The notes below the pieces were generated by a model, which searched no databases, was not told where the DNA came from, and saw only the letters and a list, made by a program, of their open reading frames with translations. A stretch of DNA of 64,000 bases from Verrucomicrobiota bacterium (GTDB lineage Bacteria; Verrucomicrobiota; Verrucomicrobiia; Limisphaerales; JADLHS01): the NCBI GenBank assembly GCA_029573725.1, contig JAKQDQ010000178.1, positions 186,001-250,000 on the forward strand, written 5' to 3'. Below, piece after piece: positions 1 through 64,000 of the stretch. The translations under genes were made by a program, and so were the position numbers. Position 1 is the stretch's first letter. The number at the start of each line of letters is the position of its first letter.

Positions 1-231
1 CTGGCCGCCAGCGTTGATGCGCCAACCATCGAACTTACCCACGACAATGAAATCCTGACACTGAGCTGGGCGGATTGGGCTGATCCTTTACAATTGATGG
101 CGGCGATCAATCTCGTCGCTCCCGTAACCTGGCACTCCATAACAACTTCGGTTTGCTCAATCCCCGGCGGTTACGAAGTCCGGCTGCCCCTGCAGGAGGC
201 GCAACAGTTCTTCCGGTCGCAAGCGTTGTGA
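1..231 (+). CDS. C-terminal end of a secreted protein (partial)
   Basis: An open frame runs from the first base to a TGA at 229-231, giving 76 residues without a start codon, so the gene begins outside the window. The segment contains LSWADWADPLQL and ends in EAQQFFRSQAL. In my experience Verrucomicrobia often end large secreted proteins with a short beta-sandwich tail of the form 'LSWP...LQ...W...Y.V.LP...QFFRL', and this fits that shape. The catalytic or binding part is not visible, so the function cannot be given. Codon use looks native. Confidence 0.6.
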   Translation: MAASVDAPTIELTHDNEILTLSWADWADPLQLMAAINLVAPVTWHSITTSVCSIPGGYEVRLPLQEAQQFFRSQAL

Positions 232-356
232 GGCCATACGGACCGGCCCGTCAGGTGGATATTGCTATCCGTGCTCCCGGGTGCCCGGTAGTCTGATCCG
301 GGATTGAACGCGCATGATGAGACCGTCCACGGCGTGTGCGTCACCTGACCAGAATC

Positions 357-1763
357 ATGAGAAAAACAAAGATCGTCGCCACACTTGGTCCGGCCAGTGG
401 TACCTCCGAAATGATCGGCGCGCTGATCGACGCCGGCGTCAACATTTTCCGCCTGAACATGTCGCACGCTGCGCACGCATGGACGCGGGAGGTGGTAGCC
501 GCCATTCGCGCGGGCCAGGCGGCCCGCCAGCGGGAGATCGGCATTTTGATGGACACCCAGGGACCGGCGATCCGGACTGGCGACCTGCCCGTGCCGCTGC
601 CGTTGCAGCCTGGAGAGCGCTTCACCCTGACGGTGCGGGGCGAGCGCAGTGAAGAGGAACATTCCGTGGATGTGAACTACGAAAATTTTATCAACGACAT
701 CAACGTGGGCGACGTGGTGTTGCTGGACAACGGGATGATTCAGATGAAGGTGCTGGCGAAGGTGGGCAACAAGGTGGAGTGCGAGGTGCTTACCGCCGGA
801 ACCCTGGGCAGCCGACGGCACATCAATCTGCCCGGGGTAAAGGTCAGTCTGCCCGCGTTGACCACCAAGGATATTGCCGACGTCAAACTGGGCCTGGAGC
901 TGGGAGTGGATTTCATCGCGTTGTCCTTCGTGCGCAAGGTGGAAGATTTGCGGGAGTTAAAAAAACAATTTCCTGCCGGCGGAGTGCGCCCCCACGTCAT
1001 TGCCAAAATCGAGGATCAGGAAGCCATCGCCCATCTGGAGGCGATCATTGTCGAAGCGGATGGCATCATGGTGGCCCGCGGCGATCTGGGGATTGAAATT
1101 CCATACGAGGAATTGCCCATTGCCCAGCGGCGCATTGTGAAAACCTGTTTGCATCACGGCAAGCCGGTGATCGTGGCCACCCACATGCTGGAGAGCATGA
1201 TCAACATGCCCATGCCCACCCGGGCGGAAGTCACCGACGTGGCCAATGCCGTTTATGAGCAGGCAGATGCCATCATGCTCAGCGGCGAAACCACCGTGGG
1301 CAAGTATCCGGTCAAGTGCATCGAGGTGTTCGATCGGATTGCCCGACGCATCGAGCGCAGCGGGGGGGCCAATTTCCAGGCACAGGCGCAGTTGACCCGG
1401 GTCCGCCAAAAGATTGTAAAAAGCGCGGTGGTCATGGCCGATGAATTGCGGGCGGCGGCGATCCTGGTCTTTACACGCCACGGAAACATGGCCCGTTACA
1501 CGAGCTGGATGCGGCCCCGTTATTCAGCGGTTTATGCGCTCTGCGCGCAGGAGGAGGTGGCGCGGAAGCTCTGCTTGAGCTGGGGCGTCACGCCGGTCGT
1601 CATTCCTTTTGATGTCATCAATCCGCAAAACACCATTGAAGAAGCGCTCGGACATTTGCGCCGGCGCGGCTGCCTGCAAAAGGATCAGACGGTGGTGATC
1701 ATCGGCTCGACCCTTTCCGGCGATCAAATCATTGATGCCGTGCAAATGCGGGTGGTGGAGTGA
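357..1763 (+). CDS. pyk: Pyruvate kinase
   Basis: 468 residues, normal length for the family. It converts phosphoenolpyruvate and ADP to pyruvate and ATP in the cytoplasm, the last step of glycolysis. The protein opens with MRKTKIVATLGPAS, the typical start of pyruvate kinases, which is why I chose the ATG at 357 over the in-frame GTG at 336. Visible motifs are RLNMSHA (substrate-binding Arg), DTQGPAIRTG, IAKIEDQEA with the catalytic Lys, the metal-binding signature VARGDLGIEIP, ATHMLESM, and DAIMLSGETTVGKYP. A C-terminal alpha/beta domain follows from about residue 345. It stands alone, converging with the next gene. No promoter is obvious in the 125 bases before it. Confidence 0.95.
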   Translation: MRKTKIVATLGPASGTSEMIGALIDAGVNIFRLNMSHAAHAWTREVVAAIRAGQAARQREIGILMDTQGPAIRTGDLPVPLPLQPGERFTLTVRGERSEEEHSVDVNYENFINDINVGDVVLLDNGMIQMKVLAKVGNKVECEVLTAGTLGSRRHINLPGVKVSLPALTTKDIADVKLGLELGVDFIALSFVRKVEDLRELKKQFPAGGVRPHVIAKIEDQEAIAHLEAIIVEADGIMVARGDLGIEIPYEELPIAQRRIVKTCLHHGKPVIVATHMLESMINMPMPTRAEVTDVANAVYEQADAIMLSGETTVGKYPVKCIEVFDRIARRIERSGGANFQAQAQLTRVRQKIVKSAVVMADELRAAAILVFTRHGNMARYTSWMRPRYSAVYALCAQEEVARKLCLSWGVTPVVIPFDVINPQNTIEEALGHLRRRGCLQKDQTVVIIGSTLSGDQIIDAVQMRVVE

Positions 1764-1797
1764 GGGGGGCGCACGGGCCGGGTGTTGCGGTCTCCCT

Positions 1798-3603
1798 TCA
1801 ACGGATTGCCCGGATCACCCCGTTGGTGATGCACAACGTATTGGTGGTGCCTGCGGAGGTTAGAATCTCCAGGTTGGCGGTGAGCCCGCCCGTGATCGCG
1901 TCGGCGGAAAGCGAGGACAAACCGGCTCCGTTCCCCTGAAACACCCCCTGAAAATCGCCCAAAAACGTCCCCTGGAGGCTCCCATTTTGATGCACTTCCT
2001 TCCAGCGATAACTCCAGGTTTTGTAGGTGGAAAGGCCGCCATCGCCGGCCAGGGTGGCGCCGTTGGAAAATTGCACCATGTTTCCCAGGTGATAATTGCC
2101 GACGGCCAGCCAGGCAGACTGGGAATCAGCCGCGGGCGTCATGGAGTGAATGAGCGTCCCACCGAAACACCCGGAGATTCTCAAGCTCAGGCAGGGAACG
2201 TAGAGGCGGACAAAATCATTTGTAGAGGATTGGGGCACCAGTTCCTGCAGGCTTTCGATGTTCAACTGCAGCATTCCATCGGTTTCCGCCCGGCTCTCAT
2301 TGGGGAGCAGTCCGGGAGGATAGCCCACCGCGACCACGGCGTTCGAGGTTTGTTCGGTGTAACCGGAAAGAATGTTGCCGCCGGACCGGGCCACCACATA
2401 AACATACCCGTTATGCGCCCCCTCCACATGGAACCGGCCGCCATTGGCCTTGCCATAATTGAGCGACGGCATCAGGCCCCCAATGACCACTCCCGCACGA
2501 CAGGAGTCCGCCCGCGTTTCCACGGTGACCCCATCGGAAAATCCGGCAATCCGCAGGCCCACATAGCAGTTGTAAAATTCGCAGCTGGTGACGCGCAATC
2601 CGCAATGGGCGGCAATGTCCGCGCCTTTGTAAAAACCGCGAAAGGCTGCATCGTGGAGAATGCCGGCGGCCCCCGAGAGGTTGGTCGCCACCAGGCAGCT
2701 GGTCGTGGCGGCGCCGGTGTTGTGGAAGCTCAGGCCCTGGATCTTGGGAATTTGTCCGTCACATTGCAGATAGACGGCATTCGTGGTGTTCACGTAAATC
2801 AGCGTGGCGTCGCGGCCGTCGCCTTCGATGAAAAATTCCGAGCCCGTCCGGCCCGAATGAGGCCCGGTGGCGGACCAGACGGGGACTTGATAGGAATTCG
2901 TGTCCACGTAACGACCCCGCGGCACATAAACCACCCCGCCGTAGGTGAACGCATCGTTCCACGCCGCCTGGAACGCCGGTGAATCCAATTCCGGGTTGGC
3001 GGTGCCGCTGGCCCCATAGTCCATCACGTTGAACCGCCGCAGGATGGATTTTCTCGTGATAAAATTGGAGGGATTGGAACCCGGATAAAAATTCGTGGCG
3101 TTCGCATAAGCCGCGCTGCCGAGGCCACTGATTTGCGAGGGCGGCAACATTCCGACCACCTGAGCAGCAGGCAGGGGGCCGGTCAGGGTTGCCGCGCTCC
3201 CGGCGTCAATTGCATAGACGGCCGTTGGCATGGCTGTGATTCTTTGACGTCCCTCCAGCAGCGTAAAACTCTCCGCCCCGTTGGTGCGCACGGCAATTTC
3301 CAGCCAGCGCGGCGCACCAGTAAACGGCATCGTCCCGAAGACCAGGGCCACGGTGAACCAGCCATTTGAAACCGGGGTGGCGTTATTGGTCAGGCAGTCA
3401 CCCACTTGGTTGCCGGCGACCGCAGCATCGTGGAGAGAGAAGCAGAAATCGTAAGCCCCGTTCGCCACCACACCTTCCGTCTGCAGAAACCCCCGATAGG
3501 TGATGGTTGTATCCTGGGCCACTGCCGGCAGGCGCCACGACAGGGAGAGCATCAGGAGTGCAGCCCAGACCGTCGGCCCGGGTTTCATTAAGCGTGTCAG
3601 CAT
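1798..3603 (-). CDS. Secreted beta-helix protein (pectate-lyase-3-like)
   Basis: 601 residues. It begins with a Sec signal peptide (hydrophobic stretch then a cut near PAVAQD). Residues 30-130 form a beta-rich head, TITYRGFL...TGAPRWLEIAV, of a kind common in surface or phage-tail-like proteins. After a linker, NVMDYGASGTANPELDSPAFQAAWNDA matches the start of the pectate-lyase superfamily-3 right-handed beta-helix, in which a mixed 'GG.VYVP.G.Y' strand follows; the helix fills about residues 195-480. The C-terminal segment contains DFQGVFQGNGAGLSSLSADAI, similar to the GNGSGL repeats of tail-fibre-like proteins. The likely role is binding or cleaving polysaccharide outside the cell; no catalytic residues could be assigned. 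A second in-frame ATG at 3588 is an equally good start. Confidence 0.75.
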   Translation of the reverse strand: MLTRLMKPGPTVWAALLMLSLSWRLPAVAQDTTITYRGFLQTEGVVANGAYDFCFSLHDAAVAGNQVGDCLTNNATPVSNGWFTVALVFGTMPFTGAPRWLEIAVRTNGAESFTLLEGRQRITAMPTAVYAIDAGSAATLTGPLPAAQVVGMLPPSQISGLGSAAYANATNFYPGSNPSNFITRKSILRRFNVMDYGASGTANPELDSPAFQAAWNDAFTYGGVVYVPRGRYVDTNSYQVPVWSATGPHSGRTGSEFFIEGDGRDATLIYVNTTNAVYLQCDGQIPKIQGLSFHNTGAATTSCLVATNLSGAAGILHDAAFRGFYKGADIAAHCGLRVTSCEFYNCYVGLRIAGFSDGVTVETRADSCRAGVVIGGLMPSLNYGKANGGRFHVEGAHNGYVYVVARSGGNILSGYTEQTSNAVVAVGYPPGLLPNESRAETDGMLQLNIESLQELVPQSSTNDFVRLYVPCLSLRISGCFGGTLIHSMTPAADSQSAWLAVGNYHLGNMVQFSNGATLAGDGGLSTYKTWSYRWKEVHQNGSLQGTFLGDFQGVFQGNGAGLSSLSADAITGGLTANLEILTSAGTTNTLCITNGVIRAIR

Positions 3604-4547
3604 CGGTGAAAATCAAGTTGCAGACGATAGTTTGAATGAAATCGTCGGATTTTCAAATGGTTACACACTCCTCCAAACTCCGGGCCGGGCAACCCGGTTT
3701 GAGTTGAGGAGTTGTCCCAGGGGCAATCCCGTTGCGCCCCATCCCGCCCCCGGGTGCATCGGAGGGCACCGCCAAAACACAACCCGTCCTGATCCGGCCC
3801 ACTCCAGCGGTCTGATGCTGCACCCCCGGCCAACGTGAACGGCGAAGTGGATGCAACATCCGGCACGACTTCCCCTCGCCGCCGGTCGCCATCATTTGGC
3901 ACTGCCTGCAGGAAAGGTCGCGGCCTGAGCCCTGGGCAGCGGGCACCTTGCCCTTCAGCGCGAAGCGGGAGGGCGGCAAGCGACAGTGGCCCAGGCGGGC
4001 GATGATTCTGAATTATGGAGATTTGGCATGACGGAACAGGGAGGTGCGCAATCGTTCATAGGCGGCGGCGGGCAGAACAATCTTGGCCCATTGTTTGGCG
4101 AGGTAGGGGAGGCGCGCCTGCCGCCCGGCAAGCAGGGCTTGAAACTGCGCACCGGCGGCGGGGTGAATTTGCCCGGTTGCAAAGCCGCGTGGCTGCGGCA
4201 CTCTGATGGAGGACGGGCCGGGGAAGCCAGACCTTGCGTGTGATCCACATTGCGCTCCCCATGGAAAGGCAGATGAGACAGGCGATTGCCTGTGAGCGGG
4301 ACAGTCCAAAACCCCGGGATGCTGCCGATGGCACCAAATTCCGCCACACCCCGGCCGCCTGGTTCAGGTGGCAGGCGTTTAGCTGGCAGCCGTCGCCAAG
4401 TAACGCCTCCGTCAGGCAACAGGGCAAAAGGGAATGACGCTCGCACAGAGCGATGATAACCTCCGTGGCGGTGGTCGAACTGTGGCGCCAGGGGCGTCGG
4501 CCGGCGGGTAATTTTCTCCCGCGGACCCCGGGAATGATGATTTCAGC
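3604..4547. other. 944-base stretch without a confident gene
   Basis: No open frame here has a ribosome site plus protein-like composition along its length. Several minus-strand frames of 60-160 codons are low in complexity and rich in Pro, Arg and Ser, as expected for random GC-rich DNA. One short piece near 4013-4159 does look protein-like and is listed separately. The stretch lies beside a glycan gene cluster, so gene decay is a reasonable explanation. Confidence 0.5.
4013..4159 (-). pseudogene. Possible C-terminal remnant of a glycan-cluster gene
   Basis: About 48 codons before a stop at 4013 read like a real protein end: QFQALLAGRQARLPYLAKQW followed by a piece ending YERLRTSLFRHAKSP. 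The same frame upstream (to 4309) is not protein-like, and plausible coding seems to shift frame. This is what a frameshifted or truncated gene looks like. No family can be named. The neighbouring epimerase and glycosyltransferase suggest a lost sugar-modifying gene. Low confidence. Confidence 0.2.
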
Positions 4548-5489
4548 ATGAGAATATTGATTACGGGCGGAGCCGGTTTCATCGGGAGTCATATTGTCGA
4601 GCACTTCCAGAAGCAGGCGGAGATTATTGTGATGGACAACCTGCGCTCGGGAAGGCGGAGCAACTTGAACGGGCTGGAACACCGCTTGGTGGAGGCTTCG
4701 ATTTTGGATCGCACCGCCCTGCGCGAGGCGTTGCGCGGTGTGGATTACGTCTTTCATCTGGCGGCCATGATCAGCGTGCCGGAATCCATGACCCAGCCGA
4801 TCGAATGCAACCGGCTCAACACGGAAGGAACGCTGGTGGTGTTGGAGGAGGCCGCCCGGGCCGGCGTGAAAAAGCTGGTGTTCAGCAGCTCTGCCGCGGT
4901 TTACGGCAATGATCCAACCAGCCCCAAGTCCGAGGCGCTGCTGCCCTCGCCGGAAAGCCCGTACGCCGTCTCCAAACTGGATGGCGAGTATTACTGCAAA
5001 ATTTTTGCGCAGGCCGGTCGTCTGGCCTCGGTTTGCCTGCGCTACTTCAATGTGTTTGGTCCGCGCCAGGATCCGGCCAGTCAATATGCCGCCGCAGTGC
5101 CGATCTTCATGCACCGCGCGGTCCGGCATCAACCCATCACCATCTTCGGCGACGGGGAGCAGACCCGGGATTTTGTGTACGTCAAGGATGTCGCCGCGGC
5201 CAACGCGTTTTTTGCCCGGAACACGGTCACCACCGGAATCTTCAATGTGGCCTATGGTGCGACGATTTCCATCAACGCGCTGGCCCGGCGGATTTGTCAA
5301 TTGACCGGATCGCGCTCAGTCCTCAGCCATCAGCCGGAACGGATTGGCGACGTCAAGCATTCACTCGCGGCGGTTGACCGTTTGCGCGCCGCCGGTTTCC
5401 GTCCCACCTTCAATCTCGAGCACGGGTTGGCGGCGACGGTGGCGCACGTGCAGGCGGCGCAAGATGCGGCGCGCCCGGCCGCCGGATGA
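4548..5489 (+). CDS. NAD-dependent epimerase/dehydratase (UDP-glucose 4-epimerase type)
   Basis: 313 residues, the usual size of extended short-chain dehydrogenases acting on nucleotide sugars. The N terminus has the NAD-binding motif GGAGFIGSH at residues 7-15, followed by an Asp-containing strand (VMDNLRSG). The catalytic elements are SSAAVYG around residue 120 and YAVSK (Tyr/Lys pair) around 142. RYFNVFGPRQDP and GDGEQTRDFVYVKDVA are typical of GalE/WbpP-like epimerases. The substrate is probably a UDP-hexose or UDP-hexuronate used for envelope polysaccharide. It converges on the three leftward glycan genes at 5521-9896. Confidence 0.88.
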   Translation: MRILITGGAGFIGSHIVEHFQKQAEIIVMDNLRSGRRSNLNGLEHRLVEASILDRTALREALRGVDYVFHLAAMISVPESMTQPIECNRLNTEGTLVVLEEAARAGVKKLVFSSSAAVYGNDPTSPKSEALLPSPESPYAVSKLDGEYYCKIFAQAGRLASVCLRYFNVFGPRQDPASQYAAAVPIFMHRAVRHQPITIFGDGEQTRDFVYVKDVAAANAFFARNTVTTGIFNVAYGATISINALARRICQLTGSRSVLSHQPERIGDVKHSLAAVDRLRAAGFRPTFNLEHGLAATVAHVQAAQDAARPAAG

Positions 5490-5520
5490 TTCCCCGGCAC
5501 CCACCCGGCGGCGCAGCAGG

Positions 5521-7299
5521 TCACTTCCGGATTTCCGCCAGGACCGCATGGGCCACGGCGGCGGCGGGTTGAGCGGCATCCGCCGCCAGGACGCGGGAGG
5601 AGAGGACCGGCAAATCCGCCAAAAGCTCCATCTGTCGCCGGATTTCAGCGTCGGACAACTCTTGTTTGCGCTGGCGCAATATCTCGGGTGGCGCCGCCAG
5701 CTTGATGACGACGTCGGGTTGCGGCAGCAGGCGCCGCACCCAGGCGATCCAGACCGCCGGACCGGCGTATTTCATGGAGACCGGGTCGAGATAATAGTTG
5801 TAAAAAAAACGGTCGATCAACACGAGATGGTTGCGTTTGAGCAATGGGCGGACCCGCCACGCGAAGGCGATGTGGATCAACAAAACATTTTTCAACAGGC
5901 GCACGCCTGACAGAATCGCGTTGCAGCAATTGGGCGCCAACGGCGACTTGCGGGGCAGGTTTTTGAACTCGGGCAGCGGCAGTTCAAACGATCTGAAAAT
6001 TCTGGGTCGCCAGTGAAAATAGCGGACCCCCGAGAAGCCACCTTCCATTGCCACATACTCACACAGATTCCGGGCCAGCGTCGTTTTGCCGGCGCCGTCC
6101 AGTCCCACCAGCACACAAAACGTGCCGCGGCGAGCCGCCACCGCCGGCGTCCCGCGTCGCTGCGCCGTGCAATGCGCCAGCACGGTTGCGGTAAATTCAA
6201 CGAATTTCCGCGAAAAGTCCGCCGGGCGGGCGGGCGCATCGGGAGTGCAGGTGGCCATAAACCCGGTGGTTGGGTGTGCCAGATACAGCCGCCCCGCGCT
6301 GTCCTCCATGCAGAGCATGGTGCGGGCGGGACAGCGGCCTCGCAGCAGGGCGCGGAGCGCCGAAGTCAAATCCGGATCTTGCGCGACCCGGTGGCAGCCA
6401 ATGAACAGTCCGCCCTTGAACAGAACGCGCCGGCGCTCACCCCGCAAACGGCTGGTCAAACCGGGGCGTTTCGATCCATCGGTGGCGAGCGGGCGTACCA
6501 CACTTTTGGCGGGTGGAAACAGGAATTGCAGCTGCGAAATGAGGGAGGCGAAATCCGGCTCGGCCGACCGTGACGTGATGAAGAACAACGACAGCCCGGC
6601 CGGTCGCCGCAAGCGCTCAAACAATCGCCTGATATCCGTCACCAGATTGCCGGCGAAAGGCAGCAGCCACCGACCGTGGAGAAAGGTGGCGCGCCTGACG
6701 GAGCGACGCACCTTGTCGGCCAGGTCCGGACCGGGCGCCGACGTCGCCAGTTGCGCCTGACAGGCGACCAGGGCGTCGCCGACACTGCCAAACGCCTGCC
6801 GGAAGGTGTGGCGCCATTCCGCCGCATCAGCGCCGGCCGCGTGCAGACGGATCAATTGTTTCCGGTAACGCTCACTGAGCGCACCCCGCCAGAGGAGCGC
6901 CGCCGTCAGAATGATGACGGATTCATGCTTGGGGTGCGGAATGAAAAATTCATCGCGCGGCCGGCGCTCGGCCAAGATGGTTTCCGCCGCAAGCACGGGG
7001 TAAAGTTGCCAGCGCAGCTCGGTTTCGAAATCCACCCGAATGAAGCCCGCTCTGGCATTCCAGAACACGTGAGAGTCACAGGTGAACCGCGCGATCTGCA
7101 CGCACCGGTAACCGGAGTGGGTCGCCGCCTCATGCAGGACGCGGATAAACCGGACGCGGCGGCGGGGCGCCACCAGCAGATCAAGGTCGGTGGTCGCTTC
7201 CGCCAGCAACTGGTCATAGTTGCGCAGAACGCAATAGGGCACGGCGGCCGCGTTGAGCGCTGCGAAAATGTTGAGCAAAAATTCCCGATGCGGATTCAT
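5521..7299 (-). CDS. Nucleotidyltransferase-like / thymidylate-kinase-like fusion protein
   Basis: 592 residues in two parts. Residues 1-200 resemble an NTase-like fold, with YCVLRNYD and the acidic pair in TTDLDLLVAP. About residues 360-592 form a P-loop kinase of the thymidylate-kinase type: LVGLDGAGKTTLARN (Walker A) and DRFFYNYYLDP (the DRY-like motif), then a helical lid. Between them lies a poorly conserved segment. Such fusions are seen in bacterial polysaccharide clusters and their reaction is not established; a phosphate transfer onto a lipid- or nucleotide-linked sugar is an inference. Its ATG overlaps the stop of the upstream glycosyltransferase by four bases, so translation is probably coupled. 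Confidence 0.72.
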   Translation of the reverse strand: MNPHREFLLNIFAALNAAAVPYCVLRNYDQLLAEATTDLDLLVAPRRRVRFIRVLHEAATHSGYRCVQIARFTCDSHVFWNARAGFIRVDFETELRWQLYPVLAAETILAERRPRDEFFIPHPKHESVIILTAALLWRGALSERYRKQLIRLHAAGADAAEWRHTFRQAFGSVGDALVACQAQLATSAPGPDLADKVRRSVRRATFLHGRWLLPFAGNLVTDIRRLFERLRRPAGLSLFFITSRSAEPDFASLISQLQFLFPPAKSVVRPLATDGSKRPGLTSRLRGERRRVLFKGGLFIGCHRVAQDPDLTSALRALLRGRCPARTMLCMEDSAGRLYLAHPTTGFMATCTPDAPARPADFSRKFVEFTATVLAHCTAQRRGTPAVAARRGTFCVLVGLDGAGKTTLARNLCEYVAMEGGFSGVRYFHWRPRIFRSFELPLPEFKNLPRKSPLAPNCCNAILSGVRLLKNVLLIHIAFAWRVRPLLKRNHLVLIDRFFYNYYLDPVSMKYAGPAVWIAWVRRLLPQPDVVIKLAAPPEILRQRKQELSDAEIRRQMELLADLPVLSSRVLAADAAQPAAAVAHAVLAEIRK

Positions 7300-8558
7300 C
7301 GGCGCGAAAGCAGTTGCTGATAGGTGGACTCGAGCAGGGCCCGTTTTGCGTCCCAGCGAAAATGCTCGCGAACGCGCTTTTGTCCAGCCTGGCCCAGGAG
7401 GCGGCGCAGTTCCGGCAAATCCTTCAAGCGTGAGAAGGCGGCGGCCAGTGCCGCCACGGTTTCCGCGCGATTCCGCACGGAGATTTTTACTCCCGAACCG
7501 GCGTCCACCATCTCGCCCGGCCCCCCCCAGTCCAGACAGATCACCGGAAGACCAAACGACATGGCCTCAAGGAGTCCGGAGCCCCCGCTGTCGCGCAGGG
7601 CGGGGAAGACAAACGCGTCCGCGCCTTGATACAGCGCCGCCAGCCGCTCACGCGGCACCGGGCCGGTGAACTGCACCCGCGCTGACAGCCCCCAACGATC
7701 AACGCGCCGCTGCCAGCACCTCAGGGCCGGACCGCCTCCCACCACTGTGAGACGATAAGTTTCGAACGCCGGATGCCGCAACGCCGCAAAAACCAGGGGC
7801 AGAGCACGGGTGGCGACACAATTGCCGACATAAAGCAGGCGAAAAACATCTTCGGAAGCCCGGGTCGGCGCGGCGCGGGGCGGAGGGGGGGGTGGATTCT
7901 CCTGCTCCGCCCGCAGGGCATTGGGTGGGACGACCACACACTTTGGGTGAACAGACGGCGGCAGAAATGCCCGGGTGGTGCGGTTGGAAACAAAGAGGAC
8001 GTCGCTGCGCCGCAACGATTCACGCACGGCGGGGTGGAACAACCAAAGCCGGTTGCCCCAGGCCCGCCAACGTTCGCCCCAGCGCGCCGCGCCCAGGTCG
8101 CGGGCGAATCCTGGCGGCACCGATTCCCCGCCCGCAATCGGCCCCCAGACCGCAGGGATGTTGAGGCGCGTCGCCAGGAAAGGCACGCGGAAGGTGTGAA
8201 AGGTGGTCTGGTGGACGAGTTGGAACGGTTCCCGGGCGTGCAGCTCCCGCGCCACCTGCACCACACGCCGCTGCCAGGCAATTTTGCGCCACCAATTGCC
8301 GGTTGCGCCGAAAAGACGCGAGCCGATGACGGCCGGGGTGGGCACGGCCACGAAGTGAGGAGTGATGCCAAGAGGTTGGGCGTGGGCTTGCACCTGGGCC
8401 TGATGGTTCGGCGTGGTGACGAGATGCACCGTGAATTGGCGGGCGGCTTCCGCAGCCCAGCCCCAGCCCAGCCAATGTTCGCCGCCACCTTCTGGATTGC
8501 AGGCGTACGCAATCATCAGCACACGGGGTCGCGGCGGATGGTCTTCCTGGGAGGACAA
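7296..8558 (-). CDS. Glycosyltransferase family 4 protein
   Basis: 420 residues with a GT-B fold. The N terminus RVLMIAYACNPEGGGEHWLGW carries the Gly-rich acceptor loop typical of GT4 enzymes. The C-terminal half has the nucleotide-sugar-binding region: VVGGGPALRCWQ, VQFTGPVPRERLAALY, DAFVFPALRDSGGSGLLEAMSFGLPVI with the E-x7-E signature. It transfers a sugar from a nucleotide donor onto a growing surface glycan on the cytoplasmic side. It lies nine bases after the FAD oxidoreductase gene and overlaps the next gene by ATGA, so the three form one operon. Confidence 0.88.
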   Translation of the reverse strand: MSSQEDHPPRPRVLMIAYACNPEGGGEHWLGWGWAAEAARQFTVHLVTTPNHQAQVQAHAQPLGITPHFVAVPTPAVIGSRLFGATGNWWRKIAWQRRVVQVARELHAREPFQLVHQTTFHTFRVPFLATRLNIPAVWGPIAGGESVPPGFARDLGAARWGERWRAWGNRLWLFHPAVRESLRRSDVLFVSNRTTRAFLPPSVHPKCVVVPPNALRAEQENPPPPPPRAAPTRASEDVFRLLYVGNCVATRALPLVFAALRHPAFETYRLTVVGGGPALRCWQRRVDRWGLSARVQFTGPVPRERLAALYQGADAFVFPALRDSGGSGLLEAMSFGLPVICLDWGGPGEMVDAGSGVKISVRNRAETVAALAAAFSRLKDLPELRRLLGQAGQKRVREHFRWDAKRALLESTYQQLLSRR

Positions 8559-8567
8559 GATCGGCGG

Positions 8568-9896
8568 TTATTGAGGGTTGAGCACTTGATCCGCGGCGCG
8601 CCGGCCTTCCAGCAGGGCATCCTCCATGCCGCCATAATTCCAGCCGCCCCAGCGACCGCAGCTTTGCGCCTGATGTTCCGCGAGATAATCCAAAATCAAT
8701 TGCCGGCTGGCTTCGTAATGTTGATCAAACACGACGTAGGCGTGCGGAATCCTGCAAAGTTCCATGAAAATGATTTCGTCGCGCTCCGACAGCACCTGCG
8801 CCTTCCGCAGATCGGCGAGCACCCGCGCCCGGAGTTTTTCCGGTTCGGACAACCACTCGCGCGCGCCACCGGACATCTCCACGTAATAACTGCGGCACCC
8901 GTCCGGCGCCGCGCCCGCATGGACCGCCGAATACGAACCGGTGCGGTAGAAGATGAAGTCCGGTTCGGGGAAATAGATCCAGTGATGCTGGCTGGCCTGG
9001 GCGCCCGGCCCGCGCACACCCAGGTCATAGTAATGCACGGTGGTGGCGCGAAGTCTGGCGGCGGCGGCGCGCACCGCGGCGGGCGCGTCACTGATCATCT
9101 GAACAAATTGCGGCAGAGCCATGGTGTTGACCAGATGTTGGAACTGCACCTGCCCCCCATCCGCCAGCCTGGCGACGCGGCGCCCCAGCTCCACCTGCAC
9201 CACGGCGGTATTGAAGCGCGGCGCTTCTTGCAGGGCCTGCGCCAGCGTCCGCGGCAAGGTGCTGATGCCGCCTTCGCGGGGATAGACAAACCGGGCGTTG
9301 TAGCCCAGGGATTCCCGCGAGAGCCCCACCGCCCCCTTGATGACATCGTCAACTGAAGGCCGGGGGATGAACCGTTCGGCGTATTCCGGTCGCAATTCGC
9401 GCAAGTCCACCCCCAACAACTTTTCGTTGTAGGGAATCATGAAATGCTTCGCGATGCCCTCACCAAAGTAACGCTCGATCCATTCGCGGAAATTTTGCGG
9501 GGCCGTCGCCGGGTGGGACGCGCCAAAATCCTCCGGATGCCGGGCCTTCAGGAGTCCGATCAGGCACTCGTACACCACCTGGGCCGGCAGGCCGTACGTG
9601 TTGGCCTGGAAGGGATAGGGGGTAAACACCCCGTGCGAATGAATGACCGCCTTCCGCTCGTATTCCACCAGTTGGCCGGCCAGGAGTTGCTGCACCAGCC
9701 GCTGCATCACCGGAGTGCGCAGGTGCAGCCAATGTCCGGTGCCATCGCACAGAAAGCCATTGTGCCGGTTGCGGGTGCGCACCACGCCGCCCGGCTCGTT
9801 TTCCTTTTCCAACAACAGGTAATCCCGCTGCAGATGATACGCACAAGAAAGCCCGGTGAGGCCGGCGCCGATGACCAAAGTGGAAGTGTTCTGCAT
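8568..9896 (-). CDS. FAD-dependent oxidoreductase (UDP-galactopyranose-mutase/amine-oxidase-like)
   Basis: 442 residues. The N terminus has the dinucleotide-binding motif LVIGAGLTGLSCAYHL, then LLLEKENEPGGVVRT, a typical FAD-binding start of the NAD(P)-binding Rossmann/amine-oxidase family. The segment PYNEKLLGVDLREL and the N-terminal layout recall UDP-galactopyranose mutases and protoporphyrinogen-oxidase-like proteins found in glycan clusters. The exact substrate is unknown; a redox-neutral rearrangement of a nucleotide sugar is one possibility. It is the first gene of the leftward operon that continues with the GT4 gene. Confidence 0.75.
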   Translation of the reverse strand: MQNTSTLVIGAGLTGLSCAYHLQRDYLLLEKENEPGGVVRTRNRHNGFLCDGTGHWLHLRTPVMQRLVQQLLAGQLVEYERKAVIHSHGVFTPYPFQANTYGLPAQVVYECLIGLLKARHPEDFGASHPATAPQNFREWIERYFGEGIAKHFMIPYNEKLLGVDLRELRPEYAERFIPRPSVDDVIKGAVGLSRESLGYNARFVYPREGGISTLPRTLAQALQEAPRFNTAVVQVELGRRVARLADGGQVQFQHLVNTMALPQFVQMISDAPAAVRAAAARLRATTVHYYDLGVRGPGAQASQHHWIYFPEPDFIFYRTGSYSAVHAGAAPDGCRSYYVEMSGGAREWLSEPEKLRARVLADLRKAQVLSERDEIIFMELCRIPHAYVVFDQHYEASRQLILDYLAEHQAQSCGRWGGWNYGGMEDALLEGRRAADQVLNPQ

Positions 9897-10370
9897 CTAT
9901 AATTCGTTACTGTTTATTCCGCCGACCCGCAGGTCCGACCGCGTTGCGACGGGTCGCAGAACCTGCAACGAGGCGCTGCGTCCAAACCCGCCCGGCGGCC
10001 AATGCTCGCGCCACCGCATGCGGCAGGGACCTTGAAATCAACCGCGCCACCTCAACCCACAGGGGCGGGAATCCAGTGCGCCGCGCCGGGAGGCGGCGGA
10101 AATTGGACGTCTTTGCTTTGCGTCCCCCTGAACCCATTCGCGCCGGCCAGAGCGCCGCGCCGGACCGACGCCCAGCTTTTAATGAACCGGGTTGCGGGTT
10201 GCAAGCGCGGACTTGGCGGCCTCCCCGGCTTTCCCGCTCCACTCCGGCCCAAAAACGGCAGCGCGGAGGGTTCGGACCGGCACCGCACGCAAACCAGGGC
10301 GAGCAAGCCATTTGCCAAGAAGGCGATTGCACCCGTCTGAAATTTCCTCAGGCAGGGAACGGCGCACCCA
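9897..10370. other. 474-base gap, no gene seen
   Basis: It lies between the start of the FAD oxidoreductase gene and the stop of the methyltransferase gene. Frames of about 140 codons exist on both strands, but they are low-complexity, Arg/Pro-rich and lack start signals. No tRNA cloverleaf, strong hairpin or promoter stands out. It should hold the promoter of the FAD-oxidoreductase operon. Confidence 0.5.
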
Positions 10371-11099
10371 TCAAGCTGGCCCCGCCGCCCGTTCGCCGTA
10401 ATTGATGCTCATGGCGCCGCCCAGGATGTTTTCGATGCGCACGTTGACGAGCCCCAGGTCCCGCATGCAGCCGGCCACGCCGTTTTGGGCTGGATAATGT
10501 TTCAAGGATTCCAAGATGTAGGCGTAGGCGCCCGGTTTCCCGCAGCTCAACAAACCCAGGAGAGGAACGCCGACCCGCAGGTAGCCAAAGTAGAGCCCCC
10601 GCCAAAACGCGTTATCGGGTTTGCCGAAATCGAGCACCAACAATCGCGCTCCCGGCCGGGCCACCCGCCACATTTCGCGCAAACCAGCTCGCCAGCTCGC
10701 CAAATTGCGCAGACCATACCCCACCGTGACAACGTCAAAGGACTCATTGGCAAAAGGAAGTTGTTGCGCATCGCCCGACACGAACACCGGCGCGGGCCCG
10801 TTCGATTTTGCCTGGCGTGCCGCCGCCTGCGCCAGCATCCGGGCATTGAAATCGAGTCCCGTCGCCACGGCCCCCGCCCGCGCCAGCGCAAACGTCAGAT
10901 CCCCCGTGCCGCAACAAACATCCAGCGCCCGGTCGCCCGGCCGGACCCGGGCCAGGCCCGCCAGACGCCGCTTCCAGCGCCGGTGCAGGCCGAGGCTTTG
11001 CAGGTCGTTGAGACAATCGTAATGGGGCGCAATGGTGGTGAAGAGCCGGTGGACTTGCGCGGCGCGGGCATCGCCGGGCTGGTAAAACGCATTCCCCAT
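10371..11099 (-). CDS. menG: UbiE/MenG-type quinone methyltransferase
   Basis: 242 residues, close to the family norm (about 230-250). It uses S-adenosylmethionine to C-methylate demethylmenaquinone, the last step of menaquinone synthesis, at the cytoplasmic membrane face. Visible are FTTIAPHYDCLNDLQSLGLHRRWKR near the N terminus (the UbiE signature), the SAM-binding ALDVCCGTGDL at 58-68, GLDFNARML, GDAQQLPFANESFDVVTVGYGLRN and REMWRVARPGARLLVLDFGKP. I chose the ATG at 11097-11099 because the family begins just there and upstream codons are not protein-like. No other menaquinone gene is near. Confidence 0.9.
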   Translation of the reverse strand: MGNAFYQPGDARAAQVHRLFTTIAPHYDCLNDLQSLGLHRRWKRRLAGLARVRPGDRALDVCCGTGDLTFALARAGAVATGLDFNARMLAQAAARQAKSNGPAPVFVSGDAQQLPFANESFDVVTVGYGLRNLASWRAGLREMWRVARPGARLLVLDFGKPDNAFWRGLYFGYLRVGVPLLGLLSCGKPGAYAYILESLKHYPAQNGVAGCMRDLGLVNVRIENILGGAMSINYGERAAGPA

Positions 11100-11258
11100 A
11101 ATGGACAAGGACGTCCCAATATTGGCCGGAGTGGCGACGAGAAGCGACCAAATTCGCCCGGGGCTGCGCCGGAGGGCAATGGGATGCGTTCGTGTCCTCC
11201 GCTGGCCGGGGCGTGGTTTGATTGTTGCTCCGGCAAAGTGGTCTCGCGGAAAACCGGA

Positions 11259-11681
11259 ATGAACACGAACAAAAAAAAGATTTTGATAGTGGACGACGAT
11301 CCCGTCGTGCAACAAGCCCTGGCCATCACTCTGCAAGCGCACCAGTACGAGGTGCTTCGCGCCGCCGACGGGGCGGAGGGTGTCAACATCGCACGCACCC
11401 AGCGGCCCGACGCCATTTTGCTCGACCTCAATTTTCCCAATGATTTCAGCAGCGTCGCATGGAATGGATTGCGCATCCTGGAATGGTTGAAGCGGATGGA
11501 CGAAGCGGGGCAGACCCCGATGTTCATCATCACGGCGGCCGATCCCGACAAATATGCCGAGCGCGCCCGCGAGCTGGGCGCGGTGGGGGTGTTGCGCAAA
11601 CCGGTCCCGGCCGGAGCATTGATCGCGGCGCTCGACCGGGTTTTCACGACCGAACCGACGGTGGCCCGCGCCTCCCTGTAG
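11259..11681 (+). CDS. Stand-alone CheY-like response regulator
   Basis: 140 residues, a single receiver domain without an output domain. ILIVDDDP carries the acidic pair, LLDLNFP at about residue 55-61 holds the phospho-acceptor Asp, IITAAD carries the Ser/Thr switch position, and LRKPV has the conserved Lys. The loop after the Asp (NDFSSVAWNG) is longer than in CheY. It is followed after only four bases by the 87-residue H-box protein, which suggests the two work together in a phosphorelay. No kinase gene is adjacent. Confidence 0.88.
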   Translation: MNTNKKKILIVDDDPVVQQALAITLQAHQYEVLRAADGAEGVNIARTQRPDAILLDLNFPNDFSSVAWNGLRILEWLKRMDEAGQTPMFIITAADPDKYAERARELGAVGVLRKPVPAGALIAALDRVFTTEPTVARASL

Positions 11682-11685
11682 CCCT

Positions 11686-11949
11686 ATGAACACTCCGAAT
11701 GATCCCATCGTCCTGACCCGCAGCCAGGTGGAAGCGTTGAACAAGCAGCTCTCGACCATGCGTCACGCCATCAACAACCATCTCTCCCTGGTGATGGCGG
11801 CGGTGGAACTGGTGCGCCGCAAGCCCGAGGCCGTCGAACGCATGTCCGGCACGCTCACGGAGCAGCCGGACAAAATTGCCGAGGCGATGAAGAGGTTTTC
11901 GGCCGAGTTCGAAACCGCCCTGGACATCCGGAGTCCGCGCGCGGTGTAG
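11686..11949 (+). CDS. Small DHp/H-box-like protein without kinase domain
   Basis: 87 residues, entirely helical by composition. The stretch MRHAINNHLSLVMAAVELV resembles the H-box of histidine-kinase dimerisation domains (H-x-[IL]-N-N-x-L), with the His at about residue 27. A second helix follows. There is no ATP-binding domain. A role as phosphotransfer partner or phosphatase for the neighbouring response regulator is an inference from the motif and the four-base spacing. It could also be a degenerate kinase remnant, but it is compact and begins with a proper start. Confidence 0.6.
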   Translation: MNTPNDPIVLTRSQVEALNKQLSTMRHAINNHLSLVMAAVELVRRKPEAVERMSGTLTEQPDKIAEAMKRFSAEFETALDIRSPRAV

Positions 11950-12276
11950 GCGCGACCGCTGCACCTCCGAAGCGTCGCGCCGTGGCGATCTTCGTGTCCT
12001 CCCGCAGTCCGCAGTTAACCCGCCCATGCGCTCCGCACCGTCCCACTGCTCAACCGGATGGCTGCCCGGAGGGGGAACTTTCGGTTCACGTTGCCGGTAC
12101 CGGAGGCAAATTTTGCCGGGGGTAACCCGATTGGCCTTGCTGACGGCACGCTCCACCGGGGAATTGGCCCGGCGACCGCGGCCGGAAGAGGGAAATCGCG
12201 ACTGGCATGAGACTGGCTTGGTGAAGGGGATTACGTGGTGACTCAAACACGAGCGTTGTACGCACCGAAGGAAACG
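11950..12276. other. 327-base gap, no gene seen
   Basis: Only short non-conserved frames occur. The 3' end carries AAGGA six bases before the ATG at 12277, a good ribosome site for the next gene. A weak GG-N10-GC pair at 12203-12218 is discussed under rejected items. Confidence 0.45.
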
Positions 12277-12978
12277 ATGAAAATTATGCAAATGGCAAAA
12301 TGGTTCATTCTGAGCGCGGCAGTCGCCGTCCTGGCCGGCGTCCCGGCGTTGCGGGCGGAGGATGCGGAAGCGGTTAATTATCGCCCTTTTAGCATTGGGG
12401 TGGATGCGAGCACGCTGGGCGCCGGTGTCTCGGCCAACTGGCGATTCCACGATCACTTTGGGGCGCATGCCGGCATCCAATTCTTTGGCTATTCCAAAGA
12501 CGCGGACAAAATTGAAGGCATTGCCTACGACACGGATCTGCGTCTGCTGACGGAACCGCTGGCCCTGGATTATTATCCGTGGTCCGGGAATCCCTTCCGC
12601 ATCTCGGCGGGCATCCTGCTCAACCAAACCCGATTAAAAGGGGATGTGCCGCAAGATCCGATAGCCGGACGCACCCTGTTGAACATTGGCGCCAATCTCT
12701 ATGACTCCTCCGCGATCGGCAATTTGAACCTAAAGGTCGAATCCAAGGCAATATCCCCATTCATTTCAGTGGGCACGAGTGTTTATCTGGACCAGGCGAA
12801 GCGCTGGTCCATCAGTGGCGAACTGGGGATCGCCTACACCGGCACCCCGGATGTGACGCTCGGCAACAGCGGTGCGCCGATTGCCGCACCCGATCTCGCC
12901 CTGGAAATCCAACAGATTAAAGATGGCGTATGGAAGGTGTATCCCATCGTCAAACTCGGGGTGGGTTTTTCCTTCTAG
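12277..12978 (+). CDS. Outer-membrane beta-barrel protein, unknown role
   Basis: 233 residues. A signal peptide occupies residues 1-27 (WFILSAAVAVLAGVPALRAED). The rest alternates polar and hydrophobic residues in strands such as FSIGVDASTLGAGVSANWRF and ends with VYPIVKLGVGFSF, an aromatic C terminus typical of outer-membrane barrels. No known family is recognised. The ATG at 12277 is preferred over an in-frame GTG at 12235 because AAGGA lies just upstream of it and the signal peptide starts there. It stands alone. Confidence 0.7.
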   Translation: MKIMQMAKWFILSAAVAVLAGVPALRAEDAEAVNYRPFSIGVDASTLGAGVSANWRFHDHFGAHAGIQFFGYSKDADKIEGIAYDTDLRLLTEPLALDYYPWSGNPFRISAGILLNQTRLKGDVPQDPIAGRTLLNIGANLYDSSAIGNLNLKVESKAISPFISVGTSVYLDQAKRWSISGELGIAYTGTPDVTLGNSGAPIAAPDLALEIQQIKDGVWKVYPIVKLGVGFSF

Positions 12979-13044
12979 CCCCGCCGACAGTGGTGATGAC
13001 TTTGTTCGCGAAAACCCTGCGACCGCGCCCCCTGATTGCCGCCC

Positions 13045-13647
13045 ATGCGATTGCAGTTTAAGCACCTGCTCCTTGCGGGCATCGCCCTCGCCGCCACCGA
13101 AATGGCTTTCAAGCTCGCCTCGCACCGGTCCCTGTTTCATTTCGGGCGGGTGCTGGAAGTTCAACCCCCGCTGCCGGTGCAGGCCCGGAGCATCACGAGT
13201 CCCCCTCCAAATGCCCCGGCGGCCCCGGGAGCGGCAGCACCCCTCCGGGTGTCGCCAATCGGCGCCGTACTTGCGAGTGACAACTCCCCCACGGCCAAGG
13301 CCATCACGCTGCTGGAGCGCTTCCCCCATCTGCCGCCGCCCGAACAGGTCGAAGTGGCGCAACACACCAGCCGGTTGCTGGCGGACGACTACTATGCGGC
13401 ACTGGGCGCGCAATTAACCAACGCCCTGATTGCGCCGGACGCGCGCCGGGTGCTCTTTGCCGACCTGCTGACCCGCCGCGCCACGGTAAAACTGCCGTGG
13501 CTGGTTGCGGTGGCCAGCGCGGAGTTGGACGGCGAATCCGCCGAGGCCATGACTTTGTTGAAATCGGTTTTGCGTGCGGATCACGGCACCGACTGGGCTG
13601 CCTGGCGCGCGCACACCGCCACCTGGTTGAGTCTGCATCCCGAATGA
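13045..13647 (+). CDS. Hypothetical secreted or membrane-anchored protein
   Basis: 200 residues of unknown family. The N terminus MRLQFKHLLLAGIALAATEMAF is a signal peptide or uncleaved anchor. Residues 45-80 are Pro/Ala-rich (a flexible linker), and residues 85-200 are helical with repeated short motifs (ITLLERFPHLPPPEQVEVAQH, MTLLKSVLRADHG), perhaps a small helical-repeat domain. It follows the barrel gene by 66 bases on the same strand, so it may share its transcript. Start chosen at the ATG rather than the TTG at 13036. Confidence 0.6.
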   Translation: MRLQFKHLLLAGIALAATEMAFKLASHRSLFHFGRVLEVQPPLPVQARSITSPPPNAPAAPGAAAPLRVSPIGAVLASDNSPTAKAITLLERFPHLPPPEQVEVAQHTSRLLADDYYAALGAQLTNALIAPDARRVLFADLLTRRATVKLPWLVAVASAELDGESAEAMTLLKSVLRADHGTDWAAWRAHTATWLSLHPE

Positions 13648-13759
13648 AGCGGGCCAACATTGCGGACGGGGTTCGGTAGTTGACGGCGCGAAAATTGATT
13701 TGCGACGGACCAATTTCCGTTATCTTCAATGCACAATTTACGGAGCAAGCAAAAATCAA

Positions 13760-14872
13760 ATGCACGATAAAATTCCCTACCTGGATCTGCCGGCGCAACT
13801 GCGCCCGCTACGCAAAGAAATTGATGCCGCCATCGCGCGGACGATCGACCACTGCTCGTTTTGCCTTGGACCGGACGTCGCACAGTTCGAGAAGGATTTC
13901 GCCCGGTATTGCGGCGCCGAACATTGTGTGGCTTTCAACACCGGCACCTCCGCCCTGCATGTGGCCATGCTGCTGCTCGGCGTGGGGCCCGGCGACGAAG
14001 TCATCAGCACCCCGCATACGTTTGTGGCCACCAGCTGGGCGATTTCGTATGTGCAGGCCAAACCGGTCTACGTGGACATTGACGAGGCCACTTTCAATCT
14101 GGACCCGCGGCTCATTGAAAAAGCCATCACGCCGCGCACCAAGGCCATCGTGCCAGTACACCTTTACGGGCATCCATTCGATCTGGACGGCGTGCTGGCC
14201 GTGGCGCAAAAGCACAACCTGCCCGTGGTGGAAGACGCCTGCCAGGCACACGGCGCCAAATACAAGGGGCGCACGATCGGCACGTTTGGCGCCGTCTCCT
14301 GTTACAGCTTTTATCCGGGCAAAAACCTCGGTGCGACGGGTGAAGGCGGCGCGTTGGTGACCAACAACGCCGAGTTTGCGCGCCGCGCGCGCTCGTTGCG
14401 CGAGCACGGTTCTTCGGTGCGTTATTACCACGACGAAGTGGGCTTCAATTACCGCATGGAAGGGATTCAAGGTGCGGTGCTGGGCGTGAAATTGCCCCAC
14501 CTGCCGGCATGGACGGCCGGACGGCAGCGCGTGGCGCGCCGCTATACGGAACTGTTGCAGGACACGCCGTTGCAATTGCCCACGCAGGCGGAGTGGGCGG
14601 AAAGCGTCTGGCATTTGTATGTCGTGCGCCATCCCCGGCGTGACGCCCTCAAAAAACATCTGGAAGCCAACGGGGTGGGATGCGCCCTCCATTATCCGCT
14701 GCCGTTGCATCTGCAGAAGTGCTACGCCAGCCTCGGGTACCAGGCCGGAGATTTTCCCGTGGCGGAAAAAGCGGCCCGCGAATGCCTGAGTCTGCCGATT
14801 TATCCGGAGCTGACGGACGCGCAAATCCAGCGGGTGGTGGCGGTGATCAAGGATTTCTTCAAGCCGGCTTGA
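13760..14872 (+). CDS. DegT/DnrJ/EryC1/StrS family sugar aminotransferase
   Basis: 370 residues, normal family length. These PLP enzymes transaminate keto-sugars linked to nucleotides for surface glycans. Evidence: PYLDLPAQLRPLRKEID at the N terminus, CVAFNTGTSALHVAMLLLGV, DEVISTPHTFVATSWAI, VDIDEATFNLDP, VHLYGHPFD, VEDACQAHGAKYKG (PLP-stacking region), and SFYPGKNLGATGEGGALVT with the PLP-binding Lys. The ATG at 13760 is used because it starts the conserved region. It converges with the NUDIX gene. No dehydratase partner is adjacent; the substrate is unknown. Confidence 0.9.
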   Translation: MHDKIPYLDLPAQLRPLRKEIDAAIARTIDHCSFCLGPDVAQFEKDFARYCGAEHCVAFNTGTSALHVAMLLLGVGPGDEVISTPHTFVATSWAISYVQAKPVYVDIDEATFNLDPRLIEKAITPRTKAIVPVHLYGHPFDLDGVLAVAQKHNLPVVEDACQAHGAKYKGRTIGTFGAVSCYSFYPGKNLGATGEGGALVTNNAEFARRARSLREHGSSVRYYHDEVGFNYRMEGIQGAVLGVKLPHLPAWTAGRQRVARRYTELLQDTPLQLPTQAEWAESVWHLYVVRHPRRDALKKHLEANGVGCALHYPLPLHLQKCYASLGYQAGDFPVAEKAARECLSLPIYPELTDAQIQRVVAVIKDFFKPA

Positions 14873-14891
14873 GCGGCCCGGCGCGCGACCG

Positions 14892-15446
14892 TTACGGCTT
14901 CAAGCCGCGCTGCCACAGCTCCAGGTGGTACAGCGCCACGGCCACGAGGGAGTGATTGATTTTCCGGGCGGCGATCAATCGGGGCAGCTCTGCGAGCGGC
15001 ACGAGTTTTGTGATCAAGTCCTCCCCCGAATCAAAGGCCACGGAGCGGCGCAATTCACAATGCTCCACCAGGATGGTGTAGCACACGTTGTTCATGATCG
15101 CCGGGTTGGGAAAAATCTCCCCCAGGATCCGGGCGTTGGCCCCTTCGTAACCGGTTTCCTCGCGCAACTCCCGCACGCCCGCCGCCACCGGCGACGCATC
15201 GCCCGGCTCGATCAGCCCCCCGGGAATTTCCAGCTCCACGGTGTTTGTTCCGTGACGGTATTGCTCCACCATGACGAGCTGCTGGTCGGAGGTGATGGCG
15301 GCCACATTCACCCAGTTGCCGGCTTCGATGACATAAAAATCGTGGGGCTGCCGGGTGCGCGGTGAAATTTTCCGGTCGCTGCGCACGGAAAAAATCCGGA
15401 AATTGCCGAGCGATTTGGAACTGAGTTTTTGCCAGGGCTTGATCAT
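14892..15446 (-). CDS. NUDIX hydrolase (ADP-ribose pyrophosphatase type)
   Basis: 184 residues. The Nudix box is PGGLIEPGDASPVAAGVREL followed by REETGYEG, with the metal-binding Glu residues present. It carries one extra residue before RE compared with MutT, as in the ADP-ribose pyrophosphatase group. VMVEQYRHG upstream and FPNPAIMNN downstream are typical of that group. It hydrolyses ADP-ribose or related nucleoside diphosphates in the cytoplasm. It heads leftward and is preceded by a small gene 22 bases upstream. Confidence 0.87.
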   Translation of the reverse strand: MIKPWQKLSSKSLGNFRIFSVRSDRKISPRTRQPHDFYVIEAGNWVNVAAITSDQQLVMVEQYRHGTNTVELEIPGGLIEPGDASPVAAGVRELREETGYEGANARILGEIFPNPAIMNNVCYTILVEHCELRRSVAFDSGEDLITKLVPLAELPRLIAARKINHSLVAVALYHLELWQRGLKP

Positions 15447-15468
15447 GGCGCCCGTGAAGCGTAGCGGT

Positions 15469-15663
15469 TCAGCATCCCTTTTCCCGGGCGGCCCAACCCT
15501 GGCGCATCAAACCCAGCAGGTGGGTCAGCGCCGCTTCATACGACCGCTGTTTCTGCGCCGCCAGTTGGCGCGCGCGCCGGTCCAATTGCCGCGCCAGGTC
15601 CCCCGCCCGGTCCGCCGGGCACCCCAGCGACACCAGGATCTGGGCGAGCTGTTCCGAATGCAT
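15469..15663 (-). CDS. Small hypothetical helical protein
   Basis: 64 residues (ATG at 15661-15663; a TTG two codons earlier is possible). Composition is helical and charged: LAQILVSLGCPADRAGDLAR then QLAAQKQRSYEAALTHLLGLM. No domain is recognised. It sits between the cyclophilin gene and the NUDIX gene on the same strand with short spacers (42 and 22 bases), so it is probably expressed with them. Protein-like composition and tight packing support a real gene. Confidence 0.6.
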   Translation of the reverse strand: MHSEQLAQILVSLGCPADRAGDLARQLDRRARQLAAQKQRSYEAALTHLLGLMRQGWAAREKGC

Positions 15664-15705
15664 AATCAACCCGGGCGCCGATCCCGCCCGGCGCGGGGCG
15701 CCCGC

Positions 15706-16212
15706 CTAAACGGCCGCCGGGGCCAGCGTGATGCTTTCAATGTGCACCCGCGTCACGGGCCGGTCGCCGGCGCCCGTCCGGGTGGTGGCGATCTTCTCCA
15801 ACACGTCGTCGCCCTGGATCAAACGGCCGAACGCCGTGTATTGCCGGTCCAGGAACCGCGCGTCCGCGTGGCAGATGAAAAACTGCGAACCGGCCGAATC
15901 CGGATCACTGGCGCGCGCCATGGAAAGCACCCCGCGCACATGCGGCTGGTCGTTGAACTCCGCTTTGATCTGGTAACCTGGACCGCCGGTGCCCCACCGG
16001 TGCTGCTGGCTCTCCTCCCGGGTCAACGGATCCCCGCCCTGGATCATGAAGTTTTTGATCACGCGATGGAAACATGTGCCGTTGTAAAAGCCCTGCTGCG
16101 CCAGCTGCTTGAAATTTTTGACATGCCCGGGCGCCACGTCCGGCCAGAATTCCAGGCGCATTTCGCCGACGGAGGTTTTGATGATGGCAATTTCGTCCAT
16201 GAGAACAGGCAT
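15706..16212 (-). CDS. Cytoplasmic peptidyl-prolyl cis-trans isomerase (cyclophilin)
   Basis: 168 residues, a single cyclophilin domain with no signal peptide. Catalytic and core motifs are CFHRVIKNFMIQGGDP (with the active Arg), AEFNDQPHVRGVLSMARA and GSQFFICHA. It speeds folding at proline bonds in the cytoplasm. The next gene upstream, five bases away, encodes an exported paralogue with the same domain, evidence of tandem duplication. Confidence 0.93.
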   Translation of the reverse strand: MPVLMDEIAIIKTSVGEMRLEFWPDVAPGHVKNFKQLAQQGFYNGTCFHRVIKNFMIQGGDPLTREESQQHRWGTGGPGYQIKAEFNDQPHVRGVLSMARASDPDSAGSQFFICHADARFLDRQYTAFGRLIQGDDVLEKIATTRTGAGDRPVTRVHIESITLAPAAV

Positions 16213-16217
16213 TCGAG

Positions 16218-16832
16218 TTATTTGAGGGAATCCGCCGGAACGATTTTGATGCTTTCGATGTTCATGCGTCTGACCGGGCGGTCCGGGCCCTCGGTCGGTG
16301 TGGTGGCGATTTTATCGAGCACGTCCTCGCCTTTGATCAACTTGCCGAAAACGGTGTATTGATGGTCCAACTGCCGGGGGCTGCCGTGACAGATGAAAAA
16401 TTGGGAACCGGCGGAATTGGGGTCGGGCGTGCGGGCCATGGACAACGTGCCGCGCACGTGCGGTTTGTCGTTAAACTCGGCCTTGATGGTGTAGCCGGGG
16501 CCGCCCTGGCCCCAAAGACCTTTCTTGCCGTCATCCTTGGAATTCGGATCGCCCGCCTGAATCATGAAACCTTTGATGACCCGGTGGAAACATTGACCAT
16601 CGTAAAACCCGGCCTTGGCGAGCTTCTTGAAATTCTCGACGTGGTTCGGGGCAACGTCGGGAAAGAACTCGACCACCATGACACCTTCGCTGGTAGTGAT
16701 GACCCCCACTTCTTTGGCGGAGGCCGCTTCCTGTTTCGCCGCGGTTGGGGCGGCGGGCGGATTGGTTTCCGCTGCGATTCCCAAGGTGGCACTCACAAGC
16801 AGGACGAACGCGCCATAGCACACATTTCTCAT
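16218..16832 (-). CDS. Exported peptidyl-prolyl cis-trans isomerase (cyclophilin)
   Basis: 204 residues. A signal peptide (MRNVCYGAFVLLVSATLGIAAE) is followed by an Ala/Pro linker and a cyclophilin domain: CFHRVIKGFMIQAGDP, AEFNDKPHVRGTLSMARTPD, GSQFFICHG. It should act in the periplasm. I chose the ATG at 16830-16832 because the signal peptide begins there. The longer frame up to 16907 would bury the signal in a non-protein-like extension. It is the first of the two tandem paralogues. Confidence 0.92.
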   Translation of the reverse strand: MRNVCYGAFVLLVSATLGIAAETNPPAAPTAAKQEAASAKEVGVITTSEGVMVVEFFPDVAPNHVENFKKLAKAGFYDGQCFHRVIKGFMIQAGDPNSKDDGKKGLWGQGGPGYTIKAEFNDKPHVRGTLSMARTPDPNSAGSQFFICHGSPRQLDHQYTVFGKLIKGEDVLDKIATTPTEGPDRPVRRMNIESIKIVPADSLK

Positions 16833-17093
16833 AGCGGCGCGAGAATTCCACGAATGTCCCACAAAGTCACGCGCAGAATTGCGGCCGCCCGGAGGTGGCG
16901 GTCTCATCCGGATGCTTCACGGAGACCGGACCGGGCCTGCAAACCATCCTCGCGCGGCGCGCGGCGCCGGCCACGCCTTCCACACGACACCCGCCTCCCC
17001 GCGCAAATCGGACGGCCGCGTCCGAACGCGCACCCCTGACCGTGCGTCGGTGCGAGGCAACTCAAACTGCGGGGGAACGGGCGTGCAACCGCC

Positions 17094-18071
17094 CTAAAAC
17101 AGGTTTCCGGCCAGGATGCCCAGCACGCTGAGCGGGCCCTGATCTTCCAGGCCTTCGGTCATCTTGTCCACCTTTTGCAGGGTGAGCTTGGCGTTCCGGT
17201 AAAACTCCTGTTCGTTGACCAGTTTGCCGATGGTGCCCTGGCCGTGGTTGATTTTTTCCAGAATTTCCTTCAGATTCACCATGGAGGCGGTGGTCTCGTT
17301 GTAGAGCGCCTCGTCTTTGATCAGTTTCCCAATCGTTCCCTGACCGCTGTTGACGTCGCGGATGATCTGGTTGGCGTCGCCCAGCGCGGATTTGATTTCA
17401 TCGCCGGTGGATTGCAGGTTGGAAATGGTGTTCAGCGCCGTGGTGTAAAGCGTCTCGTCAAAGATGAGCCTGCCAATGGTGCCTTTGCCCGCGGCGATCT
17501 GGGCCGAGGTGCTGCTCAGGTTGGAGATGGTCTGGGTCAGGGGCGTGCGATTGTCCTGGATGAAGCCGATGAGGGGTCCAAACAGACTGTCAATTTTGTC
17601 GCCGGTGAAGCTCTTGGTCAGGTTCTCCACGCCGGTGGCCACGTTGTCCAGTTTTTGCATGATCGCGCCCAGGTCCGGCTGTTCAACGGTGTTCAACTGG
17701 GTGCCTTCGGTCGCCAGCGGCGCGGTCTCCGAGCCGAATTGCAGGGCCACAAAATTCTGTCCCATCAGGCCGGCGAACTGGATGCGGGCGATGGTGTCCG
17801 TCTTGACCGGCGCGTTGGGATGCAGCCGCATGATGACGCGCACCTTGTTCTGTTCCGGAGCCAGGAGGATTTTTTCAACCGTGCCGACCTCCACGCCGGC
17901 CATCTTGACGCGGTCGCCCAGCTTGAGTTCCTGGACGGATTTGAACAGGGCTTCCACGCGCAGGCCCCCGCTGAATTTCTCAAAGCCGCCGAGAATGAAC
18001 ATGATGAAGAAGGCCGCCACGACGATCAGGGCGACAAACAGGCCAAGCCGGGTTTCCAGGGAGTTTTTCAT
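17094..18071 (-). CDS. mlaD: MlaD-like MCE-domain lipid-transport protein
   Basis: 325 residues: one N-terminal transmembrane helix (LGLFVALIVVAAFFIMFILGG), an MCE domain at about 35-120 (VQELKLGDRVKMAGVEVGTVEKI...AGLMGQNFVAL), then a long helical tail. In the tail, three copies of a unit G(K/Q)GTIG(K/R)L(I/V)x(D/E)ExxY occur at roughly 190-285. MCE proteins form periplasmic rings that carry phospholipid between the membranes. The tail repeats may make a tunnel or a ring-stacking surface (inference). The start overlaps the end of the ATPase gene by ATGA. Confidence 0.9.
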   Translation of the reverse strand: MKNSLETRLGLFVALIVVAAFFIMFILGGFEKFSGGLRVEALFKSVQELKLGDRVKMAGVEVGTVEKILLAPEQNKVRVIMRLHPNAPVKTDTIARIQFAGLMGQNFVALQFGSETAPLATEGTQLNTVEQPDLGAIMQKLDNVATGVENLTKSFTGDKIDSLFGPLIGFIQDNRTPLTQTISNLSSTSAQIAAGKGTIGRLIFDETLYTTALNTISNLQSTGDEIKSALGDANQIIRDVNSGQGTIGKLIKDEALYNETTASMVNLKEILEKINHGQGTIGKLVNEQEFYRNAKLTLQKVDKMTEGLEDQGPLSVLGILAGNLF

Positions 18072-18835
18072 AAGTTTGAGGGGTCCAGTTTGAAGTCGGC
18101 GTTGAGAAAGTTGCGGATGATGGGCAGCGGACTGGCCTTGATTTCCTCGGGGACGCCCAGGGCCACGATCCGCCCCTCATGCAGAATGGCGAGGCGATGC
18201 CCAATGCCAAACGCCAGGTCGCGATCATGCGAAACCACAATCGAGGTCACCCCCGTGCGCTGGTTCAACTTCCGAATCTCCTCACCCACCACGACCGAGG
18301 ACAGCGGATCAAGCTCGCTGGTCGGTTCATCATAAAGAATGAGCTGCGGCTCGCTGACGAGCGCCCGGGCGATGGCGGCGCGCTTCTTCATGCCGCCCGA
18401 CAGCTCGCCGGGCATCTTGTTTTCCGTCCCCTTCAAGCCGACGACGTCCAGCTTCTCGGTCACGATGCGGGCAATCTCCGCCGGGGGTTTCAGCCGGTGC
18501 TCCCGCAAATATAGCCCCACATTTTCCCCAACCGTCAGGGAATTCAGCAGGGCGCCGGATTGAAACACCATGGCCAGCCGGTAGCGATCCGCCACTGCGG
18601 GCGTCTGAATGGATTCGCCGTTGATCAGGATCTCCCCGGCATCCGGCTGTTCCAGGCCGATCAGGTGCCGCAGGAGGACGCTTTTGCCGCTGCCGCTCGG
18701 TCCCATGATGACAAAAATTTCCCCCGGCAGGACGTCGAGGTCAATGCCCTGAAGCACTTCCTGTGTTCCGTAATGGCGGCGCAATCCGCGCACTTGCACG
18801 GCAACGCCCGGTTGCGTGGAGGAGGTGGCGCTCAT
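18068..18835 (-). CDS. mlaF: MlaF-like ABC transporter ATPase
   Basis: 255 residues. It powers the Mla-type lipid transporter on the cytoplasmic side. Walker A is GPSGSGKS at 45-52, the signature is LSGGMKKRAAIARAL, Walker B is LILYDEPTSELDP, and the switch His is in VVSHDR. The LSGGM(K/R)KR form is typical of the MlaF/Mkl subgroup. The start at 18833-18835 overlaps the MlaE stop (ATGA), and the stop overlaps the MlaD start, so the three proteins are made together. Confidence 0.94.
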   Translation of the reverse strand: MSATSSTQPGVAVQVRGLRRHYGTQEVLQGIDLDVLPGEIFVIMGPSGSGKSVLLRHLIGLEQPDAGEILINGESIQTPAVADRYRLAMVFQSGALLNSLTVGENVGLYLREHRLKPPAEIARIVTEKLDVVGLKGTENKMPGELSGGMKKRAAIARALVSEPQLILYDEPTSELDPLSSVVVGEEIRKLNQRTGVTSIVVSHDRDLAFGIGHRLAILHEGRIVALGVPEEIKASPLPIIRNFLNADFKLDPSNL

Positions 18836-19593
18836 TTCAAAATGCCGAAGCTGCCCAGCACCACGAAGAGGCGGGTCAGGGCAAAATCCGAAATCACGAT
18901 CAACACAATCGCGTTCACCACCGCCTTGGTAACCGAGCGGCCAATGCCCCGGGGGCCCCCGCGCGTGACCAGGCCCTGGTGACAGGCCACAATGCCGACG
19001 ATCCACGCGAAGCAGAAGCCCTTGAACACACCGTGGGCCACATCCTTCAACGCCACCATGGCCTTGAGGTTTTCAAAAAATGATTGCAGCGGAATGTCAA
19101 TCTCCGCCGTCAGCCGCGCCACCACCGCGCCGCCGAGCCAGGCCACCAGAATCGAGAACGTCACCAACATGGGAAGGGCCACGGTGATGGCCACGAGGCG
19201 GGGCAGCACGAGGTAATGGATCGGGTTGATGTTCATGGTGCGCAGCGCGTCAATTTCCTGATAGACGCGCATCGAGCCGATCTCCGCCGCCATCGCCGAA
19301 CCAATGCGACCGGCGATCAAAATTGCCATCATGATGGGGGCCAGTTCGCGGGCGACGGAAAAGCCCACGATGCCGCCGACGTAATTGGCCAGCCCGCGCT
19401 CGACCATGGTGGGCCCGGTTTGCAGGGTCAGCACGCCGCCGATGAAGAAGGAGAGCACGGTGACCATCAGCAGACTGGCATTGCCGATTTCAAAGCACTG
19501 GTCCAGCACCTTGTCGCGCTGTCGCCACGTCAGGGGCAACGCGCGGAGCGTCTGCCAGAAAAGCAGCACCATTTCACCGATGTTCTGAAACAT
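18832..19593 (-). CDS. mlaE: MlaE-like lipid-transport permease
   Basis: 253 residues with about five membrane segments, for example LMVTVLSFFIGGVLTLQTG, LAPIMMAILIAGRIGSAMAAEIG (the family hallmark) and VNAIVLIVISDFALTRLFV. It forms the inner-membrane core with MlaF and MlaD. I start it at the ATG 19591-19593, which gives the usual family N terminus and a 20-base overlap with the gene upstream. An ATG at 19668 would add 25 residues that do not look conserved. Confidence 0.9.
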   Translation of the reverse strand: MFQNIGEMVLLFWQTLRALPLTWRQRDKVLDQCFEIGNASLLMVTVLSFFIGGVLTLQTGPTMVERGLANYVGGIVGFSVARELAPIMMAILIAGRIGSAMAAEIGSMRVYQEIDALRTMNINPIHYLVLPRLVAITVALPMLVTFSILVAWLGGAVVARLTAEIDIPLQSFFENLKAMVALKDVAHGVFKGFCFAWIVGIVACHQGLVTRGGPRGIGRSVTKAVVNAIVLIVISDFALTRLFVVLGSFGILK

Positions 19594-21337
19594 GCGCGGA
19601 TCGTGTTGAGGAGGCGTTGCGAGGTAGGTAAAAGAGCCGCCACCGCCGGTTCGCTCCCGTGGATTCATACTGAAAAAGACCGAAAAGGAGCGAGATTTTT
19701 TTGGTCGGCGGCGCAAAGGGCGTCACCGGTGGCAACTCCGGGCCACCGGGGGCCGCGCCGGTTGCGGACAGGCCCGCGAGGGCGGAAAGGAAATTTCCGG
19801 AGCCCGCCGGCGGCGGGGGCGGCGGCGCGGGCGCTGCGAAAACGGGCGCGGGGACGACTTCCCGGCGAAAGAGATTCCACAGGAACGACTGGGAACTCGC
19901 CCCGGTCTCCGGATTGGTCTCGGCCCGCCACAAACTCCACAACGGGGAATAATTGCGCTCGATGCTTTTGCTGGCCGGCAGGATCGGCTCCAGCGGCGCC
20001 AGCAGCTGAAGACGGGTACGGCCCTGAAAATCCCGCTGATGCGTGAACCAGGGCCAGAGATCGGTCCGGGTGCGCGCCCGCCCGGTCCCACGATTTGCTT
20101 CATGCGTGTGCGAAAACAAAAAGAAAAAGGAGCGGGTACGCCGCCGGTCCAGGTCTGCCTCCGCAGTGCGTTTGTAGGTGTACGCCGGCCAGAGATAGAA
20201 ATTGCTTTCCAAAGCCCTGGTGCGCGCCCGGCTGAACAGCGGCCAGACGCGGCGGGTGGTCTTGCCTTCGCCCCAGGCAAAGACGATCAAGGGCCACGGA
20301 CAATCCACCTCGTGATATTCCCGGGCGCGATCCTCGGTCAGGGTGAGGCCAAAGGGCGTCAGATAGCTGGTCGAATCGCGCTGCGGCGAACGCAGGCGGT
20401 GGTAGAAGGGAAAACAGAGCAGCTCCGTCGCCGGATTCGTGGTGCCGATGTCGCGATGCTGATGCTCATAAAAAGGCCAGAGGAAGAATTGTTTGTCGTG
20501 CCCGGGGATTTGCTCCACCTCGCCCCAATCGTTCGTGAGGAGCGAGATGCTTTGGTGTTCCGTGCCGAACCATGGCCAAAACTGCCAGCCGAACAGCGCA
20601 TCGCCGTACCGCAGGTGGAAGAACGGACAGAGAAAATTAAACGTCGTGACCTCCCCTTGCCGTGGTTGCAGCCAGGAGATGTCCGGAGCGGGCGACAACA
20701 CCTGATCCGAACCCGTCAGGGCGCGGCGTTTGACGGTTTTGACGTAAAGCGGCCAGAGCGCAAAATCAATTTCACTGCGGAAAAGCCGGTTTTTCAAATG
20801 ACCGTAAAAGGGAAACAGCGCCGTGTAGTTCTGGTTGGTGTCGGGCGAGCGCTGCTGGAAATAGAGCGGAAACAAGGTGAACCGATGCCGCGCCGCGTCG
20901 GCTTGCGTCTGGCCGCCCGAGAAGTTCAACAACTGGAACAATTGCCAGCGATACTCCTCGCCAAAGCGGTCGTACGTCAGCAGCGGATACGCAAAATCGT
21001 ATTCGGTGGCGTGGCCATCCACCCAGTCGGTGTAGGAAAACAACGGCGGCAGCGCCCAGGTGTGCGCGAGTTCGCCGCGATGTTCGTAGAAGAACGGACC
21101 GCCCGCCTCGGTGCGGAAACCGGACTCCAGCGTCAACGGGGAACGATCAAACCCGAAACCGGCATGGATGGGGTTCGTCTGCCCCACCGCCGGGCCCACA
21201 AGGAAAACGCCGAGCCACCGGGCGACGCGCAAAAACCCGGGCTGGCGCCAGTGACGGCCGCACCGAATGCGCCGGGAAAGCCCCCCGGCGCCGCGGGAAG
21301 AAAATTGGGTGGAGCGTTGACTTTGAAGTGCGCTCAT
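19574..21337 (-). CDS. Aromatic-repeat (WPLY/FPFY) protein of the lipid-transport operon
   Basis: 587 residues of no named family known to me. An N-terminal hydrophobic segment (LGVFLVGPAVGQ) looks like a signal peptide. Residues 70-470 contain many repeats built around short aromatic cores: FTLFPLYF, ALFPFYGH, FALWPLYV, FFLWPFYE, LLCFPFYH, RRVWPLFS, NFYLWPAY, DLWPWF. These are spaced by charged turns, as in strand-turn-strand units. The C-terminal 100 residues are Pro/Ala-rich. The alternating pattern and aromatic girdle suggest an outer-membrane or periplasmic beta structure (inference). Its place between MMPL and MlaE suggests a role in lipid export. Its end overlaps mlaE. Confidence 0.65.
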   Translation of the reverse strand: MSALQSQRSTQFSSRGAGGLSRRIRCGRHWRQPGFLRVARWLGVFLVGPAVGQTNPIHAGFGFDRSPLTLESGFRTEAGGPFFYEHRGELAHTWALPPLFSYTDWVDGHATEYDFAYPLLTYDRFGEEYRWQLFQLLNFSGGQTQADAARHRFTLFPLYFQQRSPDTNQNYTALFPFYGHLKNRLFRSEIDFALWPLYVKTVKRRALTGSDQVLSPAPDISWLQPRQGEVTTFNFLCPFFHLRYGDALFGWQFWPWFGTEHQSISLLTNDWGEVEQIPGHDKQFFLWPFYEHQHRDIGTTNPATELLCFPFYHRLRSPQRDSTSYLTPFGLTLTEDRAREYHEVDCPWPLIVFAWGEGKTTRRVWPLFSRARTRALESNFYLWPAYTYKRTAEADLDRRRTRSFFFLFSHTHEANRGTGRARTRTDLWPWFTHQRDFQGRTRLQLLAPLEPILPASKSIERNYSPLWSLWRAETNPETGASSQSFLWNLFRREVVPAPVFAAPAPPPPPPAGSGNFLSALAGLSATGAAPGGPELPPVTPFAPPTKKISLLFGLFQYESTGANRRWRLFYLPRNASSTRSAHVSEHR

Positions 21338-21387
21338 TTAGTCTGAGGGTCGCGTCGGCGTGGTCGGCGTGGAGTTGATTCTTTCAT
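21334..21387 (-). CDS. Possible 17-residue linking ORF between two operon genes
   Basis: A 17-codon frame (basic, rich in Arg and Pro) starts with an ATG overlapping the MMPL stop as ATGA and ends with a TGA overlapping the ATG of the aromatic-repeat gene as ATGA. This exact double overlap would let ribosomes pass from one gene to the next. A functional peptide is not shown; it may be only a coupling device or chance. Confidence 0.3.
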   Translation of the reverse strand: MKESTPRRPRRRDPQTK

Positions 21388-24218
21388 CTCGGTTCCTCTC
21401 GACCCAGTGGTGATTGTGCATTGTCACCACTGGGTTGATTCCTTTCCGCATGGCGTCGGAGCAACAGCGTCAGCAGCGCGGGCAGAAACGTCAATGCCAC
21501 GATCATGCAGGCGGCCACGCCGATGGCCATCACCAGGCCGAGACTGGCGATGCCGCGGTGCTTGGCCACCATCAAACTGCCGAACCCGGCGATGGTGGTC
21601 AGTCCGGACACCAGAACCGCCTTGCCCGTGCTCTTGGCGAGGATGCTGGGCGTGCGTTCCTCGGCGAAGCGGTTCAGAATGTGGATGCCGTTGGTCACCC
21701 CAATGCCCAGCACGAGCGGGAGCAACATGATGTTGGCCGGGTTTAACGCAATGTGGAAACCACCCATGACGCCGGCCAGCCACAGGCTGCCAATCGCCAC
21801 CGGCAACAAGGCCAGAATCACCGAACCCAGGCTGCGGAAATGGACCAGGATCAGCAACGCGATGGCGGCCAGTGAATAGAGCGCGGCGTGTTCGTAACTG
21901 ACCTTCAACAGGGTGATGTATTCCAACAACTGCACCGGCGTGCCGGTCACGTCCGGATCAAGGGTGCGCAGTTGGTCAACAAATTCCTTCTGGTGCGCAT
22001 GCTGCCAGACGTCTTTTTTGGGATAGATTTGCAGCAGATATTTGCGCCCCCCGGCCCCCACAAAGCGGTCGCGGATGGTTGCCGGCAAGTCGGCGATGCG
22101 CAGCCGCCCGCGAGTGTCCTGCTGCTTCAACGCCGCAAAGGTGTCACGCAAATCCTCGAACAGGGCGCGCTGATAATTTCCAAGTTTGCGGGCTGCCTGC
22201 GCCTGTTGTTCGGCGTCGCCGCGCAGCATTTCGACCCGTAGTTTCTCGATCACCCGCCCCAGGGCGACCAGGTGCCGGCTGGTTTCGGAACCGGGGTCAT
22301 TGATTTCCTGGGCCGCCAGTTTGGTGAATCCGCTCAACGCAAACAGGCTGCGGCTCAGGTCGGCCAGTTGCACCGGATGGTCATCCGGCGGCCGAAAATG
22401 CAGGGATTGCACGTCGGCCTTGATTTCGCGGATCAAATGGAGCTTGCGGGTGGCGTCGTCGGCCAGCAGGGGCGCAATGGATTCCACCCGCGCCACGGAG
22501 TCCAGCGCCTCCACCCGTTGTTGCAATGCCACCGCGTTGGTGAGGGAATCGGTGATCATGACCGCAAACAGCACCGAACGCCCCGGTTCGTTGGTCCCGG
22601 TTGCGGAAGCGGCACCGGACGTGGCGTGCAACAGTTTGTCCTGAAATTCCACCGCCGGCAGCCCTGCGCTCTGCAGATGGAGCAGATTGTAGTCAAAAAA
22701 CACTTTCGGCGCCTGGGTGGCGCCGGCCAGCGAGAGACCCACGACGACCAGGATTGTGCCGAGGGGGCGCTGCAACCAGAACTTTTCCAGATGGACAACA
22801 CGCGCCGGTTGAGGGGACTCGGTCCGGTCCAGCACATTTTGCCGCCCTCGCAACAACCACACGGGCAACAGAGTGGTCATGGGCACTAGGCACACCAGCA
22901 GACCGCCGCCGCAGATGATGCCCATCTCCTGGATGCCGCGAAAATCCGTGAACGCCATGGCCAGAAACGCGCCGGCGGTGGTCAGCGCTCCGGTGAAAAT
23001 CCCCTGTCCGGTAAAGACCAGCGCCAGCGTGATGGCTTCCTCCTGCGCCCGGCCGCGCCGCAATTCCTCCTCATAGCGCGTGACCAGATGCACACCGAAA
23101 TCAATCGCCAGCCCGATGAGGATCGGCACGAACGTAATGGTGAGGATGTTCAAGTGGCCAATGACGAGCGTGGTGAAACCCAGGGTGTAGCCGATGCCCA
23201 CAATCAAACACGCCGTGGCCTTGAGCGGCCGGCCGGTCTGGTGATACCCGTAGATGAAGATCAACGCGCAGATAACAAGCGAAATCAGACTGGCCAGCGT
23301 GGTGTCCTGTTGCGATTGCCGCAGCTCGTCCAGTTCCAGCACCGACTCGCCGGTAAGCCCGACATTGACCCCGGGCACCTCGAACTGGGTTTCCGCGATC
23401 AACTGCCGCATGCGCCGGATGGCTTCGTGGTTCCAATCGCCGCGCAGTGGTTGCGCCGTGAGCAGATAGATCTGGCCCCCCGCGTAGGTGAGGTAAATGC
23501 TCTGCTCCGCCTCCGCGCTGGCGTCGAAGAGCGCAAACACGCCCGGGGACGGCGGCACACCGGCGCGCTGCAATGACGCCGTGGCTTGCGCGAGGATGCG
23601 CTGCAGGGCCGGCAACGCCCCGACCAGCGCGTCATTTTCCGCGCTGGCCTCCGGCCGGGCGTTGGCGAATCGCCGGTTGATCAGGTTGATGAGGGAAACC
23701 AGATTCGAGGTCTGCGTAAACGGCTGGATGAGCGGACGGTAGGCCTCGAGCGTCTTTTGCAGTTCCACCAGCTTGTCCTCGGAAACAAACAGCAGCGCTT
23801 TGCTGCCCAACATCTTCAAGTCGCCCTTGTAGAAAATCCGCGTGTAGAGGTTGGTTTCCTGGCCGGCCGGAACGCCCGGCCGGTCCGGCACGACGATTCT
23901 CGCCGCCTCCACCCTGGCCCCCAAGCGCTCAATGAATTGGCGGTTTTTCTCGGGATTATCGCTTTCGACGATCACCGCCAGATCGTCCTGTACGGCGAAG
24001 TCCTTTTTATATTGAAGAAAGTTGTGATGATACCGCTTGTTCGCACCCACCAGGGTGCTGCGGTTGGTGTCAAACTGGAGGTGGGTGGCCGTGTAATAGC
24101 CGCAGGCCACAAACAGGATCAATTGTGGAATGACCACCCAACGGGGACGTTGAATCACCCAGCGCGCCCAGCCCGTTAAAAACCGGGCGAACAACGTCTC
24201 GGGAGCGGGGGAATTCAT
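21384..24218 (-). CDS. MMPL/RND-family lipid exporter
   Basis: 944 residues with two similar halves, each with one leading membrane helix, a large periplasmic domain and a five-helix sterol-sensing-like bundle. The N-terminal helix is VVIPQLILFVACGYYT. Bundles contain LTITFVPILIGLAIDFGVHLVTRYEE and IMLLPLVLGIGVTNGIHILNRF, matching MMPL permeases of the hopanoid-transporter (HpnN) type. It probably uses the proton gradient to move a hydrophobic lipid across the inner membrane. It heads the operon leading to the aromatic-repeat gene and mlaEFD. The end of the coding region carries a perfect inverted repeat. Confidence 0.85.
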   Translation of the reverse strand: MNSPAPETLFARFLTGWARWVIQRPRWVVIPQLILFVACGYYTATHLQFDTNRSTLVGANKRYHHNFLQYKKDFAVQDDLAVIVESDNPEKNRQFIERLGARVEAARIVVPDRPGVPAGQETNLYTRIFYKGDLKMLGSKALLFVSEDKLVELQKTLEAYRPLIQPFTQTSNLVSLINLINRRFANARPEASAENDALVGALPALQRILAQATASLQRAGVPPSPGVFALFDASAEAEQSIYLTYAGGQIYLLTAQPLRGDWNHEAIRRMRQLIAETQFEVPGVNVGLTGESVLELDELRQSQQDTTLASLISLVICALIFIYGYHQTGRPLKATACLIVGIGYTLGFTTLVIGHLNILTITFVPILIGLAIDFGVHLVTRYEEELRRGRAQEEAITLALVFTGQGIFTGALTTAGAFLAMAFTDFRGIQEMGIICGGGLLVCLVPMTTLLPVWLLRGRQNVLDRTESPQPARVVHLEKFWLQRPLGTILVVVGLSLAGATQAPKVFFDYNLLHLQSAGLPAVEFQDKLLHATSGAASATGTNEPGRSVLFAVMITDSLTNAVALQQRVEALDSVARVESIAPLLADDATRKLHLIREIKADVQSLHFRPPDDHPVQLADLSRSLFALSGFTKLAAQEINDPGSETSRHLVALGRVIEKLRVEMLRGDAEQQAQAARKLGNYQRALFEDLRDTFAALKQQDTRGRLRIADLPATIRDRFVGAGGRKYLLQIYPKKDVWQHAHQKEFVDQLRTLDPDVTGTPVQLLEYITLLKVSYEHAALYSLAAIALLILVHFRSLGSVILALLPVAIGSLWLAGVMGGFHIALNPANIMLLPLVLGIGVTNGIHILNRFAEERTPSILAKSTGKAVLVSGLTTIAGFGSLMVAKHRGIASLGLVMAIGVAACMIVALTFLPALLTLLLRRHAERNQPSGDNAQSPLGREEPR
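21402..21435. repeat. 12-bp perfect inverted repeat at the 3' end of the MMPL gene
   Basis: ACCCAGTGGTGA at 21402-21413 and TCACCACTGGGT at 21424-21435, separated by ten bases. It lies within the last codons of the MMPL gene. In RNA it would form a strong hairpin just before the stop codon, with no U-run after it, so an attenuator or RNA-stabilising role fits better than a terminator. Confidence 0.7.
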
Positions 24219-24236
24219 GCCGGCACGGCGGACGGA

Positions 24237-24581
24237 TCATGCGGGCGCGTTCGCTTCCACCACGGCGGCCGTGCCGTAGCAGATGACCTCGGTGATGCCC
24301 GATCCGATTTCCGTCGCGTCGTAGCGCACTCCCAGCACGGCATTGGCGCCAAGAGCCCCGGCATGCGCGAGCATCAGATTGAACGCCTCCTCGCGCGTCC
24401 GCTCGCACAGATCGGTGTAAATGGTGATGTTGCCGCCGAACAGGGTTTGAATGCTGGCGCCGAAATTCCCAATCACCGAACGCGAGCGCACCACGACGCC
24501 GCGCACGACACCCAGCGATTTGGTGGTCCGGAAACCCGGCAATTCGAACGCCGTCGTGGTCAATGGATGGGTTTGGTTCAT
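24237..24581 (-). CDS. YbjQ/UPF0145 heavy-metal-binding-domain protein
   Basis: 114 residues, full length for the family. The pattern [66 protein letters not shown] and [10 protein letters not shown] matches YbjQ-like proteins, which form pentameric beta-sandwich rings of unknown function. It precedes the MMPL gene by only 18 bases on the same strand, so it may be the first gene of the lipid-export operon. Confidence 0.9.
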
Positions 24582-24704
24582 GGCCGTGCTGATTCAACAC
24601 GAGTTGTGCCCGCAGCGAAAGAATCTTTTGCAAGCCGACACCGCCGCAGTCTGCACACCCTGATTTCGTCTGGAACCGCGCGGTGTGTCGCAATATTCGC
24701 GCGA

Positions 24705-26261
24705 CTATTTGAGGGGTTGCGGATCACGCCAGACGTGGCCCGCCTGCGCCAGAAGTTCTTCCGCGGCAATCGGCCCCCAGGTGCCGGCGGCGTAAAATTC
24801 GCGGTTCGACAACGGTTTGCCCTCCCAGTTCCGGCGGATGGAGTCCACGATCTGCCAGGCCGCCTCCACCTCGTCGCGGCGGATGAACAGCGTGGCATCG
24901 CCGGCGATTGCCTCCAAAAGCAGCCGTTCGTACGCCTCCGGCGTGTAGGCGCCAAATTCCGAATCATAGCTGAAGTGCATGCGAACGGGACGCGCCCCGA
25001 CGCGTGGGCCGGGAATTTTGCCGTTGAACCGCAAGGTGATGCCTTCATTGGGCTGCAATCGCAGGGTGAGGGAGTTTGGGTCCAGCCGCCCGTTGCTGGC
25101 GGCGGAGAACAATACGTTGGGCGTGGGCCGGAACTGTATCCGTACCTCGCTTGCCCCCAGCGGCAGACATTTGCCGGTGCGCAGATAAAACGGCACTCCG
25201 CTCCAGCGCCAATTATCAATGAACAGCTTGGCGGCCACGTAGGTTTCCACGTTGGAATCCGGTCTTACCTTGGCCTCCTGCCGATAGCCCACCTGCGGCT
25301 TCCCTTCCACCACGCCGGCAAAATACTGGCCGCGCACCACCTGCCGGGCGACGCTTTCCGGCGTAAATGGTCGGATGGATTTGAGGAGTTTGACTTTTTC
25401 ATCGCGGATGGCCTCGGCTTCCAACGAGACGGGGGGCTCCATCGTCGCCAGGGACAGCACCTGCAGCATGTGGTTCTGCAACATGTCCCGCATGGCGCCC
25501 GCTTCCTCATAGTAACCGCCACGGCTGCCCACCGCGTGCTGTTCGCTGACGGTAATCTGCACATGGTCCACGGAATCCCGGCTCCAAAGCCGTTCAAAGA
25601 TGGAATTGGAAAACCGGAACATCAGAATGTTCTGCACCGTTTCCTTGCCCAGATAGTGATCAATGCGGAAAACCTGCGACTCGTGGGCATAACGGGTCAA
25701 TTCATTATTCAGCGCATGAGCCGAAGCTAGGTCGTGGCCAAAGGGCTTTTCCACGACAATCCGCTGCCAGCCGCCCGGTTCGGGTGGCTTGAGCATGCCC
25801 GTTTGATGCAGATTTTCCACGGCTTCACCGAACTGGCTTGGCGAAATGGCGAGGTAAAAGAGGAGGTTGTTGCGCAGTTCCGCCGGCTGGAAGGAAGCCA
25901 GCTGCCGTTCAAGTTTCTCGTAGGCGCTCCGGTCGGTCAAATCGCCCCGACAATAGGAGATGTGTCCGGCGAACTGCTCCCAGACCGCGTCCTCCACCGG
26001 TTTGGTGCGGGAAAAGACGTCGAGCGCCTCCCGCAGCTCGGCCCGAAAGGAGGCATCGGACTTCTCCCGTCGCGCGAAACCGACGATCCGGAAAGCCGCC
26101 GGCAACTGGTGTTCCTTGTACAAATGATAAAAGGCGGGGATGAGCTTGCGCGCGGTCAAATCGCCACTGGCACCAAAAATGACGATGGAACACGGATCCA
26201 CGACTTTGCGCTGGCTGTCGAGACGGTTGGCGCTGGGATCCTCCAAATCAACACTATTCAC
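24705..26261 (-). CDS. zwf: Glucose-6-phosphate 1-dehydrogenase
   Basis: 518 residues. It oxidises glucose 6-phosphate to 6-phosphogluconolactone with NADP, the first step of the oxidative pentose-phosphate pathway. The nucleotide-binding motif is IFGASGDLTARK, and the active site is FRIDHYLGKETVQN. EKPFGHDLASA and the C-terminal fold are typical. The start is uncertain: I used the GTG at 26259-26261, which leaves about 25 residues before the nucleotide motif. An in-frame TTG at 26312 would add 17 unusual residues and run closer to the promoter of the divergent gene. No gnd or pgl gene is near. Confidence 0.93.
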   Translation of the reverse strand: MNSVDLEDPSANRLDSQRKVVDPCSIVIFGASGDLTARKLIPAFYHLYKEHQLPAAFRIVGFARREKSDASFRAELREALDVFSRTKPVEDAVWEQFAGHISYCRGDLTDRSAYEKLERQLASFQPAELRNNLLFYLAISPSQFGEAVENLHQTGMLKPPEPGGWQRIVVEKPFGHDLASAHALNNELTRYAHESQVFRIDHYLGKETVQNILMFRFSNSIFERLWSRDSVDHVQITVSEQHAVGSRGGYYEEAGAMRDMLQNHMLQVLSLATMEPPVSLEAEAIRDEKVKLLKSIRPFTPESVARQVVRGQYFAGVVEGKPQVGYRQEAKVRPDSNVETYVAAKLFIDNWRWSGVPFYLRTGKCLPLGASEVRIQFRPTPNVLFSAASNGRLDPNSLTLRLQPNEGITLRFNGKIPGPRVGARPVRMHFSYDSEFGAYTPEAYERLLLEAIAGDATLFIRRDEVEAAWQIVDSIRRNWEGKPLSNREFYAAGTWGPIAAEELLAQAGHVWRDPQPLK

Positions 26262-26330
26262 AGACTGCAAGCATGCGCGATGCGTCGGCCAAAGACAATT
26301 CCAGAGGTGCAAACTTTAATAAACCGGCAA

Positions 26331-26360
26331 TTGACAGTTTTGACGATTCCCCCCTAGACT
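26331..26360 (+). promoter_or_regulatory. Sigma-70-type promoter for the coiled-coil gene
   Basis: TTGACA (-35) at 26331-26336 and TAGACT (-10) at 26355-26360, spacing 18. It lies 30 bases upstream of the start codon at 26391 and is divergent from zwf. Confidence 0.6.
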
Positions 26361-26390
26361 GGGGCACATAGTCGAAACGAACGGAACAAT

Positions 26391-27158
26391 ATGTTGATGC
26401 GGATTAGCCTGATCGTTGCCATTATCGCCGGACTGGCGGCTGGCGGCCTGGGTTTCGTGAAAGTCAAGGAGAAGATCGACGGCGTCGTGGCCGAGCGCAA
26501 TGACTGGAACCACCGTTTTGTCCAGACCGACGCCGAACTGACGGAAACCAAGGGCACACTGGCCAAGACGGAAAAGGAATTGAGCACCACCAAGGATGCG
26601 CTGGTCAAGTCGGAACAGGAGCGCACGGCGGCGGTGAGCGAGGCGGAGGCCCTGACCAGGAAATCGAACGAGCTGAACGAAAAGCTGGCGCAAACCATCC
26701 GCGAGCGCGATGATGCCAGTGCCAAGCTCGCCTCCTACGAAGCCACTGGTTTCAGCCCCCCGCAAATTCTCGCCTTGGGCAAGCAATTGCAGGAAGCCCG
26801 GGAGGAATACGAGGTGTCATTGGCGGAAAAGAAGATCATCGAAAGCGAATTGGATAAAACCAAGGAGCGGCTGGCCAAGCTGATTGATCCGGATCACGTC
26901 GTGCGAATGAAGGCGGACATGCGCGGCAAAGTGCTGGTCGCCGATCCGAAATGGGAGTTCGTAGTGCTGGATGTCGGCGAGGCGGAAGGCGCCAAACTGG
27001 ACGGCGAACTGCTCGTCAGCCGCGGTGGCCGCCTGGTGGCCAAGGTGATTATCCGGGAGGTGCAGAAGGATCGGGCCATTGCCAACCTGCTGCCAGGCTG
27101 GAAATTGGCCGATGTCGCGGAGGGGGACCAGGTGATTCCCGCCAACCCGGAGTCGTGA
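26391..27158 (+). CDS. Membrane-anchored coiled-coil protein with an MreC-like C-terminal domain
   Basis: 255 residues: an N-terminal membrane helix (SLIVAIIAGLAAGGLGFV), a coiled coil at about 25-165 with heptads such as ELTETKGTLAKTEKELSTTK, and a beta-rich tail: GKVLVADPKWEFVVLDVGEA then LLVSRGGRLVAKVIIREVQK. The tail resembles the second beta domain of the shape protein MreC. It may act as an envelope scaffold (inference). The following lipoprotein gene overlaps its stop by GTGA, so they are a pair. Confidence 0.7.
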   Translation: MLMRISLIVAIIAGLAAGGLGFVKVKEKIDGVVAERNDWNHRFVQTDAELTETKGTLAKTEKELSTTKDALVKSEQERTAAVSEAEALTRKSNELNEKLAQTIRERDDASAKLASYEATGFSPPQILALGKQLQEAREEYEVSLAEKKIIESELDKTKERLAKLIDPDHVVRMKADMRGKVLVADPKWEFVVLDVGEAEGAKLDGELLVSRGGRLVAKVIIREVQKDRAIANLLPGWKLADVAEGDQVIPANPES

Positions 27159-27328
27159 AGATTCGGAAACTGCTTCATCACAGCACAAGCCTACTGCTTC
27201 TGCTGGTCTGCATCCTGACCTTGGCTGGCTGTGCCACTGCCGAGCCGGACAACTTGTCGGTCCGGCCTTGGAACGCCCCGCAAGGGTGGGAAAATGGCCT
27301 GCCCAGCGGATTAATGGAAGGGCGTTGA
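27155..27328 (+). CDS. 57-residue lipoprotein
   Basis: Starts with GTG inside the stop of the previous gene (GTGA). A signal peptide LLLLLVCILTLAGC gives a lipobox with the lipid Cys at residue 25. The mature part is only about 33 residues and contains VRPWNAPQGWENGLPSG. I recall similar tiny lipoproteins with a 'RPWN.P.GWE.GLPSG' core from Verrucomicrobia, but cannot check here. Function unknown; its coupling to the coiled-coil protein suggests a shared role at the envelope. Confidence 0.75.
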   Translation: MKIRKLLHHSTSLLLLLVCILTLAGCATAEPDNLSVRPWNAPQGWENGLPSGLMEGR

Positions 27329-27380
27329 CGGCGTATGCAGGGCCGCCGCCTGGCAGCACGGTCGGGGCGGCGTGGCGAAG

Positions 27381-28910
27381 TTATTTGGCGACTTCAATGC
27401 ACCGGACTTCCCGGATGACGGTCACCCGAATCTGGCCCGGATATTGAAGTTCCGACTCGATCTTTCCGGCGATCCGACGCGCCAGACTAAACGCCTGCTC
27501 GTCGCTGATGTTCTGAGGTTGCACGAACACGCGCAGTTCACGCCCCGCCTGCACGGCGAAACATTTTTCAACGCCAGTGAAGCCCATGCCGATGTGTTCC
27601 AGTTCCTCGATCCGTTTCAGATAAGTGGTCAAACTTTCGGATCGCGCCCCCGGGCGGGAAGCACTGATTGCGTCCGCCGCGCTCACCAACAGCCCCCAAG
27701 GACCTTCCGGGGGGACATCATTGTGATGAGAAGCGACGCAGTTAACGATAATGGAGCTTTCGCCATGGCGCCTGACCAAATCCGCTCCGACGGTGGCATG
27801 CGGGCCTTCGACCTCGTGGGTCAGGGCCTTGCCAATGTCGTGCAGCAGTCCGCCACGCCGCGCGATCTGGGCGTCCAATCCCAGTTCTGCCGCCATCAGA
27901 CCGGCCAATTGCGACACCTCGATTGAGTGGTCAAGCTGGTTTTGGGCAAAGCTTTGCCGGAAGAACAGCTTGCCAAGATGCTTGATCAGCTCGGGATCCA
28001 GGAGCGTCACCCCGGCGCGCGCCGCAGCTTCCTCGCCTTTGCGAATGATGGTCTCCTCCATCTCCGACTTGACCTCTTGCACCGCCTCCTCGATGCGGGT
28101 GGGATGAATGCGCCCATCCTGGATCAAACGCAGCATCGCCTCGCGCGCGATTTCCCGACGCACCGGGTCGAATGCCGACAGGGTCACCGCCCCAGCTTCA
28201 TCGTCAATCAACACGGTAACGCCGGTGGCATTTTCAAACGCGCGGATGTTCCGCCCCTCGCGCCCAATAATGCGGCCTTTGATTTCCGAGTTTTGAAGGA
28301 TGATGGTGGCCGAGGAACAGGCAATGGCTTGATTGCCCGCATAACGCTGGATGGCCGTGATGATAATTTTGCGGGCCTTCTCCTCGGCGCGCGCCCGGGC
28401 GTCCTCCAGAATGTGACGGGAAATGTTGGCGGCATCCGCAAGCGATTCCTGCTCCACTTCCTTGAGAAACTGCGCCCGGGCGGCTTCGCCACTGACGCCC
28501 GAGAGTTTTTCCAATTGCTGCCGGCGCTGCTCCGTAAGCCGGTGCAGTTCCAGGTGCTGCTGCTCCAATTCAGCATGTTTCCGTTCCAGCGCCTCCCGCT
28601 GTTGCCGGGTCTGCTCCTCCGATTGCAGCAACCGGTTCAACTGGGTGTTGAGCAGCGCCTCGCGTTCCGCCAGGTATTTTTCGCGCTGATCCAATTCCTG
28701 GCGCTGGGCCGCGGCGGCCTGGTCGGTTTGCGCCTGGATGCGGGCCAGCTCCTGGCGCGCGGCCGCTCGTTCCGTTTCCAGCGCGCGAGCAGACTCGAGC
28801 TGGTGCTGGGTGAGGTGTTGGCGATGTCTGGACTTGAGCAGCGTCGCACCGACAGCCGCCCCCGCGGCGCCACACGCCAGCATGCCCAAGATATTCCAGA
28901 CCAAACTCAT
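27381..28910 (-). CDS. rny: Ribonuclease Y
   Basis: 509 residues, usual length. It is a membrane-bound endoribonuclease that starts mRNA decay. The order is an N-terminal membrane helix (LGMLACGAAGAAVGATLL), a coiled coil at about 25-190, a KH domain with GRIIGREGRNIR at about 210-220, an HD domain with LLHDIGKALTHEVEGPHA, then the conserved C terminus. The HD residues that bind metal are present. Convergent with the 57-residue lipoprotein gene, and followed upstream (18 bases) by the cyclo-ligase gene on the same strand, which may be cotranscribed. Confidence 0.94.
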   Translation of the reverse strand: MSLVWNILGMLACGAAGAAVGATLLKSRHRQHLTQHQLESARALETERAAARQELARIQAQTDQAAAAQRQELDQREKYLAEREALLNTQLNRLLQSEEQTRQQREALERKHAELEQQHLELHRLTEQRRQQLEKLSGVSGEAARAQFLKEVEQESLADAANISRHILEDARARAEEKARKIIITAIQRYAGNQAIACSSATIILQNSEIKGRIIGREGRNIRAFENATGVTVLIDDEAGAVTLSAFDPVRREIAREAMLRLIQDGRIHPTRIEEAVQEVKSEMEETIIRKGEEAAARAGVTLLDPELIKHLGKLFFRQSFAQNQLDHSIEVSQLAGLMAAELGLDAQIARRGGLLHDIGKALTHEVEGPHATVGADLVRRHGESSIIVNCVASHHNDVPPEGPWGLLVSAADAISASRPGARSESLTTYLKRIEELEHIGMGFTGVEKCFAVQAGRELRVFVQPQNISDEQAFSLARRIAGKIESELQYPGQIRVTVIREVRCIEVAK

Positions 28911-28928
28911 TTCAGGACCGGCGCGGCG

Positions 28929-29498
28929 CTAGGTCTTAATCCAGCGCGTCGGTGTCAAAATGCAATCCAATACGACATCGTGAGGTTCAACGGGGACGGC
29001 GGGAACCAACTGCTCATCAAACGCCACCCCGCATTTTGTGCCTCGCGTTGCTGCCAGCAGCCGGTCGTAAAAGCCCTTGCCACGGCCCAACCGCCGGCCC
29101 TGCGAGTCAAAGGCTACCCCAGGCACCAAGAGCAAGTCCAGTTGGTTCAGCGAAATTTCCGGACAACTCGGCGCCCCCTCCCGGATCCCGAATTTGCCCG
29201 GGACGACATCGTGCACAGGATCATTGATGCGGCGGGCGACGTAGCCTTTCAAATGGGGGACATAGCCAGGTAGGGCACAGATCTTGTTTTGAGCAAGCGC
29301 CAGCTCCAGCAAAGGCCAGACGTCTGGCTCGTCAGTCCGCGGGGCAAAAAACAACACCGTGCCCGCCTCCTGCCAGATCCTCGTTTGTTTGAGCCGGTCG
29401 CAAAGGCTGGTCCCCGCCTGCATCGGAGGCGAAATCTCCGCGCACCGCGCGCGCGCCTGCCGCCGCAACGCCGCTTTGGCCTGTCGCAAATCACTCAT
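28929..29498 (-). CDS. 5-formyltetrahydrofolate cyclo-ligase
   Basis: 189 residues. It converts 5-formyl-THF to 5,10-methenyl-THF using ATP. Motifs: AKAALRRQARAR at the N terminus, VLFFAPRTDEPDVWPLL, LLLVPGVAFDSQGRRLGRGKGFYDRLL with the GRGKG(F/Y)YDR signature, and ending VLDCILTPTRWI. It is transcribed leftward toward rny and diverges from the HTH gene at 29615. It is the folate partner of metF further right. Confidence 0.92.
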   Translation of the reverse strand: MSDLRQAKAALRRQARARCAEISPPMQAGTSLCDRLKQTRIWQEAGTVLFFAPRTDEPDVWPLLELALAQNKICALPGYVPHLKGYVARRINDPVHDVVPGKFGIREGAPSCPEISLNQLDLLLVPGVAFDSQGRRLGRGKGFYDRLLAATRGTKCGVAFDEQLVPAVPVEPHDVVLDCILTPTRWIKT

Positions 29499-29577
29499 CG
29501 CGATGGGGGACCGGGCGGCCGTTCATTTCGGCTGCCGGATCCCGGCGGTTCGCCTGGCGGACCGGATGTTTCCTGCA

Positions 29578-29607
29578 TTGCCAAGTTCCCTCAAAACCCG
29601 TTAGAAA
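29578..29607 (+). promoter_or_regulatory. Possible sigma-70 promoter giving a nearly leaderless transcript
   Basis: TTGCCA at 29578-29583 and TAGAAA at 29602-29607, spacing 18. The expected start of transcription falls almost on the ATG at 29615, which also lacks a Shine-Dalgarno site. Moderate to weak match. Confidence 0.35.
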
Positions 29608-29614
29608 TAGCGTG

Positions 29615-30121
29615 ATGTCAACGGTCGCTGAACAATTACGCACCGCACGTGAAGCCCGGAAGCTTTCGATCAATGAGGTGGCGGAAATCACCAAAATCCG
29701 CACTGATCATATTCGGGCGCTCGAAGATGGCAACTTCGATCTGTTTGCCGCGCCAGTGTACATCCGCGGCTTTACCCGCACCTACGCCACGCTCTTGAAA
29801 CTGGATGTGCCCGAGGTCATCAGAACCCTGGAACAGGAACTCGGGCGCACGGAGAAATTCGCCGAGCCGCCGGCCTTGTCCGACCCCGACAACAGCCTCG
29901 TCAACTTTGTCACGCTCCAGCTCTCGAAACTCAACCTGCATCGCCGCGAACTGTTCATCGTTGCGTTGATCGTCGTCGCAGTGATCGTGATGATGGTTGT
30001 ACTTCGCCAGCAACGCAAACCCGTGGCGCCACCGGTCGTGCCGCCGGCGCGCGTCCAATCTGTCCCCCAGGACTCCGGCCAGACTCTGCCGCTCCCCAAT
30101 CGCACTCCCGCACGACGCTGA
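29615..30121 (+). CDS. RodZ-like helix-turn-helix membrane protein
   Basis: 168 residues. An N-terminal Cro/C1-type HTH resembles RodZ: TVAEQLRTAREARKLSINEV and YIRGFTRTYATLL. A membrane helix ELFIVALIVVAVIVMMVVL lies at about 112-131, then a short Pro-rich tail. RodZ links MreB filaments to the wall machinery; the usual large periplasmic beta domain is absent here, so this is a shortened form. ATG at 29615 chosen over the GTG directly before it. Confidence 0.82.
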   Translation: MSTVAEQLRTAREARKLSINEVAEITKIRTDHIRALEDGNFDLFAAPVYIRGFTRTYATLLKLDVPEVIRTLEQELGRTEKFAEPPALSDPDNSLVNFVTLQLSKLNLHRRELFIVALIVVAVIVMMVVLRQQRKPVAPPVVPPARVQSVPQDSGQTLPLPNRTPARR

Positions 30122-30128
30122 AGCGGAA

Positions 30129-30767
30129 TTACAGGTCATTCAAATAAAGCTGCCGGTTGCGCCAGAGATAGAGCACGCCCGAAGTGGCGGTTAACAGCAC
30201 AGTCAGCCAGAGCGTCACCAGCGCAAAACCCGGCGTCCAGGGACTGAACAAATTGTGCAGCCAGGGCCACCACTCTCCGTACGCATTCATCACCAGCAGG
30301 GCGATGATGGCCGCGATCTGCGAGATGGTTTTGTGTTTGCCATACCCCTCGGCGGCAAGCACCACATTTTTGGACGCCGCCAACAAGCGCAGCCCCGTGA
30401 TTCCCAATTCCCGCGCCACGATGATGATGACCATCCAGGCTTCGACCTTGGCGTAAACCGGATGCCCCCCCATCCTGAAGACCGCCGGCAAATCACCATG
30501 CATCAACGCATACGCGTGCCGCTCGGCCAGCGCGATGAACGCCGAACAGGTTAAAATTTTATCGGCCAGCGGATCCATCAGCACTCCAAAATTGGTGATC
30601 AAATGCCGGGCGCGGGCGATGCGACCGTCAAGAAAATCCGTAAGACTCGCCGCCGAAAAGAAGATCAACGCCAGCGTGTCGTTCCACGCGGAGCGCGAGA
30701 ACATCACCGCTAAAAACGCGCCCGTGAGAACGAAGCGCGAAATGGTCAGTTTGTTTGGAAGATTCAT
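30129..30767 (-). CDS. pgsA: CDP-diacylglycerol--glycerol-3-phosphate 3-phosphatidyltransferase
   Basis: 212 residues with several membrane helices. The CDP-alcohol phosphotransferase motif is DGRIARARHLITNFGVLMDP followed by LADK, giving the D-G-x2-A-R-x8-G-x3-D-x3-D pattern with all catalytic Asp residues. It makes phosphatidylglycerol phosphate in the inner membrane. Its ATG overlaps the rimO stop (ATGA), so it is expressed with rimO. Confidence 0.93.
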   Translation of the reverse strand: MNLPNKLTISRFVLTGAFLAVMFSRSAWNDTLALIFFSAASLTDFLDGRIARARHLITNFGVLMDPLADKILTCSAFIALAERHAYALMHGDLPAVFRMGGHPVYAKVEAWMVIIIVARELGITGLRLLAASKNVVLAAEGYGKHKTISQIAAIIALLVMNAYGEWWPWLHNLFSPWTPGFALVTLWLTVLLTATSGVLYLWRNRQLYLNDL

Positions 30768-32464
30768 GCGGGTCGGGCGATCAGATCGTAATCGGTATGA
30801 CCGATGATTTTTACGCGCGCAAACTCGCCGGCCGGCAGATCGCCCCGCAGGTACACACGCCCGTCAATATCCGGGGCATCCGCCTCGCCGCGCGCGACCA
30901 GAAATTCGCCGGCCGGCAGCCTGGGCGCAGGAACCGCATTGGCGCGAATCAACCCGTGTTCCCATGAGCTGAGGTTCGCGGCGGTGAGCTGCCTGGCGCT
31001 GGCCCGGCCTTCAATCAACACCTTGAGGGTGCGGCCCACGAATGATTCCGAGATTTCCCTGGCGATTTTATGCTGGGCGGCCATCGCCGCTTTGCGCCGC
31101 TGCTGCTTGACCCGGGCGGCAACCTGGCCGGCCATCCCTCCCGCGCGGGTCCCCATCTGCTGTGAATAGGCAAAAATCCCCAACCGTTCAAATCTGGCCG
31201 CACCAATAAAATCCACCAATTCGTCAAAGCAAGCCTTGGTCTCGCCCGGAAAGCCAACGATGAACGTTGTGCGCAGCGCGATGCCGGGAATGCCCGCGCG
31301 GATTCGCCTGAGCAAATCAATGATGTACTGTTGGGAAGTTTCGCGCCGCATGCGCTCCAGCATGTTGTCATGAATATGCTGCAGCGGAATATCCACATAA
31401 CGCGCCACTTTGGAGCACTCCCGGATGGTTTGAATCAGCTCCTCCGTCCAATGTGCGGGATGAGTATAGAGCAGCCGAATCCAAAAATCTCCGGGCAAGG
31501 CGTTCAATGCGCGCAGCAGCGTGCAAATCGTGGTCGCGTTTGCCGGCAGTGATTGGGCCGCGGCGCTGAATCGTTCCGGCGAAGAAATTGCTCGCCGATG
31601 ATCCGGGCGCAGGTCCAGACCGTAGTAGGTCGAGTCCTGGGAGATTAAATTCAGCTCCCGCACCCCGGCGGCCAGGAGCGCCCGGGCCTCTGCCACAATA
31701 TCCGTCTGCTCGCGGCTGCGGTGGGATCCCCGCATGCGGGGAATCAAGCAAAAACTGCACGGATGATTGCAGCCCTCGGCAATTTTAATGTACGCAAAGT
31801 GTTTGGGGGTCAGCCGGAAACGCGGTGTGGCATAATCCGGAATATACGTTGGCCGCGAGGTTACCTCGAGGATGGGAGCGGCAGACGCATGGAAGTATTG
31901 CCGCGCACCGTTCCCGGAGAGAACCGTCCGCGTCTTCCCGAATTTATCGGTGCCACGGAGGGATGGTTCATGCGCCTGGCCGCGTTCCCGCCGGCCTTCC
32001 AGCCGGGCAAGTTGTGCCGTAATTCGGGTCTGCCGCGCCCGGCTTGTGGGACGCCGGCCATTGATTTTTTCACTTCGATGCTGATGCGCCAGGCGAACGA
32101 TCTGGGCCACTTGCGCAACTTGGTCGATGCCCATGAACACGTCCACCTCGGGGAAGAGTTGGGGCAGCTCCTCCCGAAACCGCTGGGAAAGACAGCCCGA
32201 GACAATCAAACCCTGCTGGCGATTGCTGACTTCGCGCACCGCAGCAGACTCAAGGATGGCCTCCACACTCTCTTCCTGTGCCGAATCAATGAAGGAACAC
32301 GTATTGACGATCACCACATCCGCTTGAACCGGATCGTTGGTGACTTCAACGCCGTCTTTCAGCAGCGCGCCAAGCATGACTTCAGCGTCCACAAGATTTT
32401 TTGCACACCCCAATGAAATCAACCCGACTTTTAAGGGTTGGACAGGTATAGATGTTTCCGTCAC
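30764..32464 (-). CDS. rimO: Ribosomal protein S12 methylthiotransferase RimO with large insertions
   Basis: 566 residues, over 100 more than typical RimO (about 440). The N-terminal MTTase domain has Cys20, Cys56 and Cys91 (ISLGCAKNLVDAE, VNTCSFIDSA, VSGCLSQR). The radical-SAM motif is CNHPCSFC at 232-239. A C-terminal TRAM-like domain ends near FARVKIIGHTDYDL. Two extra segments interrupt the normal layout: residues 130-205 (very Arg-rich, between the first two domains) and residues 285-312 (within the SAM domain). It methylthiolates an Asp of S12. Coupled to pgsA by ATGA. Confidence 0.93.
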   Translation of the reverse strand: MTETSIPVQPLKVGLISLGCAKNLVDAEVMLGALLKDGVEVTNDPVQADVVIVNTCSFIDSAQEESVEAILESAAVREVSNRQQGLIVSGCLSQRFREELPQLFPEVDVFMGIDQVAQVAQIVRLAHQHRSEKINGRRPTSRARQTRITAQLARLEGRRERGQAHEPSLRGTDKFGKTRTVLSGNGARQYFHASAAPILEVTSRPTYIPDYATPRFRLTPKHFAYIKIAEGCNHPCSFCLIPRMRGSHRSREQTDIVAEARALLAAGVRELNLISQDSTYYGLDLRPDHRRAISSPERFSAAAQSLPANATTICTLLRALNALPGDFWIRLLYTHPAHWTEELIQTIRECSKVARYVDIPLQHIHDNMLERMRRETSQQYIIDLLRRIRAGIPGIALRTTFIVGFPGETKACFDELVDFIGAARFERLGIFAYSQQMGTRAGGMAGQVAARVKQQRRKAAMAAQHKIAREISESFVGRTLKVLIEGRASARQLTAANLSSWEHGLIRANAVPAPRLPAGEFLVARGEADAPDIDGRVYLRGDLPAGEFARVKIIGHTDYDLIARPA

Positions 32465-33025
32465 CGTGCAAAGCGTACGTCAAAAAAAACAGGGTGGCAA
32501 TCTTGGCGACCGACCGACAATTGATACACTCAAGAACTGTGGCGTGAATATGGAAGCCCAATCCTGCCTGGAGACCCCGCTTCGCATTCCATGTGAACAC
32601 CAAAAGAAGGTGACCGTGGTGGAGACCGCCTAACGACAGGATAACGTTCCAACCCGGGCTTCGCCTGAGGGGATACAACAGGTATTTAGCTGACGCCTGA
32701 CATGGTCGGAATTACATTCTCATAGCAGATGAAAGATTCGATTGGAGATGACGTTCATGTTAAAAATTATGACTTTTAATCTTATTTCGATTAAATGGCG
32801 ACTTTTCTAAAAGTTTCATTGCAATAGGAGTCGTCGCGTCATTGTCGTTTGTAATCGCATCACGATTCAAAGACCTGACTAGTTCTAAGAAGTTTGGAGA
32901 AACGACGTTTGTATTTTTGTTGTAACCTATTTGCTACAAGTTTGTTGTGCATTGTTTAACTTGATATACTTCTCGACTTAGCATGGGAATGTTTGCGGCT
33001 CAGAGTTTTAGATAATTTCCAAACC
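32465..33025. other. 561-base intergenic region, becoming AT-rich from about 32700
   Basis: The left part (32465-32650) has ordinary composition and only a 27-codon frame without a ribosome site. From about 32700 the DNA becomes strongly AT-rich with runs such as TTAAAAATTATGACTTTTA. No protein frame and no clear tRNA are seen. It contains the mnmG promoter at its right end. It could hold a replication origin element because mnmG follows, but I found no close TTATNCACA boxes. Confidence 0.5.
32942..32970 (+). promoter_or_regulatory. Sigma-70-type promoter for mnmG
   Basis: TTGTTG at 32942-32947, 17 bases, TATACT at 32965-32970. The -10 matches five of six consensus bases; the -35 is weak. 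It lies 55 bases upstream of the mnmG start. Confidence 0.5.
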
Positions 33026-34933
33026 ATGTTCAATTACTCTAAAGAATACGATGTAATTGTAGTTGGCGCAGGACACGCAGGAATTGAGGCCGCGTTGGCT
33101 GCAGCAAAGATCGGCGCTCAAGTGTTGCTTGTAACTTCGAATGTGGACACGGTTGGTCAAATGTCCTGCAATCCATCTATCGGTGGGTCGGCAAAAAGCC
33201 ATTTGGTCCGAGAGATAGATGCGCTCGGAGGTGAAATTGGGAGGACAACAGATATAACAGGAATTCAATTCCGGACTTTAAATAAAAGTAAGGGGCCGGC
33301 TATTTGGGCAACGCGCGCTCAATGCGACAAAAAGGCATATCAATTCCGGATGAAATGGATTTGCGAACGGCAAATAAATTTAGATTTAAAACAAGAGCAA
33401 GTCGTTTCCTTTGAAACCAAAGGCCGCAAGATTATAGGAATTACTACGGCCAACCAAACGAGATATTTAGGGAAAACGGTTATAATTACAACGGGAACAT
33501 TTCTGCACGGATTAATCCACATTGGAAAAACTCGACAAGGTGGCGGACGATCAGGAGAAATGCCGTCTATTGGAATATCTGAGTCACTAAAAGCACTCGG
33601 ATTGAATTTAAAGCGCCTAAAAACAGGAACTCCACCGCGAATTTTGAGGAGTTCGATTGATTTTTCTAAGACCGAGGAGCAACCAGGAGATACTCCACCA
33701 CCACTCTTCAGCTTCTGGCCTCATGATATGTTCCACGTGGAACAAGAGCGGATTTGTCATTGTGCCACACTGAACAATAATTTTCCGGCAACCTCGATTC
33801 TTCAGCGGGTCGGAAAGCAATTAAGTTGTTTCCTCACAAAAACAACGCCCCAGACTAAAGAGATTATCAAAGAGAATTTGCATCTGTCACCAATGTACAG
33901 TGGGCAGATCGAAGGTATTGGTCCGAGATATTGCCCATCTATTGAAGATAAAATTGTAAAGTTTTCGGAAAAGGAGACCCACCATATTTTTCTCGAACCT
34001 GAAGGAATTGAGACCGATGAGTTCTATCTAAATGGACTTTCTACGTCTCTTCCCTACCAAGTGCAGGTTCAATTAGTACGATCAGTAGTTGGATTGGAGA
34101 ATGCAGAAATACTTCGACCGGCTTATGCCGTAGAATATGATTTTGTGCCGCCGAATCAGATTTTCCCGTCTCTTGAAAGCAAAATATGCGAAAACTTGTT
34201 TTTGGCCGGTCAAATCAACGGAACTTCCGGATATGAAGAGGCTGCGGCTCAGGGCCTGATTGCCGGCATGAATGCTGCCAGACGATGCATAAATAAACCT
34301 CCGGTAATTTTAAAGCGCAATGAGGCCTATATCGGCGTCATGATTGATGACCTCATCAATGTAGAAATTAAGGAGCCGTATCGCGTATTCACGTCACGTG
34401 CAGAATATCGTTTATTGCTGCGCCAAGACAATGCTGACTTGCGCTTAAGCGAATTCGGATATGACATCGGGCTTCTGCCACGGGAACGATTTGATATCTT
34501 TCTTCGCAAGCGCAACACAATAACTCGTGAAATTGACAGATTAAATAATACGCGAATCGGATCAACTCCTCTTTCGCATCTCCTCCGCCGACCTGAAGTG
34601 AATTACCGTGATTTACCCGGTTTTGATAAGTCTCTGTCTCAAGATGTGATCGACGTAATTGAAGTCGAGATCAAGTATCAAGGGTATATTGAAAGGCAAC
34701 AGACCGAGGTACAAAAGCTTAAAAATATTGAAGGCAAACAAATTCCTAACTCGTTCAATTACGATGTGATATTAGGGTTGGGTAATGAAGCCCGTGAAAA
34801 TTTGCGGAATATACGACCGCTTTCACTTGGCCAGGCCGCCCGCGTTCCCGGTGTTTCGCCTACAGACATCGGATTAATTGCAATATGGCTTAAGCGAACC
34901 GAGGCAAGCGCGGGAGCAAGATCCGGGGACTAG
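33026..34933 (+). CDS. mnmG: tRNA uridine-34 carboxymethylaminomethyl synthesis protein MnmG (GidA)
   Basis: 635 residues. With MnmE it modifies U34 of several tRNAs; it binds FAD. N-terminal VVGAGHAGIEAALAAAKIGA binds FAD, MSCNPSIGGSAKSHLVREIDALGG and SPMYSGQIEGIGPRYCPSIEDK are family hallmarks, and GTSGYEEAAAQGLIAGMNAAR is also present. The catalytic Cys region TRAQCDKKAYQ is intact. Codon use is AT-rich and unlike neighbours. A segment around residue 235 (HDMFHVEQE) is encoded by a parS-type palindrome. The ATG at 33026 gives the standard N terminus; a TTG at 32993 is less likely. No mnmE, rsmG, parA or parB gene is adjacent. Confidence 0.95.
   Translation: MFNYSKEYDVIVVGAGHAGIEAALAAAKIGAQVLLVTSNVDTVGQMSCNPSIGGSAKSHLVREIDALGGEIGRTTDITGIQFRTLNKSKGPAIWATRAQCDKKAYQFRMKWICERQINLDLKQEQVVSFETKGRKIIGITTANQTRYLGKTVIITTGTFLHGLIHIGKTRQGGGRSGEMPSIGISESLKALGLNLKRLKTGTPPRILRSSIDFSKTEEQPGDTPPPLFSFWPHDMFHVEQERICHCATLNNNFPATSILQRVGKQLSCFLTKTTPQTKEIIKENLHLSPMYSGQIEGIGPRYCPSIEDKIVKFSEKETHHIFLEPEGIETDEFYLNGLSTSLPYQVQVQLVRSVVGLENAEILRPAYAVEYDFVPPNQIFPSLESKICENLFLAGQINGTSGYEEAAAQGLIAGMNAARRCINKPPVILKRNEAYIGVMIDDLINVEIKEPYRVFTSRAEYRLLLRQDNADLRLSEFGYDIGLLPRERFDIFLRKRNTITREIDRLNNTRIGSTPLSHLLRRPEVNYRDLPGFDKSLSQDVIDVIEVEIKYQGYIERQQTEVQKLKNIEGKQIPNSFNYDVILGLGNEARENLRNIRPLSLGQAARVPGVSPTDIGLIAIWLKRTEASAGARSGD
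33729..33744. other. parS-type ParB-binding palindrome inside mnmG
   Basis: TGTTCCACGTGGAACA, a perfect 16-base palindrome that fits the broad parS consensus TGTTNCACGTGNAACA. It is read in frame as part of MFHVEQ. ParB nucleates on such sites to segregate chromosomes, and they usually lie near the origin. It is the only such site I saw in the window. Confidence 0.8.
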
Positions 34934-34967
34934 TTAATAAAATAGTCCGATACAAGTGATTTAGTGA

Positions 34968-37121
34968 ATGATTTCGACGCTCGAGAACCAGCAATTGAAT
35001 GGCGACATCGTTGCGCTCACCACCGAGATTTTTTCGACATCCGGGGTGCTTGCCAACGCGAAGAATTTTGAATTCCGCCCTCAACAGCAACAAATGGCCG
35101 TGGCGGTAGCCAGGGCATTGCAGGAACAGCAGCATCTCGTGGCTGAAGCCGGAACTGGTGTTGGAAAATCTTTGGCCTACCTCATCCCGGCCATTCTTTT
35201 CGCCGTTCAATTCAAAAAGAAAGCCGTCGTTTCAACTCATACAATCAATCTTCAGGAACAGCTCGTGGAGAAGGACTTGCCAATGATCTCCACCGTCCTG
35301 GCGGCACTGCCGAAGGCCGTCCATTTTTCTTATACCATGTTGAAGGGGCGTGCGAATTATCTCTGTACACGACGCCTTCAAAAGGCAATTGCGCAAAGCA
35401 AAAATCTGTTCACTTCATCAGAAGCCCAGGAGTTGCAGCGCATCTACGAGTGGTCGAAGGAAACAGGCACCGGTAGCTTATCGGATTTCAGCATTGAGCC
35501 CGATCCGAAAGTTTGGGCGCAAGTGTGCTCAGAGCGCGGGCTCTGTTCACCAAAAATTTGCGGGTACCAATCAGATTTTGCCAGAGAGCATCCGCTTTGT
35601 TTCTTTCAAAAAGCGCGCAGTCGGATCCTGGCCGCGGATGTGTTGGTCTTGAACCATACGCTCTTTTTCACCCTGCTTGGCGGACTGGACGAGGAAAATT
35701 CGGATGGCGTGTTGTTCAAGAATGATTTCGTGATTTTTGATGAGGCGCACACTGTGGAACACGTGGCTTCGCGACACGTCGGGTTGAGTGTTTCCAGCGC
35801 TCAAATTCGTTGGTCGCTCAATCGCCTTTGGAACCCGAAAACTGGAAAGGGACTGTTGGCCACCTTGCGGCAGGGGAAAGCCGTGGAGCTGGTGGATGAA
35901 ACCCTGCATGCGGCCGACAACTTCTTCAGCAATGTGGAGACGGCATGTGAAGCATTACACCGCGGTTCAAAGTCGCAACAACCAACGTCGAATCCAAAGC
36001 CGACACACCGCACCTGGACCGAGTTGCGCATCCGTCGGACGCAGCTGGTGGCGGACAATCTCGCGCTGCCAATCCAGCGGTTGCGAGAGTCGGTCAGCGA
36101 TCTGATCAAAACCAGCGAGGACAAAGAAATCGGGCAGGAGCTGGTGGAATGCAACCGCCGGCTCGGAGAAATCAAATCGGAGATCACCGAATTCTTGAAT
36201 CATCAGGCCGAGGGCCATGTGTATTGGGTCGAACGCTCCGGAAAATCCCAGCAGAATCTTTCCCTCAATGCCGCACCAATCGACATTGCCCCCTTTCTGC
36301 GCCGCAGATTGTTTGGCAGCAATACGAGCATCATCATGACCAGCGCCACTCTCGCCACGACGAATCACTCCAGAAAAGAGGTCGAGGAGAGGCCCCCATC
36401 TGCCCGCGATTATCTGCCAAAATCCCCGACGTCAGACGGAAGTTGGGGTGGACTAGGATACTTTATGAGCCGCGTCGGAGCGGAGTCCGCTGTGCAGTTG
36501 CAGGTGGGCACGCCGTTTGATTATCAGCGGCAGATCAAATTATTCGTCGTGCGCAAAATTCCGGACCCGCGGGAAGCGGGTTTTGCGGATGCGTTGGAAC
36601 AATGGATCAAGCACTTTATCCGTCAGACCCACGGGAAAGCATTTGTTCTGTTCACCAACTTCAGACTGATGCAAACGCTGGGTGAGCGCCTGCAGCCCTT
36701 CTTCGAGGAGTTGGGGATCGCCTTGTTTGTGCAGGGCACGGGCACCCCGCGCTCGACCATGTTGGAGCAATTCAAGGACGACGTGAATTCGGTACTGTTT
36801 GGAACAGACAGTTTCTGGCAGGGCGTGGATGTACCGGGAGAAGCCTTGAGCAACGTCATCATCACCCGACTTCCATTTGCCGTCCCGGACCATCCATTGA
36901 TCGAGGCGCGCATCGAGGCCATCGAGGCGCGGGGCGGCAATTCATTCAGTGAATTTTCCCTGCCGGAAGCCATCTTGAAATTCCGTCAAGGGTTCGGGCG
37001 GCTGATCCGGACCAAAACGGACACCGGAATCGTGGTGGTACTCGATAGCCGCATTCTTGGGAAAAAATACGGCCGGGCCTTTCTGGAAGCGGTGCCCAAG
37101 TGTCCGGTGGAGATCGTGTAG
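34968..37121 (+). CDS. DinG/XPD-family ATP-dependent helicase
   Basis: 717 residues. Superfamily-2 helicase with an iron-sulfur cluster. Walker A is AEAGTGVGKSLAYL at about 58-71, and the DEAH box is FDEAHTVEH. Four Cys for a 4Fe-4S cluster are in YLCTRR and CSERGLCSPKICGYQ, with a further Cys in PLCFFQ. Helicase motifs continue with FVLFTNF, FGTDSFWQGVDVPGEAL and the final RQGFGRLIR. It unwinds DNA, probably in repair. It follows mnmG by 34 bases without a Shine-Dalgarno site. Base composition is intermediate between mnmG and the flanks. Confidence 0.88.
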   Translation: MISTLENQQLNGDIVALTTEIFSTSGVLANAKNFEFRPQQQQMAVAVARALQEQQHLVAEAGTGVGKSLAYLIPAILFAVQFKKKAVVSTHTINLQEQLVEKDLPMISTVLAALPKAVHFSYTMLKGRANYLCTRRLQKAIAQSKNLFTSSEAQELQRIYEWSKETGTGSLSDFSIEPDPKVWAQVCSERGLCSPKICGYQSDFAREHPLCFFQKARSRILAADVLVLNHTLFFTLLGGLDEENSDGVLFKNDFVIFDEAHTVEHVASRHVGLSVSSAQIRWSLNRLWNPKTGKGLLATLRQGKAVELVDETLHAADNFFSNVETACEALHRGSKSQQPTSNPKPTHRTWTELRIRRTQLVADNLALPIQRLRESVSDLIKTSEDKEIGQELVECNRRLGEIKSEITEFLNHQAEGHVYWVERSGKSQQNLSLNAAPIDIAPFLRRRLFGSNTSIIMTSATLATTNHSRKEVEERPPSARDYLPKSPTSDGSWGGLGYFMSRVGAESAVQLQVGTPFDYQRQIKLFVVRKIPDPREAGFADALEQWIKHFIRQTHGKAFVLFTNFRLMQTLGERLQPFFEELGIALFVQGTGTPRSTMLEQFKDDVNSVLFGTDSFWQGVDVPGEALSNVIITRLPFAVPDHPLIEARIEAIEARGGNSFSEFSLPEAILKFRQGFGRLIRTKTDTGIVVVLDSRILGKKYGRAFLEAVPKCPVEIV

Positions 37122-37128
37122 CCGGCCA

Positions 37129-38013
37129 TCAAGCCAGCCCCAGATTCCGCGCCACCTGCAACGTTGCCGCCGCTTTGTTCAACGTGTAAAAGTGCAGTCC
37201 CGGCACTCCGGCGCGCAACAGCTCCTCACACTGTTTGGTGCAATATTCGATCCCAAACTCCGCAGCCGCGGCGTCATCGTCGCCCAGCCGCTCCAGCTCG
37301 GCCGCCAGCGTCGAGGGAATTTTTGCGCCGCAAGCCTGTGCGAACCGGCGGATTCCCGCCACGTTGGTGATCGCGATCATTCCCGGAATCAGCGGCACCG
37401 CAACGCCCAGCCGCGTCAAGTGATCCCGGAATTCCAAATAATCGTTGTTGTCGAAAAACAACTGGGTGATCACGAAATCTGCCCCGGCATCCACCTTCGT
37501 CTTGAGGTGCCGCCAATCCGTATGTTTGCCCGCCCGGCAGGCAATGTGTCCTTCGGGAAAACCGGCGCAGCCAATGCTGAATCCACCCTGCGCCCGGATG
37601 AAACTGATCAATTCGGAGGAAAACTCAAATCCGCCGGGCGTGGCCTTGAACTCGCCGCCACCGGGAGGATCGCCACGTAAAGCCAGGATGTTCTGGCAAC
37701 CCGTGGCGCGGATTTTTTCCAGCAACTCCTCCAATTGTTCCCGCGTATGATTGACGCACGTCAGATGAGCCAGCGTGGTCAATTGGTGCTCCTGCTGCAG
37801 ACGCGTCACGATTTGCAGGGTCTTGTCCCGCGTGCTGCCCCCGGCCCCATAAGTCACCGAACAAAAATCCGGTTTCAACGTGGCCAAGGCCGGAACGTGC
37901 CTGGCAAACAACGCAACCTCGCCTTCCGGCGTTTTCGGCGGAAAAAATTCCAGTGAAATAACGGGCCGGCCCGCCGGGCGGTTGGCGGCATAGATGTCGC
38001 GAATCCATCGCAT
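37129..38013 (-). CDS. metF: Methylenetetrahydrofolate reductase
   Basis: 294 residues, a normal MetF length. It reduces 5,10-methylene-THF to 5-methyl-THF for methionine synthesis, with FAD. Motifs: SLEFFPPKTPEGE at the N terminus (catalytic Glu), SVTYGAGGSTRDKT, LAHLTCVNHTREQLEE, NILALRGDPPGG, DFVITQLFFDN, and IPGMIAITN. Converges with the helicase gene with seven bases between stops. Confidence 0.95.
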   Translation of the reverse strand: MRWIRDIYAANRPAGRPVISLEFFPPKTPEGEVALFARHVPALATLKPDFCSVTYGAGGSTRDKTLQIVTRLQQEHQLTTLAHLTCVNHTREQLEELLEKIRATGCQNILALRGDPPGGGEFKATPGGFEFSSELISFIRAQGGFSIGCAGFPEGHIACRAGKHTDWRHLKTKVDAGADFVITQLFFDNNDYLEFRDHLTRLGVAVPLIPGMIAITNVAGIRRFAQACGAKIPSTLAAELERLGDDDAAAAEFGIEYCTKQCEELLRAGVPGLHFYTLNKAAATLQVARNLGLA

Positions 38014-38471
38014 GGCGGGGCACTATGCCTGAACCGCACGGCGAAACCAAGCCCGGGAAAATGCCGGAACATCAAACCGGAATGCGATGGCTCGGTACAG
38101 GGAGATCCGCTCAAACGGCCGCAAATTAACGCCGCGGTGCAGGATCATCAGGTTCGTTTGCGCGCACGACGGACCGGATACAGGCCATAAAGGCGGCATC
38201 CACGCACGTCGAAATCGTCAACGCGACCGGCGGCGACTAAACGGGGGGAGCGAAGGGTTTCCCTGCCCGTCGCGGGCGGCGGCCCTTGCCGCCCCGTGCC
38301 TGGTCTGCGCTCACCTCCTGCCTCCAGCATTGCGTGCATCGAACGGGTTCAAAATCGCCGTGCTCGGCGATGGTTCAGGATCGTACGCAGGTTCGCCAGT
38401 CACCCTGACCCACGAAGACAAAAAAGCTGGCAGGTCCGAAGACCTGCCAGCTGTGAAGGAACGAAACCGGC
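38014..38471. other. 458-base gap with a terminator at its right end
   Basis: No protein frame of native composition is seen between metF and the OmcB-like gene. The only clear signal is the hairpin at 38425-38452. It must hold the metF promoter, which I could not pinpoint. Confidence 0.45.
38425..38452 (-). terminator. Rho-independent terminator of the OmcB-like gene
   Basis: AGCTGGCAGGTC and GACCTGCCAGCT form a perfect 12-bp stem with a four-base loop. On the minus strand it is followed by a run of U (complement of ACAAAAAA). It sits 19 bases past the stop at 38472. Confidence 0.9.
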
Positions 38472-39974
38472 TTAGTAAACGCGGGTGGATTCTTCCGCCG
38501 TCGTTGGAGCCGGAATATCCGTGGAGGTGCGAATGAATTTCACACGCGCGTCACCCACTTTGGCGCCCTTGGCTTTGACGTGATACTCAAACACACCCTT
38601 CGGCGCGAGGCGCGGGTAGGGCGGGAACACCACGTTTTGACCTTGGACTTGTCCGCCATTGTCAGCACTGACCGGAGTCAAGTACTCAGGGAACTCAACC
38701 ACCACTTTGATATTGGTGTCATCGGTGGAGCCCTGGTTGGTCACGCGGACATAGTAGGTGGTCTCTTCCCCGACTTGGATCGGGTCAGGATTGTCACCCT
38801 TCTCCAGCAACAAGGCGGAGACGCCCACCACCCGGGTCTGGCAGCTGGAGGCCACTTGCGCGGCGCAGGCGCCACGGGCAGCACTGTTGAAGTTGTATGT
38901 GCCCGCTGCCGCACTGGTGAACGTGGCGCGGACCTCACGTTGCGCGTCTGCCGCCAGCGAGCCGAGGTCCCAAATCACGGTGTTGCCGGAGACCCGGCCA
39001 CCGGCAGTGGCAGAGCTGAACGTTGCTCCCGCCGGAATCGCCAAGATCGCTTGCGCTCCCGCAGCTGCAGTATCGCCCTTGTTCACGACCGTCAAGTCAA
39101 CATGGTACGGCCGGCCGATGTATTGCTGCTCGTTGGCCTTGCACGCGATGGTCAAAACCGCTTGGCGGACCGTGGTCGAAGCGGTCGCCTTGGCACTGAC
39201 CCCTTGATCCGACTTGACTTCGGCATTGTTCACAAATTTGCCCGTCTTGGAAGCGGTGGCATTAAACTTAAACTCCTTGCTCTGTCCGGGCGCGAGCGTG
39301 CCAGCGTCGAAAGTCAGAACATTCTTCCCTTCGCTCGCGAGACCCGCCGGCAGCGTGTCGGTCACCTTCACCCCGGTCAACTGACTGCTGCCCGAGTTTT
39401 TAACCACCAAAGTCACCGGAATTGGGTCGCAAATAGTCACTTCCTGCGGCTCAGTCTTGGTCAATTGAATCGCGGGATTGACGACGCGAGTTTCCGCACA
39501 GGTGCGCGGATCGGCGGATACAACCGCACAGCTGGCAATCACGCCTTCCTTGCCTGCTTTGAGAATCAGCTTGAGGGTGCGGCTCTCCCCGGCATCAAGA
39601 TTGCCCAGCTTCCAAGTAACCTGGCTGCCATCCACGGTGGCGGCAGGCTCGCTGCGCACATAGGTAACACCAGCCGGAATGGAATCTTGGACCACTACGT
39701 TACCGGCGCAAGATTGAGCTGTAAGTTTGATTTCCGAGGTGAATTCTCCGCCGAGAGTTACCTCTTTGGGCATCGTTTTCGCCATTTGAATGAGCCCGCG
39801 CGTGGCTTCATTGCACGAAACTTGCGGCGGAGGGGTTTGGGCTGGAGCCGGTTCCACCACGGACGGCGTCGAAGTCGTTGTATGGACGGGTTGATGGTAA
39901 TGAGACGTTTGTTGGCAACCGGTAACCGCCAAACTGGCGGCAACGGCGAACAAACCCAATAATTTCAATTTCAT
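38472..39974 (-). CDS. OmcB-like DUF11-repeat lipoprotein
   Basis: 500 residues. A lipoprotein signal peptide (LGLFAVAASLAVTGC) puts the lipid Cys at residue 20. A Thr/Pro linker follows, then four DUF11-like beta domains. Typical pieces: VTYVRSEPAATVDGSQVTWK, ICDPIPVTLVVKNSG, VDLTVVNKGDT, EETTYYVRVTNQGSTDDTN and a C terminus DIPAPTTAEESTRVY. From memory these align along the full length with chlamydial OmcB ([20 protein letters not shown], ending DTENTHIY), but this protein has only nine Cys. It is probably an outer-membrane surface protein. It has its own promoter and terminator, and no Shine-Dalgarno site. ATG at 39974 chosen for the signal peptide. Confidence 0.85.
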   Translation of the reverse strand: MKLKLLGLFAVAASLAVTGCQQTSHYHQPVHTTTSTPSVVEPAPAQTPPPQVSCNEATRGLIQMAKTMPKEVTLGGEFTSEIKLTAQSCAGNVVVQDSIPAGVTYVRSEPAATVDGSQVTWKLGNLDAGESRTLKLILKAGKEGVIASCAVVSADPRTCAETRVVNPAIQLTKTEPQEVTICDPIPVTLVVKNSGSSQLTGVKVTDTLPAGLASEGKNVLTFDAGTLAPGQSKEFKFNATASKTGKFVNNAEVKSDQGVSAKATASTTVRQAVLTIACKANEQQYIGRPYHVDLTVVNKGDTAAAGAQAILAIPAGATFSSATAGGRVSGNTVIWDLGSLAADAQREVRATFTSAAAGTYNFNSAARGACAAQVASSCQTRVVGVSALLLEKGDNPDPIQVGEETTYYVRVTNQGSTDDTNIKVVVEFPEYLTPVSADNGGQVQGQNVVFPPYPRLAPKGVFEYHVKAKGAKVGDARVKFIRTSTDIPAPTTAEESTRVY

Positions 39975-40039
39975 AGTATTAGTATAATTAGCGTTGAGGT
40001 TACTGCAGAGAGAACGAAACCTGCGTTTCAAGTGGGCGA

Positions 40040-40067
40040 ATTGTATCGAATTGAGGCTGATGGTCAA
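40040..40067 (-). promoter_or_regulatory. Sigma-70 promoter of the OmcB-like gene
   Basis: Read leftward: TTGACC (-35, 40067-40062), 16 bases, TACAAT (-10, 40045-40040). Both match five of six consensus bases. It gives a leader of about 60 bases. Confidence 0.65.
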
Positions 40068-40080
40068 GATTTTCGATAAG
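40051..40080 (+). promoter_or_regulatory. Possible divergent promoter for the small secreted protein
   Basis: TTGAGG at 40051-40056 and GATAAG at 40075-40080, spacing 18. It overlaps the leftward promoter, so the two genes could compete for polymerase. Weak match. Confidence 0.3.
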
Positions 40081-40178
40081 AAAGTTCCGAATTTCGACAT
40101 TTTCACATCGTTGGCATGCGAACTGCCCGCACCCATTGCCGCAGCATTGCGGTGCAAAGTTCAACACAAGGAGTACAA

Positions 40179-40445
40179 ATGAAGAAGTGGTTCAAAGTAT
40201 TGATGGTCAGTTGCTTAATGACTTCCGGGGTGGCTTTTGGTGAAGAGACCAAGGCTGCCGATCAAAAATGGTTGGAAGTCGTCAAGAGCATGGTGTCTGA
40301 AGGTCAGTCAGTAGTGTCCACCCCCAGTGAAACGCGGGTTAATCTGTTGAAAGACTGGAGTAAAAAGAATGGTTTTGCCGCCAACATTACCAAGGAACAG
40401 ACGGGATATCGTATTGAGATCACCAAGGGGTTTGCTCAGAAATAA
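40179..40445 (+). CDS. Small secreted protein, unknown
   Basis: 88 residues with a strong ribosome site AAGGAG at 40168-40173, which decides the start. A signal peptide (MKKWFKVLMVSCLMTSGVAFGEE) is followed by about 65 residues with a helix (WLEVVKSMVSEGQSVVST) and a beta hairpin near the end. No family is recognised. It is divergent from the OmcB-like gene; shared control is possible. Confidence 0.75.
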   Translation: MKKWFKVLMVSCLMTSGVAFGEETKAADQKWLEVVKSMVSEGQSVVSTPSETRVNLLKDWSKKNGFAANITKEQTGYRIEITKGFAQK

Positions 40446-40556
40446 CCGGATTGTTGCTTTGGCAGCACCGGAGGCGGACCCGCTTCGCGCAAGGCGATAA
40501 CGTCCGTCCTGGCAGTTCTCATAGTCGCGCTCGTGGGAAATTTTGCGGCGTGATCC

Positions 40557-40583
40557 AGGCTCGTTGTCGAGGGCAACGAGCCT
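40557..40583. repeat. 10-bp inverted repeat between two convergent genes
   Basis: AGGCTCGTTG at 40557-40566 and CAACGAGCCT at 40574-40583 with a seven-base loop. It touches the stop codon of the permease gene. No T-run follows on either side, so termination is possible but not certain. Confidence 0.45.
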
Positions 40584-41361
40584 ATCTCATGTACGCCTCA
40601 AGGAGCAATTTGGCGGTCAGAACCAATACGACAGTGATGAACACCGGCCGAATGAACGTTGTCCCCCGCCGCACCACCATCCGGCTGCCAAACCGCGCGC
40701 CAATAAGCTGTCCCAACCCCATGCAGCCTCCAGCGAGAAAATCCACCTTGCCTGCCCACAGAAAAATGAACAGGGAGCAAACGTTGCTGGAAAGATTCAT
40801 GGCCTTGGTATAAGCCGTGGCGCGCAACAAGTTGAATCCCAGCGCCGCCACGAAGGCGATCGTCCAAAAGGTCCCGGTGCCGGGCCCAAAGAAACCGTCG
40901 TAACCCCCCAGCACCAGACCAAAAATCAGATCAAAACACCAGCGCGACAAGCGGGGCGGCTTTTTCGTTTCCTCCAGACCCAGGTTGCGCAGGGAATAAA
41001 CCGCGACCGCAACCAGCAGCAAGGGAATGATGGCTTTGAGGGCATGGGTGCCGATTTGCTGCACGGCCAATGTCCCCACGCCGGCCCCCATGAACGTCAT
41101 CGCACCGCCGCGCCAGCAGTCCCGCAACTCCACCGCGCCCGCTTTCGCGTAATGCCAGGTGGCGCTGGCCGCGCCGAATGTTGCCTGCAACTTGTTCGTT
41201 CCGAGCGCCACTTGCGGATCGCCGCCCAGGAGCAGCAGCGTCGGCAACGTAATCAATCCACCGCCGCCGGCGATGGCATCTACAAATCCAGACACCAAGC
41301 CTACGCCGAAAAGCAGCGGGAACTGCCAGGCGGAGGCGGCCGCGGCGAGCGATGAATCCAT
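40582..41361 (-). CDS. TSUP-family (TauE/SafE) membrane permease
   Basis: 259 residues with about seven to eight membrane helices. LLFGVGLVSGFVDAIAGGGGLI at the N terminus is the first TauE/SafE repeat motif, and the second half-repeat contains FGLVLGGYDGFFGPGTGTF, matching the family's duplicated structure. Members carry sulfonate, sulfite or other small anions; substrate here unknown. It precedes the glycan-degradation genes on the same strand but need not belong to them. Confidence 0.9.
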   Translation of the reverse strand: MDSSLAAAASAWQFPLLFGVGLVSGFVDAIAGGGGLITLPTLLLLGGDPQVALGTNKLQATFGAASATWHYAKAGAVELRDCWRGGAMTFMGAGVGTLAVQQIGTHALKAIIPLLLVAVAVYSLRNLGLEETKKPPRLSRWCFDLIFGLVLGGYDGFFGPGTGTFWTIAFVAALGFNLLRATAYTKAMNLSSNVCSLFIFLWAGKVDFLAGGCMGLGQLIGARFGSRMVVRRGTTFIRPVFITVVLVLTAKLLLEAYMR

Positions 41362-41383
41362 GCGAGCGCCCGGCGGACGGGTT

Positions 41384-42013
41384 TCAGTCCAGTTCGACGG
41401 CGTACAGATGGCGGAACTCGATCTTCATTTTGAGCCCGGGGTGCACCTGCAGCCCCAGTGGGCCGCCGCCAGGATAGCGCGGATCCTGATACTGGCTGAT
41501 GCGCTGCCCGTTGCACCAGACGGTGAAAGCATCGCCGCGCGCTTCGATGCGGAAGCGGTTCCAATCATCCGGCTTGAAGACCGCAGCCAACCCGTGGGTG
41601 TGACCGGATTCCGGATAACCGGAAGTCGGATTGTCCGGTGTCCTGGCCAGATAAAACGCGCCGGTCATGTCCTTCTTCAAGCTGCGTGAGACGCCAAACT
41701 GGACCTGCAATTCCGGGTCGCGCAACAGGATGCCGCTGTCAATCTCCCCCGACCAACGCGCTTCCAGTTCCAAAACGAAATTGGTGTAGTGCGACTCGGT
41801 GTAAATGACATTCCCACGCATTTGTCCATCGTTGGCGCCGATCAGAACCCCGTTCTTCACCGTCCAAAAGGGATTGGGCTGCGGCGCGCGCCAGCCGGCC
41901 AGGTTGGTGCCGTTGAAAATGGGCGCGAGCCGAATACCGACGGACGCACCGGCATGGACGGATGCGGAACCGAGACACATCAACCAGGCAATGAGAAGGA
42001 GCGGGGTTTTCAT
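41384..42013 (-). CDS. DUF1080 (3-keto-disaccharide hydrolase family) secreted protein
   Basis: 209 residues: signal peptide (LLLIAWLMCLGSASVHAG), then one DUF1080 beta-jelly-roll, with IFNGTNLAGWRAPQ, WTVKNGVLIG, NFVLELEARWSGEIDSGILLR and GGPLGLQVHPGLKMKIEFRH typical of the family. Such proteins bind or cleave sugar derivatives. It overlaps the GH9 gene by four bases (ATGA), so the two are translated together. Confidence 0.88.
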   Translation of the reverse strand: MKTPLLLIAWLMCLGSASVHAGASVGIRLAPIFNGTNLAGWRAPQPNPFWTVKNGVLIGANDGQMRGNVIYTESHYTNFVLELEARWSGEIDSGILLRDPELQVQFGVSRSLKKDMTGAFYLARTPDNPTSGYPESGHTHGLAAVFKPDDWNRFRIEARGDAFTVWCNGQRISQYQDPRYPGGGPLGLQVHPGLKMKIEFRHLYAVELD

Positions 42014-43821
42014 GGGTACAGATTGGACAGGGCAAACATTAAAATGGCGGAGGCGGTGCCGTCCATCGTGGGTTCGTTGGTGGAATAATCATGGACGTCA
42101 TTGTGGTAAACCGCTTCACCTTGAAACGCGGCCAATGGATCGGGCTGCGTGATGCTGACACCCTTGAGCGATGTGAAAATGCGTTCATATACGGGACCAT
42201 CCACCAATCCCCCGCGTACCGGACGTTTGAGAATTTGCACCGTCATCAAATGCACATCGGTGGGAAAGACGCTGCCGATCTCGGTGAACATGGTCGTGCC
42301 CCACGGGTTGCGCCCCAGCAACCAGTCGCATTGCTTGGTGGCAAACTGGCGGTACCGCCGATCGCCGGTCATGCGTTCATACATCAGGCATTGCGTCACG
42401 AGCGCCGTGAGCAGATTGTTCGAGCACCAGATGAACGGCACGCCGACGCGATAAGGATTTTTCTCCCCGGCGGCAACGCAGCGTTCGATGCCGGCACGAT
42501 AATAACCCGCGAGCAACTTCTGAAACTCCGCGCCCACCAAATCGTAGAGCCGGAAGTGGCCGGCGTTCATGAACGGATAATACTGATAATGCCCAGTCTG
42601 CTCCTTGCCCATCCAACCTTCATCGGCGGCCAGTTTCGCGTAACGCTTTGCGTCATCAAGAAACCGCTTTTGCTTCGTTGCGCGATACAGCTCCGCCGCC
42701 CCCCATTCCATGTCGTCAGCCCAGGTGGTTTCTTCATAACGATACGGCGCCCCGTAGGAATTGCCTTGTTGCACACCTTCCTGGGCGCGACCAAGTTCAT
42801 AGACTTCCAAACCGGCCTGGAGACAGCGCGCGGCAAAATCTTCATCCTGATATTGCGAATTCTCCCGCCAAATGCGATACGCGAGCGCCATCGCCGCCGC
42901 GTACCGCCCGGCAAGATTGGCGACACCAGTCGAGGCGCTTTGGTAACTTTTCAAACCCTGCGGTTTACCGTCGGCGAAATAAACCGGACGCGCGCCGCCC
43001 TTGCCCCAGCCGTAATCCACCGTTTCATTCTGCGGCAGCCGCCAGCCCGCATGATCGCGATCATCGGCCACTTGATGATATAGTTGATCCGGCGCGGGAT
43101 GGAGCTTCAGCATCCACTCCAAACCCCAGCGCGCTTCGTCGAGCAGGTCCGGAACGCCGTTCGTGCCGGGCAGCCCGCGCGCATCAACGTGAACCACGGG
43201 GGCCCCGTGCTGGCGCGCATCCCGGGCTTGGGGGCGCTCGGCATACCGATGTTGCGGACTGAGTTCATACGCGAGGAGCATTTGCGCCGTGGCGTTGCCG
43301 GACGTGAGCAGGTATTTCAACAAATCGCCCGCGTCATGCCAGCCGCCCCGCGCCTCGAGCAGTGTGCCATTGGTCAACGGCCCGTATACCGAGCGTCCGT
43401 CGGCCTGATGGCAGTTCGTGTTCAACCACGGATTGAACCCGCACCGTTGCTGACGCATGAATTCCAATAATTGCGCCACCAACGCATAATTCGGCTCACC
43501 GCCAATCCGTACCGGCAGAGATTGAGCCGAGCCGAGCTTCAATACAAACTGGCCCGGAGTCGAAAACTTCGAGAAATCCAGCTCCACATGGTTTGAAAAT
43601 TGGCCCCATGTCGCGTTGGTGATGGGCGTGGTTGCACCGCGAAACCAGACCCGATTGTCCGCCCCGACCACCGTGAAATCCGCCGGCAGCGGCGTGTGCG
43701 AAAAGGCCACCGCCAGTTTGGGCGCGCCGACGAAATACCCGGTCTGGTTGGCCCGTATGAAAATTTCCTCCGCGGGGGCAGCCGCGAGACTCAGGATCAG
43801 CATGGCCAGCAGGTGCTTCAT
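42010..43821 (-). CDS. Glycoside hydrolase family 9 (endoglucanase-type)
   Basis: 603 residues: signal peptide (HLLAMLILSLAAAPAEE), an N-terminal Ig-like domain at about 20-110 (IFIRANQTGYFVGAPKLAVAF), and a GH9 catalytic domain. ARGGWHDAGDLLKYL holds the catalytic Asp pair, LLGRNPWGTTMFTEIG is the usual His/Arg region variant, and NEPTMDGTASAILMFA near the end carries the catalytic Glu. It should hydrolyse beta-glucan outside the cell or in the periplasm. Starts just after the deacetylase gene and overlaps DUF1080. Confidence 0.9.
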   Translation of the reverse strand: MKHLLAMLILSLAAAPAEEIFIRANQTGYFVGAPKLAVAFSHTPLPADFTVVGADNRVWFRGATTPITNATWGQFSNHVELDFSKFSTPGQFVLKLGSAQSLPVRIGGEPNYALVAQLLEFMRQQRCGFNPWLNTNCHQADGRSVYGPLTNGTLLEARGGWHDAGDLLKYLLTSGNATAQMLLAYELSPQHRYAERPQARDARQHGAPVVHVDARGLPGTNGVPDLLDEARWGLEWMLKLHPAPDQLYHQVADDRDHAGWRLPQNETVDYGWGKGGARPVYFADGKPQGLKSYQSASTGVANLAGRYAAAMALAYRIWRENSQYQDEDFAARCLQAGLEVYELGRAQEGVQQGNSYGAPYRYEETTWADDMEWGAAELYRATKQKRFLDDAKRYAKLAADEGWMGKEQTGHYQYYPFMNAGHFRLYDLVGAEFQKLLAGYYRAGIERCVAAGEKNPYRVGVPFIWCSNNLLTALVTQCLMYERMTGDRRYRQFATKQCDWLLGRNPWGTTMFTEIGSVFPTDVHLMTVQILKRPVRGGLVDGPVYERIFTSLKGVSITQPDPLAAFQGEAVYHNDVHDYSTNEPTMDGTASAILMFALSNLYP

Positions 43822-43822
43822 C

Positions 43823-44695
43823 TTATTTTGGGGGCGCGAGCAATTCATCCACGCGCACTAATTCGTAACCTTTGCCGGTGAGATAGTCGAGCAGTTCGCC
43901 AAAGCGAAAGTGAAATTTATCCGCGCGCCCCGGCCCGCTGCCGAGGTGCAACAGCAAAATGAAGCCGTTCAATCCATGCGGATCGGTCTGTTCCCTTTTG
44001 ATGATGCTGTCAAAAATGGTTTGGGTCGAAACGAAATTCTTATCGGCCTCGCCCGTGTAATCCGCGTTGGAACGCGTGCCGGGCGTATAATTGATAATCA
44101 TGCAACCCAGTTCCTGCGCCCACGTTGTAATTTGTCGATTGTAGTGCTCATAAGCCGGGATGAAGAAACGGCCGGGGCTGGCTTTAAGTTTTAACGCCTC
44201 ATATCGGGTGAAGTTGGCTTCGATATCCGCGCGAAATTCATCACGAGAAACCAGCGTCCGACGTTCCCGATCCCACGAGCAGAGCAACAGATGTTGATCC
44301 GAATGGACGCTGAAATAATGTCCGTCACGGGCCATCCGTTTGAGCCAGGGATGAAAGTTTGGATTGGCAATGAAATGGCCGGTGAGAAAAAAAGAGGCGC
44401 GCGCCCGATGCTTTTTCAATTCCGACAGCACGGTATCGCCACCCTCCGCAAACTCGTGCGCCGTGAACGCCAGGGCGATGGTGCGACCGGTTTTATCCCC
44501 ACGAATGATGCCGCCGTTTTCCCATTCGCAGCGCGCGGGATCAACGGGAGGCGGGGTGGTCGGCGCGGGCCGGGAGCCCCGACAGCCGCCGGCCAGCAGC
44601 AGCAAACCACTCAGGATCACCGCCCGGGATGGTCGCGGTGAAAATCGGCACCGCCATGCCCGGCGGCAGGAAAGCATCGCTTGACAGGTGCGCAT
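43823..44695 (-). CDS. Polysaccharide-deacetylase-like lipoprotein with altered first metal motif
   Basis: 290 residues. The N terminus RAVILSGLLLLAGGC looks like a lipoprotein signal. The NodB-like domain has HSDQHLLLCSW (second motif), and RFFIPAYEHYN and LLHLGSG toward the end. The usual first motif (T)FDDGP reads ALAFTAHEFAEGG, so the metal-binding Asp pair is not in its canonical form. It may be a variant enzyme or a binding protein. ATG at 44695 chosen; an ATG at 44677 is also possible. Divergent from the two-domain DUF1080 gene, 43 bases apart. Confidence 0.75.
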   Translation of the reverse strand: MRTCQAMLSCRRAWRCRFSPRPSRAVILSGLLLLAGGCRGSRPAPTTPPPVDPARCEWENGGIIRGDKTGRTIALAFTAHEFAEGGDTVLSELKKHRARASFFLTGHFIANPNFHPWLKRMARDGHYFSVHSDQHLLLCSWDRERRTLVSRDEFRADIEANFTRYEALKLKASPGRFFIPAYEHYNRQITTWAQELGCMIINYTPGTRSNADYTGEADKNFVSTQTIFDSIIKREQTDPHGLNGFILLLHLGSGPGRADKFHFRFGELLDYLTGKGYELVRVDELLAPPK

Positions 44696-44738
44696 TTTTC
44701 CCAAAGTCTCGCGGAAACCGTCCCGGTTCACAAGACGC

Positions 44739-46070
44739 ATGAGAACGCAACGGCATTTGCACATCCGGCCCCGCGCCATCGCGGGTGGGGTGCTGATTGG
44801 CGCCGTCCTGGCACTTTCCGGATGTCGCCAGGTTCAACCGTGGAGCACCAGCGAATTTCAGTCGTTGTTCGATGGCCATTCCCTGGCGGGCTGGGTCATG
44901 GAAAATTCTGAAACCCCCAGTTATGGCGTCACCAACGGTTCGCTGTATTGTGTGCCGGGCGGCAAGGGCAAATTATTCACAGAGAAGGAATACGAGAATT
45001 TCATCCTGCGGTTTGAGTTCAAACTGGCGCCCGGCGCGAACAGCGGGATCGGCATCCGCGCCCCATTGCGGGGCCACACCGCCACCCTGGGCATGGAGAT
45101 CCAAATCCTGGACGAGGCGGCGGCCGCGGCGGGCAGCCTGGGTCCGTTGCGGCCCGAGCAATACCACGGCTCGATTTACGACGTCGTCGCCGCCCAACAG
45201 GGGGCGTTGAAACCCCCGGGCGAATGGAACAGCGAGCAGATCATCGCCGACGGAAGAACAATCACCGTCATCGTCAACGGCGTCACCATACTGGAGACGG
45301 ACCTGAACGCGATTGATGATCCGGCCACCATCATCCGCCATCCCGGATTATTTCGTGAGCGCGGCCACATCGGCCTGCTCGGCCACGGCGATTACGTGGA
45401 GTTTCGCAACTTTCAAATTCGTGAACTTCCGCGCCCGACCGCGTGGAAAAATTTTGTCCCCTTGTTTAACGGGACGGATCTCAGCGGGTGGAAAGGTTCG
45501 GTGGGTGACCCGCGCAAACGCGCCGCCCTGTCGCCCGCGGCCCTGGCCGCAGCGCAAACGCGTGCGAATGAGCAGGCCCGGGCACAGTGGCGGGTGGAAG
45601 CTGGCGCACTGGTCTATCGTGGCACGAACACGGATAATTTATCCACCGAGAAGGATTACGTGAATTTCGAACTGGTGGCGGATTGGAAAATCGAGCCGGA
45701 AGGCAACAGCGGGGTGTATTTGCGGGGCACACCGCAGGTGGAAATTTGCGATCCATTCACCGGCGGCACCGCAACCGCGGTGCGATCCGGCAGCGGCGGA
45801 TTGCTCAACAATCGGACGAATGCGAACCAGCCGCTGCTCACGGCCGATCACCCCGTGGGCGAGTGGAACCGGTTCCGCATCCTGATGGCGGGGGACAAGG
45901 TCCACGTTTTTCTGAACGATGAACTGGTCGTCAATGGTGTCACCCTGGAAAACTTCTGGCAACGCGATCTGCCGGTGCTGCCGTTTGGTCCGATCGAACT
46001 GGAGGCGCGGCGCACGCCCGTTTGGTTCAAGAATCTCTACATTCGGGAATTATATTCACCCAAATCATGA
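44739..46070 (+). CDS. Two-domain DUF1080 lipoprotein
   Basis: 443 residues. A lipoprotein signal ends with ALSGC. Domain 1 (about 35-225) has SLFDGHSLAGWVMENS, FILRFEFKLAPGANSGIGIRA and YVEFRNFQIREL. Domain 2 (about 235-440) has PLFNGTDLSGWKGS, NFELVADWKIEPEGNSGVYLRG and GPIELEARRTPVWFKNLYIREL. Each is a DUF1080 jelly roll, a family now linked to 3-keto-disaccharide hydrolysis. The short divergent region with the deacetylase gene suggests joint control. Confidence 0.88.
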   Translation: MRTQRHLHIRPRAIAGGVLIGAVLALSGCRQVQPWSTSEFQSLFDGHSLAGWVMENSETPSYGVTNGSLYCVPGGKGKLFTEKEYENFILRFEFKLAPGANSGIGIRAPLRGHTATLGMEIQILDEAAAAAGSLGPLRPEQYHGSIYDVVAAQQGALKPPGEWNSEQIIADGRTITVIVNGVTILETDLNAIDDPATIIRHPGLFRERGHIGLLGHGDYVEFRNFQIRELPRPTAWKNFVPLFNGTDLSGWKGSVGDPRKRAALSPAALAAAQTRANEQARAQWRVEAGALVYRGTNTDNLSTEKDYVNFELVADWKIEPEGNSGVYLRGTPQVEICDPFTGGTATAVRSGSGGLLNNRTNANQPLLTADHPVGEWNRFRILMAGDKVHVFLNDELVVNGVTLENFWQRDLPVLPFGPIELEARRTPVWFKNLYIRELYSPKS

Positions 46071-46161
46071 CCGGCACGGGGACCGGCGTGCGGAAAGGGC
46101 GGCGCCGGCAGCGCGACTCGATGTTCATTGCCTGTCGGGCCGATTGCCCCATACTGAAATC

Positions 46162-46461
46162 ATGCGTATTCTGGATTTGCAGCATATCGGCCAAGAGCTG
46201 GCCATTCGCTGGGAAAACGGGGAGGAAAGTTTCATTCCTTTGGAAAAGGTGCGCCGGGCCTGCCCTTGCGCCGGCTGTCATGGGGAGAAGGATGTGCTGG
46301 GCAACGTTTACAAAAACCCCACCCGGGTGCTGCCGCCGGTCGCCTTCGAGCTGAAACGGTTCGTGCCGGTCGGCGGATACGCCGTCCAGCTGTTCTGGGA
46401 GGATGGGCATAACAGCGGCATTTACGCGTTTGACTATTTGCAACGCCTGGCGGCGACGTAG
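46162..46461 (+). CDS. DUF971 protein (gamma-butyrobetaine-hydroxylase N-terminal-like)
   Basis: 99 residues, the complete single-domain form. ELAIRWENGEESFIPLEKVR then ACPCAGCHGE gives the family's ligand loop with three Cys and a His for zinc. AFELKRFVPVGGYAVQLFW and NSGIYAFDYLQRL finish the fold. These proteins are often near iron-sulfur or Mrp-like genes; function not settled. Stands alone before the pilus cluster. ATG at 46162 fits the family start. Confidence 0.9.
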   Translation: MRILDLQHIGQELAIRWENGEESFIPLEKVRRACPCAGCHGEKDVLGNVYKNPTRVLPPVAFELKRFVPVGGYAVQLFWEDGHNSGIYAFDYLQRLAAT

Positions 46462-46581
46462 CCGCCGGATGTTCTGGCTCGCGAAGCAAGCCGAAACGCG
46501 GCCCCGGGCGCCCGCCCGCTCCACAAGCGGTTTGTTTGATGTGCTCGCAGGCAATGACGGCGCCCAACCCGACGAAAAAAC

Positions 46582-46608
46582 AACACCGGCCTGACTCAGG
46601 CCGGTGTT
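46582..46608 (-). terminator. Terminator of the pilQ-like gene
   Basis: AACACCGGCCTGA and TCAGGCCGGTGTT form a near-perfect hairpin; leftward it is followed by U-rich DNA (complement of GACGAAAAAACA). It lies 25 bases past the stop at 46634, and also separates it from DUF971. Confidence 0.88.
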
Positions 46609-46633
46609 GAGTGCAAACGTAGAAGCCGGTGGC

Positions 46634-48136
46634 TCAGTCGCGAAACGCGCCTTCCCTCTTCTCCTTGCGGATGTCGCCCGCCGACTTGCCGCTGTCCCAC
46701 CACGACCAGTCGTCGGTGACTTTCAGTCCCGGTGTCGTCTTCAGGTAATCGGTCTGGGTCGGCTGGAAATCCTCATCCTCCACCACCGTGGGGGTAATGA
46801 AGATGGTCAAATTCTGCCGGTTAAGCTCCTTGCTGTCCTTGCGGAACAGCAGGCCCAATCCGGGAATGTCTCCCAACACCGGCACCTTGGTGCTGTTGTT
46901 CAGCTTCTCGTCCTGAATCAATCCACCCATGACAAGCGTATTGCCACTGGGGATCAGAACGGTGGTGTCCAACTTCCGGGTGTAGAAGGAATCCACGTCG
47001 TTGATCACGCCCGCAACCGTGCTTTGGTAGGATGGGCCCAGGCGCAGCACTCCCTGCTTTACGTTCAACTCGATGTAGTTGTTGGCCGCAATGCGCGGAG
47101 TGACGTCCAGATTCACCGTCAAGTTGGAGTAGGAGATTTGCGAGCCTCCCGTCGTGTTGGCCGTGCCAGCGGTGACATTGACGATGGGATACAGCAAGCC
47201 GACATCAATTGTCGCCTTCTGGTTGTCCAACGTCACCATGCGCGGTTCGGAAACCACTTTGGTATCGCCCGAGCTGTTCAAGAAGGACAGGGCGGCAGAA
47301 ACCCCGTCCGCATCCAAGAATGCGGCGGCCGGATTGAAAGTGAATCCACCCGCCAGGTCATTCATGAGGACGCCGGGATTATTCAAAGCCCCTGAGGGCA
47401 AGCCATTGTTTCCGAAGTGGAAATTTTGAGCCTTCAACGTGCCGCTCCAATCAATGCCTTTCTGGGTCTTCGGATTCAGGGTGGTCTCAAGGATCTTGGC
47501 CTCGATCAAGACCTGCTTGGTCTGTGTATCGAGCCGGGTAATCAACAGATCCACCGCTTCCTGTTCCTTTTCCGTCGCGGAGACCACCAATTGACTGGTG
47601 CGCGTGTCCGCGATCACCTTGCTGCGCTTGTCCACCAGCACGGTCTGCACCGAGGCGACAATGTTGCTGGGGGACGCGAATTTGAGCTGGACGATCTTGG
47701 TCACGAGCGGTTCGGCCGCTGCCGGGTCCTTGATGGTGACGCGCGAAATGCCGGTCTTGGTATCGCTGACCAGCTGCAACCCGTAGGTGGTAATCAGGGC
47801 GTTGAGGGCCTGTTCCGCCGTCAGGTTTTCCCAACGGATGGAAATGTTCGGTTGCGCCTTGATCTGGCCACGTTCATCCGGCTGGCCGTATCCCACTTGA
47901 GGGTCCAAGATGTAATTGATGCCCGCCTGACGCGCCAGATTGTCAATGGCCGTCGTCAGGGGCACATCCTGGAATTGGATGAGGGGGATCACTGCACTGC
48001 CGGTGGGGGTAACCTCCGGGGTCGAGGCAGCCGGGGGGGTATCCGGGGTCGCGGGGGCCGCCGGTTCGTTCTGGGCCAGAGCCACCGTGCAGGCGCTCAA
48101 CCCAATGAGGGTCATGAGGGCGAATTTCGCTTTCAT
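46634..48136 (-). CDS. pilQ: PilQ-like secretin
   Basis: 500 residues. A signal peptide (FALMTLIGLSACTVALAQ) is followed by an Ala/Pro linker, a small N-terminal STN/N0-like domain (VIPLIQFQDVPLTTAIDNLA), an N1-type domain (VTKIVQLKFASPSNIVASVQ) and the C-terminal secretin (TKVVSEPRMVTLDNQKATIDVG, VPVLGDIPGLGLLFRKDS, NLTIFITPTVV). It forms the outer-membrane gate for pili. It is shorter than many PilQ. It is separated from the pilMNOP genes by a terminator and has its own -24/-12-like element. Confidence 0.92.
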   Translation of the reverse strand: MKAKFALMTLIGLSACTVALAQNEPAAPATPDTPPAASTPEVTPTGSAVIPLIQFQDVPLTTAIDNLARQAGINYILDPQVGYGQPDERGQIKAQPNISIRWENLTAEQALNALITTYGLQLVSDTKTGISRVTIKDPAAAEPLVTKIVQLKFASPSNIVASVQTVLVDKRSKVIADTRTSQLVVSATEKEQEAVDLLITRLDTQTKQVLIEAKILETTLNPKTQKGIDWSGTLKAQNFHFGNNGLPSGALNNPGVLMNDLAGGFTFNPAAAFLDADGVSAALSFLNSSGDTKVVSEPRMVTLDNQKATIDVGLLYPIVNVTAGTANTTGGSQISYSNLTVNLDVTPRIAANNYIELNVKQGVLRLGPSYQSTVAGVINDVDSFYTRKLDTTVLIPSGNTLVMGGLIQDEKLNNSTKVPVLGDIPGLGLLFRKDSKELNRQNLTIFITPTVVEDEDFQPTQTDYLKTTPGLKVTDDWSWWDSGKSAGDIRKEKREGAFRD

Positions 48137-48212
48137 TTGTTTTATTTCGTTGTTCTCTCCGTTGAGCTTCTACGTTTGTTTGGTACATCCGCTCAACTCT
48201 CGGTCCGATTTC

Positions 48213-48228
48213 AGCAGCAGCGATGCCA
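48213..48228 (-). promoter_or_regulatory. Sigma-54-like -24/-12 element before pilQ (weaker)
   Basis: Read leftward: TGGCATCGCTGCTGCT, with GG and GC spaced by ten bases. The -24 half is consensus (TGGCA); the -12 half is CTGC in place of TTGC. It lies about 75 bases upstream of the ATG. Confidence 0.4.
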
Positions 48229-48284
48229 TGCCCGGTTTTCCGCGGAACCCCCGGAAAACCAGGGGAAAATCGGGGGCAAAAAAA

Positions 48285-48311
48285 AATCTTGTCCACCTAG
48301 TGGACAAGATT
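48285..48311 (-). terminator. Terminator after the pilMNOP genes
   Basis: AATCTTGTCCAC and GTGGACAAGATT form a perfect 12-bp stem with a three-base loop; leftward there follows a run of U (complement of the A-run at 48278-48286). It lies 21 bases past the pilP stop and ends that operon. Confidence 0.92.
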
Positions 48312-48332
48312 GTTGCCGGCGCTTGGGCGCGG

Positions 48333-48866
48333 TTATTTTTGCGGGGCGAGACGCAGTTCCCGCCGTTCCGCCCCGATCTGAATCAACGCCGTGCCCGCCG
48401 CCATGTTGATTTCGATGCAGGTGATTTTGGGGCGTCCCGTCTTGGTGATCACCTCGTTGACCTCTCCGGTGGTGAAGGTGGTCGTATTGATGATTGCCAG
48501 CGGCTGTTCGGGAGTCCCGGAAATGCCTTTCAACGTCAGATCCGCTTCAATCTTCGGCGCCTCCGGCGCGCTGACCACATTCACATGGTACACCCGGGTC
48601 GAGTTGGGAAAGAACGGATCGCGCCCCTCCGACGGCTGCTTGGGAATGACAAACGTCGAGAGCGCGGGCTCAGGAGAGGTTGTCCCGGTCCCGGCGGACT
48701 TTTCGGTCGGCGCCGTGGTGGAATGCAAGGTCCTGGCCTGGACTTGCAACACTTCATTGGTACCGGCCGCCGTGAGGCTTGCCCGGCCACCCTCAATGGC
48801 GATCCAGCCGAGCGCGGCCACGGCAGCAGTTTTAAGTGACAATAATTTCATCGTTCGGGGAGTCAT
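48333..48866 (-). CDS. pilP: PilP-like pilus assembly protein
   Basis: 177 residues. An N-terminal hydrophobic segment (TAAVAALGWIAI), a disordered Thr/Pro linker, then a compact beta domain (EADLTLKGISGTPEQPLAI, KITCIEINMAAGTALIQI). Similarity to PilP is by position and size more than by clear motif; it would link the PilN/O platform to the secretin. Its ATG overlaps the PilO stop (TAATG). Confidence 0.7.
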   Translation of the reverse strand: MTPRTMKLLSLKTAAVAALGWIAIEGGRASLTAAGTNEVLQVQARTLHSTTAPTEKSAGTGTTSPEPALSTFVIPKQPSEGRDPFFPNSTRVYHVNVVSAPEAPKIEADLTLKGISGTPEQPLAIINTTTFTTGEVNEVITKTGRPKITCIEINMAAGTALIQIGAERRELRLAPQK

Positions 48867-49465
48867 TAAATTTTTCCGGGTGCGGTCGTGGGTTTGACCA
48901 GGGTGATGATGTCCATCCGGAATGCGAGTTTGTCCCGCTCCGCGGCCGAGGCCGCCGGACTGAGATTCAGCGAGAGATTCGCGATGCGCATGAGCGGATG
49001 TTCGTTTTCAAAATCGGCAATGAATTGTCCCAAGTCGTGATAATACGCCGTCCCCGCCACGGACAAGGAAGCCTGCTGGTAGGGAAATCCGGGAAGCAGA
49101 TCCACGCTTCCCGGCTGGCTGATGGGATTGATTTGCGGAATGTCGATTCTGTAGTTGCGCTGAAATTTCCGTAAAAAACTCTGCACCCAGGAATACAGGT
49201 CGCCGGTGGCCATGCCGCTTTCCAGCACGGTCAGCCGGTCCGAAGTTTCCTTGAACGCGGTTTCCACCTGCTCGCGTCGCTTGATGGTTTTCTGCATCTC
49301 CTCCAGTTTGCCCAGCGCGGCGACCTGGTTCTGCTTCAAGGTATCCAGGTGGCGGTTGCCGCCCAGGATGAGGTAGTTGCCCAGGCCGGCCAGCACGGCA
49401 AGGATGATGACGATCGTGACGATCAGATGCTGTTTCTTTTCCTTGGAGAGTTTGTTGAATTTCAT
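48866..49465 (-). CDS. pilO: PilO-like pilus assembly protein
   Basis: 199 residues. One membrane helix (LIVTIVIILAVLAGLGNYLIL), a coiled coil (KQNQVAALGKLEEMQKTIKR), then a ferredoxin-like periplasmic domain (SLSVAGTAYYHDLGQFIADFE with HPLMRIANLSLN), which is typical of PilO. It dimerises with PilN in the inner membrane. ATG at 49465 overlaps the PilN stop (ATGA). Confidence 0.82.
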   Translation of the reverse strand: MKFNKLSKEKKQHLIVTIVIILAVLAGLGNYLILGGNRHLDTLKQNQVAALGKLEEMQKTIKRREQVETAFKETSDRLTVLESGMATGDLYSWVQSFLRKFQRNYRIDIPQINPISQPGSVDLLPGFPYQQASLSVAGTAYYHDLGQFIADFENEHPLMRIANLSLNLSPAASAAERDKLAFRMDIITLVKPTTAPGKI

Positions 49466-50136
49466 CGGGTCACCTCGGGGTAACGGCATTCCAGACTGAA
49501 AGTGACCACCGACTTGCCGGTCTCCGGCGAAATCTGTGGTGAGGAAGAATCCTTCCAGGCGACCGCATGGGCGCGGTCGAGCGACGTTTTGAAATAGGGA
49601 TACTGCGCAATGACGTCCTTCAACCGCAGCACCTGCTCACCCGGGTTGGCAGAACTGTCCGTGCCGTCCAGCAGAAGCATGGTTTTTTCGGTGACGGTCG
49701 CCGGCTTCCCCGGCACCTTCCGGTCGCCTTTCGTCTGCGGTTTGACTTCCGCGGTAAACCGGTAGGACTGGCTCACTTGCAGGCGGGTCAACTGCACGTC
49801 CTCCACCGTGGTATGCTGCAGGGCATCCATGAGATTGCCGTTCAGGAAGCGACTTGTGGAGAGCGCATGCAACGCGCCGAGCTTTCCGTTCATTTCGGCA
49901 ATCTGCTTTTGCATGTCCATTACCCGCACAAAATCGTTGGTGCATTGCTTCATCTGTGCGGTGACCGCGGCCAGCTCATTTTTGACAATGATGACCTTGA
50001 ATTGAATGACGCTGGCCCAGGCCAGCACGAGCAGGGTGAGCAGAATGCCAATGTAGGCCGTCCGCTTGACCGGATCCTTCCGGCGCAGGTCCTCAATGGC
50101 GTGGGCTTCAGCGAGCAGATTTAGACGAATGGGCAT
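49462..50136 (-). CDS. pilN: PilN-like pilus assembly protein
   Basis: 224 residues. It begins with MPIRLNLLAEAHA, a short cytoplasmic piece of the kind that binds PilM (INLLP-like motif), then a membrane helix (YIGILLTLLVLAWASVIQF), a coiled coil and a beta-rich periplasmic domain. It sits between pilM and pilO with short or overlapping spacers. Confidence 0.82.
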   Translation of the reverse strand: MPIRLNLLAEAHAIEDLRRKDPVKRTAYIGILLTLLVLAWASVIQFKVIIVKNELAAVTAQMKQCTNDFVRVMDMQKQIAEMNGKLGALHALSTSRFLNGNLMDALQHTTVEDVQLTRLQVSQSYRFTAEVKPQTKGDRKVPGKPATVTEKTMLLLDGTDSSANPGEQVLRLKDVIAQYPYFKTSLDRAHAVAWKDSSSPQISPETGKSVVTFSLECRYPEVTR

Positions 50137-50151
50137 GGTCGTAGAATCAGG

Positions 50152-51225
50152 TTAAAGGGCGGCAATCCCGGCGCCGATGGCCACGGCAAGTTGCGGAGCC
50201 ACGTGCTCCAATTCCGCGGCTTGCTGGGGCGGCAGATCCACCTTGAGAAAACCGGTTGGATTCCAGGTGTGCGTCTCGACGGCGAGTTCTTGCTGGAGCA
50301 GCTGCACCAGGAACTCCGAACGCGTGGTCCCGCCGGTCAAGTAGGCCGCCGCCACCGGGCAATCCTGCTGGTGTTCAAAAAAGTCGATGGACGCCCGCAA
50401 TTCGCGCCCCAAGGGCAGCAAAACGGATTCGAGCGCCGCCTGCACCTCCTGGGGCATCCCCATTTTGATGCCTTCCGCCTCCGCGTAGCTGATTTCCAAG
50501 GATTCGGCCACCGCTTGCGTCAAGCGGTCGCCGCCCAGATTCACCACGCGGCTGAGGATCAATTCCCCCTGCTGCAGGAGGCAGATGGAGGCGGAGCGAA
50601 AACCAATGTCAATCAACGCCACCACTTCATTCAAAAACGCGTCCGGCATGGCCATTTCAAAGGCATTCACCGGACCGACCAGTCCCGGTACAATGTGTTC
50701 GGCCACCAACCCGGCGCTTTTGGCGCCCGCGGTATATTCGTCAATCAGTTCCTGTTTTCCGCCCGCCGCCAACACCCGTTGCCGGGCCATCGGCGTGCCG
50801 GCCTTGGGCGTTTCATGGGTCGGTGAAGGCAGGAGGTGGCAGTCGAACACGTGGTTGGACAGCTCCTGCTGCAAGTAATTCCGGGAATTGTGCTTGAGCA
50901 CCATCCGCATGTCGTCCAATGGCATGCGCGGAACTTCCAGGTGACGGACAATGGCGTCATTCACCCCCGTGGTCAGGCTGACCTGCCTCGTCTTGGCGTC
51001 CAACGCCTGGCTGACCGCCTTGAGGTGCTCGCCCAACATGTCCGCCGACATCGCTTTGTCGAAAATGGGCGCATCCAACAGCGCAAAACGGGACAGATTA
51101 AATCCTTCGCCGCGGCGGTGCAAATGGACGGCCTTCGTGGTGCGGCTGCCAAGATCAATCGCCAGGATTTGTTCCGGCCGTTTCCGTCGCGGGCCCGTGA
51201 ACAAGGTGGACAAAACCGTGTGCAT
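50152..51225 (-). CDS. pilM: PilM-like actin-fold pilus ATPase-like protein
   Basis: 357 residues. Actin-like ATP-binding segments: ILAIDLGSRTTKAVHL (phosphate-1), VALIDIGFRSASICLLQQGE (phosphate-2) and AAYLTGGTTRSEFLVQLLQ (adenosine). It forms the cytoplasmic ring of the type IV pilus alignment complex with PilN. ATG at 51225 chosen from the usual N terminus. It is the first gene of pilMNOP and has a sigma-54-like element 88 bases upstream. Confidence 0.9.
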   Translation of the reverse strand: MHTVLSTLFTGPRRKRPEQILAIDLGSRTTKAVHLHRRGEGFNLSRFALLDAPIFDKAMSADMLGEHLKAVSQALDAKTRQVSLTTGVNDAIVRHLEVPRMPLDDMRMVLKHNSRNYLQQELSNHVFDCHLLPSPTHETPKAGTPMARQRVLAAGGKQELIDEYTAGAKSAGLVAEHIVPGLVGPVNAFEMAMPDAFLNEVVALIDIGFRSASICLLQQGELILSRVVNLGGDRLTQAVAESLEISYAEAEGIKMGMPQEVQAALESVLLPLGRELRASIDFFEHQQDCPVAAAYLTGGTTRSEFLVQLLQQELAVETHTWNPTGFLKVDLPPQQAAELEHVAPQLAVAIGAGIAAL

Positions 51226-51312
51226 TATTTTCTTTCTCTTTGATTCGCACTGCTGGTTGCCCGGACGCATCCGTGGGATCCGCCCGCAAACAACATTTCA
51301 CTGCGTTGGACT

Positions 51313-51328
51313 AGCAAGACATTTGCCA
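51313..51328 (-). promoter_or_regulatory. Sigma-54-like promoter of pilMNOP
   Basis: Read leftward: TGGCAAATGTCTTGCT, which fits TGGCA-N7-TTGC-A/T with the exact GG-N10-GC spacing. Predicted leader about 75 bases. Confidence 0.6.
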
Positions 51329-51492
51329 GTCTCCCGGGGCGATTACTAGTCGTGCCCCGGAGCGGGCGGTCTGGCGGGAAATCACCGCGAAAATGCCGGG
51401 AAACCCTTTCGCCTGGGAACGCCCGCGCCGGACATTGATGTGGGGAAACCGTGACACCGGGTGTCTTGAAATGGCCGGGCCGCGGGGGAAGG

Positions 51493-52176
51493 TCAGTTGT
51501 CGCCGCGAACCGCAACAATGTTCAGTTTCCCGTCGGGATCGCTGATCTGGAAACTACGCATCAAGACATACAGCGTGCTCTTGGCCGACGCGAATGTTTC
51601 CGGGCTGCAAACGGCGGAAAATTCCAAAATGCCCACTGGTGTCGGGACAAAACCAATCTGCACTTTGCGGGCGACGTCATCCACTTTGCAGGAAAATTCA
51701 AAGGCCGGACCGGAACTCTTCGCCGCACTGAACGTGCCCTCGTTGAGAAGAATCAAATCCGGCCACCGCGACGTGATCCAGGCGCGATACCCGGCGGACG
51801 ACCCCGGTGCGGAGGCCCCCTCCGCCGCCGTCAGAACCCGCACTGCCAACAAGGCCGTGAAATCCGCGTTGGCCAGGGTGATTTTTTCCGGATGCTTCAG
51901 CTCAACCCGGTATTGCTGCGGCAGCATGAACATCAGCCGCCGTTGGTTCACGGACATGAAAATACGGTGGATCTGCTCAAAACCGACGATCTCCCCGTCC
52001 TGCACCGTGGCGTGGAGCGCCAGCGGCCGAAGGATTTCCCCGGCGCTCAAATGGTCAGCGGCCGCAGGCGGGTCACTTTGCGCCAAAGCGGGTGTTCCAA
52101 GCGATCCGGTCAGGACCAGAATTCCCGCCCACGCCATCCAGCGGCGGATTCTGCGGGAAAATCGGGGTGATAACAT
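51493..52176 (-). CDS. Secreted hypothetical protein of the pilus cluster
   Basis: 227 residues. N-terminal twin basic region then signal peptide (WMAWAGILVLTGSLGTPALAQ). The mature part is beta-rich (IFMSVNQRRLMFMLPQQYRV, PTPVGILEFSAVCSPE). No family is recognised. It lies 31 bases after the pilX-like gene on the same strand and before the pilMNOP promoter, so it is probably the last gene of the minor-pilin operon. ATG at 52176 fits the signal peptide. Confidence 0.65.
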   Translation of the reverse strand: MLSPRFSRRIRRWMAWAGILVLTGSLGTPALAQSDPPAAADHLSAGEILRPLALHATVQDGEIVGFEQIHRIFMSVNQRRLMFMLPQQYRVELKHPEKITLANADFTALLAVRVLTAAEGASAPGSSAGYRAWITSRWPDLILLNEGTFSAAKSSGPAFEFSCKVDDVARKVQIGFVPTPVGILEFSAVCSPETFASAKSTLYVLMRSFQISDPDGKLNIVAVRGDN

Positions 52177-52207
52177 GCTTCGAAATGTGACCGGATCCAG
52201 CGACGAA

Positions 52208-54046
52208 TCAGGGAGTCGCATTGTAGGTGACCGTGTTCGGCGGCGGCGTGGCCCAGTTGAAGCGGATGGGAATCATGGCGCAGGGCATGCCCGGCGGTTG
52301 CTTGTTGGGATCAAGGAAATTCAGGTCGTAACTGAACTCCCGTTTGGGGGCGACGTAATACGACCCTGTGCCGGGCGTGATAAATTGGCCCGTGGCTTTC
52401 CGGCTGTTGAACAGGTTGATGATGGAGGTGTTCAACCAGACCTTGCGTGAGGTTGTCCAGTTTTCCAGCAAGCGCGGCAGATTATGCACCCCACCACTGA
52501 ATTGACTCGAGCCGCTTCCGGTGGACGGTACGATGCCGGTCAACAGGGCGGCATTTATCGTAATCGCCGAGGAGGGAGTGGGTCCGGTATCGCTGTCGGT
52601 GTAACTCGTCGTATCATTCCAGTTTCCAGAGAGAATGGTGAGCGCATCGGACATCAGGGCGGCGGGCACGGTGGCGGTGGTATTGGTGGTGGCCGTGCGG
52701 GTGATCCCATCCTTGCTCACGTTGTAATTATTCCACACGTAGAGCGGATTGGGCGTGGCCACACTCCAGCCGAGATTGTTATTCTTCGGCAATTCACTGC
52801 CATTCGCCAACCGCACTCCCGTTAATTTCCCGGACGTTACGGTTCGATTGTCCGCAACGTACAGAACGGTGGGATACAAACCCGCGACGGCGGGGAATTT
52901 GGACTGGACCGTTGTGTTGGTGGCAATCCATTGGCCGTATTTGGCCACGTCAATCTGGGTGGTCACAATTTCCTTGTTCTCCCGTTGATCCTTGAACCGG
53001 TTGGTAAGGCTCAGGAACGGCAGGTTGGTGGCCAGGGATTGCGGACTGGTGTTGGTATAGGTCAGGATGACCGGGCTGGGATCGGCGCCCGGGACCTGTT
53101 CGCTCACACTCTCCTGCAGCCGCAGCTGGACAACGGTGTTGCTGACGAGCAAGACCACCTGCGCCTTGTTGTACAGGCGCTCCTGTCCTTCTTGTGAGGT
53201 GGGCGACTCACCGGCCGGCGGCTGTTCGATCAGCGCGTAGGTGTTGGTCATGTTGATCGGCAGCGTAACGGATTGGGTGTTGGTGCGGTAATTGGGACTG
53301 CCATTAAATTCAACATTGCTGGCAGTGTTTCCGGTCCAGGGACCCTGCCCGTTGTTCCTGGGGTAACCGATGGCGCCCGCGGTGGTCACGGTGTTGTTGA
53401 AACGGACGGTTTGACCGGAGCCCAGGTAAATGTTGGCATTGGCATGCACCCGGCCATTGATGGTCATGGTCGCCGCGGTGCTGAATTCCAACAATCCATT
53501 ATAGAAAATCGCATAAGTGCTTAACGGCACGAGCGCCAGCAGGACATCCATTTGCGCAGTGCCCACCGTGTTGACGGCGCCGCTGGTATTGCGCGCATTG
53601 GCCACCAGCCGATACACGTTGGTGAAATACGGCGCACTGATGGTGCTTTTCCCGGCGTACTGGGAGGGCATGGCGCCCGAATAATTGCTCAACGCCTGGA
53701 TGTAAACCTGGTTGAGATTGCCCTGCGCGTCGGAAAATTCGAAATTGTTCCAAAACCCATTCTCGTTCGGAATATTGGTGCGATACAGGGAAAGGTTATT
53801 GGCGACACCACCGGGACCGAATGCCGTAAAGTCATACGCCATGCGCGCGAACACTTTTTCCAGCGCCGCCTCTGCAGCGTTGTTGTTCACCAGGTATTGG
53901 TTGCTGCGCGCGTTCAAATTGGCGACGGTGCTGGTGCGCTGCATGGTGGCGGCCAGAACAATCAAGCCCACGGCAATGAGACTCATCACCATGAGCAGGG
54001 CAAATCCGGTGTTACGACGCAGGAGGGGGATTAAACGTGTTTTCAT
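52208..54046 (-). CDS. PilX-like pilus assembly protein, very long
   Basis: 612 residues, about three times a usual PilX. The N terminus has an RxTGFALLMVMSLIAVGLIVL segment, like PilX/GspK leader plus hydrophobic helix but without the Glu at position 5. The rest is a large beta-rich domain of unknown fold (NGRVHANANIYLGSGQTVRF). GspK-like tip proteins also have large C-terminal domains and lack Glu5, so a tip role is plausible. It overlaps the pilW-like stop by ATGA. Confidence 0.75.
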   Translation of the reverse strand: MKTRLIPLLRRNTGFALLMVMSLIAVGLIVLAATMQRTSTVANLNARSNQYLVNNNAAEAALEKVFARMAYDFTAFGPGGVANNLSLYRTNIPNENGFWNNFEFSDAQGNLNQVYIQALSNYSGAMPSQYAGKSTISAPYFTNVYRLVANARNTSGAVNTVGTAQMDVLLALVPLSTYAIFYNGLLEFSTAATMTINGRVHANANIYLGSGQTVRFNNTVTTAGAIGYPRNNGQGPWTGNTASNVEFNGSPNYRTNTQSVTLPINMTNTYALIEQPPAGESPTSQEGQERLYNKAQVVLLVSNTVVQLRLQESVSEQVPGADPSPVILTYTNTSPQSLATNLPFLSLTNRFKDQRENKEIVTTQIDVAKYGQWIATNTTVQSKFPAVAGLYPTVLYVADNRTVTSGKLTGVRLANGSELPKNNNLGWSVATPNPLYVWNNYNVSKDGITRTATTNTTATVPAALMSDALTILSGNWNDTTSYTDSDTGPTPSSAITINAALLTGIVPSTGSGSSQFSGGVHNLPRLLENWTTSRKVWLNTSIINLFNSRKATGQFITPGTGSYYVAPKREFSYDLNFLDPNKQPPGMPCAMIPIRFNWATPPPNTVTYNATP

Positions 54047-54678
54047 GGTCCATCAGGAACGTGGGAGGCGGCTTTCAGTTCAGTCTTGTAATAATCGTAT
54101 TTCAACCCCGGTCCGACCGAGGTTAACGGATATTGATACTGGGCGTATTCCAACACCGTGCTGATGACCCCTTTGTGTGTCAGATCGGTGACAGTGTCGC
54201 CCCGGTAATCCTCCACCCGAAACGTCATGCTGTTGGGCGTGATATTGGTCAGGTGCGAGGCCAGCAGCGTCGGGGTGCCGGCATCCACCTGGCGCCAGAG
54301 CTGGTTGTTGGCCGTGTCAAAGTAGTAATAGATCGAATTGGAAATGGCCGCGGACGAATAGTTGAAAAAGCTGAGTTTGAGCGCCGTGCCCTGCTGGGCC
54401 GTTCCATTGGCTATCGGCGTGAAGGTCGAGCCGGACAGGGTGCCGACCCGCACGGTTTTGGCGGTTCGGATGTCCTGCAGCATTTTGTTCAAACCGACAC
54501 GGGACTGGTCGCTGGCCCCCAGTTTGCTCAGCACCAATTGGTCGTAGCGCTGTCCAAAGAGATGAATCGCGATCAGGCCGATGGTGACCATGCTGAAGAT
54601 GCTCATGCTGATCATCAGCTCCGCCAGCGTAAACCCGCGGCGGAGGCAAACAGTGCGGCTGGAGGACAGGATTTTCAT
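54043..54678 (-). CDS. PilW-like minor pilin
   Basis: 211 residues with the type IV prepilin leader RRGFTLAELMISMSIFSMVT: cleavage after Gly, Phe at +1 and Glu at +5. The C-terminal part is a beta-rich head (SIYYYFDTANNQLWRQVD). Located between the PilV- and PilX-like genes with overlapping starts and stops, as in minor-pilin operons. Confidence 0.85.
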   Translation of the reverse strand: MKILSSSRTVCLRRGFTLAELMISMSIFSMVTIGLIAIHLFGQRYDQLVLSKLGASDQSRVGLNKMLQDIRTAKTVRVGTLSGSTFTPIANGTAQQGTALKLSFFNYSSAAISNSIYYYFDTANNQLWRQVDAGTPTLLASHLTNITPNSMTFRVEDYRGDTVTDLTHKGVISTVLEYAQYQYPLTSVGPGLKYDYYKTELKAASHVPDGP

Positions 54679-55238
54679 CAGAGATTAGGATCACGATTGT
54701 CCGGCGCGAAGTACGTGGCGACCGTGTTGGTGAAATATCTTACGGCGTTGCCCTTGGCAAAAGGCCAGACGGTGTCCACCCGCATGAACTGCACCCGCAC
54801 CTTGTTCGGCAGGATGTCGTACCGCCTGATCGTCACGTAATTGGTGGCCATCACGAAATTGTTTCCGGAATACGGCAGGTCCAGAATATTGGTGGTGTAA
54901 CCCCTCACCATTGGCGGAATGCCGCCCGCTCCTCCCGTGGCGGTGAAATTCATCAGCGGCAGGTTGGTGATTTCATTCCGCTCGGCACCGGACGACGCAT
55001 CCCATACGGCCGAGCGCGCGCGCTCGATTTCCCGCAATCCCACCGCCTGCGCAGCCAGCGAATAGCCCGACCATTCGGCACGGCGTGCGCCCTGAATATA
55101 GGCCGCCAGAATGCCCCCAAACACCAGTCCGGTGATGAAGATGGCGGTGACCACTTCCACCAGGGTGAAACCTCCTGCGCGCGGTGGCGTCGCTGGATAG
55201 ATGCGGTGGGAAGTCTTCTGATTGCGGTATAACCTCAT
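54678..55238 (-). CDS. PilV-like minor pilin
   Basis: 186 residues. Prepilin leader GGFTLVEVVTAIFITGLVFG with Glu at +5. The head is short and contains SGYSLAAQAVGLREIERARS. First gene of the minor-pilin operon; its stop overlaps the start of the PilW-like gene. A sigma-54-like element lies 28 bases upstream of the start. Confidence 0.85.
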   Translation of the reverse strand: MRLYRNQKTSHRIYPATPPRAGGFTLVEVVTAIFITGLVFGGILAAYIQGARRAEWSGYSLAAQAVGLREIERARSAVWDASSGAERNEITNLPLMNFTATGGAGGIPPMVRGYTTNILDLPYSGNNFVMATNYVTIRRYDILPNKVRVQFMRVDTVWPFAKGNAVRYFTNTVATYFAPDNRDPNL

Positions 55239-55265
55239 TGTACGCCTCTAAAGCTTCTGGAATTT

Positions 55266-55281
55266 AGCAAGCGCAATGCCA
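55266..55281 (-). promoter_or_regulatory. Sigma-54-like promoter of the minor-pilin operon
   Basis: Read leftward: TGGCATTGCGCTTGCT, fitting TGGCA-N7-TTGC-A/T with exact GG-N10-GC spacing and a T before the GG half. Predicted leader about 17 bases, with GAGG in front of the ATG. Confidence 0.6.
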
Positions 55282-55356
55282 ACCCGCCGCCCGCGCAATT
55301 CCAGTGGCCCGCAGACATAAAGAGGGGTGGCTGTCTCAAGGTTGGAAAGCGGCGCC

Positions 55357-56283
55357 TCATTGTTTGCGTGCCGATGGTTTTCCGGTCGCCGGGCTTCCGG
55401 CCGGCAACTGCCGCGCCAGTTGGCGGGCCCGCTGGCCGACGATTTCCAGCAGACCCTGCAGGACGGGGGTCTGGCGCCCCTGCCAGAGCACGCCAAACGT
55501 CACCGGCTTGAATCCACGCAGGGGCAATACCCGCACATCCGGATAAAAATCCGCCTCCGGCAGTTGCACCGCCACCCCGATGCCGTAGCCGCGCGCCACA
55601 TATTCCTGGACCAGTTCAATGCTGCTGACCTCAATGCCCACGGGCCAGGCCACCCTCCTTCGGGCCAACCCCTCCTGCAGCGCCGATTGAATCAGCTCAT
55701 TGCTGGGCACCGTGATCAGGGAATCGGTAATTCGGTCCTGCGCCCACAACGCTTCCGCCGAGGCCAGAGGACTCGCTTTCGGCACCAATAAAGCCAGGGA
55801 AAGATCGAACATCGGCAGCGCGCGGATTCCGCCGGGCGGTTTGCCTCCCAGCAACCCGATCGCCAGATCGATCTCCTGATTTTGCAACCAGGCCAGGACC
55901 TCCGGATGGTAGCCCTCACGTAAAGACACCTTGAGTTTGGGAAAGGACCGTCGCAATTCCTGCAACATCTCCGGCAGAAAGCGGCGCAGGACCGTTTCCG
56001 AAGCGGCAATCCGCAAATGTTGGGAAATGCCGCCGCGCAACTTGTCGGCCATGAAACTCAGGTTGGTGAAGAAGGGTTTGCTGAAATCATACAACTCCTG
56101 GCCCGCCGCCGTCAGCGCAAACGGACGCCGGTGAAACAGGGTCACACCCAAAAATTCCTCGAGCTGGAGGATCTGCCCGCTCACGGCCGGCTGTTGGATG
56201 CCGTAGGGCATGTTCCGCACGGCGGAACTGATGCCGCCGTGCTTCGCCACGTAGTAGAATAATTCCAGATGATGGACGTTCAT
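55357..56283 (-). CDS. LysR-family transcriptional regulator
   Basis: 308 residues. N-terminal winged HTH: HHLELFYYVAKHGGISSAVR then QPAVSGQILQLEEFLGVTLF with the SQ.QL.LE-type recognition helix. The C-terminal domain has two alpha/beta lobes for effector binding (LRIAASETVLRRFLPEML, EIDLAIGLLGG). The effector is unknown. It faces the minor-pilin genes but has its own start; control of the adjacent genes is only a guess. Confidence 0.9.
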   Translation of the reverse strand: MNVHHLELFYYVAKHGGISSAVRNMPYGIQQPAVSGQILQLEEFLGVTLFHRRPFALTAAGQELYDFSKPFFTNLSFMADKLRGGISQHLRIAASETVLRRFLPEMLQELRRSFPKLKVSLREGYHPEVLAWLQNQEIDLAIGLLGGKPPGGIRALPMFDLSLALLVPKASPLASAEALWAQDRITDSLITVPSNELIQSALQEGLARRRVAWPVGIEVSSIELVQEYVARGYGIGVAVQLPEADFYPDVRVLPLRGFKPVTFGVLWQGRQTPVLQGLLEIVGQRARQLARQLPAGSPATGKPSARKQ

Positions 56284-56345
56284 TCGCGCTGGTTCCCCCG
56301 CCCGGCCCGGTCCGGCAGCGGTTGGATTTCCCCTGCCGCCAAACC

Positions 56346-56378
56346 AACCAGCCGAGCGGCGGTGGCCGTCGGCTGGTT
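56346..56378. repeat. 10-bp inverted repeat, possible weak terminator
   Basis: AACCAGCCGA at 56346-56355 and TCGGCTGGTT at 56369-56378 with a 13-base loop, between the coiled-coil gene end and the LysR start. A T-rich but broken tail follows leftward. A weak terminator or a regulator-binding site are both possible. Confidence 0.35.
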
Positions 56379-56407
56379 CGTGGCATCAGACCCTGGAAAC
56401 GCCCCGG

Positions 56408-59400
56408 TCAGTTCGGACGCCCGTTGCCCACAATGGCGAGCGCGGCTTCCCGCACATCCAGCCCGTTCCGGGCGGAGGGATGGCCGTTGCCGTTTTTCCA
56501 GTCCGTCAACATGGAAGACGCTTCCGTCAGCTTCTTCTCCATCGTTTGCACGCGTTGCAGACTTTCGGCCGCGTGACGGCGGGCTTCATCGCGCTCCTGT
56601 TCCGTCTGCGCCAGGCGCTGGTTGAGCGGCTCCAGGTCGCGTTGCAGCAGGGTGAACTGCGTTTCCCATTGCTGCTGCGTCTTTTTGTGGGCCGCCAGCT
56701 GGGCGTTCAACTGGGCGTAGAATTCCTGCTCCTGCTTCTTGTGACGCGCCTGCGCGGCCTCCTCCTTCTGCTGCATTTCCAGGCGCAGTTGCAGTTCCAG
56801 TTCCCGCAGCGCCCGCTGGCTGGCATCCGCCGCCGCCTCTTCCTGCCGCCGCTGGAAATGTTGAGTCTGGCTTTGCAGCTCGATTTCCCGCGCGGCGAAT
56901 TCGGTGTGCAACTGCTGCTCGCGCTGGCGCAGCTTGACCTCGAAGATTTCATCCTTCTGCCGCATTTCCTGCTGCCACCGGGCTTCCACGGCGCGGACGC
57001 GGGCTTCGGCCTGGCGCTGCCATTCCTGTTCATGACCGCGCAGGTCCTCGGCCCATTTGTTTTGCAGCTCGATCTCCCGGGCCACCCCCTTGGCGGTGAA
57101 TTCCTTCTCCAACTGTTGCAACTTGCCGGTGTAGCTCAACGCCTGCGCCTGCAATTCCTGTTTCAAGCGTGACTCCGCGTCCCGGGTCTGGGCCTCCAAC
57201 TGGCGCGTCCATTCCGCTTCGCGTTGCCGCAGGGTTTGCGCGGCCTGCGCCTGCATCTGCTGCTCACGCTGCTTGCTTTGGATCTGCGCGGCTTCTTCCC
57301 GTTGCTGCCATTCGTGCTGCCACTGGAGTTCCACCTCGCGCCCGCGCGCCTCCAGTTGCCGCTCGAATTCTTCTTCCCGATGGCGGAGTTGCTGTTCGGA
57401 GCGGGCCTGGGCGCGCAAGAGCCGGTCCTCCGCTTCCAGCGTGAGTTCCTGCTCCCGTTGTTTGAGCCGGCGGTCGAATTCCTCGTTCTGCTCGCGCAGC
57501 GCCTTGTCGAAATCCAATTGCTGCCGTTCCAGCCGGAATTTTTCCTGGCGCAGGATCTTGGCGTGTTCGCGCTCCGCCTCCTCCTGGGCCTGGGCCAGCC
57601 GCAGGGTGAGGGATTCGGTCTGCTGTTGCAGTTGCCGGTTGGCGTCCTCGCGATCCTCCAGTGCCTGCTTCAGGTCAAAGGCCGCTTTGGCCGCGGTTTC
57701 CTGCGCCAGCCGTTCGGTCTCCGCCGCCTTCCGCCGGGCCTGCACGATCTGCTGCTGACAGTCATCCATGACCGTCTGGATTTTCTGTTGTTGTTCCTGG
57801 AACAGGGCGGCCCGTTCCTTTTCGTAAGCGTGGCGTTGGGCATCCAGCTCCTGGCGCAATTGATTGACCCGCTCGGTCCACGCCCCTTGCCGGGCCTGCA
57901 CCTGGCGTTCGATCTCGGATTTTTGGAAGTCCAGCAGGGCGTCCTTCTCCGCCGCCGCGCGGTTGAGCGAATCCGCCAGGCTGCCGAATTTCGCGACCCA
58001 TTCAGCCTCCTTCAACTTCAATTGTTCCTCGTGCTCGGCCGCCTGCCATTTTAATTGCTCCTCGTGGGCCGTCGTGGCCGCCTGCAAGGCTTCCCGGGCG
58101 GCCTGGGCCTCCGTGGTCTTTTGCGCAAGGGTCTGTTCGGCTTCGCGCCGGGCGTCCAGAATCGCCTGGTCGCGGCTGGCCAGCTTCGTCGAAGCTTCCT
58201 TGATCAGGCGCTCGGCGCGCAAAATCTTGTGTCGTCCGGCGCGCTTGTAGAGCCGGTGCAGATTGCGGCCGAAGAAACCGGTCCGCGCCGTGGTGCGGGT
58301 GCGGGTCTGGGGTTTTTGTTCCGGTTTGAACACGGTGGAGAAGCCGATTTCCACCATCAACGTCGGCAAAAAGGCCACAATGAACGCAAACACCGGATAC
58401 ACCCAGATGCGCACCATGCTGATCTGATCCGTCAGAATGTCGCCGCGTTCCTTGGCGGTGGCGGTGATGGACATGGGCCGTTCGCCGAACAGCAGGCCGC
58501 GCACAATTTCCACCGTCGTGGCAATACGATGCACCTGCGTGTGGCGGATGGCATTCTCGCGCGCCTCGTAATAACTCTCCGCCGATTTCCGCGCCGCATC
58601 CAATTCCGCGCGCACGGCGTCAATCTTCTGCACCGCCGGCGTCAGCTCGGCGTCAATTTGCTTCTCCTCCGCCTTCCACTCCGTGGTCAAGGCGGTATAG
58701 GCCGCCAGCAGCTCCTCCCGCTTGCGATCCGCCTCCTCGCGCTTGGCGCGGGAGCGCTGGTCGAAATCCTTGCGCAACTGCTGCGCGTTGTCGCCCACTT
58801 GCGCGACGCGGTCGCGACGTTTGTTGTTCACCGCCAGCAGCTCGGCCTCCTTGGCTTTGATCTGCTCATCCAGGTCCGCCAGCTGCGTGGGCTTCATCAG
58901 CTTGTTGACCTCGCGCTCCGGCGGCACGCCCGGATCCACCGGCTGCCGCATGAGCTGGCGCATCAGGAAGCTGGCGCTCTCGTAGGCTTCCTTGTCCTTC
59001 TCGTAGGCCGTTTTCTTGTTGGTGTAATCCGCCAGCTTGGTCTTGTAGGCGTTCTCGATGCGCGCCTCCTCCTCGTTCCACTTGGTGGCGTGCGGCAATT
59101 CCGTTGCGCGCCGGGCGCGCAAATCCGCCAGCGCCTTGGTCAATTGCTCCGCATCCGCGTTGTATTGTTTGGTGATCGCCGCCTGCCGGGCCTCTTCCTC
59201 GGCCAGCTCTTTTTTCTGATAATCCGTGAGACTGATGGCGTCCTGGCGGATTTCCTCGTTGCGCTTCAGCGCTTCTTCCAATTCCGCCTTGGCCTTGGCC
59301 TTTTTCTCCGCCAGTTCCTTCAGCTTGGTTTCCCGGTCCAGCTTCTTTTGCTCGATGGCCTTCAGTTCGCCGTTCAACTGGACAATTTTAACCTCCTCGG

Positions 59401-59830
59401 TGGCGGCCTTTTCCAGCGCCGCGGCGGCGGGCTGCATGGCAATGCCCATTTCATACACGGCCATGTCTTTGACCAGTTGGAAGGTCAAGACGCAGATCAA
59501 CGGCAGACCCGCAAACAGCATGAACTTCTTATGCCACCCCGTGCGTGAAGCGGTCCAGATGGCCAGCGGCAGTTTCAACAGCTCCACCGCCAGAATCGTG
59601 GCCCCAATCGGGCCGATGCCGAAAAACGTGACCCCCATGCCCTGCGGCAGGCAAACCGCCTTTTGGTACTTCCAGCCCGTGGCCAGAATCACGTACTCCA
59701 CGATGGTGGCCATGACCAGCAGCGGGATGGTAAAATAGGAAATGCGTTTCGTTTTGATCCACTGCCAGAGGGACAGCGGGCGCGCCGCCGTGGCCGGCGG
59801 CGCAGAGTCGGGATTGGGAGAGTTATTCAT
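56408..59830 (-). CDS. Giant membrane coiled-coil protein
   Basis: 1140 residues. Three membrane helices come first (about 33-52 YFTIPLLVMATIVEYVILAT, 66-90, 103-120), then a coiled coil to about 470 rich in Glu/Lys/Arg, then a fourth membrane helix (WVYPVFAFIVAFLPTLMVEI, about 476-496), then an even longer coiled coil (560-1105) rich in Gln and Glu, such as QREQQLHTEFAAREIELQSQ. No enzyme motif is present. The layout of three helices, coil and fourth helix recalls DUF4407 proteins, from memory. It may be a structural scaffold anchored in the inner membrane. No partner gene is adjacent. Confidence 0.75.
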   Translation of the reverse strand: MNNSPNPDSAPPATAARPLSLWQWIKTKRISYFTIPLLVMATIVEYVILATGWKYQKAVCLPQGMGVTFFGIGPIGATILAVELLKLPLAIWTASRTGWHKKFMLFAGLPLICVLTFQLVKDMAVYEMGIAMQPAAAALEKAATEEVKIVQLNGELKAIEQKKLDRETKLKELAEKKAKAKAELEEALKRNEEIRQDAISLTDYQKKELAEEEARQAAITKQYNADAEQLTKALADLRARRATELPHATKWNEEEARIENAYKTKLADYTNKKTAYEKDKEAYESASFLMRQLMRQPVDPGVPPEREVNKLMKPTQLADLDEQIKAKEAELLAVNNKRRDRVAQVGDNAQQLRKDFDQRSRAKREEADRKREELLAAYTALTTEWKAEEKQIDAELTPAVQKIDAVRAELDAARKSAESYYEARENAIRHTQVHRIATTVEIVRGLLFGERPMSITATAKERGDILTDQISMVRIWVYPVFAFIVAFLPTLMVEIGFSTVFKPEQKPQTRTRTTARTGFFGRNLHRLYKRAGRHKILRAERLIKEASTKLASRDQAILDARREAEQTLAQKTTEAQAAREALQAATTAHEEQLKWQAAEHEEQLKLKEAEWVAKFGSLADSLNRAAAEKDALLDFQKSEIERQVQARQGAWTERVNQLRQELDAQRHAYEKERAALFQEQQQKIQTVMDDCQQQIVQARRKAAETERLAQETAAKAAFDLKQALEDREDANRQLQQQTESLTLRLAQAQEEAEREHAKILRQEKFRLERQQLDFDKALREQNEEFDRRLKQREQELTLEAEDRLLRAQARSEQQLRHREEEFERQLEARGREVELQWQHEWQQREEAAQIQSKQREQQMQAQAAQTLRQREAEWTRQLEAQTRDAESRLKQELQAQALSYTGKLQQLEKEFTAKGVAREIELQNKWAEDLRGHEQEWQRQAEARVRAVEARWQQEMRQKDEIFEVKLRQREQQLHTEFAAREIELQSQTQHFQRRQEEAAADASQRALRELELQLRLEMQQKEEAAQARHKKQEQEFYAQLNAQLAAHKKTQQQWETQFTLLQRDLEPLNQRLAQTEQERDEARRHAAESLQRVQTMEKKLTEASSMLTDWKNGNGHPSARNGLDVREAALAIVGNGRPN

Positions 59831-60456
59831 GGATGTGGTGGGAGCGTCAGGGACGGTGTCCTAGTGATGTGACTTTGATTACAACTCGTATTCGTTGGGG
59901 TGATGCGGGCTCAGTTCGTGATCTTGAAACCGTGCGTGGACGACGCGGGGTTTCTCCTGGTCAATCCGTCGCCCGGCGGGACCGGGCACCGGCAGTTCCA
60001 GACGTTGCCAGACACGCCGCAGGGACTCGGGGCGTTGCGGGACTATCGGGTATTCCGACCGGCCCGGCATGCGGGCGCCCGGCAGCACAACTTGATTCGC
60101 CAAACTGGCCTCCTTGTTAGCCATGCGGCGGACGGTGCAGCTTGCGTGCCGTGAGGGCTCGTTCGGAAAAACCCCCGCTTCGCCCCAGCGATTTCCTGCG
60201 GCGCAAATCAAGGGAGCCTTAAAGCCTTCCAACGGCTTGACAGCGTTTGCCGAATAATGAGGAACACCAAAAATTTCTTCCGGGGTTTTCCCGGGTTGCT
60301 CCCGGTGAAGGCCATTCTCCGGCTGCGCTGGGGGCCGCCGGCCGCCTCCTGCGCCCGCGCGGGGAATGAATGCCACCACGGTTGCCGGCCCCGGCCACCG
60401 GCAGAAATCCGTATTAAAAAATTGCGGCGGCGGTGGCGTTGAAAAACAATTCAGAC
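59831..60456. other. 626-base gap with one doubtful small ORF
   Basis: No conserved gene is seen between the coiled-coil gene and the aminotransferase. One protein-like 81-codon frame at 59879-60124 is listed separately. No promoter or hairpin was clear. Confidence 0.45.
59879..60124 (-). CDS. Doubtful small hypothetical protein
   Basis: 81 residues. Composition is balanced (for example VWQRLELPVPGPAGRRIDQE and RFQDHELSPHHPNEYEL), unlike random GC-rich frames, but there is no ribosome site and no recognised family. It sits just upstream of the coiled-coil gene on the same strand. Confidence 0.3.
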   Translation of the reverse strand: MANKEASLANQVVLPGARMPGRSEYPIVPQRPESLRRVWQRLELPVPGPAGRRIDQEKPRVVHARFQDHELSPHHPNEYEL

Positions 60457-61593
60457 ATGCAGGACCGGTGCTACCATGGCGGCGCATTCTTCGAGGCGAT
60501 CGGTCCGCAATTCGACCGCTTGGAACGGCATCAGCACGTCATCAATGCCGACGTCCTCGATGCGTGGTTTCCGCCCGCGCCGCGCGTGCTCGAAACGCTG
60601 ACCGCTCATCTGCCGTGGCTGCTGCGCACTTCCCCGCCCACGCACAATGAAGGCTTGATTCAAACCATCGCGCGGGTCCGCGGCGTGCCGGAGGCGGGTC
60701 TCCTGGCCGGTGCGGGTTCCTCTGATTTGATTTTTCTTGCCCTGCGCGAGTGGCTGCGCCGCGATTCCCGCGTACTGGTCTTAGACCCGATGTATGGCGA
60801 GTACACCCATCTGTTGGAGAAGATCGTGACGTGCCATGTGGATCGTCTGATTCTGCGCCGCGCGACGGGGTTCCAGCTTGATCCGGATGAATTGGTGGCG
60901 GCGGCGAAGCACAATTACGATTTGATCATCCTGGTGAATCCCAACAGCCCGACGGGCCGACACGTGCCGTGCGCGGAATTGCTTCCGGCACTGCAAAAGA
61001 TTCCGGCGCCGACGCGGATTTGGGTGGACGAAACGTATGTGGAATACGCCGGGCCGGGACAATCCCTCGAAACCTTTGCCGCCGCCAGTGCGAATGTCGT
61101 CGTTTGCAAATCCCTGTCCAAAGCCTATGCCTTGAGCGGGGCACGCGCCGCTTATCTGTGCGGACCGGCCGCTTTGATCGCGTCTTTACGTCCGTTGAAT
61201 CCACCGTGGGCGGTGAGTTTGCCCGCCCAGGTCGCGGCGGTGGCGGCCGTGCAGGATCCCGCCTATTACGAAGCGCGTTGGGCAGAAACGCGCCAGCTGC
61301 GCGTCCACCTGGCGCGGGAACTGGGACGCTTCCCGGGTTGGGACGTTGTTCCCGGCAGCGCCAACTTTTTGCTCTGCCTGCTGCCGTCCACCGGCCCGAC
61401 CGCCGCGACGGTGGTGGCGCGTTGCCGCGAACAAAACCTCTTCTTGCGCAATGCCGCGGCGATGGGACGCAGCCTGGGAAGCCACGCGCTGCGGATCGCC
61501 GTCAAGGACGCCCAAACCAACGCGGCGATTGTGCGCGGACTGCGATTGGCGATCGGCGCGCCGATCCCGCCTGAACCCGTCGCGCCGGTTTAA
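60457..61593 (+). CDS. HisC/CobD-like class-I/II aminotransferase
   Basis: 378 residues. PLP fold with VNPNSPTGRHVPCAELLPAL, IWVDETYVEYA and VCKSLSKAYALSGARAAYL (the PLP Lys in SLSKAYAL), ending near HALRIAVKD. The family includes histidinol-phosphate aminotransferase and threonine-phosphate decarboxylase; the present one has an N terminus MQDRCYHGGAFFEAIGPQFD with the CobD-like HGG. The reaction cannot be fixed from sequence. ATG at 60457 preferred over GTG at 60433. Confidence 0.82.
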   Translation: MQDRCYHGGAFFEAIGPQFDRLERHQHVINADVLDAWFPPAPRVLETLTAHLPWLLRTSPPTHNEGLIQTIARVRGVPEAGLLAGAGSSDLIFLALREWLRRDSRVLVLDPMYGEYTHLLEKIVTCHVDRLILRRATGFQLDPDELVAAAKHNYDLIILVNPNSPTGRHVPCAELLPALQKIPAPTRIWVDETYVEYAGPGQSLETFAAASANVVVCKSLSKAYALSGARAAYLCGPAALIASLRPLNPPWAVSLPAQVAAVAAVQDPAYYEARWAETRQLRVHLARELGRFPGWDVVPGSANFLLCLLPSTGPTAATVVARCREQNLFLRNAAAMGRSLGSHALRIAVKDAQTNAAIVRGLRLAIGAPIPPEPVAPV

Positions 61594-61649
61594 TCTCAGA
61601 TTGGCGATACGATGGGGAAAAATTTGCCAACCAAATCACGCATCAACTT

Positions 61650-62219
61650 ATGAAACAGATCGTGCGCAGCTTGTCCGTAGCGGGATTGATTTTATTCACG
61701 GGTTGCCTTGTGACGTCCGTTTATCCTTTTTACACCGCCAAAGACCTGGCGTTTGATCCGGAATTGCTGGGTCACTGGCTCGACGCCAAAGCCGGGGATC
61801 GTGACACAATTTGGCGTTTTGAGAAAACTGGCGGCCCCGCTTACCAGCTCACCTTGAGCAACACGGTGGAAACCAATGTTTTTGACAGCCATCTTTTCAC
61901 CCTGGAGGGCGAACGCTTTCTCGATCATTTGACCCGCGACCGGTACTTGTTCCAAACGCCGCAACACTTCCTCTTTCGCGTCACCCAACGGGACGCCCGG
62001 TTGGAGTTGCGCCCGCTGAGCTACACGTGGTTGAAAAAATTGCTGCAGGACAACCCCGCTGCGCTGCGGCACACCCTTGTGCGCGGTGGCGCCGGTGCGG
62101 GCGACCGGGAGGAGCAACTGGTACTCACCGCCAACACCGCGGAATTGCAACAGTTCATTCGCCTGCATCTGGCAACGACCAACGCCTGGGGCCCACCCAT
62201 CTGCCTGAAAAAACCGTGA
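61650..62219 (+). CDS. Hypothetical lipoprotein
   Basis: 189 residues. Signal SVAGLILFTGC gives the lipid Cys at residue 19. The mature part has beta strands (DTIWRFEKTGGPAYQLTL, YLFQTPQHFLFRVTQ) and a helix near the end. It is like small 'lipoprotein of unknown function' families but none can be named. It follows the aminotransferase by 56 bases. Confidence 0.7.
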   Translation: MKQIVRSLSVAGLILFTGCLVTSVYPFYTAKDLAFDPELLGHWLDAKAGDRDTIWRFEKTGGPAYQLTLSNTVETNVFDSHLFTLEGERFLDHLTRDRYLFQTPQHFLFRVTQRDARLELRPLSYTWLKKLLQDNPAALRHTLVRGGAGAGDREEQLVLTANTAELQQFIRLHLATTNAWGPPICLKKP

Positions 62220-62307
62220 TGCGCCCGGTTGGGAAGCAGCGCTTAACGCGAGACTCGCAGCATCAAAAGCGTTGCCAGAATGCAACCGTCCGGAGCAAGA
62301 TGACCGT

Positions 62308-62793
62308 GTGCATTTCCGGGACAAACTGATCGCGTGGGCGGATTTGCCGCAATGGCGGGAAGCGTTGCGGCAGCTCCGGCAAACCTTGGTGGTGACGAAT
62401 GGTTGCTTTGATCTGCTGCACCTCGGACACGTCACTTATCTGGAAAGCGCGCGCAATCTCGGACACGCCTTGTTGGTGGGCGTGAATGGCGATGCTTCGG
62501 TGCGCCAGCTTAAAGGCCCAAGCCGCCCGCTGCACACGGAGGTGGATCGCGCCTTGGTGCTGGCCGCGCTGGAAAGCGTCAGCGCCGTCTGCATTTTTCA
62601 AGAGAAGGAGGCGACACGGTTCCTCTCCGCCGCCCAACCGGACCTTTATGTGAAAGGTGGCGACTACACCCTGGACACCCTGAACCAGGAGGAACGGCGC
62701 GTGGTGGAAGCGGCGGGGGGCCGGATCCAGGTGTTGCCCGTGGTGGCGGGCAAATCCACCACCGCGTTGCTGGAGAAAATTGCGCGACTGTAA
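62308..62793 (+). CDS. rfaE2: Heptose-1-phosphate adenylyltransferase (RfaE2/HldE C-domain type)
   Basis: 161 residues, a cytidylyltransferase-fold enzyme. The catalytic motif is TNGCFDLLHLGHVTYLESAR (HxGH), and KGGDYTLDTL and VVAGKSTTALLEKI are typical of RfaE2, which transfers AMP to D-glycero-beta-D-manno-heptose 1-phosphate for lipopolysaccharide. The GTG at 62308 has GGAG ten bases upstream. It stands alone; no heptose kinase or isomerase is adjacent. Confidence 0.88.
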   Translation: MHFRDKLIAWADLPQWREALRQLRQTLVVTNGCFDLLHLGHVTYLESARNLGHALLVGVNGDASVRQLKGPSRPLHTEVDRALVLAALESVSAVCIFQEKEATRFLSAAQPDLYVKGGDYTLDTLNQEERRVVEAAGGRIQVLPVVAGKSTTALLEKIARL

Positions 62794-62849
62794 TTGACGG
62801 TCGCCGTGAAACGATGGAAACAATTTTGCCGCGGGATTACTCTTGAACC

Positions 62850-63665
62850 ATGAAATTTGCCATCTGCAACGAGATTTATCAGCACTGGCAGCTGGAGGAC
62901 ATTTTCGCCCACGCCCGCAAGGTGGGCTACGCCGCGGTGGAGATCGCGCCGTTTACGCTGGCGGACTCGGTTCTTGATCTCTCCGCCACGGAACGGCAAC
63001 GCATCCGCGCGCTGGCGGCGCAATACCAAATGGAAATCGCCGGTTTGCACTGGCTGTTGGTGCGACCCGAAGGGCTGTATCTCAATCATCCCGAGGCGGC
63101 GCTTCGAACGAAAACCGCCAATTACTTTGTCGCCCTGGTGGATTGTTGCGCCGACCTCGGCGGGAAGGTGCTGGTGGTAGGGTCTCCCCAGCAGCGAAAC
63201 ATTCTGCCCGGAATTTCCGCCGACCAAGCCCGCGAATGGGCGGCCGCCACTTTTCGCGACGCCGTGAAGCGGGCGGAAGATCGCCAGGTGACGATCTGCT
63301 TCGAGCCGTTGTCGCCGGCGGAAACCAATTTCATCAATACCGCCGCCGCGGCGATCGAGTTTGTGCGACCGTTTCAATCGGACGCGTTCAAAATCATTCT
63401 TGATGTCAAGGCGATGTGTTCCGAGGCGAAACCCATTCCGCAAATCATCCGCGAAAGCTGGCCGCACTTTGCCCATTTTCATGCGAACGACCGGAACCTC
63501 AAGGGCCCGGGATTCGGGGCGGTGGATTTCCAGCCGATTGCCGCCGCGCTGCGCGAAGTGGGTTACACCGGTTACGTCTCCGTGGAAGTTTTCAATTTCG
63601 AGGAGGGGCCGGAAACCATCGCCAGCAAGAGCTTCGCCTGTCTGCACCGCGCATTCGGCACGTAG
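62850..63665 (+). CDS. Sugar phosphate isomerase/epimerase (xylose-isomerase-like TIM barrel)
   Basis: 271 residues. TIM-barrel elements: FAICNEIYQHWQLEDIFAHA, GYAAVEIAPFTLAD, VTICFEPLSPAETNFI (catalytic/metal Glu), FKIILDVKAMCSE (metal Asp), FAHFHANDRN (metal His) and YVSVEVFNFE. The family isomerises or epimerises small sugars; substrate unknown. It follows the RfaE2 gene by 56 bases. Confidence 0.85.
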   Translation: MKFAICNEIYQHWQLEDIFAHARKVGYAAVEIAPFTLADSVLDLSATERQRIRALAAQYQMEIAGLHWLLVRPEGLYLNHPEAALRTKTANYFVALVDCCADLGGKVLVVGSPQQRNILPGISADQAREWAAATFRDAVKRAEDRQVTICFEPLSPAETNFINTAAAAIEFVRPFQSDAFKIILDVKAMCSEAKPIPQIIRESWPHFAHFHANDRNLKGPGFGAVDFQPIAAALREVGYTGYVSVEVFNFEEGPETIASKSFACLHRAFGT

Positions 63666-63686
63666 TCCCCCGCCCTCCGGCCGCGC

Positions 63687-64000
63687 CTACCGCACCGCCG
63701 CCACGACCACGGCGTTGTTGGTTTTGCGCAGGGTGATTTGCAACGGCGCATTGGTCTTCGACAAATTAAAACCGGTCGGCACGCGCACGAACCGCAAATG
63801 ATAGGTGCTCGATCCGCCGCGCCGGCTCCAGACCACCACCGAGCTGTTCGCCCCCAGTTGGACGGTGTAGATTTGTTTAATTCCGTTCAACGGCACGAAG
63901 GAAATCGTGCATTCCGCCGCGCCGGACGCCTCCAGAGTTTTCGCGCCGCCCGCCAGCGTCTCCGCCAGATGTACGCCATCGTCGCTCAACCACGAGCAGC
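63687..64000 (-). CDS. C-terminal part of a protein, beta-rich (partial)
   Basis: A minus-strand frame runs from the window edge to a stop at 63687-63689, giving about 104 residues. LAGGAKTLEASGAAECTISF and GSSTYHLRFVRVP suggest a beta-sandwich tail of a larger secreted protein. The N-terminal part lies beyond the window, so no function can be given. Confidence 0.55.
   Translation of the reverse strand, partial: CSWLSDDGVHLAETLAGGAKTLEASGAAECTISFVPLNGIKQIYTVQLGANSSVVVWSRRGGSSTYHLRFVRVPTGFNLSKTNAPLQITLRKTNNAVVVAAVR

Follow-up and report, generated by a model that had tools for sequence, protein, structure and literature searches.

A candidate second type of Mla operon in Verrucomicrobiota, with an exported aromatic-repeat protein encoded beside mlaE

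Described Mla systems and gene content of the locus

The described systems closest to the locus analyzed here are the proteobacterial Mla system (MlaFEDB, MlaC, and MlaA with OmpC/F) and the MlaEFD system of Veillonella parvula. With the former the locus shares MlaE, MlaF and an MCE-domain MlaD encoded in a single operon, i.e. the hallmarks of Mla as an MCE-type lipid ABC transporter, as well as the presumed traffic of lipids between both membranes. With the latter, as described in PMC10665443, it shares the three-gene core, a long MlaD, and the lack of MlaA and MlaC. According to the same 2023 study (PMC10665443), the MlaD of PVC bacteria is without the outer-membrane barrel present in Veillonella MlaD, which leaves the outer-membrane component in this group unaccounted for.

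The window (the whole stretch of 64,000 nucleotides that was analyzed) contains five consecutive genes (Table 1), among them one for an aromatic-repeat protein upstream of mlaE, which we call REP. An earlier note on this DNA had described the genes as consecutive and overlapping. All five frames are indeed open, on the minus strand and adjacent to each other, and small overlaps are found between REP and MlaE (20 bases, the start of mlaE overlapping the stop of REP), MlaE and MlaF (4 bases), and MlaF and MlaD (4 bases), but MMPL and REP are 46 bases apart.

Table 1. Genes of the locus, with coordinates in the window
Feature	Coordinates	Strand	Evidence
MMPL/RND permease, HpnN-like, 944 aa	21384-24218	-	PF03176, E 4.6e-42; open frame
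REP, aromatic-repeat protein, 587 aa, export signal	19574-21337	-	no Pfam family
MlaE permease	18832-19593	-	PF02405, E 2.9e-71; TIGR00056 above cut-off
MlaF ABC ATPase	18068-18835	-	ABC_tran PF00005, E 5.7e-33
MlaD, long, 325 aa	17094-18071	-	PF02470, E 6.1e-17, residues 36-113

MlaD of the window comprises a single MCE domain followed by a C-terminal extension of ~200 residues, and a Pfam search with it matched no barrel family. REP belongs to a protein family that has neither a Pfam nor an NCBIfam model and no solved relative detectable by sequence: REP itself was without a Pfam match at E up to 0.1 and six homologues at E up to 1 (MORN repeats included), NCBIfam and PDB sequence searches returned no match to REP, and a literature search found no description of it. 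No plasmid-borne homologue was found among 72,556 records. The WPLY/FPFY units noticed earlier in REP are real. The earlier note had suggested the protein as a possible periplasmic or outer-membrane component, a proposal that a cytoplasmic location would have refuted; REP instead appears to be exported, since nearly all homologues have an export signal and 97 of the 101 distinct REPs carry a hydrophobic leader.

We propose, with a probability of roughly 0.6, that an Mla system with a long MlaD has REP as its partner, on the outer-membrane side or across the periplasm, in place of MlaC and MlaA. The window would then probably exemplify a second Mla operon type with the gene order REP-mlaE-mlaF-mlaD(long).

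Conservation of gene order and the MMPL neighbor

REP was found in 53 of 57 relatives and in 171 of 387 Verrucomicrobiota genomes (~44% of those sampled). Adjacency was counted on the loci of all 53 REP-positive genomes of the order and of 46 of 169 other REP-positive genomes (28 top-scoring genomes and 18 picked before their neighbors were seen). Loci with insufficient room were omitted: for mlaE, G017 in the order and G277 elsewhere; for MMPL, six genomes of the order as well as G144 and G423 outside it. Within the order, 47 of 52 readable genomes have REP adjoining mlaE, and 33 of 47 have MMPL before REP; among readable loci from other orders or classes, the former arrangement is found in all 45 and the latter in none of 44. 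Thus, the core of the operon is REP-mlaE-mlaF-mlaD, and MMPL is a facultative neighbor found only in the window's order. The exceptions to REP-mlaE adjacency are five genomes of the order with sufficient room, three of which have only the MMPL-REP pair, and locus L034.

The earlier note had staked its proposal on conserved gene order, and the REP-mlaEFD order is conserved well outside the window's order. The REP branches from within and outside the order are ~26% identical (hhalign 100%, E 9.8e-73), and the adjacency of REP and mlaE persists down to ~25% identity in several classes.

The same counts bear on an idea close to the one in that note, namely that the operon serves mainly hopanoid/MMPL export, with MlaEFD as a secondary neighbor. 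The pump does resemble HpnN/BstA RND lipid transporters, matching TIGR03480 over residues 14-917 and the PDB HpnN chain 5khn_B (E 3.5e-55), yet its scores remain below the HpnN, NF052374 and BstA cut-offs (523 bits for TIGR03480, cut-off 751.85; 293 bits for NF052374, cut-off 1100). The MMPL-REP pair has been retained without mlaEFD in three genomes (G019, G037, G022), and squalene-hopene cyclase is matched in 55 of 57 relatives, with which a hopanoid function is compatible, although an enzyme so nearly universal among the relatives is uninformative about a link to this operon. On the other side, MMPL is missing before REP from 14 of the 47 genomes that are readable in the order and from all 44 readable loci elsewhere, where mlaE adjoins REP in every one of 45 readable loci. 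A system centered on the MMPL pump thus lacks support outside the order, and we regard primary hopanoid export as very improbable.

Avoidance of MlaA and the lineages of MlaE

A profile search of the window's genome (96% complete) detected neither MlaA (PF04333) nor MlaC (PF05494). Among the 387 genomes of the phylum, REP is present in 171 and MlaA in 152, both occur in 17 and neither in 81 (odds ratio 0.066), i.e. REP and MlaA largely exclude each other. The pattern recurs inside a single family, f50, where 25 genomes have only REP, nine only MlaA, one both and one neither (p 1e-6). When 81 families are counted instead of genomes the avoidance is weaker (both 16, only REP 39, only MlaA 17, neither 9; p 0.003). 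TamB, used as a control, was considered as a second gene avoided by REP and rejected, being present in 19 of 40 REP genomes and 15 of 40 MlaA genomes, which is no association. The 17 genomes that possess both REP and MlaA, and the 81 that possess neither, speak against replacement of one by the other.

The two types of loci differ also in the length of MlaD, which is 238-464 aa in 41 REP loci vs 148-177 aa in eight MlaC/MlaA loci of the same phylum; with 325 aa, the protein from the window is not of the short, proteobacterial type. Some loci have a long MlaD without REP, so a long MlaD does not need REP.

For a tree of MlaE we used 84 loci, of which 60 have REP, eight have mlaC/mlaA and 16 have neither; L034 dropped out as it lacks mlaE, and additional loci of the order, repeat reads of a genome and loci with no mlaE (including L108 and L112-L116) lay outside the set. 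Following the removal of four long-branched rows, the REP-linked MlaE sequences (59 rows) form one side of a branch with SH-aLRT support of 95, and with all rows kept a clade of REP-linked MlaE is not rejected (p-AU 0.476). MlaE proteins linked to MlaC/MlaA form a separate group.

The latter result agrees with a scenario in which REP and mlaEFD are mere old neighbors and the avoidance of MlaA reflects the lineage history of two ancient types of Mla operon: since the two kinds of MlaE fall into different groups, the presence of REP tracks the operon type kept by a lineage, and the avoidance signal is much weaker by family than by genome. The strict adjacency of REP and mlaE at such low identity over several classes, and the mutual exclusion of the REP and MlaA types even inside f50, argue against it, and we consider it decidedly unlikely.

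Predicted structure of REP and its possible role

Prediction of the REP fold, suggested earlier as a check, yielded two independent AF2 models that agree with each other (pLDDT 83.4 and 89.0; 45 strands with a median of 6 residues) and show a single-layer antiparallel beta-meander. They were built on 33 and 25 sequences and have pTM of 0.72 and 0.69, which makes the global curvature of the ribbon uncertain. REP is accordingly predicted to be a single-layer antiparallel ribbon of ~45 short strands, with an aromatic/hydrophobic edge of WPLY/FPFY turns opposite a polar turn edge. Turns between the modeled strands alternate between hydrophobic (WPLY type) and polar in 30 of 40 and 31 of 42 neighbors for the two alignments, with shuffled means of 19.9 and 20.1, and the conserved hydrophobic edge spans almost the entire protein. 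Antiparallel strands are spaced by ~0.48 nm, hence 45 of them would extend over ~21 nm if straight.

The solved shapes nearest to the models are the CPAP TCP10/G-box and MORN1, which are open antiparallel meanders of short strands, as REP is predicted to be: Z is 10-11 for the second model and 7-9 for the first, and VIA Z values for the second are 10.7 for MORN1 (154 residues, 4.9 A) and 11.4 for the G-box (157 residues, 6.9 A). No sequence relation to either was found, and REP differs from both in having one edge of aromatic WPxY turns and in being exported. Foldseek gave no MORN1/G-box match below E 1e-3 for the two models and nothing at all below this threshold for the first; for the second it gave nine matches to very long beta-rich chains, which we do not take as relatives given TM-scores of at most 0.15.

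This similarity invites a view of REP as a MORN-like protein-interaction scaffold that ties MlaD, MMPL or the envelope together and has no contact with lipids. Such a scaffold is a serious, if doubtful, alternative: it accords with the best shapes of the second model, but leaves the avoidance of MlaA unexplained and sits poorly with a hydrophobic turn edge conserved along nearly the whole protein.

Could REP instead be a true outer-membrane beta-barrel, an LptD- or porin-like passage for lipids whose short modeled strands are an artefact of shallow alignments? The export signal and the aromatic C-terminal strand that ends several distant homologues would fit, as would the low-scoring structural alignments with TOM40, porins, BamA and LptD (Z 5-8). 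However, six residues, the median in both predicted models, is short for a strand that crosses a membrane; the inside/outside alternation of the modeled strands, which would betray amphipathicity, is not above that of shuffles (0.324 observed vs 0.312 shuffled, with 34% of shuffles equally high); and the six highest Z values of the second, better model belong to open ribbons (CPAP G-box, MORN1), not barrels. With short strands in both models and no alternation, we keep a classical barrel only as an unlikely rival. The same alternation result means that a direct sign of a lipid groove in REP is absent. LptD and AsmA-like proteins (TamB) are beta-rich envelope proteins that carry lipids; LptD aligns to REP weakly (Z 5-6), and the window's genome has a separate LptD, while a TamB search of this genome gave no match.

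Returning to REP as the partner of a long-MlaD system, inner-membrane MlaEF would drive lipids through the hexameric MlaD with its long extension, and REP would do the work of MlaC as shuttle and of MlaA as acceptor, either as an acceptor anchored in the outer membrane or as a ribbon across the periplasm, with lipid chains held along its hydrophobic edge. The evidence favors neither the inner-to-outer route suggested in the earlier note nor its reverse. In the window's order, the same REP would probably also receive a different lipid, perhaps a hopanoid, from the MMPL pump. A more specific version, suggested by the models, is that REP spans the periplasm as a single-layer beta ribbon, ~20 nm if straight, whose uninterrupted aromatic WPxY edge would serve as a rail for lipid tails between the MlaD tunnel and the outer membrane; we offer it tentatively, and it is rather unlikely to hold in this full form.

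A role of this kind would show how these bacteria link the inner and outer membranes, and REP is a concrete candidate for the missing outer-membrane part in the ~44% of sampled Verrucomicrobiota that possess it. In contrast to the proteobacterial Mla, the locus has REP before mlaE and a long MlaD, and its genome no match to MlaC or MlaA; in contrast to V. parvula, whose MlaD has its own outer-membrane barrel according to PMC10665443, the locus encodes an exported protein apart from MlaD, in a neighboring gene. If REP does act as a rail, it would be a third way to complete an Mla system at the outer membrane, shared in one order with an HpnN-like pump, beside the combination of shuttle MlaC with MlaA and the barrel-bearing MlaD of Veillonella.

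Gene organization and its conservation

An earlier note had interpreted five consecutive genes as a lipid-export operon in which an MMPL pump is joined to MlaEFD through an aromatic-repeat protein (hereafter REP). All five are indeed present, in the order MMPL, REP, mlaE, mlaF, mlaD, and we obtained family matches for MlaE, MlaF and MlaD. The gene of the MMPL pump, an HpnN-like RND permease, is separated from REP by 46 bases; REP and mlaE overlap by 20 bases, and the mlaE/mlaF and mlaF/mlaD overlaps are of 4 bases each, of the ATGA type. The 17-codon frame listed below may be a leader peptide or a product of chance.

Features of the operon and of its surroundings in the window
Feature	Position	Strand	Remark
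Five-gene operon	17094-24218	minus	
REP gene	19574-21337	minus	587 residues
Proline/alanine-rich insert in REP	19706-19852	minus	mature residues about 444-492
17-codon frame	21334-21387	minus	between MMPL and REP; start overlaps MMPL stop, stop overlaps REP start, ATGA at both
Two tandem cyclophilin-type peptidyl-prolyl isomerase genes	15706-16838	minus	downstream of mlaD
YbjQ-family gene	24237-24581		ahead of operon
Fall in G+C	32001-36000		to 0.473
A/T skew	56001-60000		as far as -0.265

Analysis of the fetched loci reveals that REP is located directly ahead of mlaE in 47 of the 52 genomes of the order Limisphaerales with room to tell (G017 was left out, as it has no room), the adjacency missing in G019, G037, G022, G042 and G023. 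Among 46 loci examined from other orders and classes, all 45 with room show the same adjacency. The MMPL gene is found ahead of REP in 33 of 47 readable genomes of the order vs. none of 44 readable loci elsewhere. Three genomes of the order (G019, G037 and G022) retain the MMPL-REP pair without mlaE, two members of the same genus (G003 and G005; loci L135 and L136) lack MMPL and possess a YbjQ-like gene directly ahead of REP, and on contig L034 REP has no mla gene inside 5.5 kb downstream. Because the REP-mlaE adjacency is wide, MMPL was seen ahead of REP in this order only, and the MMPL-REP pair sometimes occurs without mlaE, REP is the hub of this gene linkage: it is the shared element, with mlaEFD as its main partner and MMPL as a lineage-specific second partner.

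The REP family and its predicted structure

REP belongs to a protein family without earlier description. The sequence from the window matched nothing in Pfam (E up to 0.1) or NCBIfam (0.01), and the REP alignment matched no PDB sequence (E up to 1); none of six homologues matched a Pfam family (E up to 1), and four of them yielded one chance match in NCBIfam, far under the cut-off. None of the open-licence PMC articles listed for MMPL, Mla, MCE and HpnN, in part together with Verrucomicrobia or Planctomycetes, describes REP, so that its absence from the literature is unproven; the words Mla, MlaE and MCE are missing from the essential-genome paper on Verrucomicrobium spinosum (PMC12283558).

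REP is present in 53 of the 57 related genomes (the window's own counted) and, according to a profile search, in 171 of 387 Verrucomicrobiota genomes. REP of the order and REP of the large family f50 constitute one protein family, with 26% identity across 439 aligned columns (hhalign probability 100, E 9.8e-73). Of 101 distinct homologues, 97 have a hydrophobic leader, i.e. an export signal, ahead of the domain; a lipobox-like motif occurs in seven, L075 being the most lipoprotein-like. The proline/alanine-rich insert of the window's REP is missing from most relatives in the alignment.

Two AlphaFold2 models were calculated from non-overlapping alignments, the first for REP of the window (33 sequences, pLDDT 83.4, pTM 0.72) and the second for its f50 counterpart from L041 (25 sequences, pLDDT 89.0, pTM 0.69). 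Both exhibit 45 strands with a median length of 6, connected by turns that alternate between hydrophobic (LWPLY, LFPFY, AWPFF) and polar (GTTNP, SPQ, KG) types. Neighbouring turns alternate in 30/40 and 31/42 cases, above shuffled orders (<=0.0004 of shuffles as high), the turns having been classed according to their hydrophobicity and to a turn pattern that we devised. In the models, the WPLY/FPFY units of the earlier note are therefore the turns that line one edge of a beta ribbon. Strand amphipathicity did not rise above shuffles. For the second model, VIA-align 2 matched the CPAP G-box (Z 11.4, 157 residues, 6.9 A) and MORN1 (Z 10.7, 154 residues, 4.9 A), exceeding the Z of 7-8 that the program regards as typical where no clear match exists. 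For the first model, the best matches were ApoB100 (Z 9.4, 255 residues, 7.7 A) and CPAP (Z 9.2), and porins, TOM40 and LptD scored below them. REP is thereby modelled as an open ribbon with a hydrophobic edge, of inferred length and curvature. According to PMC7725318, the MORN fold is a protein-interaction module, which calls for caution in reading REP; the MORN1 of that study nevertheless did interact with individual phospholipids.

Relationship to MlaA and MlaC, and operon types

MlaE is present in 360 of the 387 Verrucomicrobiota genomes, MlaA in 152, and MlaC in 47, nine of which also possess REP. REP and MlaA avoid each other: they co-occur in 17 genomes, REP is alone in 154, MlaA is alone in 135 and neither is found in 81 (odds ratio 0.066, Fisher p 6e-28, with no correction for kinship). 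The avoidance weakens once kinship is counted, i.e. among 81 families 16 have both, 39 REP only, 17 MlaA only and nine neither (odds ratio 0.22, p 0.003); within f50 alone the respective counts are 1, 25, 9 and 1 (p 1e-6). The control protein TamB shows no avoidance (19/40 REP genomes vs. 15/40 MlaA genomes, one under the curated cut-off). A TamB (PF04357) match is absent from 46 of 80 Verrucomicrobiota genomes and from that of the window, which has no match to MlaA or MlaC either and possesses LptD. Three matches each to MlaE and MlaD show that the window's genome has further MCE systems beside the REP operon. MlaA domains also lie within open reading frames about 600-880 codons in length (L112-L115 and many genomes of families f67, f72 and f83), away from mlaE in all four loci read; MlaC is absent from most genomes with such frames, which possibly represent a long MlaA type.

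Seven loci combine a short mlaD with the order mlaE-mlaF-mlaD-mlaC-mlaA; the same genes occur in a different order in an eighth, L117. MlaD comprises 148-177 residues in these eight loci vs. 238-464 (median 327) in 41 REP loci. We also found a third arrangement, with a long MlaD and no adjoining REP or mlaC/mlaA, in family f48, among genomes the size of Akkermansia, and in others (mlaE-mlaF plus long mlaD in L118, L132, L133 and further loci); thus, the presence of REP does not follow from a long MlaD by itself. The eight MlaC/MlaA-linked rows form one group (SH-aLRT 93) in a tree of 83 MlaE proteins, where two changes are required for the 59 rows linked to REP. Following the removal of four long-branched rows the REP-linked rows all fall on the same side of a branch (SH-aLRT 95), and with all rows a single REP-linked clade is not rejected (p-AU 0.476). 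Given this grouping, REP-mlaEFD is best seen as an old module rather than as the outcome of repeated in-place swaps of one gene.

Proposed role and comparison with known systems

We infer that REP would be an outer-membrane-side or trans-periplasmic partner of MlaEFD, replacing MlaC and MlaA. A second lipid, possibly hopanoid, may be contributed by the MMPL pump; of the 57 related genomes, 55 have squalene-hopene cyclase, but the window's pump scores under the HpnN cut-offs. The gene arrangement described in the earlier note is confirmed, and its interpretation as a lipid-export route is supported in part.

According to PMC10665443, MlaD of Veillonella carries an outer-membrane barrel of its own, and in the PVC group MlaD is reported to lack this barrel; as yet unidentified proteins are mentioned there in connection with the folding of barrels. 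REP would fit the gap left by the barrel-less MlaD. REP-mlaEFD is a variant of an already known type of system and has at its centre a protein family for which no description was found.

Follow-up and report, generated by a model that had tools for sequence, protein, structure and literature searches.

Conserved sigma-54-like promoters and candidate activator sites of three type IV pilus units in a Verrucomicrobiota genome

A 64,000-nucleotide stretch of a Verrucomicrobiota genome (GCA_029573725.1, JAKQDQ010000178.1:186001-250000; the window) contains three type IV pilus (T4P) transcription units, each with an element resembling the −24/−12 promoter of sigma-54 in front of it. These elements are very likely to be real sigma-54 (RpoN) promoters, one per unit, with an activator binding at an upstream dyad that is likely to be common to the units. 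In the mechanism proposed, sigma-54 RNA polymerase would park at the −24/−12 element as a closed complex, to be opened by an ATP-driven enhancer-binding protein, which would most likely bind a TGTC-N9-GACA dyad some 50-75 bp upstream of the −24 box. With a single activator, the alignment complex, the secretin and the minor pilins would be switched on together. Since the three blocks share conserved sigma-54 promoters and at least two of them share a likely activator site, a signal-responsive activator probably induces them together to build the pilus.

The pilus locus and its sigma-54-like elements

All of the pilus genes in the window lie on the minus strand. Four of them are clearly identified, namely pilM (50152..51225; PF11104, E-value 8.5e-27), the secretin gene pilQ (46634..48136; PF00263, E-value 1.8e-45) and two genes for N-methylated minor pilins with the domain PF07963, pilV-like (54678..55238) and pilW-like (54043..54678). 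Gene order and homologs in relatives suggest the names of the pilN-like (49462..50136) and pilP-like (48333..48866) genes, neither of which has a Pfam match, and of the pilO-like gene (48866..49468), which shows a weak match to PF10741, while synteny points to a large pilX-like protein with a prepilin-like start (52208..54046). The minor-pilin unit begins with the pilV-like gene and ends with a gene of unknown function (51493..52221), homologs of which are found between the minor pilins and pilM in some relatives. The arrangement lysR, minor pilins, unknown gene, pilM-N-O-P and pilQ recurs, complete or partial, in many Verrucomicrobia assigned to Limisphaerales, Pedosphaera or subdivision 3, so that the window very likely comes from this group.

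The elements before pilM (51313..51328, TGGCAAATGTCTTGCT) and before the minor-pilin unit (55266..55281, TGGCATTGCGCTTGCT) are exact matches to TGGCA-N6-TTGCT, while that before pilQ (48213..48228, TGGCATCGCTGCTGCT) has one mismatch. All three are on the minus strand and oriented toward their genes, and each possesses GG-N10-GC within TGGCACG-N4-TTGCW; transcription would be expected to start at approximately 51302, 55255 and 48202, respectively, and to depend on RpoN in each of the three units. The positions, strand and GG-N10-GC spacing given in the first-pass annotation were thus verified, with two corrections: the gap described there as N7 is N6, which is the correct spacing for sigma-54, and the match counted as nine bases specifies ten. 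Its statement that such elements precede all three T4P units is true of the window, but other pilus genes of this organism, pilB/pilT/pilB/pilC on contig C57, have no convincing sigma-54 site in front of them.

The exact pattern TGGCA-N6-TTGCT was described as rare by chance in 64 kb, and it occurs three times in the window against approximately 0.12 expected for 64 kb, both strands and equal base frequencies (P ~3e-4); the third match (10302-10317) is remote from any pilus gene. This rarity does not extend to the genome, as TGGCA-N6-TTGCW gives 13 matches over 4.28 Mb and 13 in the reversed control, and the other genomic matches inspected are mostly intragenic. For this reason the rarity of the sequence alone is considered weak evidence. 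The absence of genome-wide enrichment, together with a count in the window of 68 when as many as two mismatches are allowed (expectation 70.8), is what could be said for chance, that is, for short matches noticed on account of their place before pilus genes. A single genome cannot decide this; it is the position of the elements together with their conservation that provides strong evidence.

Recurrence of the elements in relatives

Conservation was examined with the plain pattern TGGC-N8-TGCW, whose counts represent a fair test because a matrix refined on the relatives' pilM upstream regions was fitted to those very sequences. In 44 of a first set of 58 loci, located through PilM, the 250 nt preceding pilM contain the pattern, with no match on the opposite strand or in the reversed sequence. 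Before pilQ it was found near the start in 12 of 49 loci and over the whole pilP-pilQ gap in 19 of 44, against 2 in the control, and before the first minor-pilin gene (pilV) in 8 of 10, against 1. Boundaries inside transcription units need no promoter, and those of the same set are almost devoid of the pattern (pilN 1/60, pilO 0/57, pilP 0/51, pilW 0/9, pilX 0/9). A second set consisted of 57 genomes, these being the window's own and others of the same genus, family and order, and gave 17/30 for pilM, 13/29 for pilQ and 16/30 for pilV with the window's locus counted in each tally, while reverse-strand and reversed-sequence controls gave no match at any of the three; the two sets overlap and relatives share descent, so that the counts are not independent events, although this applies equally to the controls.

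The refined matrix corresponds to TGGC-(A/G)CG-N4-(T/C)TGCT, the classic sigma-54 consensus. In the closest genomes, of the same genus or family, the pilQ element lies at −81 to −96 from the pilQ start codon. Three genomes of the same genus possess only a degenerate element before pilM (TGGCATGGAATCGGCT), in which GG-N10-GC is retained, and at a given unit between a quarter and more than half of the relatives have no match. The elements are nevertheless conserved in relatives, as the first-pass annotation required of functional sites, and in dozens of them they are strand-specific and placed as promoters at all three units. Chance is barely credible as an explanation, given that the element returns on the correct strand at each of the three boundaries while the controls are near zero.

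Candidate activator sites and the pilQ leader

Perfect terminators had been proposed to separate pilP from pilQ. A terminator scan of the window did identify a hairpin there (48285-48311) with a 12-bp stem and a T-run; however, the T-run is not conserved. The core of the hairpin is the dyad TTGTC-N9-GACAA (48289..48307, minus strand). TGTC-N9-GACA is present in 19 of 31 pilQ upstream regions, any other spacing being found at most once, and with one mismatch allowed the number rises to 22, against 1.8 in shuffles. The distance from the dyad centre to the −24 box clusters at 69.5-72.5 bp, with lone cases at 60.5 and 81.5 bp that are about one helical turn off. The 14 bases following the dyad contain nine T in the window, where the T-run adjoins it, and only 0-5 in 20 other loci. 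As the core and its distance to the −24 box are kept while the T-run is peculiar to this genome, this conserved core looks like a candidate activator site. The stem and T-run would suit a structure that is mainly a transcription terminator, but that role is somewhat unlikely in view of the other loci, and also because the dyad matrix finds sites before pilV, whose upstream neighbor is lysR and not pilP. In this genome the hairpin may serve in both capacities. TTGTC-N9-GACAA occurs at five places in the genome against 11 in the reversed control (per strand), and only at pilQ is a relevant promoter associated with it. Sites for NifA are similar to the dyad.

A matrix trained on the pilQ dyads only was applied to the other two upstream regions. 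At 6 bits, 11 of the 23 pilV regions contain a site, where 0.7 would be expected, as do 13 of the 56 pilM regions, where 0.95 would be; at 10 bits, 3 of the 23 pilV regions do (0.15 expected). Before the minor-pilin unit of the window it identifies a candidate dyad at 55330..55350 on the minus strand (GCTTTCCAACCTTGAGACAGC; 11.5 bits). No dyad matching the matrix lies within 220 bp in the pilM region of the window, where a weak candidate site, GACACC-C-GGTGTC (51453..51465, minus strand), does not match it. In the pilM regions of relatives the half-sites are also arranged as GACA-N4-TGTC and GACA-N17-GACA, consistent with a 21-bp repeat of the dyad. Candidate upstream activator sites can thus be recognized by sequence both in the window and in relatives before pilQ and pilV, and in relatives only before pilM. 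An activator would be expected to bind at the dyad, and one and the same activator may serve all three units.

Sigma-70-like sites were not found on the minus strand before the three units by a scan with the E. coli consensus, which may not fit this group. The group's own housekeeping promoter could therefore have escaped the scan, and some relatives are without matches to the sigma-54 pattern, which leaves room for sites that are real but minor, with a housekeeping promoter doing most of the work. This is unlikely, as the conservation of element and dyad implies selection.

Another feature of the pilQ region is an inverted repeat in the leader, GTTGAGC ... GCTCAAC (48161..48197, minus strand; arms 48191-48197 and 48161-48167), which begins about 6 nt past the predicted start and is conserved within the genus and family. 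In one relative both of its outer pairs are changed to G-U, a change that fits an RNA stem, and the repeat is suggestive of such a stem in the pilQ mRNA. Apart from this repeat in close relatives, hairpins in leaders were found at the level of shuffled sequence, and an Rfam search gave no match.

Sigma-54, its activators and a possible parallel secretion unit

Reading the elements as sigma-54 promoters requires an rpoN gene, and the genome has one, in single copy, with the RpoN box ARRTVAKYR. A gene for an enhancer-binding protein had also been sought by the first-pass annotation; nine clear ones are present, each with a full sigma-54 activation domain, eight having the activator motif GAFTGA or GAYTGA and one GAFTSA. 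None of the nine is encoded in the window, and no pilS-pilR pair adjoins the pilus genes. Among relatives, rpoN is present in 46 of 49 genomes. A tie between the presence of rpoN and that of the sites was considered and set aside, two of the three genomes without a match for rpoN also lacking a good site, a sample that is too small and too incomplete.

A protein other than sigma-54 might bind the conserved element, and one element-bearing genome (locus L038 in G009) gave no match for rpoN, although the assemblies are incomplete. This is very unlikely, however, as the consensus of the relatives is that of sigma-54 and differs from a dyad operator in its asymmetry and strand specificity, and activator-like dyads lie upstream at a fixed helical phase.

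With regard to the activator of the pilus units, a family of enhancer-binding proteins, 65-87% identical across most relatives, is encoded adjacent to pilQ in several of them (L044, L052, L054, L068, L077, G076, G081, G093). There is no close copy in the present assembly or in that of G055, and as the latter retains the pilus promoters and the dyad, this family is not clearly the activator. Of the genome's own activators, one on contig C34, near a pilB-like gene, carries GAFTSA, and one on contig C101 is only 43-46% identical to the pilQ-adjacent family of the relatives; neither was taken as the pilus activator. No candidate activator was seen to be self-regulated by the dyad.

Control of pilA by sigma-54 and PilR is known in Pseudomonas aeruginosa and Geobacter sulfurreducens (PMC6058289; Geobacter pilA, PMC2725144), and many PilR/sigma-54 sites are predicted before T4P genes in Geobacter (PMC6058289). 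The likeness lies in a sigma-54 promoter and an NtrC-family activator for type IV pili, and by analogy the promoters described here may work like those under PilR/RpoN control. The differences are that the genes served here are pilM-P, pilQ and the minor pilins, with no demonstrated pilA among them, that the genes have no adjacent PilS/PilR pair and that the phylum is Verrucomicrobiota. The likeness stops short of membership of the PilS/PilR system, because there is no pilS-pilR pair nearby. PilR sites have the hallmarks TGT-N11-AGA and GTCT elements (PMC6058289); the dyad TGTC-N9-GACA, written as TGT-N11-ACA, has equal spacing with ACA in place of AGA, a resemblance of sites only. Commensal Neisseria control pilE through RpoN/Npa, where a pilus gene is likewise served by sigma-54 and an activator of the response-regulator type; that system concerns a single pilin gene, with no shared dyad or multi-unit layout in the parts of the account consulted (PMC6528607). 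A cross-phylum survey of 2025 includes Verrucomicrobiota among the groups with predicted sigma-54 promoters and mentions motility genes in Opitutia, and its consulted parts do not describe the pilM/pilQ promoters or activator dyads of this group (PMC12316311).

A sigma-54 consensus element (TGGCACGAACTTTGCA) also precedes the type II secretion operon of the same genome (contig C71, gspE at 294717), at a distance of 79 nt from the operon's first gene. Counting the window's genome, 15 of 30 loci retain this element, and the controls give 2 and 3; in 13 of the 15 it is preceded by GCGCA-N5-TGCGC dyads, several of these loci having two in tandem. This suggests that the operon may be a parallel sigma-54 unit under a different activator, since its dyad differs from that of the pilus. 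It is an even call whether sigma-54 is, across the order, a dedicated switch for secretin machines in the Limisphaerales/Pedosphaera group, with two channels: a TGTC-N9-GACA activator for the pilus units and a GCGCA-N5-TGCGC activator for type II secretion.

The mechanism is of a known kind, documented here in a poorly studied phylum. Verrucomicrobia are abundant and mostly uncultured, and their transcriptional control has been little studied. A conserved architecture of promoter and activator site for pili, and its counterpart for type II secretion, would provide an entry circuit in this phylum, and the matrices would serve to find the remainder of the regulon. Sigma-54 control of pili, known for pilin genes, would then also cover the machinery of assembly, and in a distant phylum.

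Further sigma-54-like matches in the window

The window has a third exact copy of the sigma-54-like pattern TGGCA-N6-TTGCT, at 10302-10317 on the minus strand. A ubiE-like gene lies immediately upstream of it and an FAD-dependent oxidoreductase-like gene (8568-9896) lies approximately 400 nt downstream. A LysR-family gene (55357-56283, minus strand) is found upstream of the pilus cluster, and is conserved in about half of the relatives. Within its 3′ end, also on the minus strand, is TGGCGCGGCAGTTGCC (55403-55418), which resembles the pilM element of the relatives except at the last base; this is possibly a second or relic site.

The pilQ leader and the type II secretion operon

The pilQ leader has an inverted repeat (48161-48197, minus strand) that is conserved among close relatives and may fold into a stem close to the 5′ end of the mRNA. 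Outside the window, a conserved sigma-54 element precedes the type II secretion operon (locus L134:10046-10061, equivalent to 294045-294060 of contig C71 of the window's genome), with its own upstream dyads, GCGCA-N5-TGCGC, which are unlike the pilus dyad.

Enhancer-binding proteins

Most relatives possess a strongly conserved response-regulator activator (65-87% identical; loci L238-L267 as well as L044, L052, L054, L068, and L077), which adjoins pilQ in several of them. No close copy was identified in the window's genome assembly or in that of one relative, G055. Contig C34 of the window's genome encodes an enhancer-binding protein (L129:9319-10677), near a pilB-like gene, in which GAFTSA replaces the GAFTGA motif; this protein may fail to activate sigma-54.
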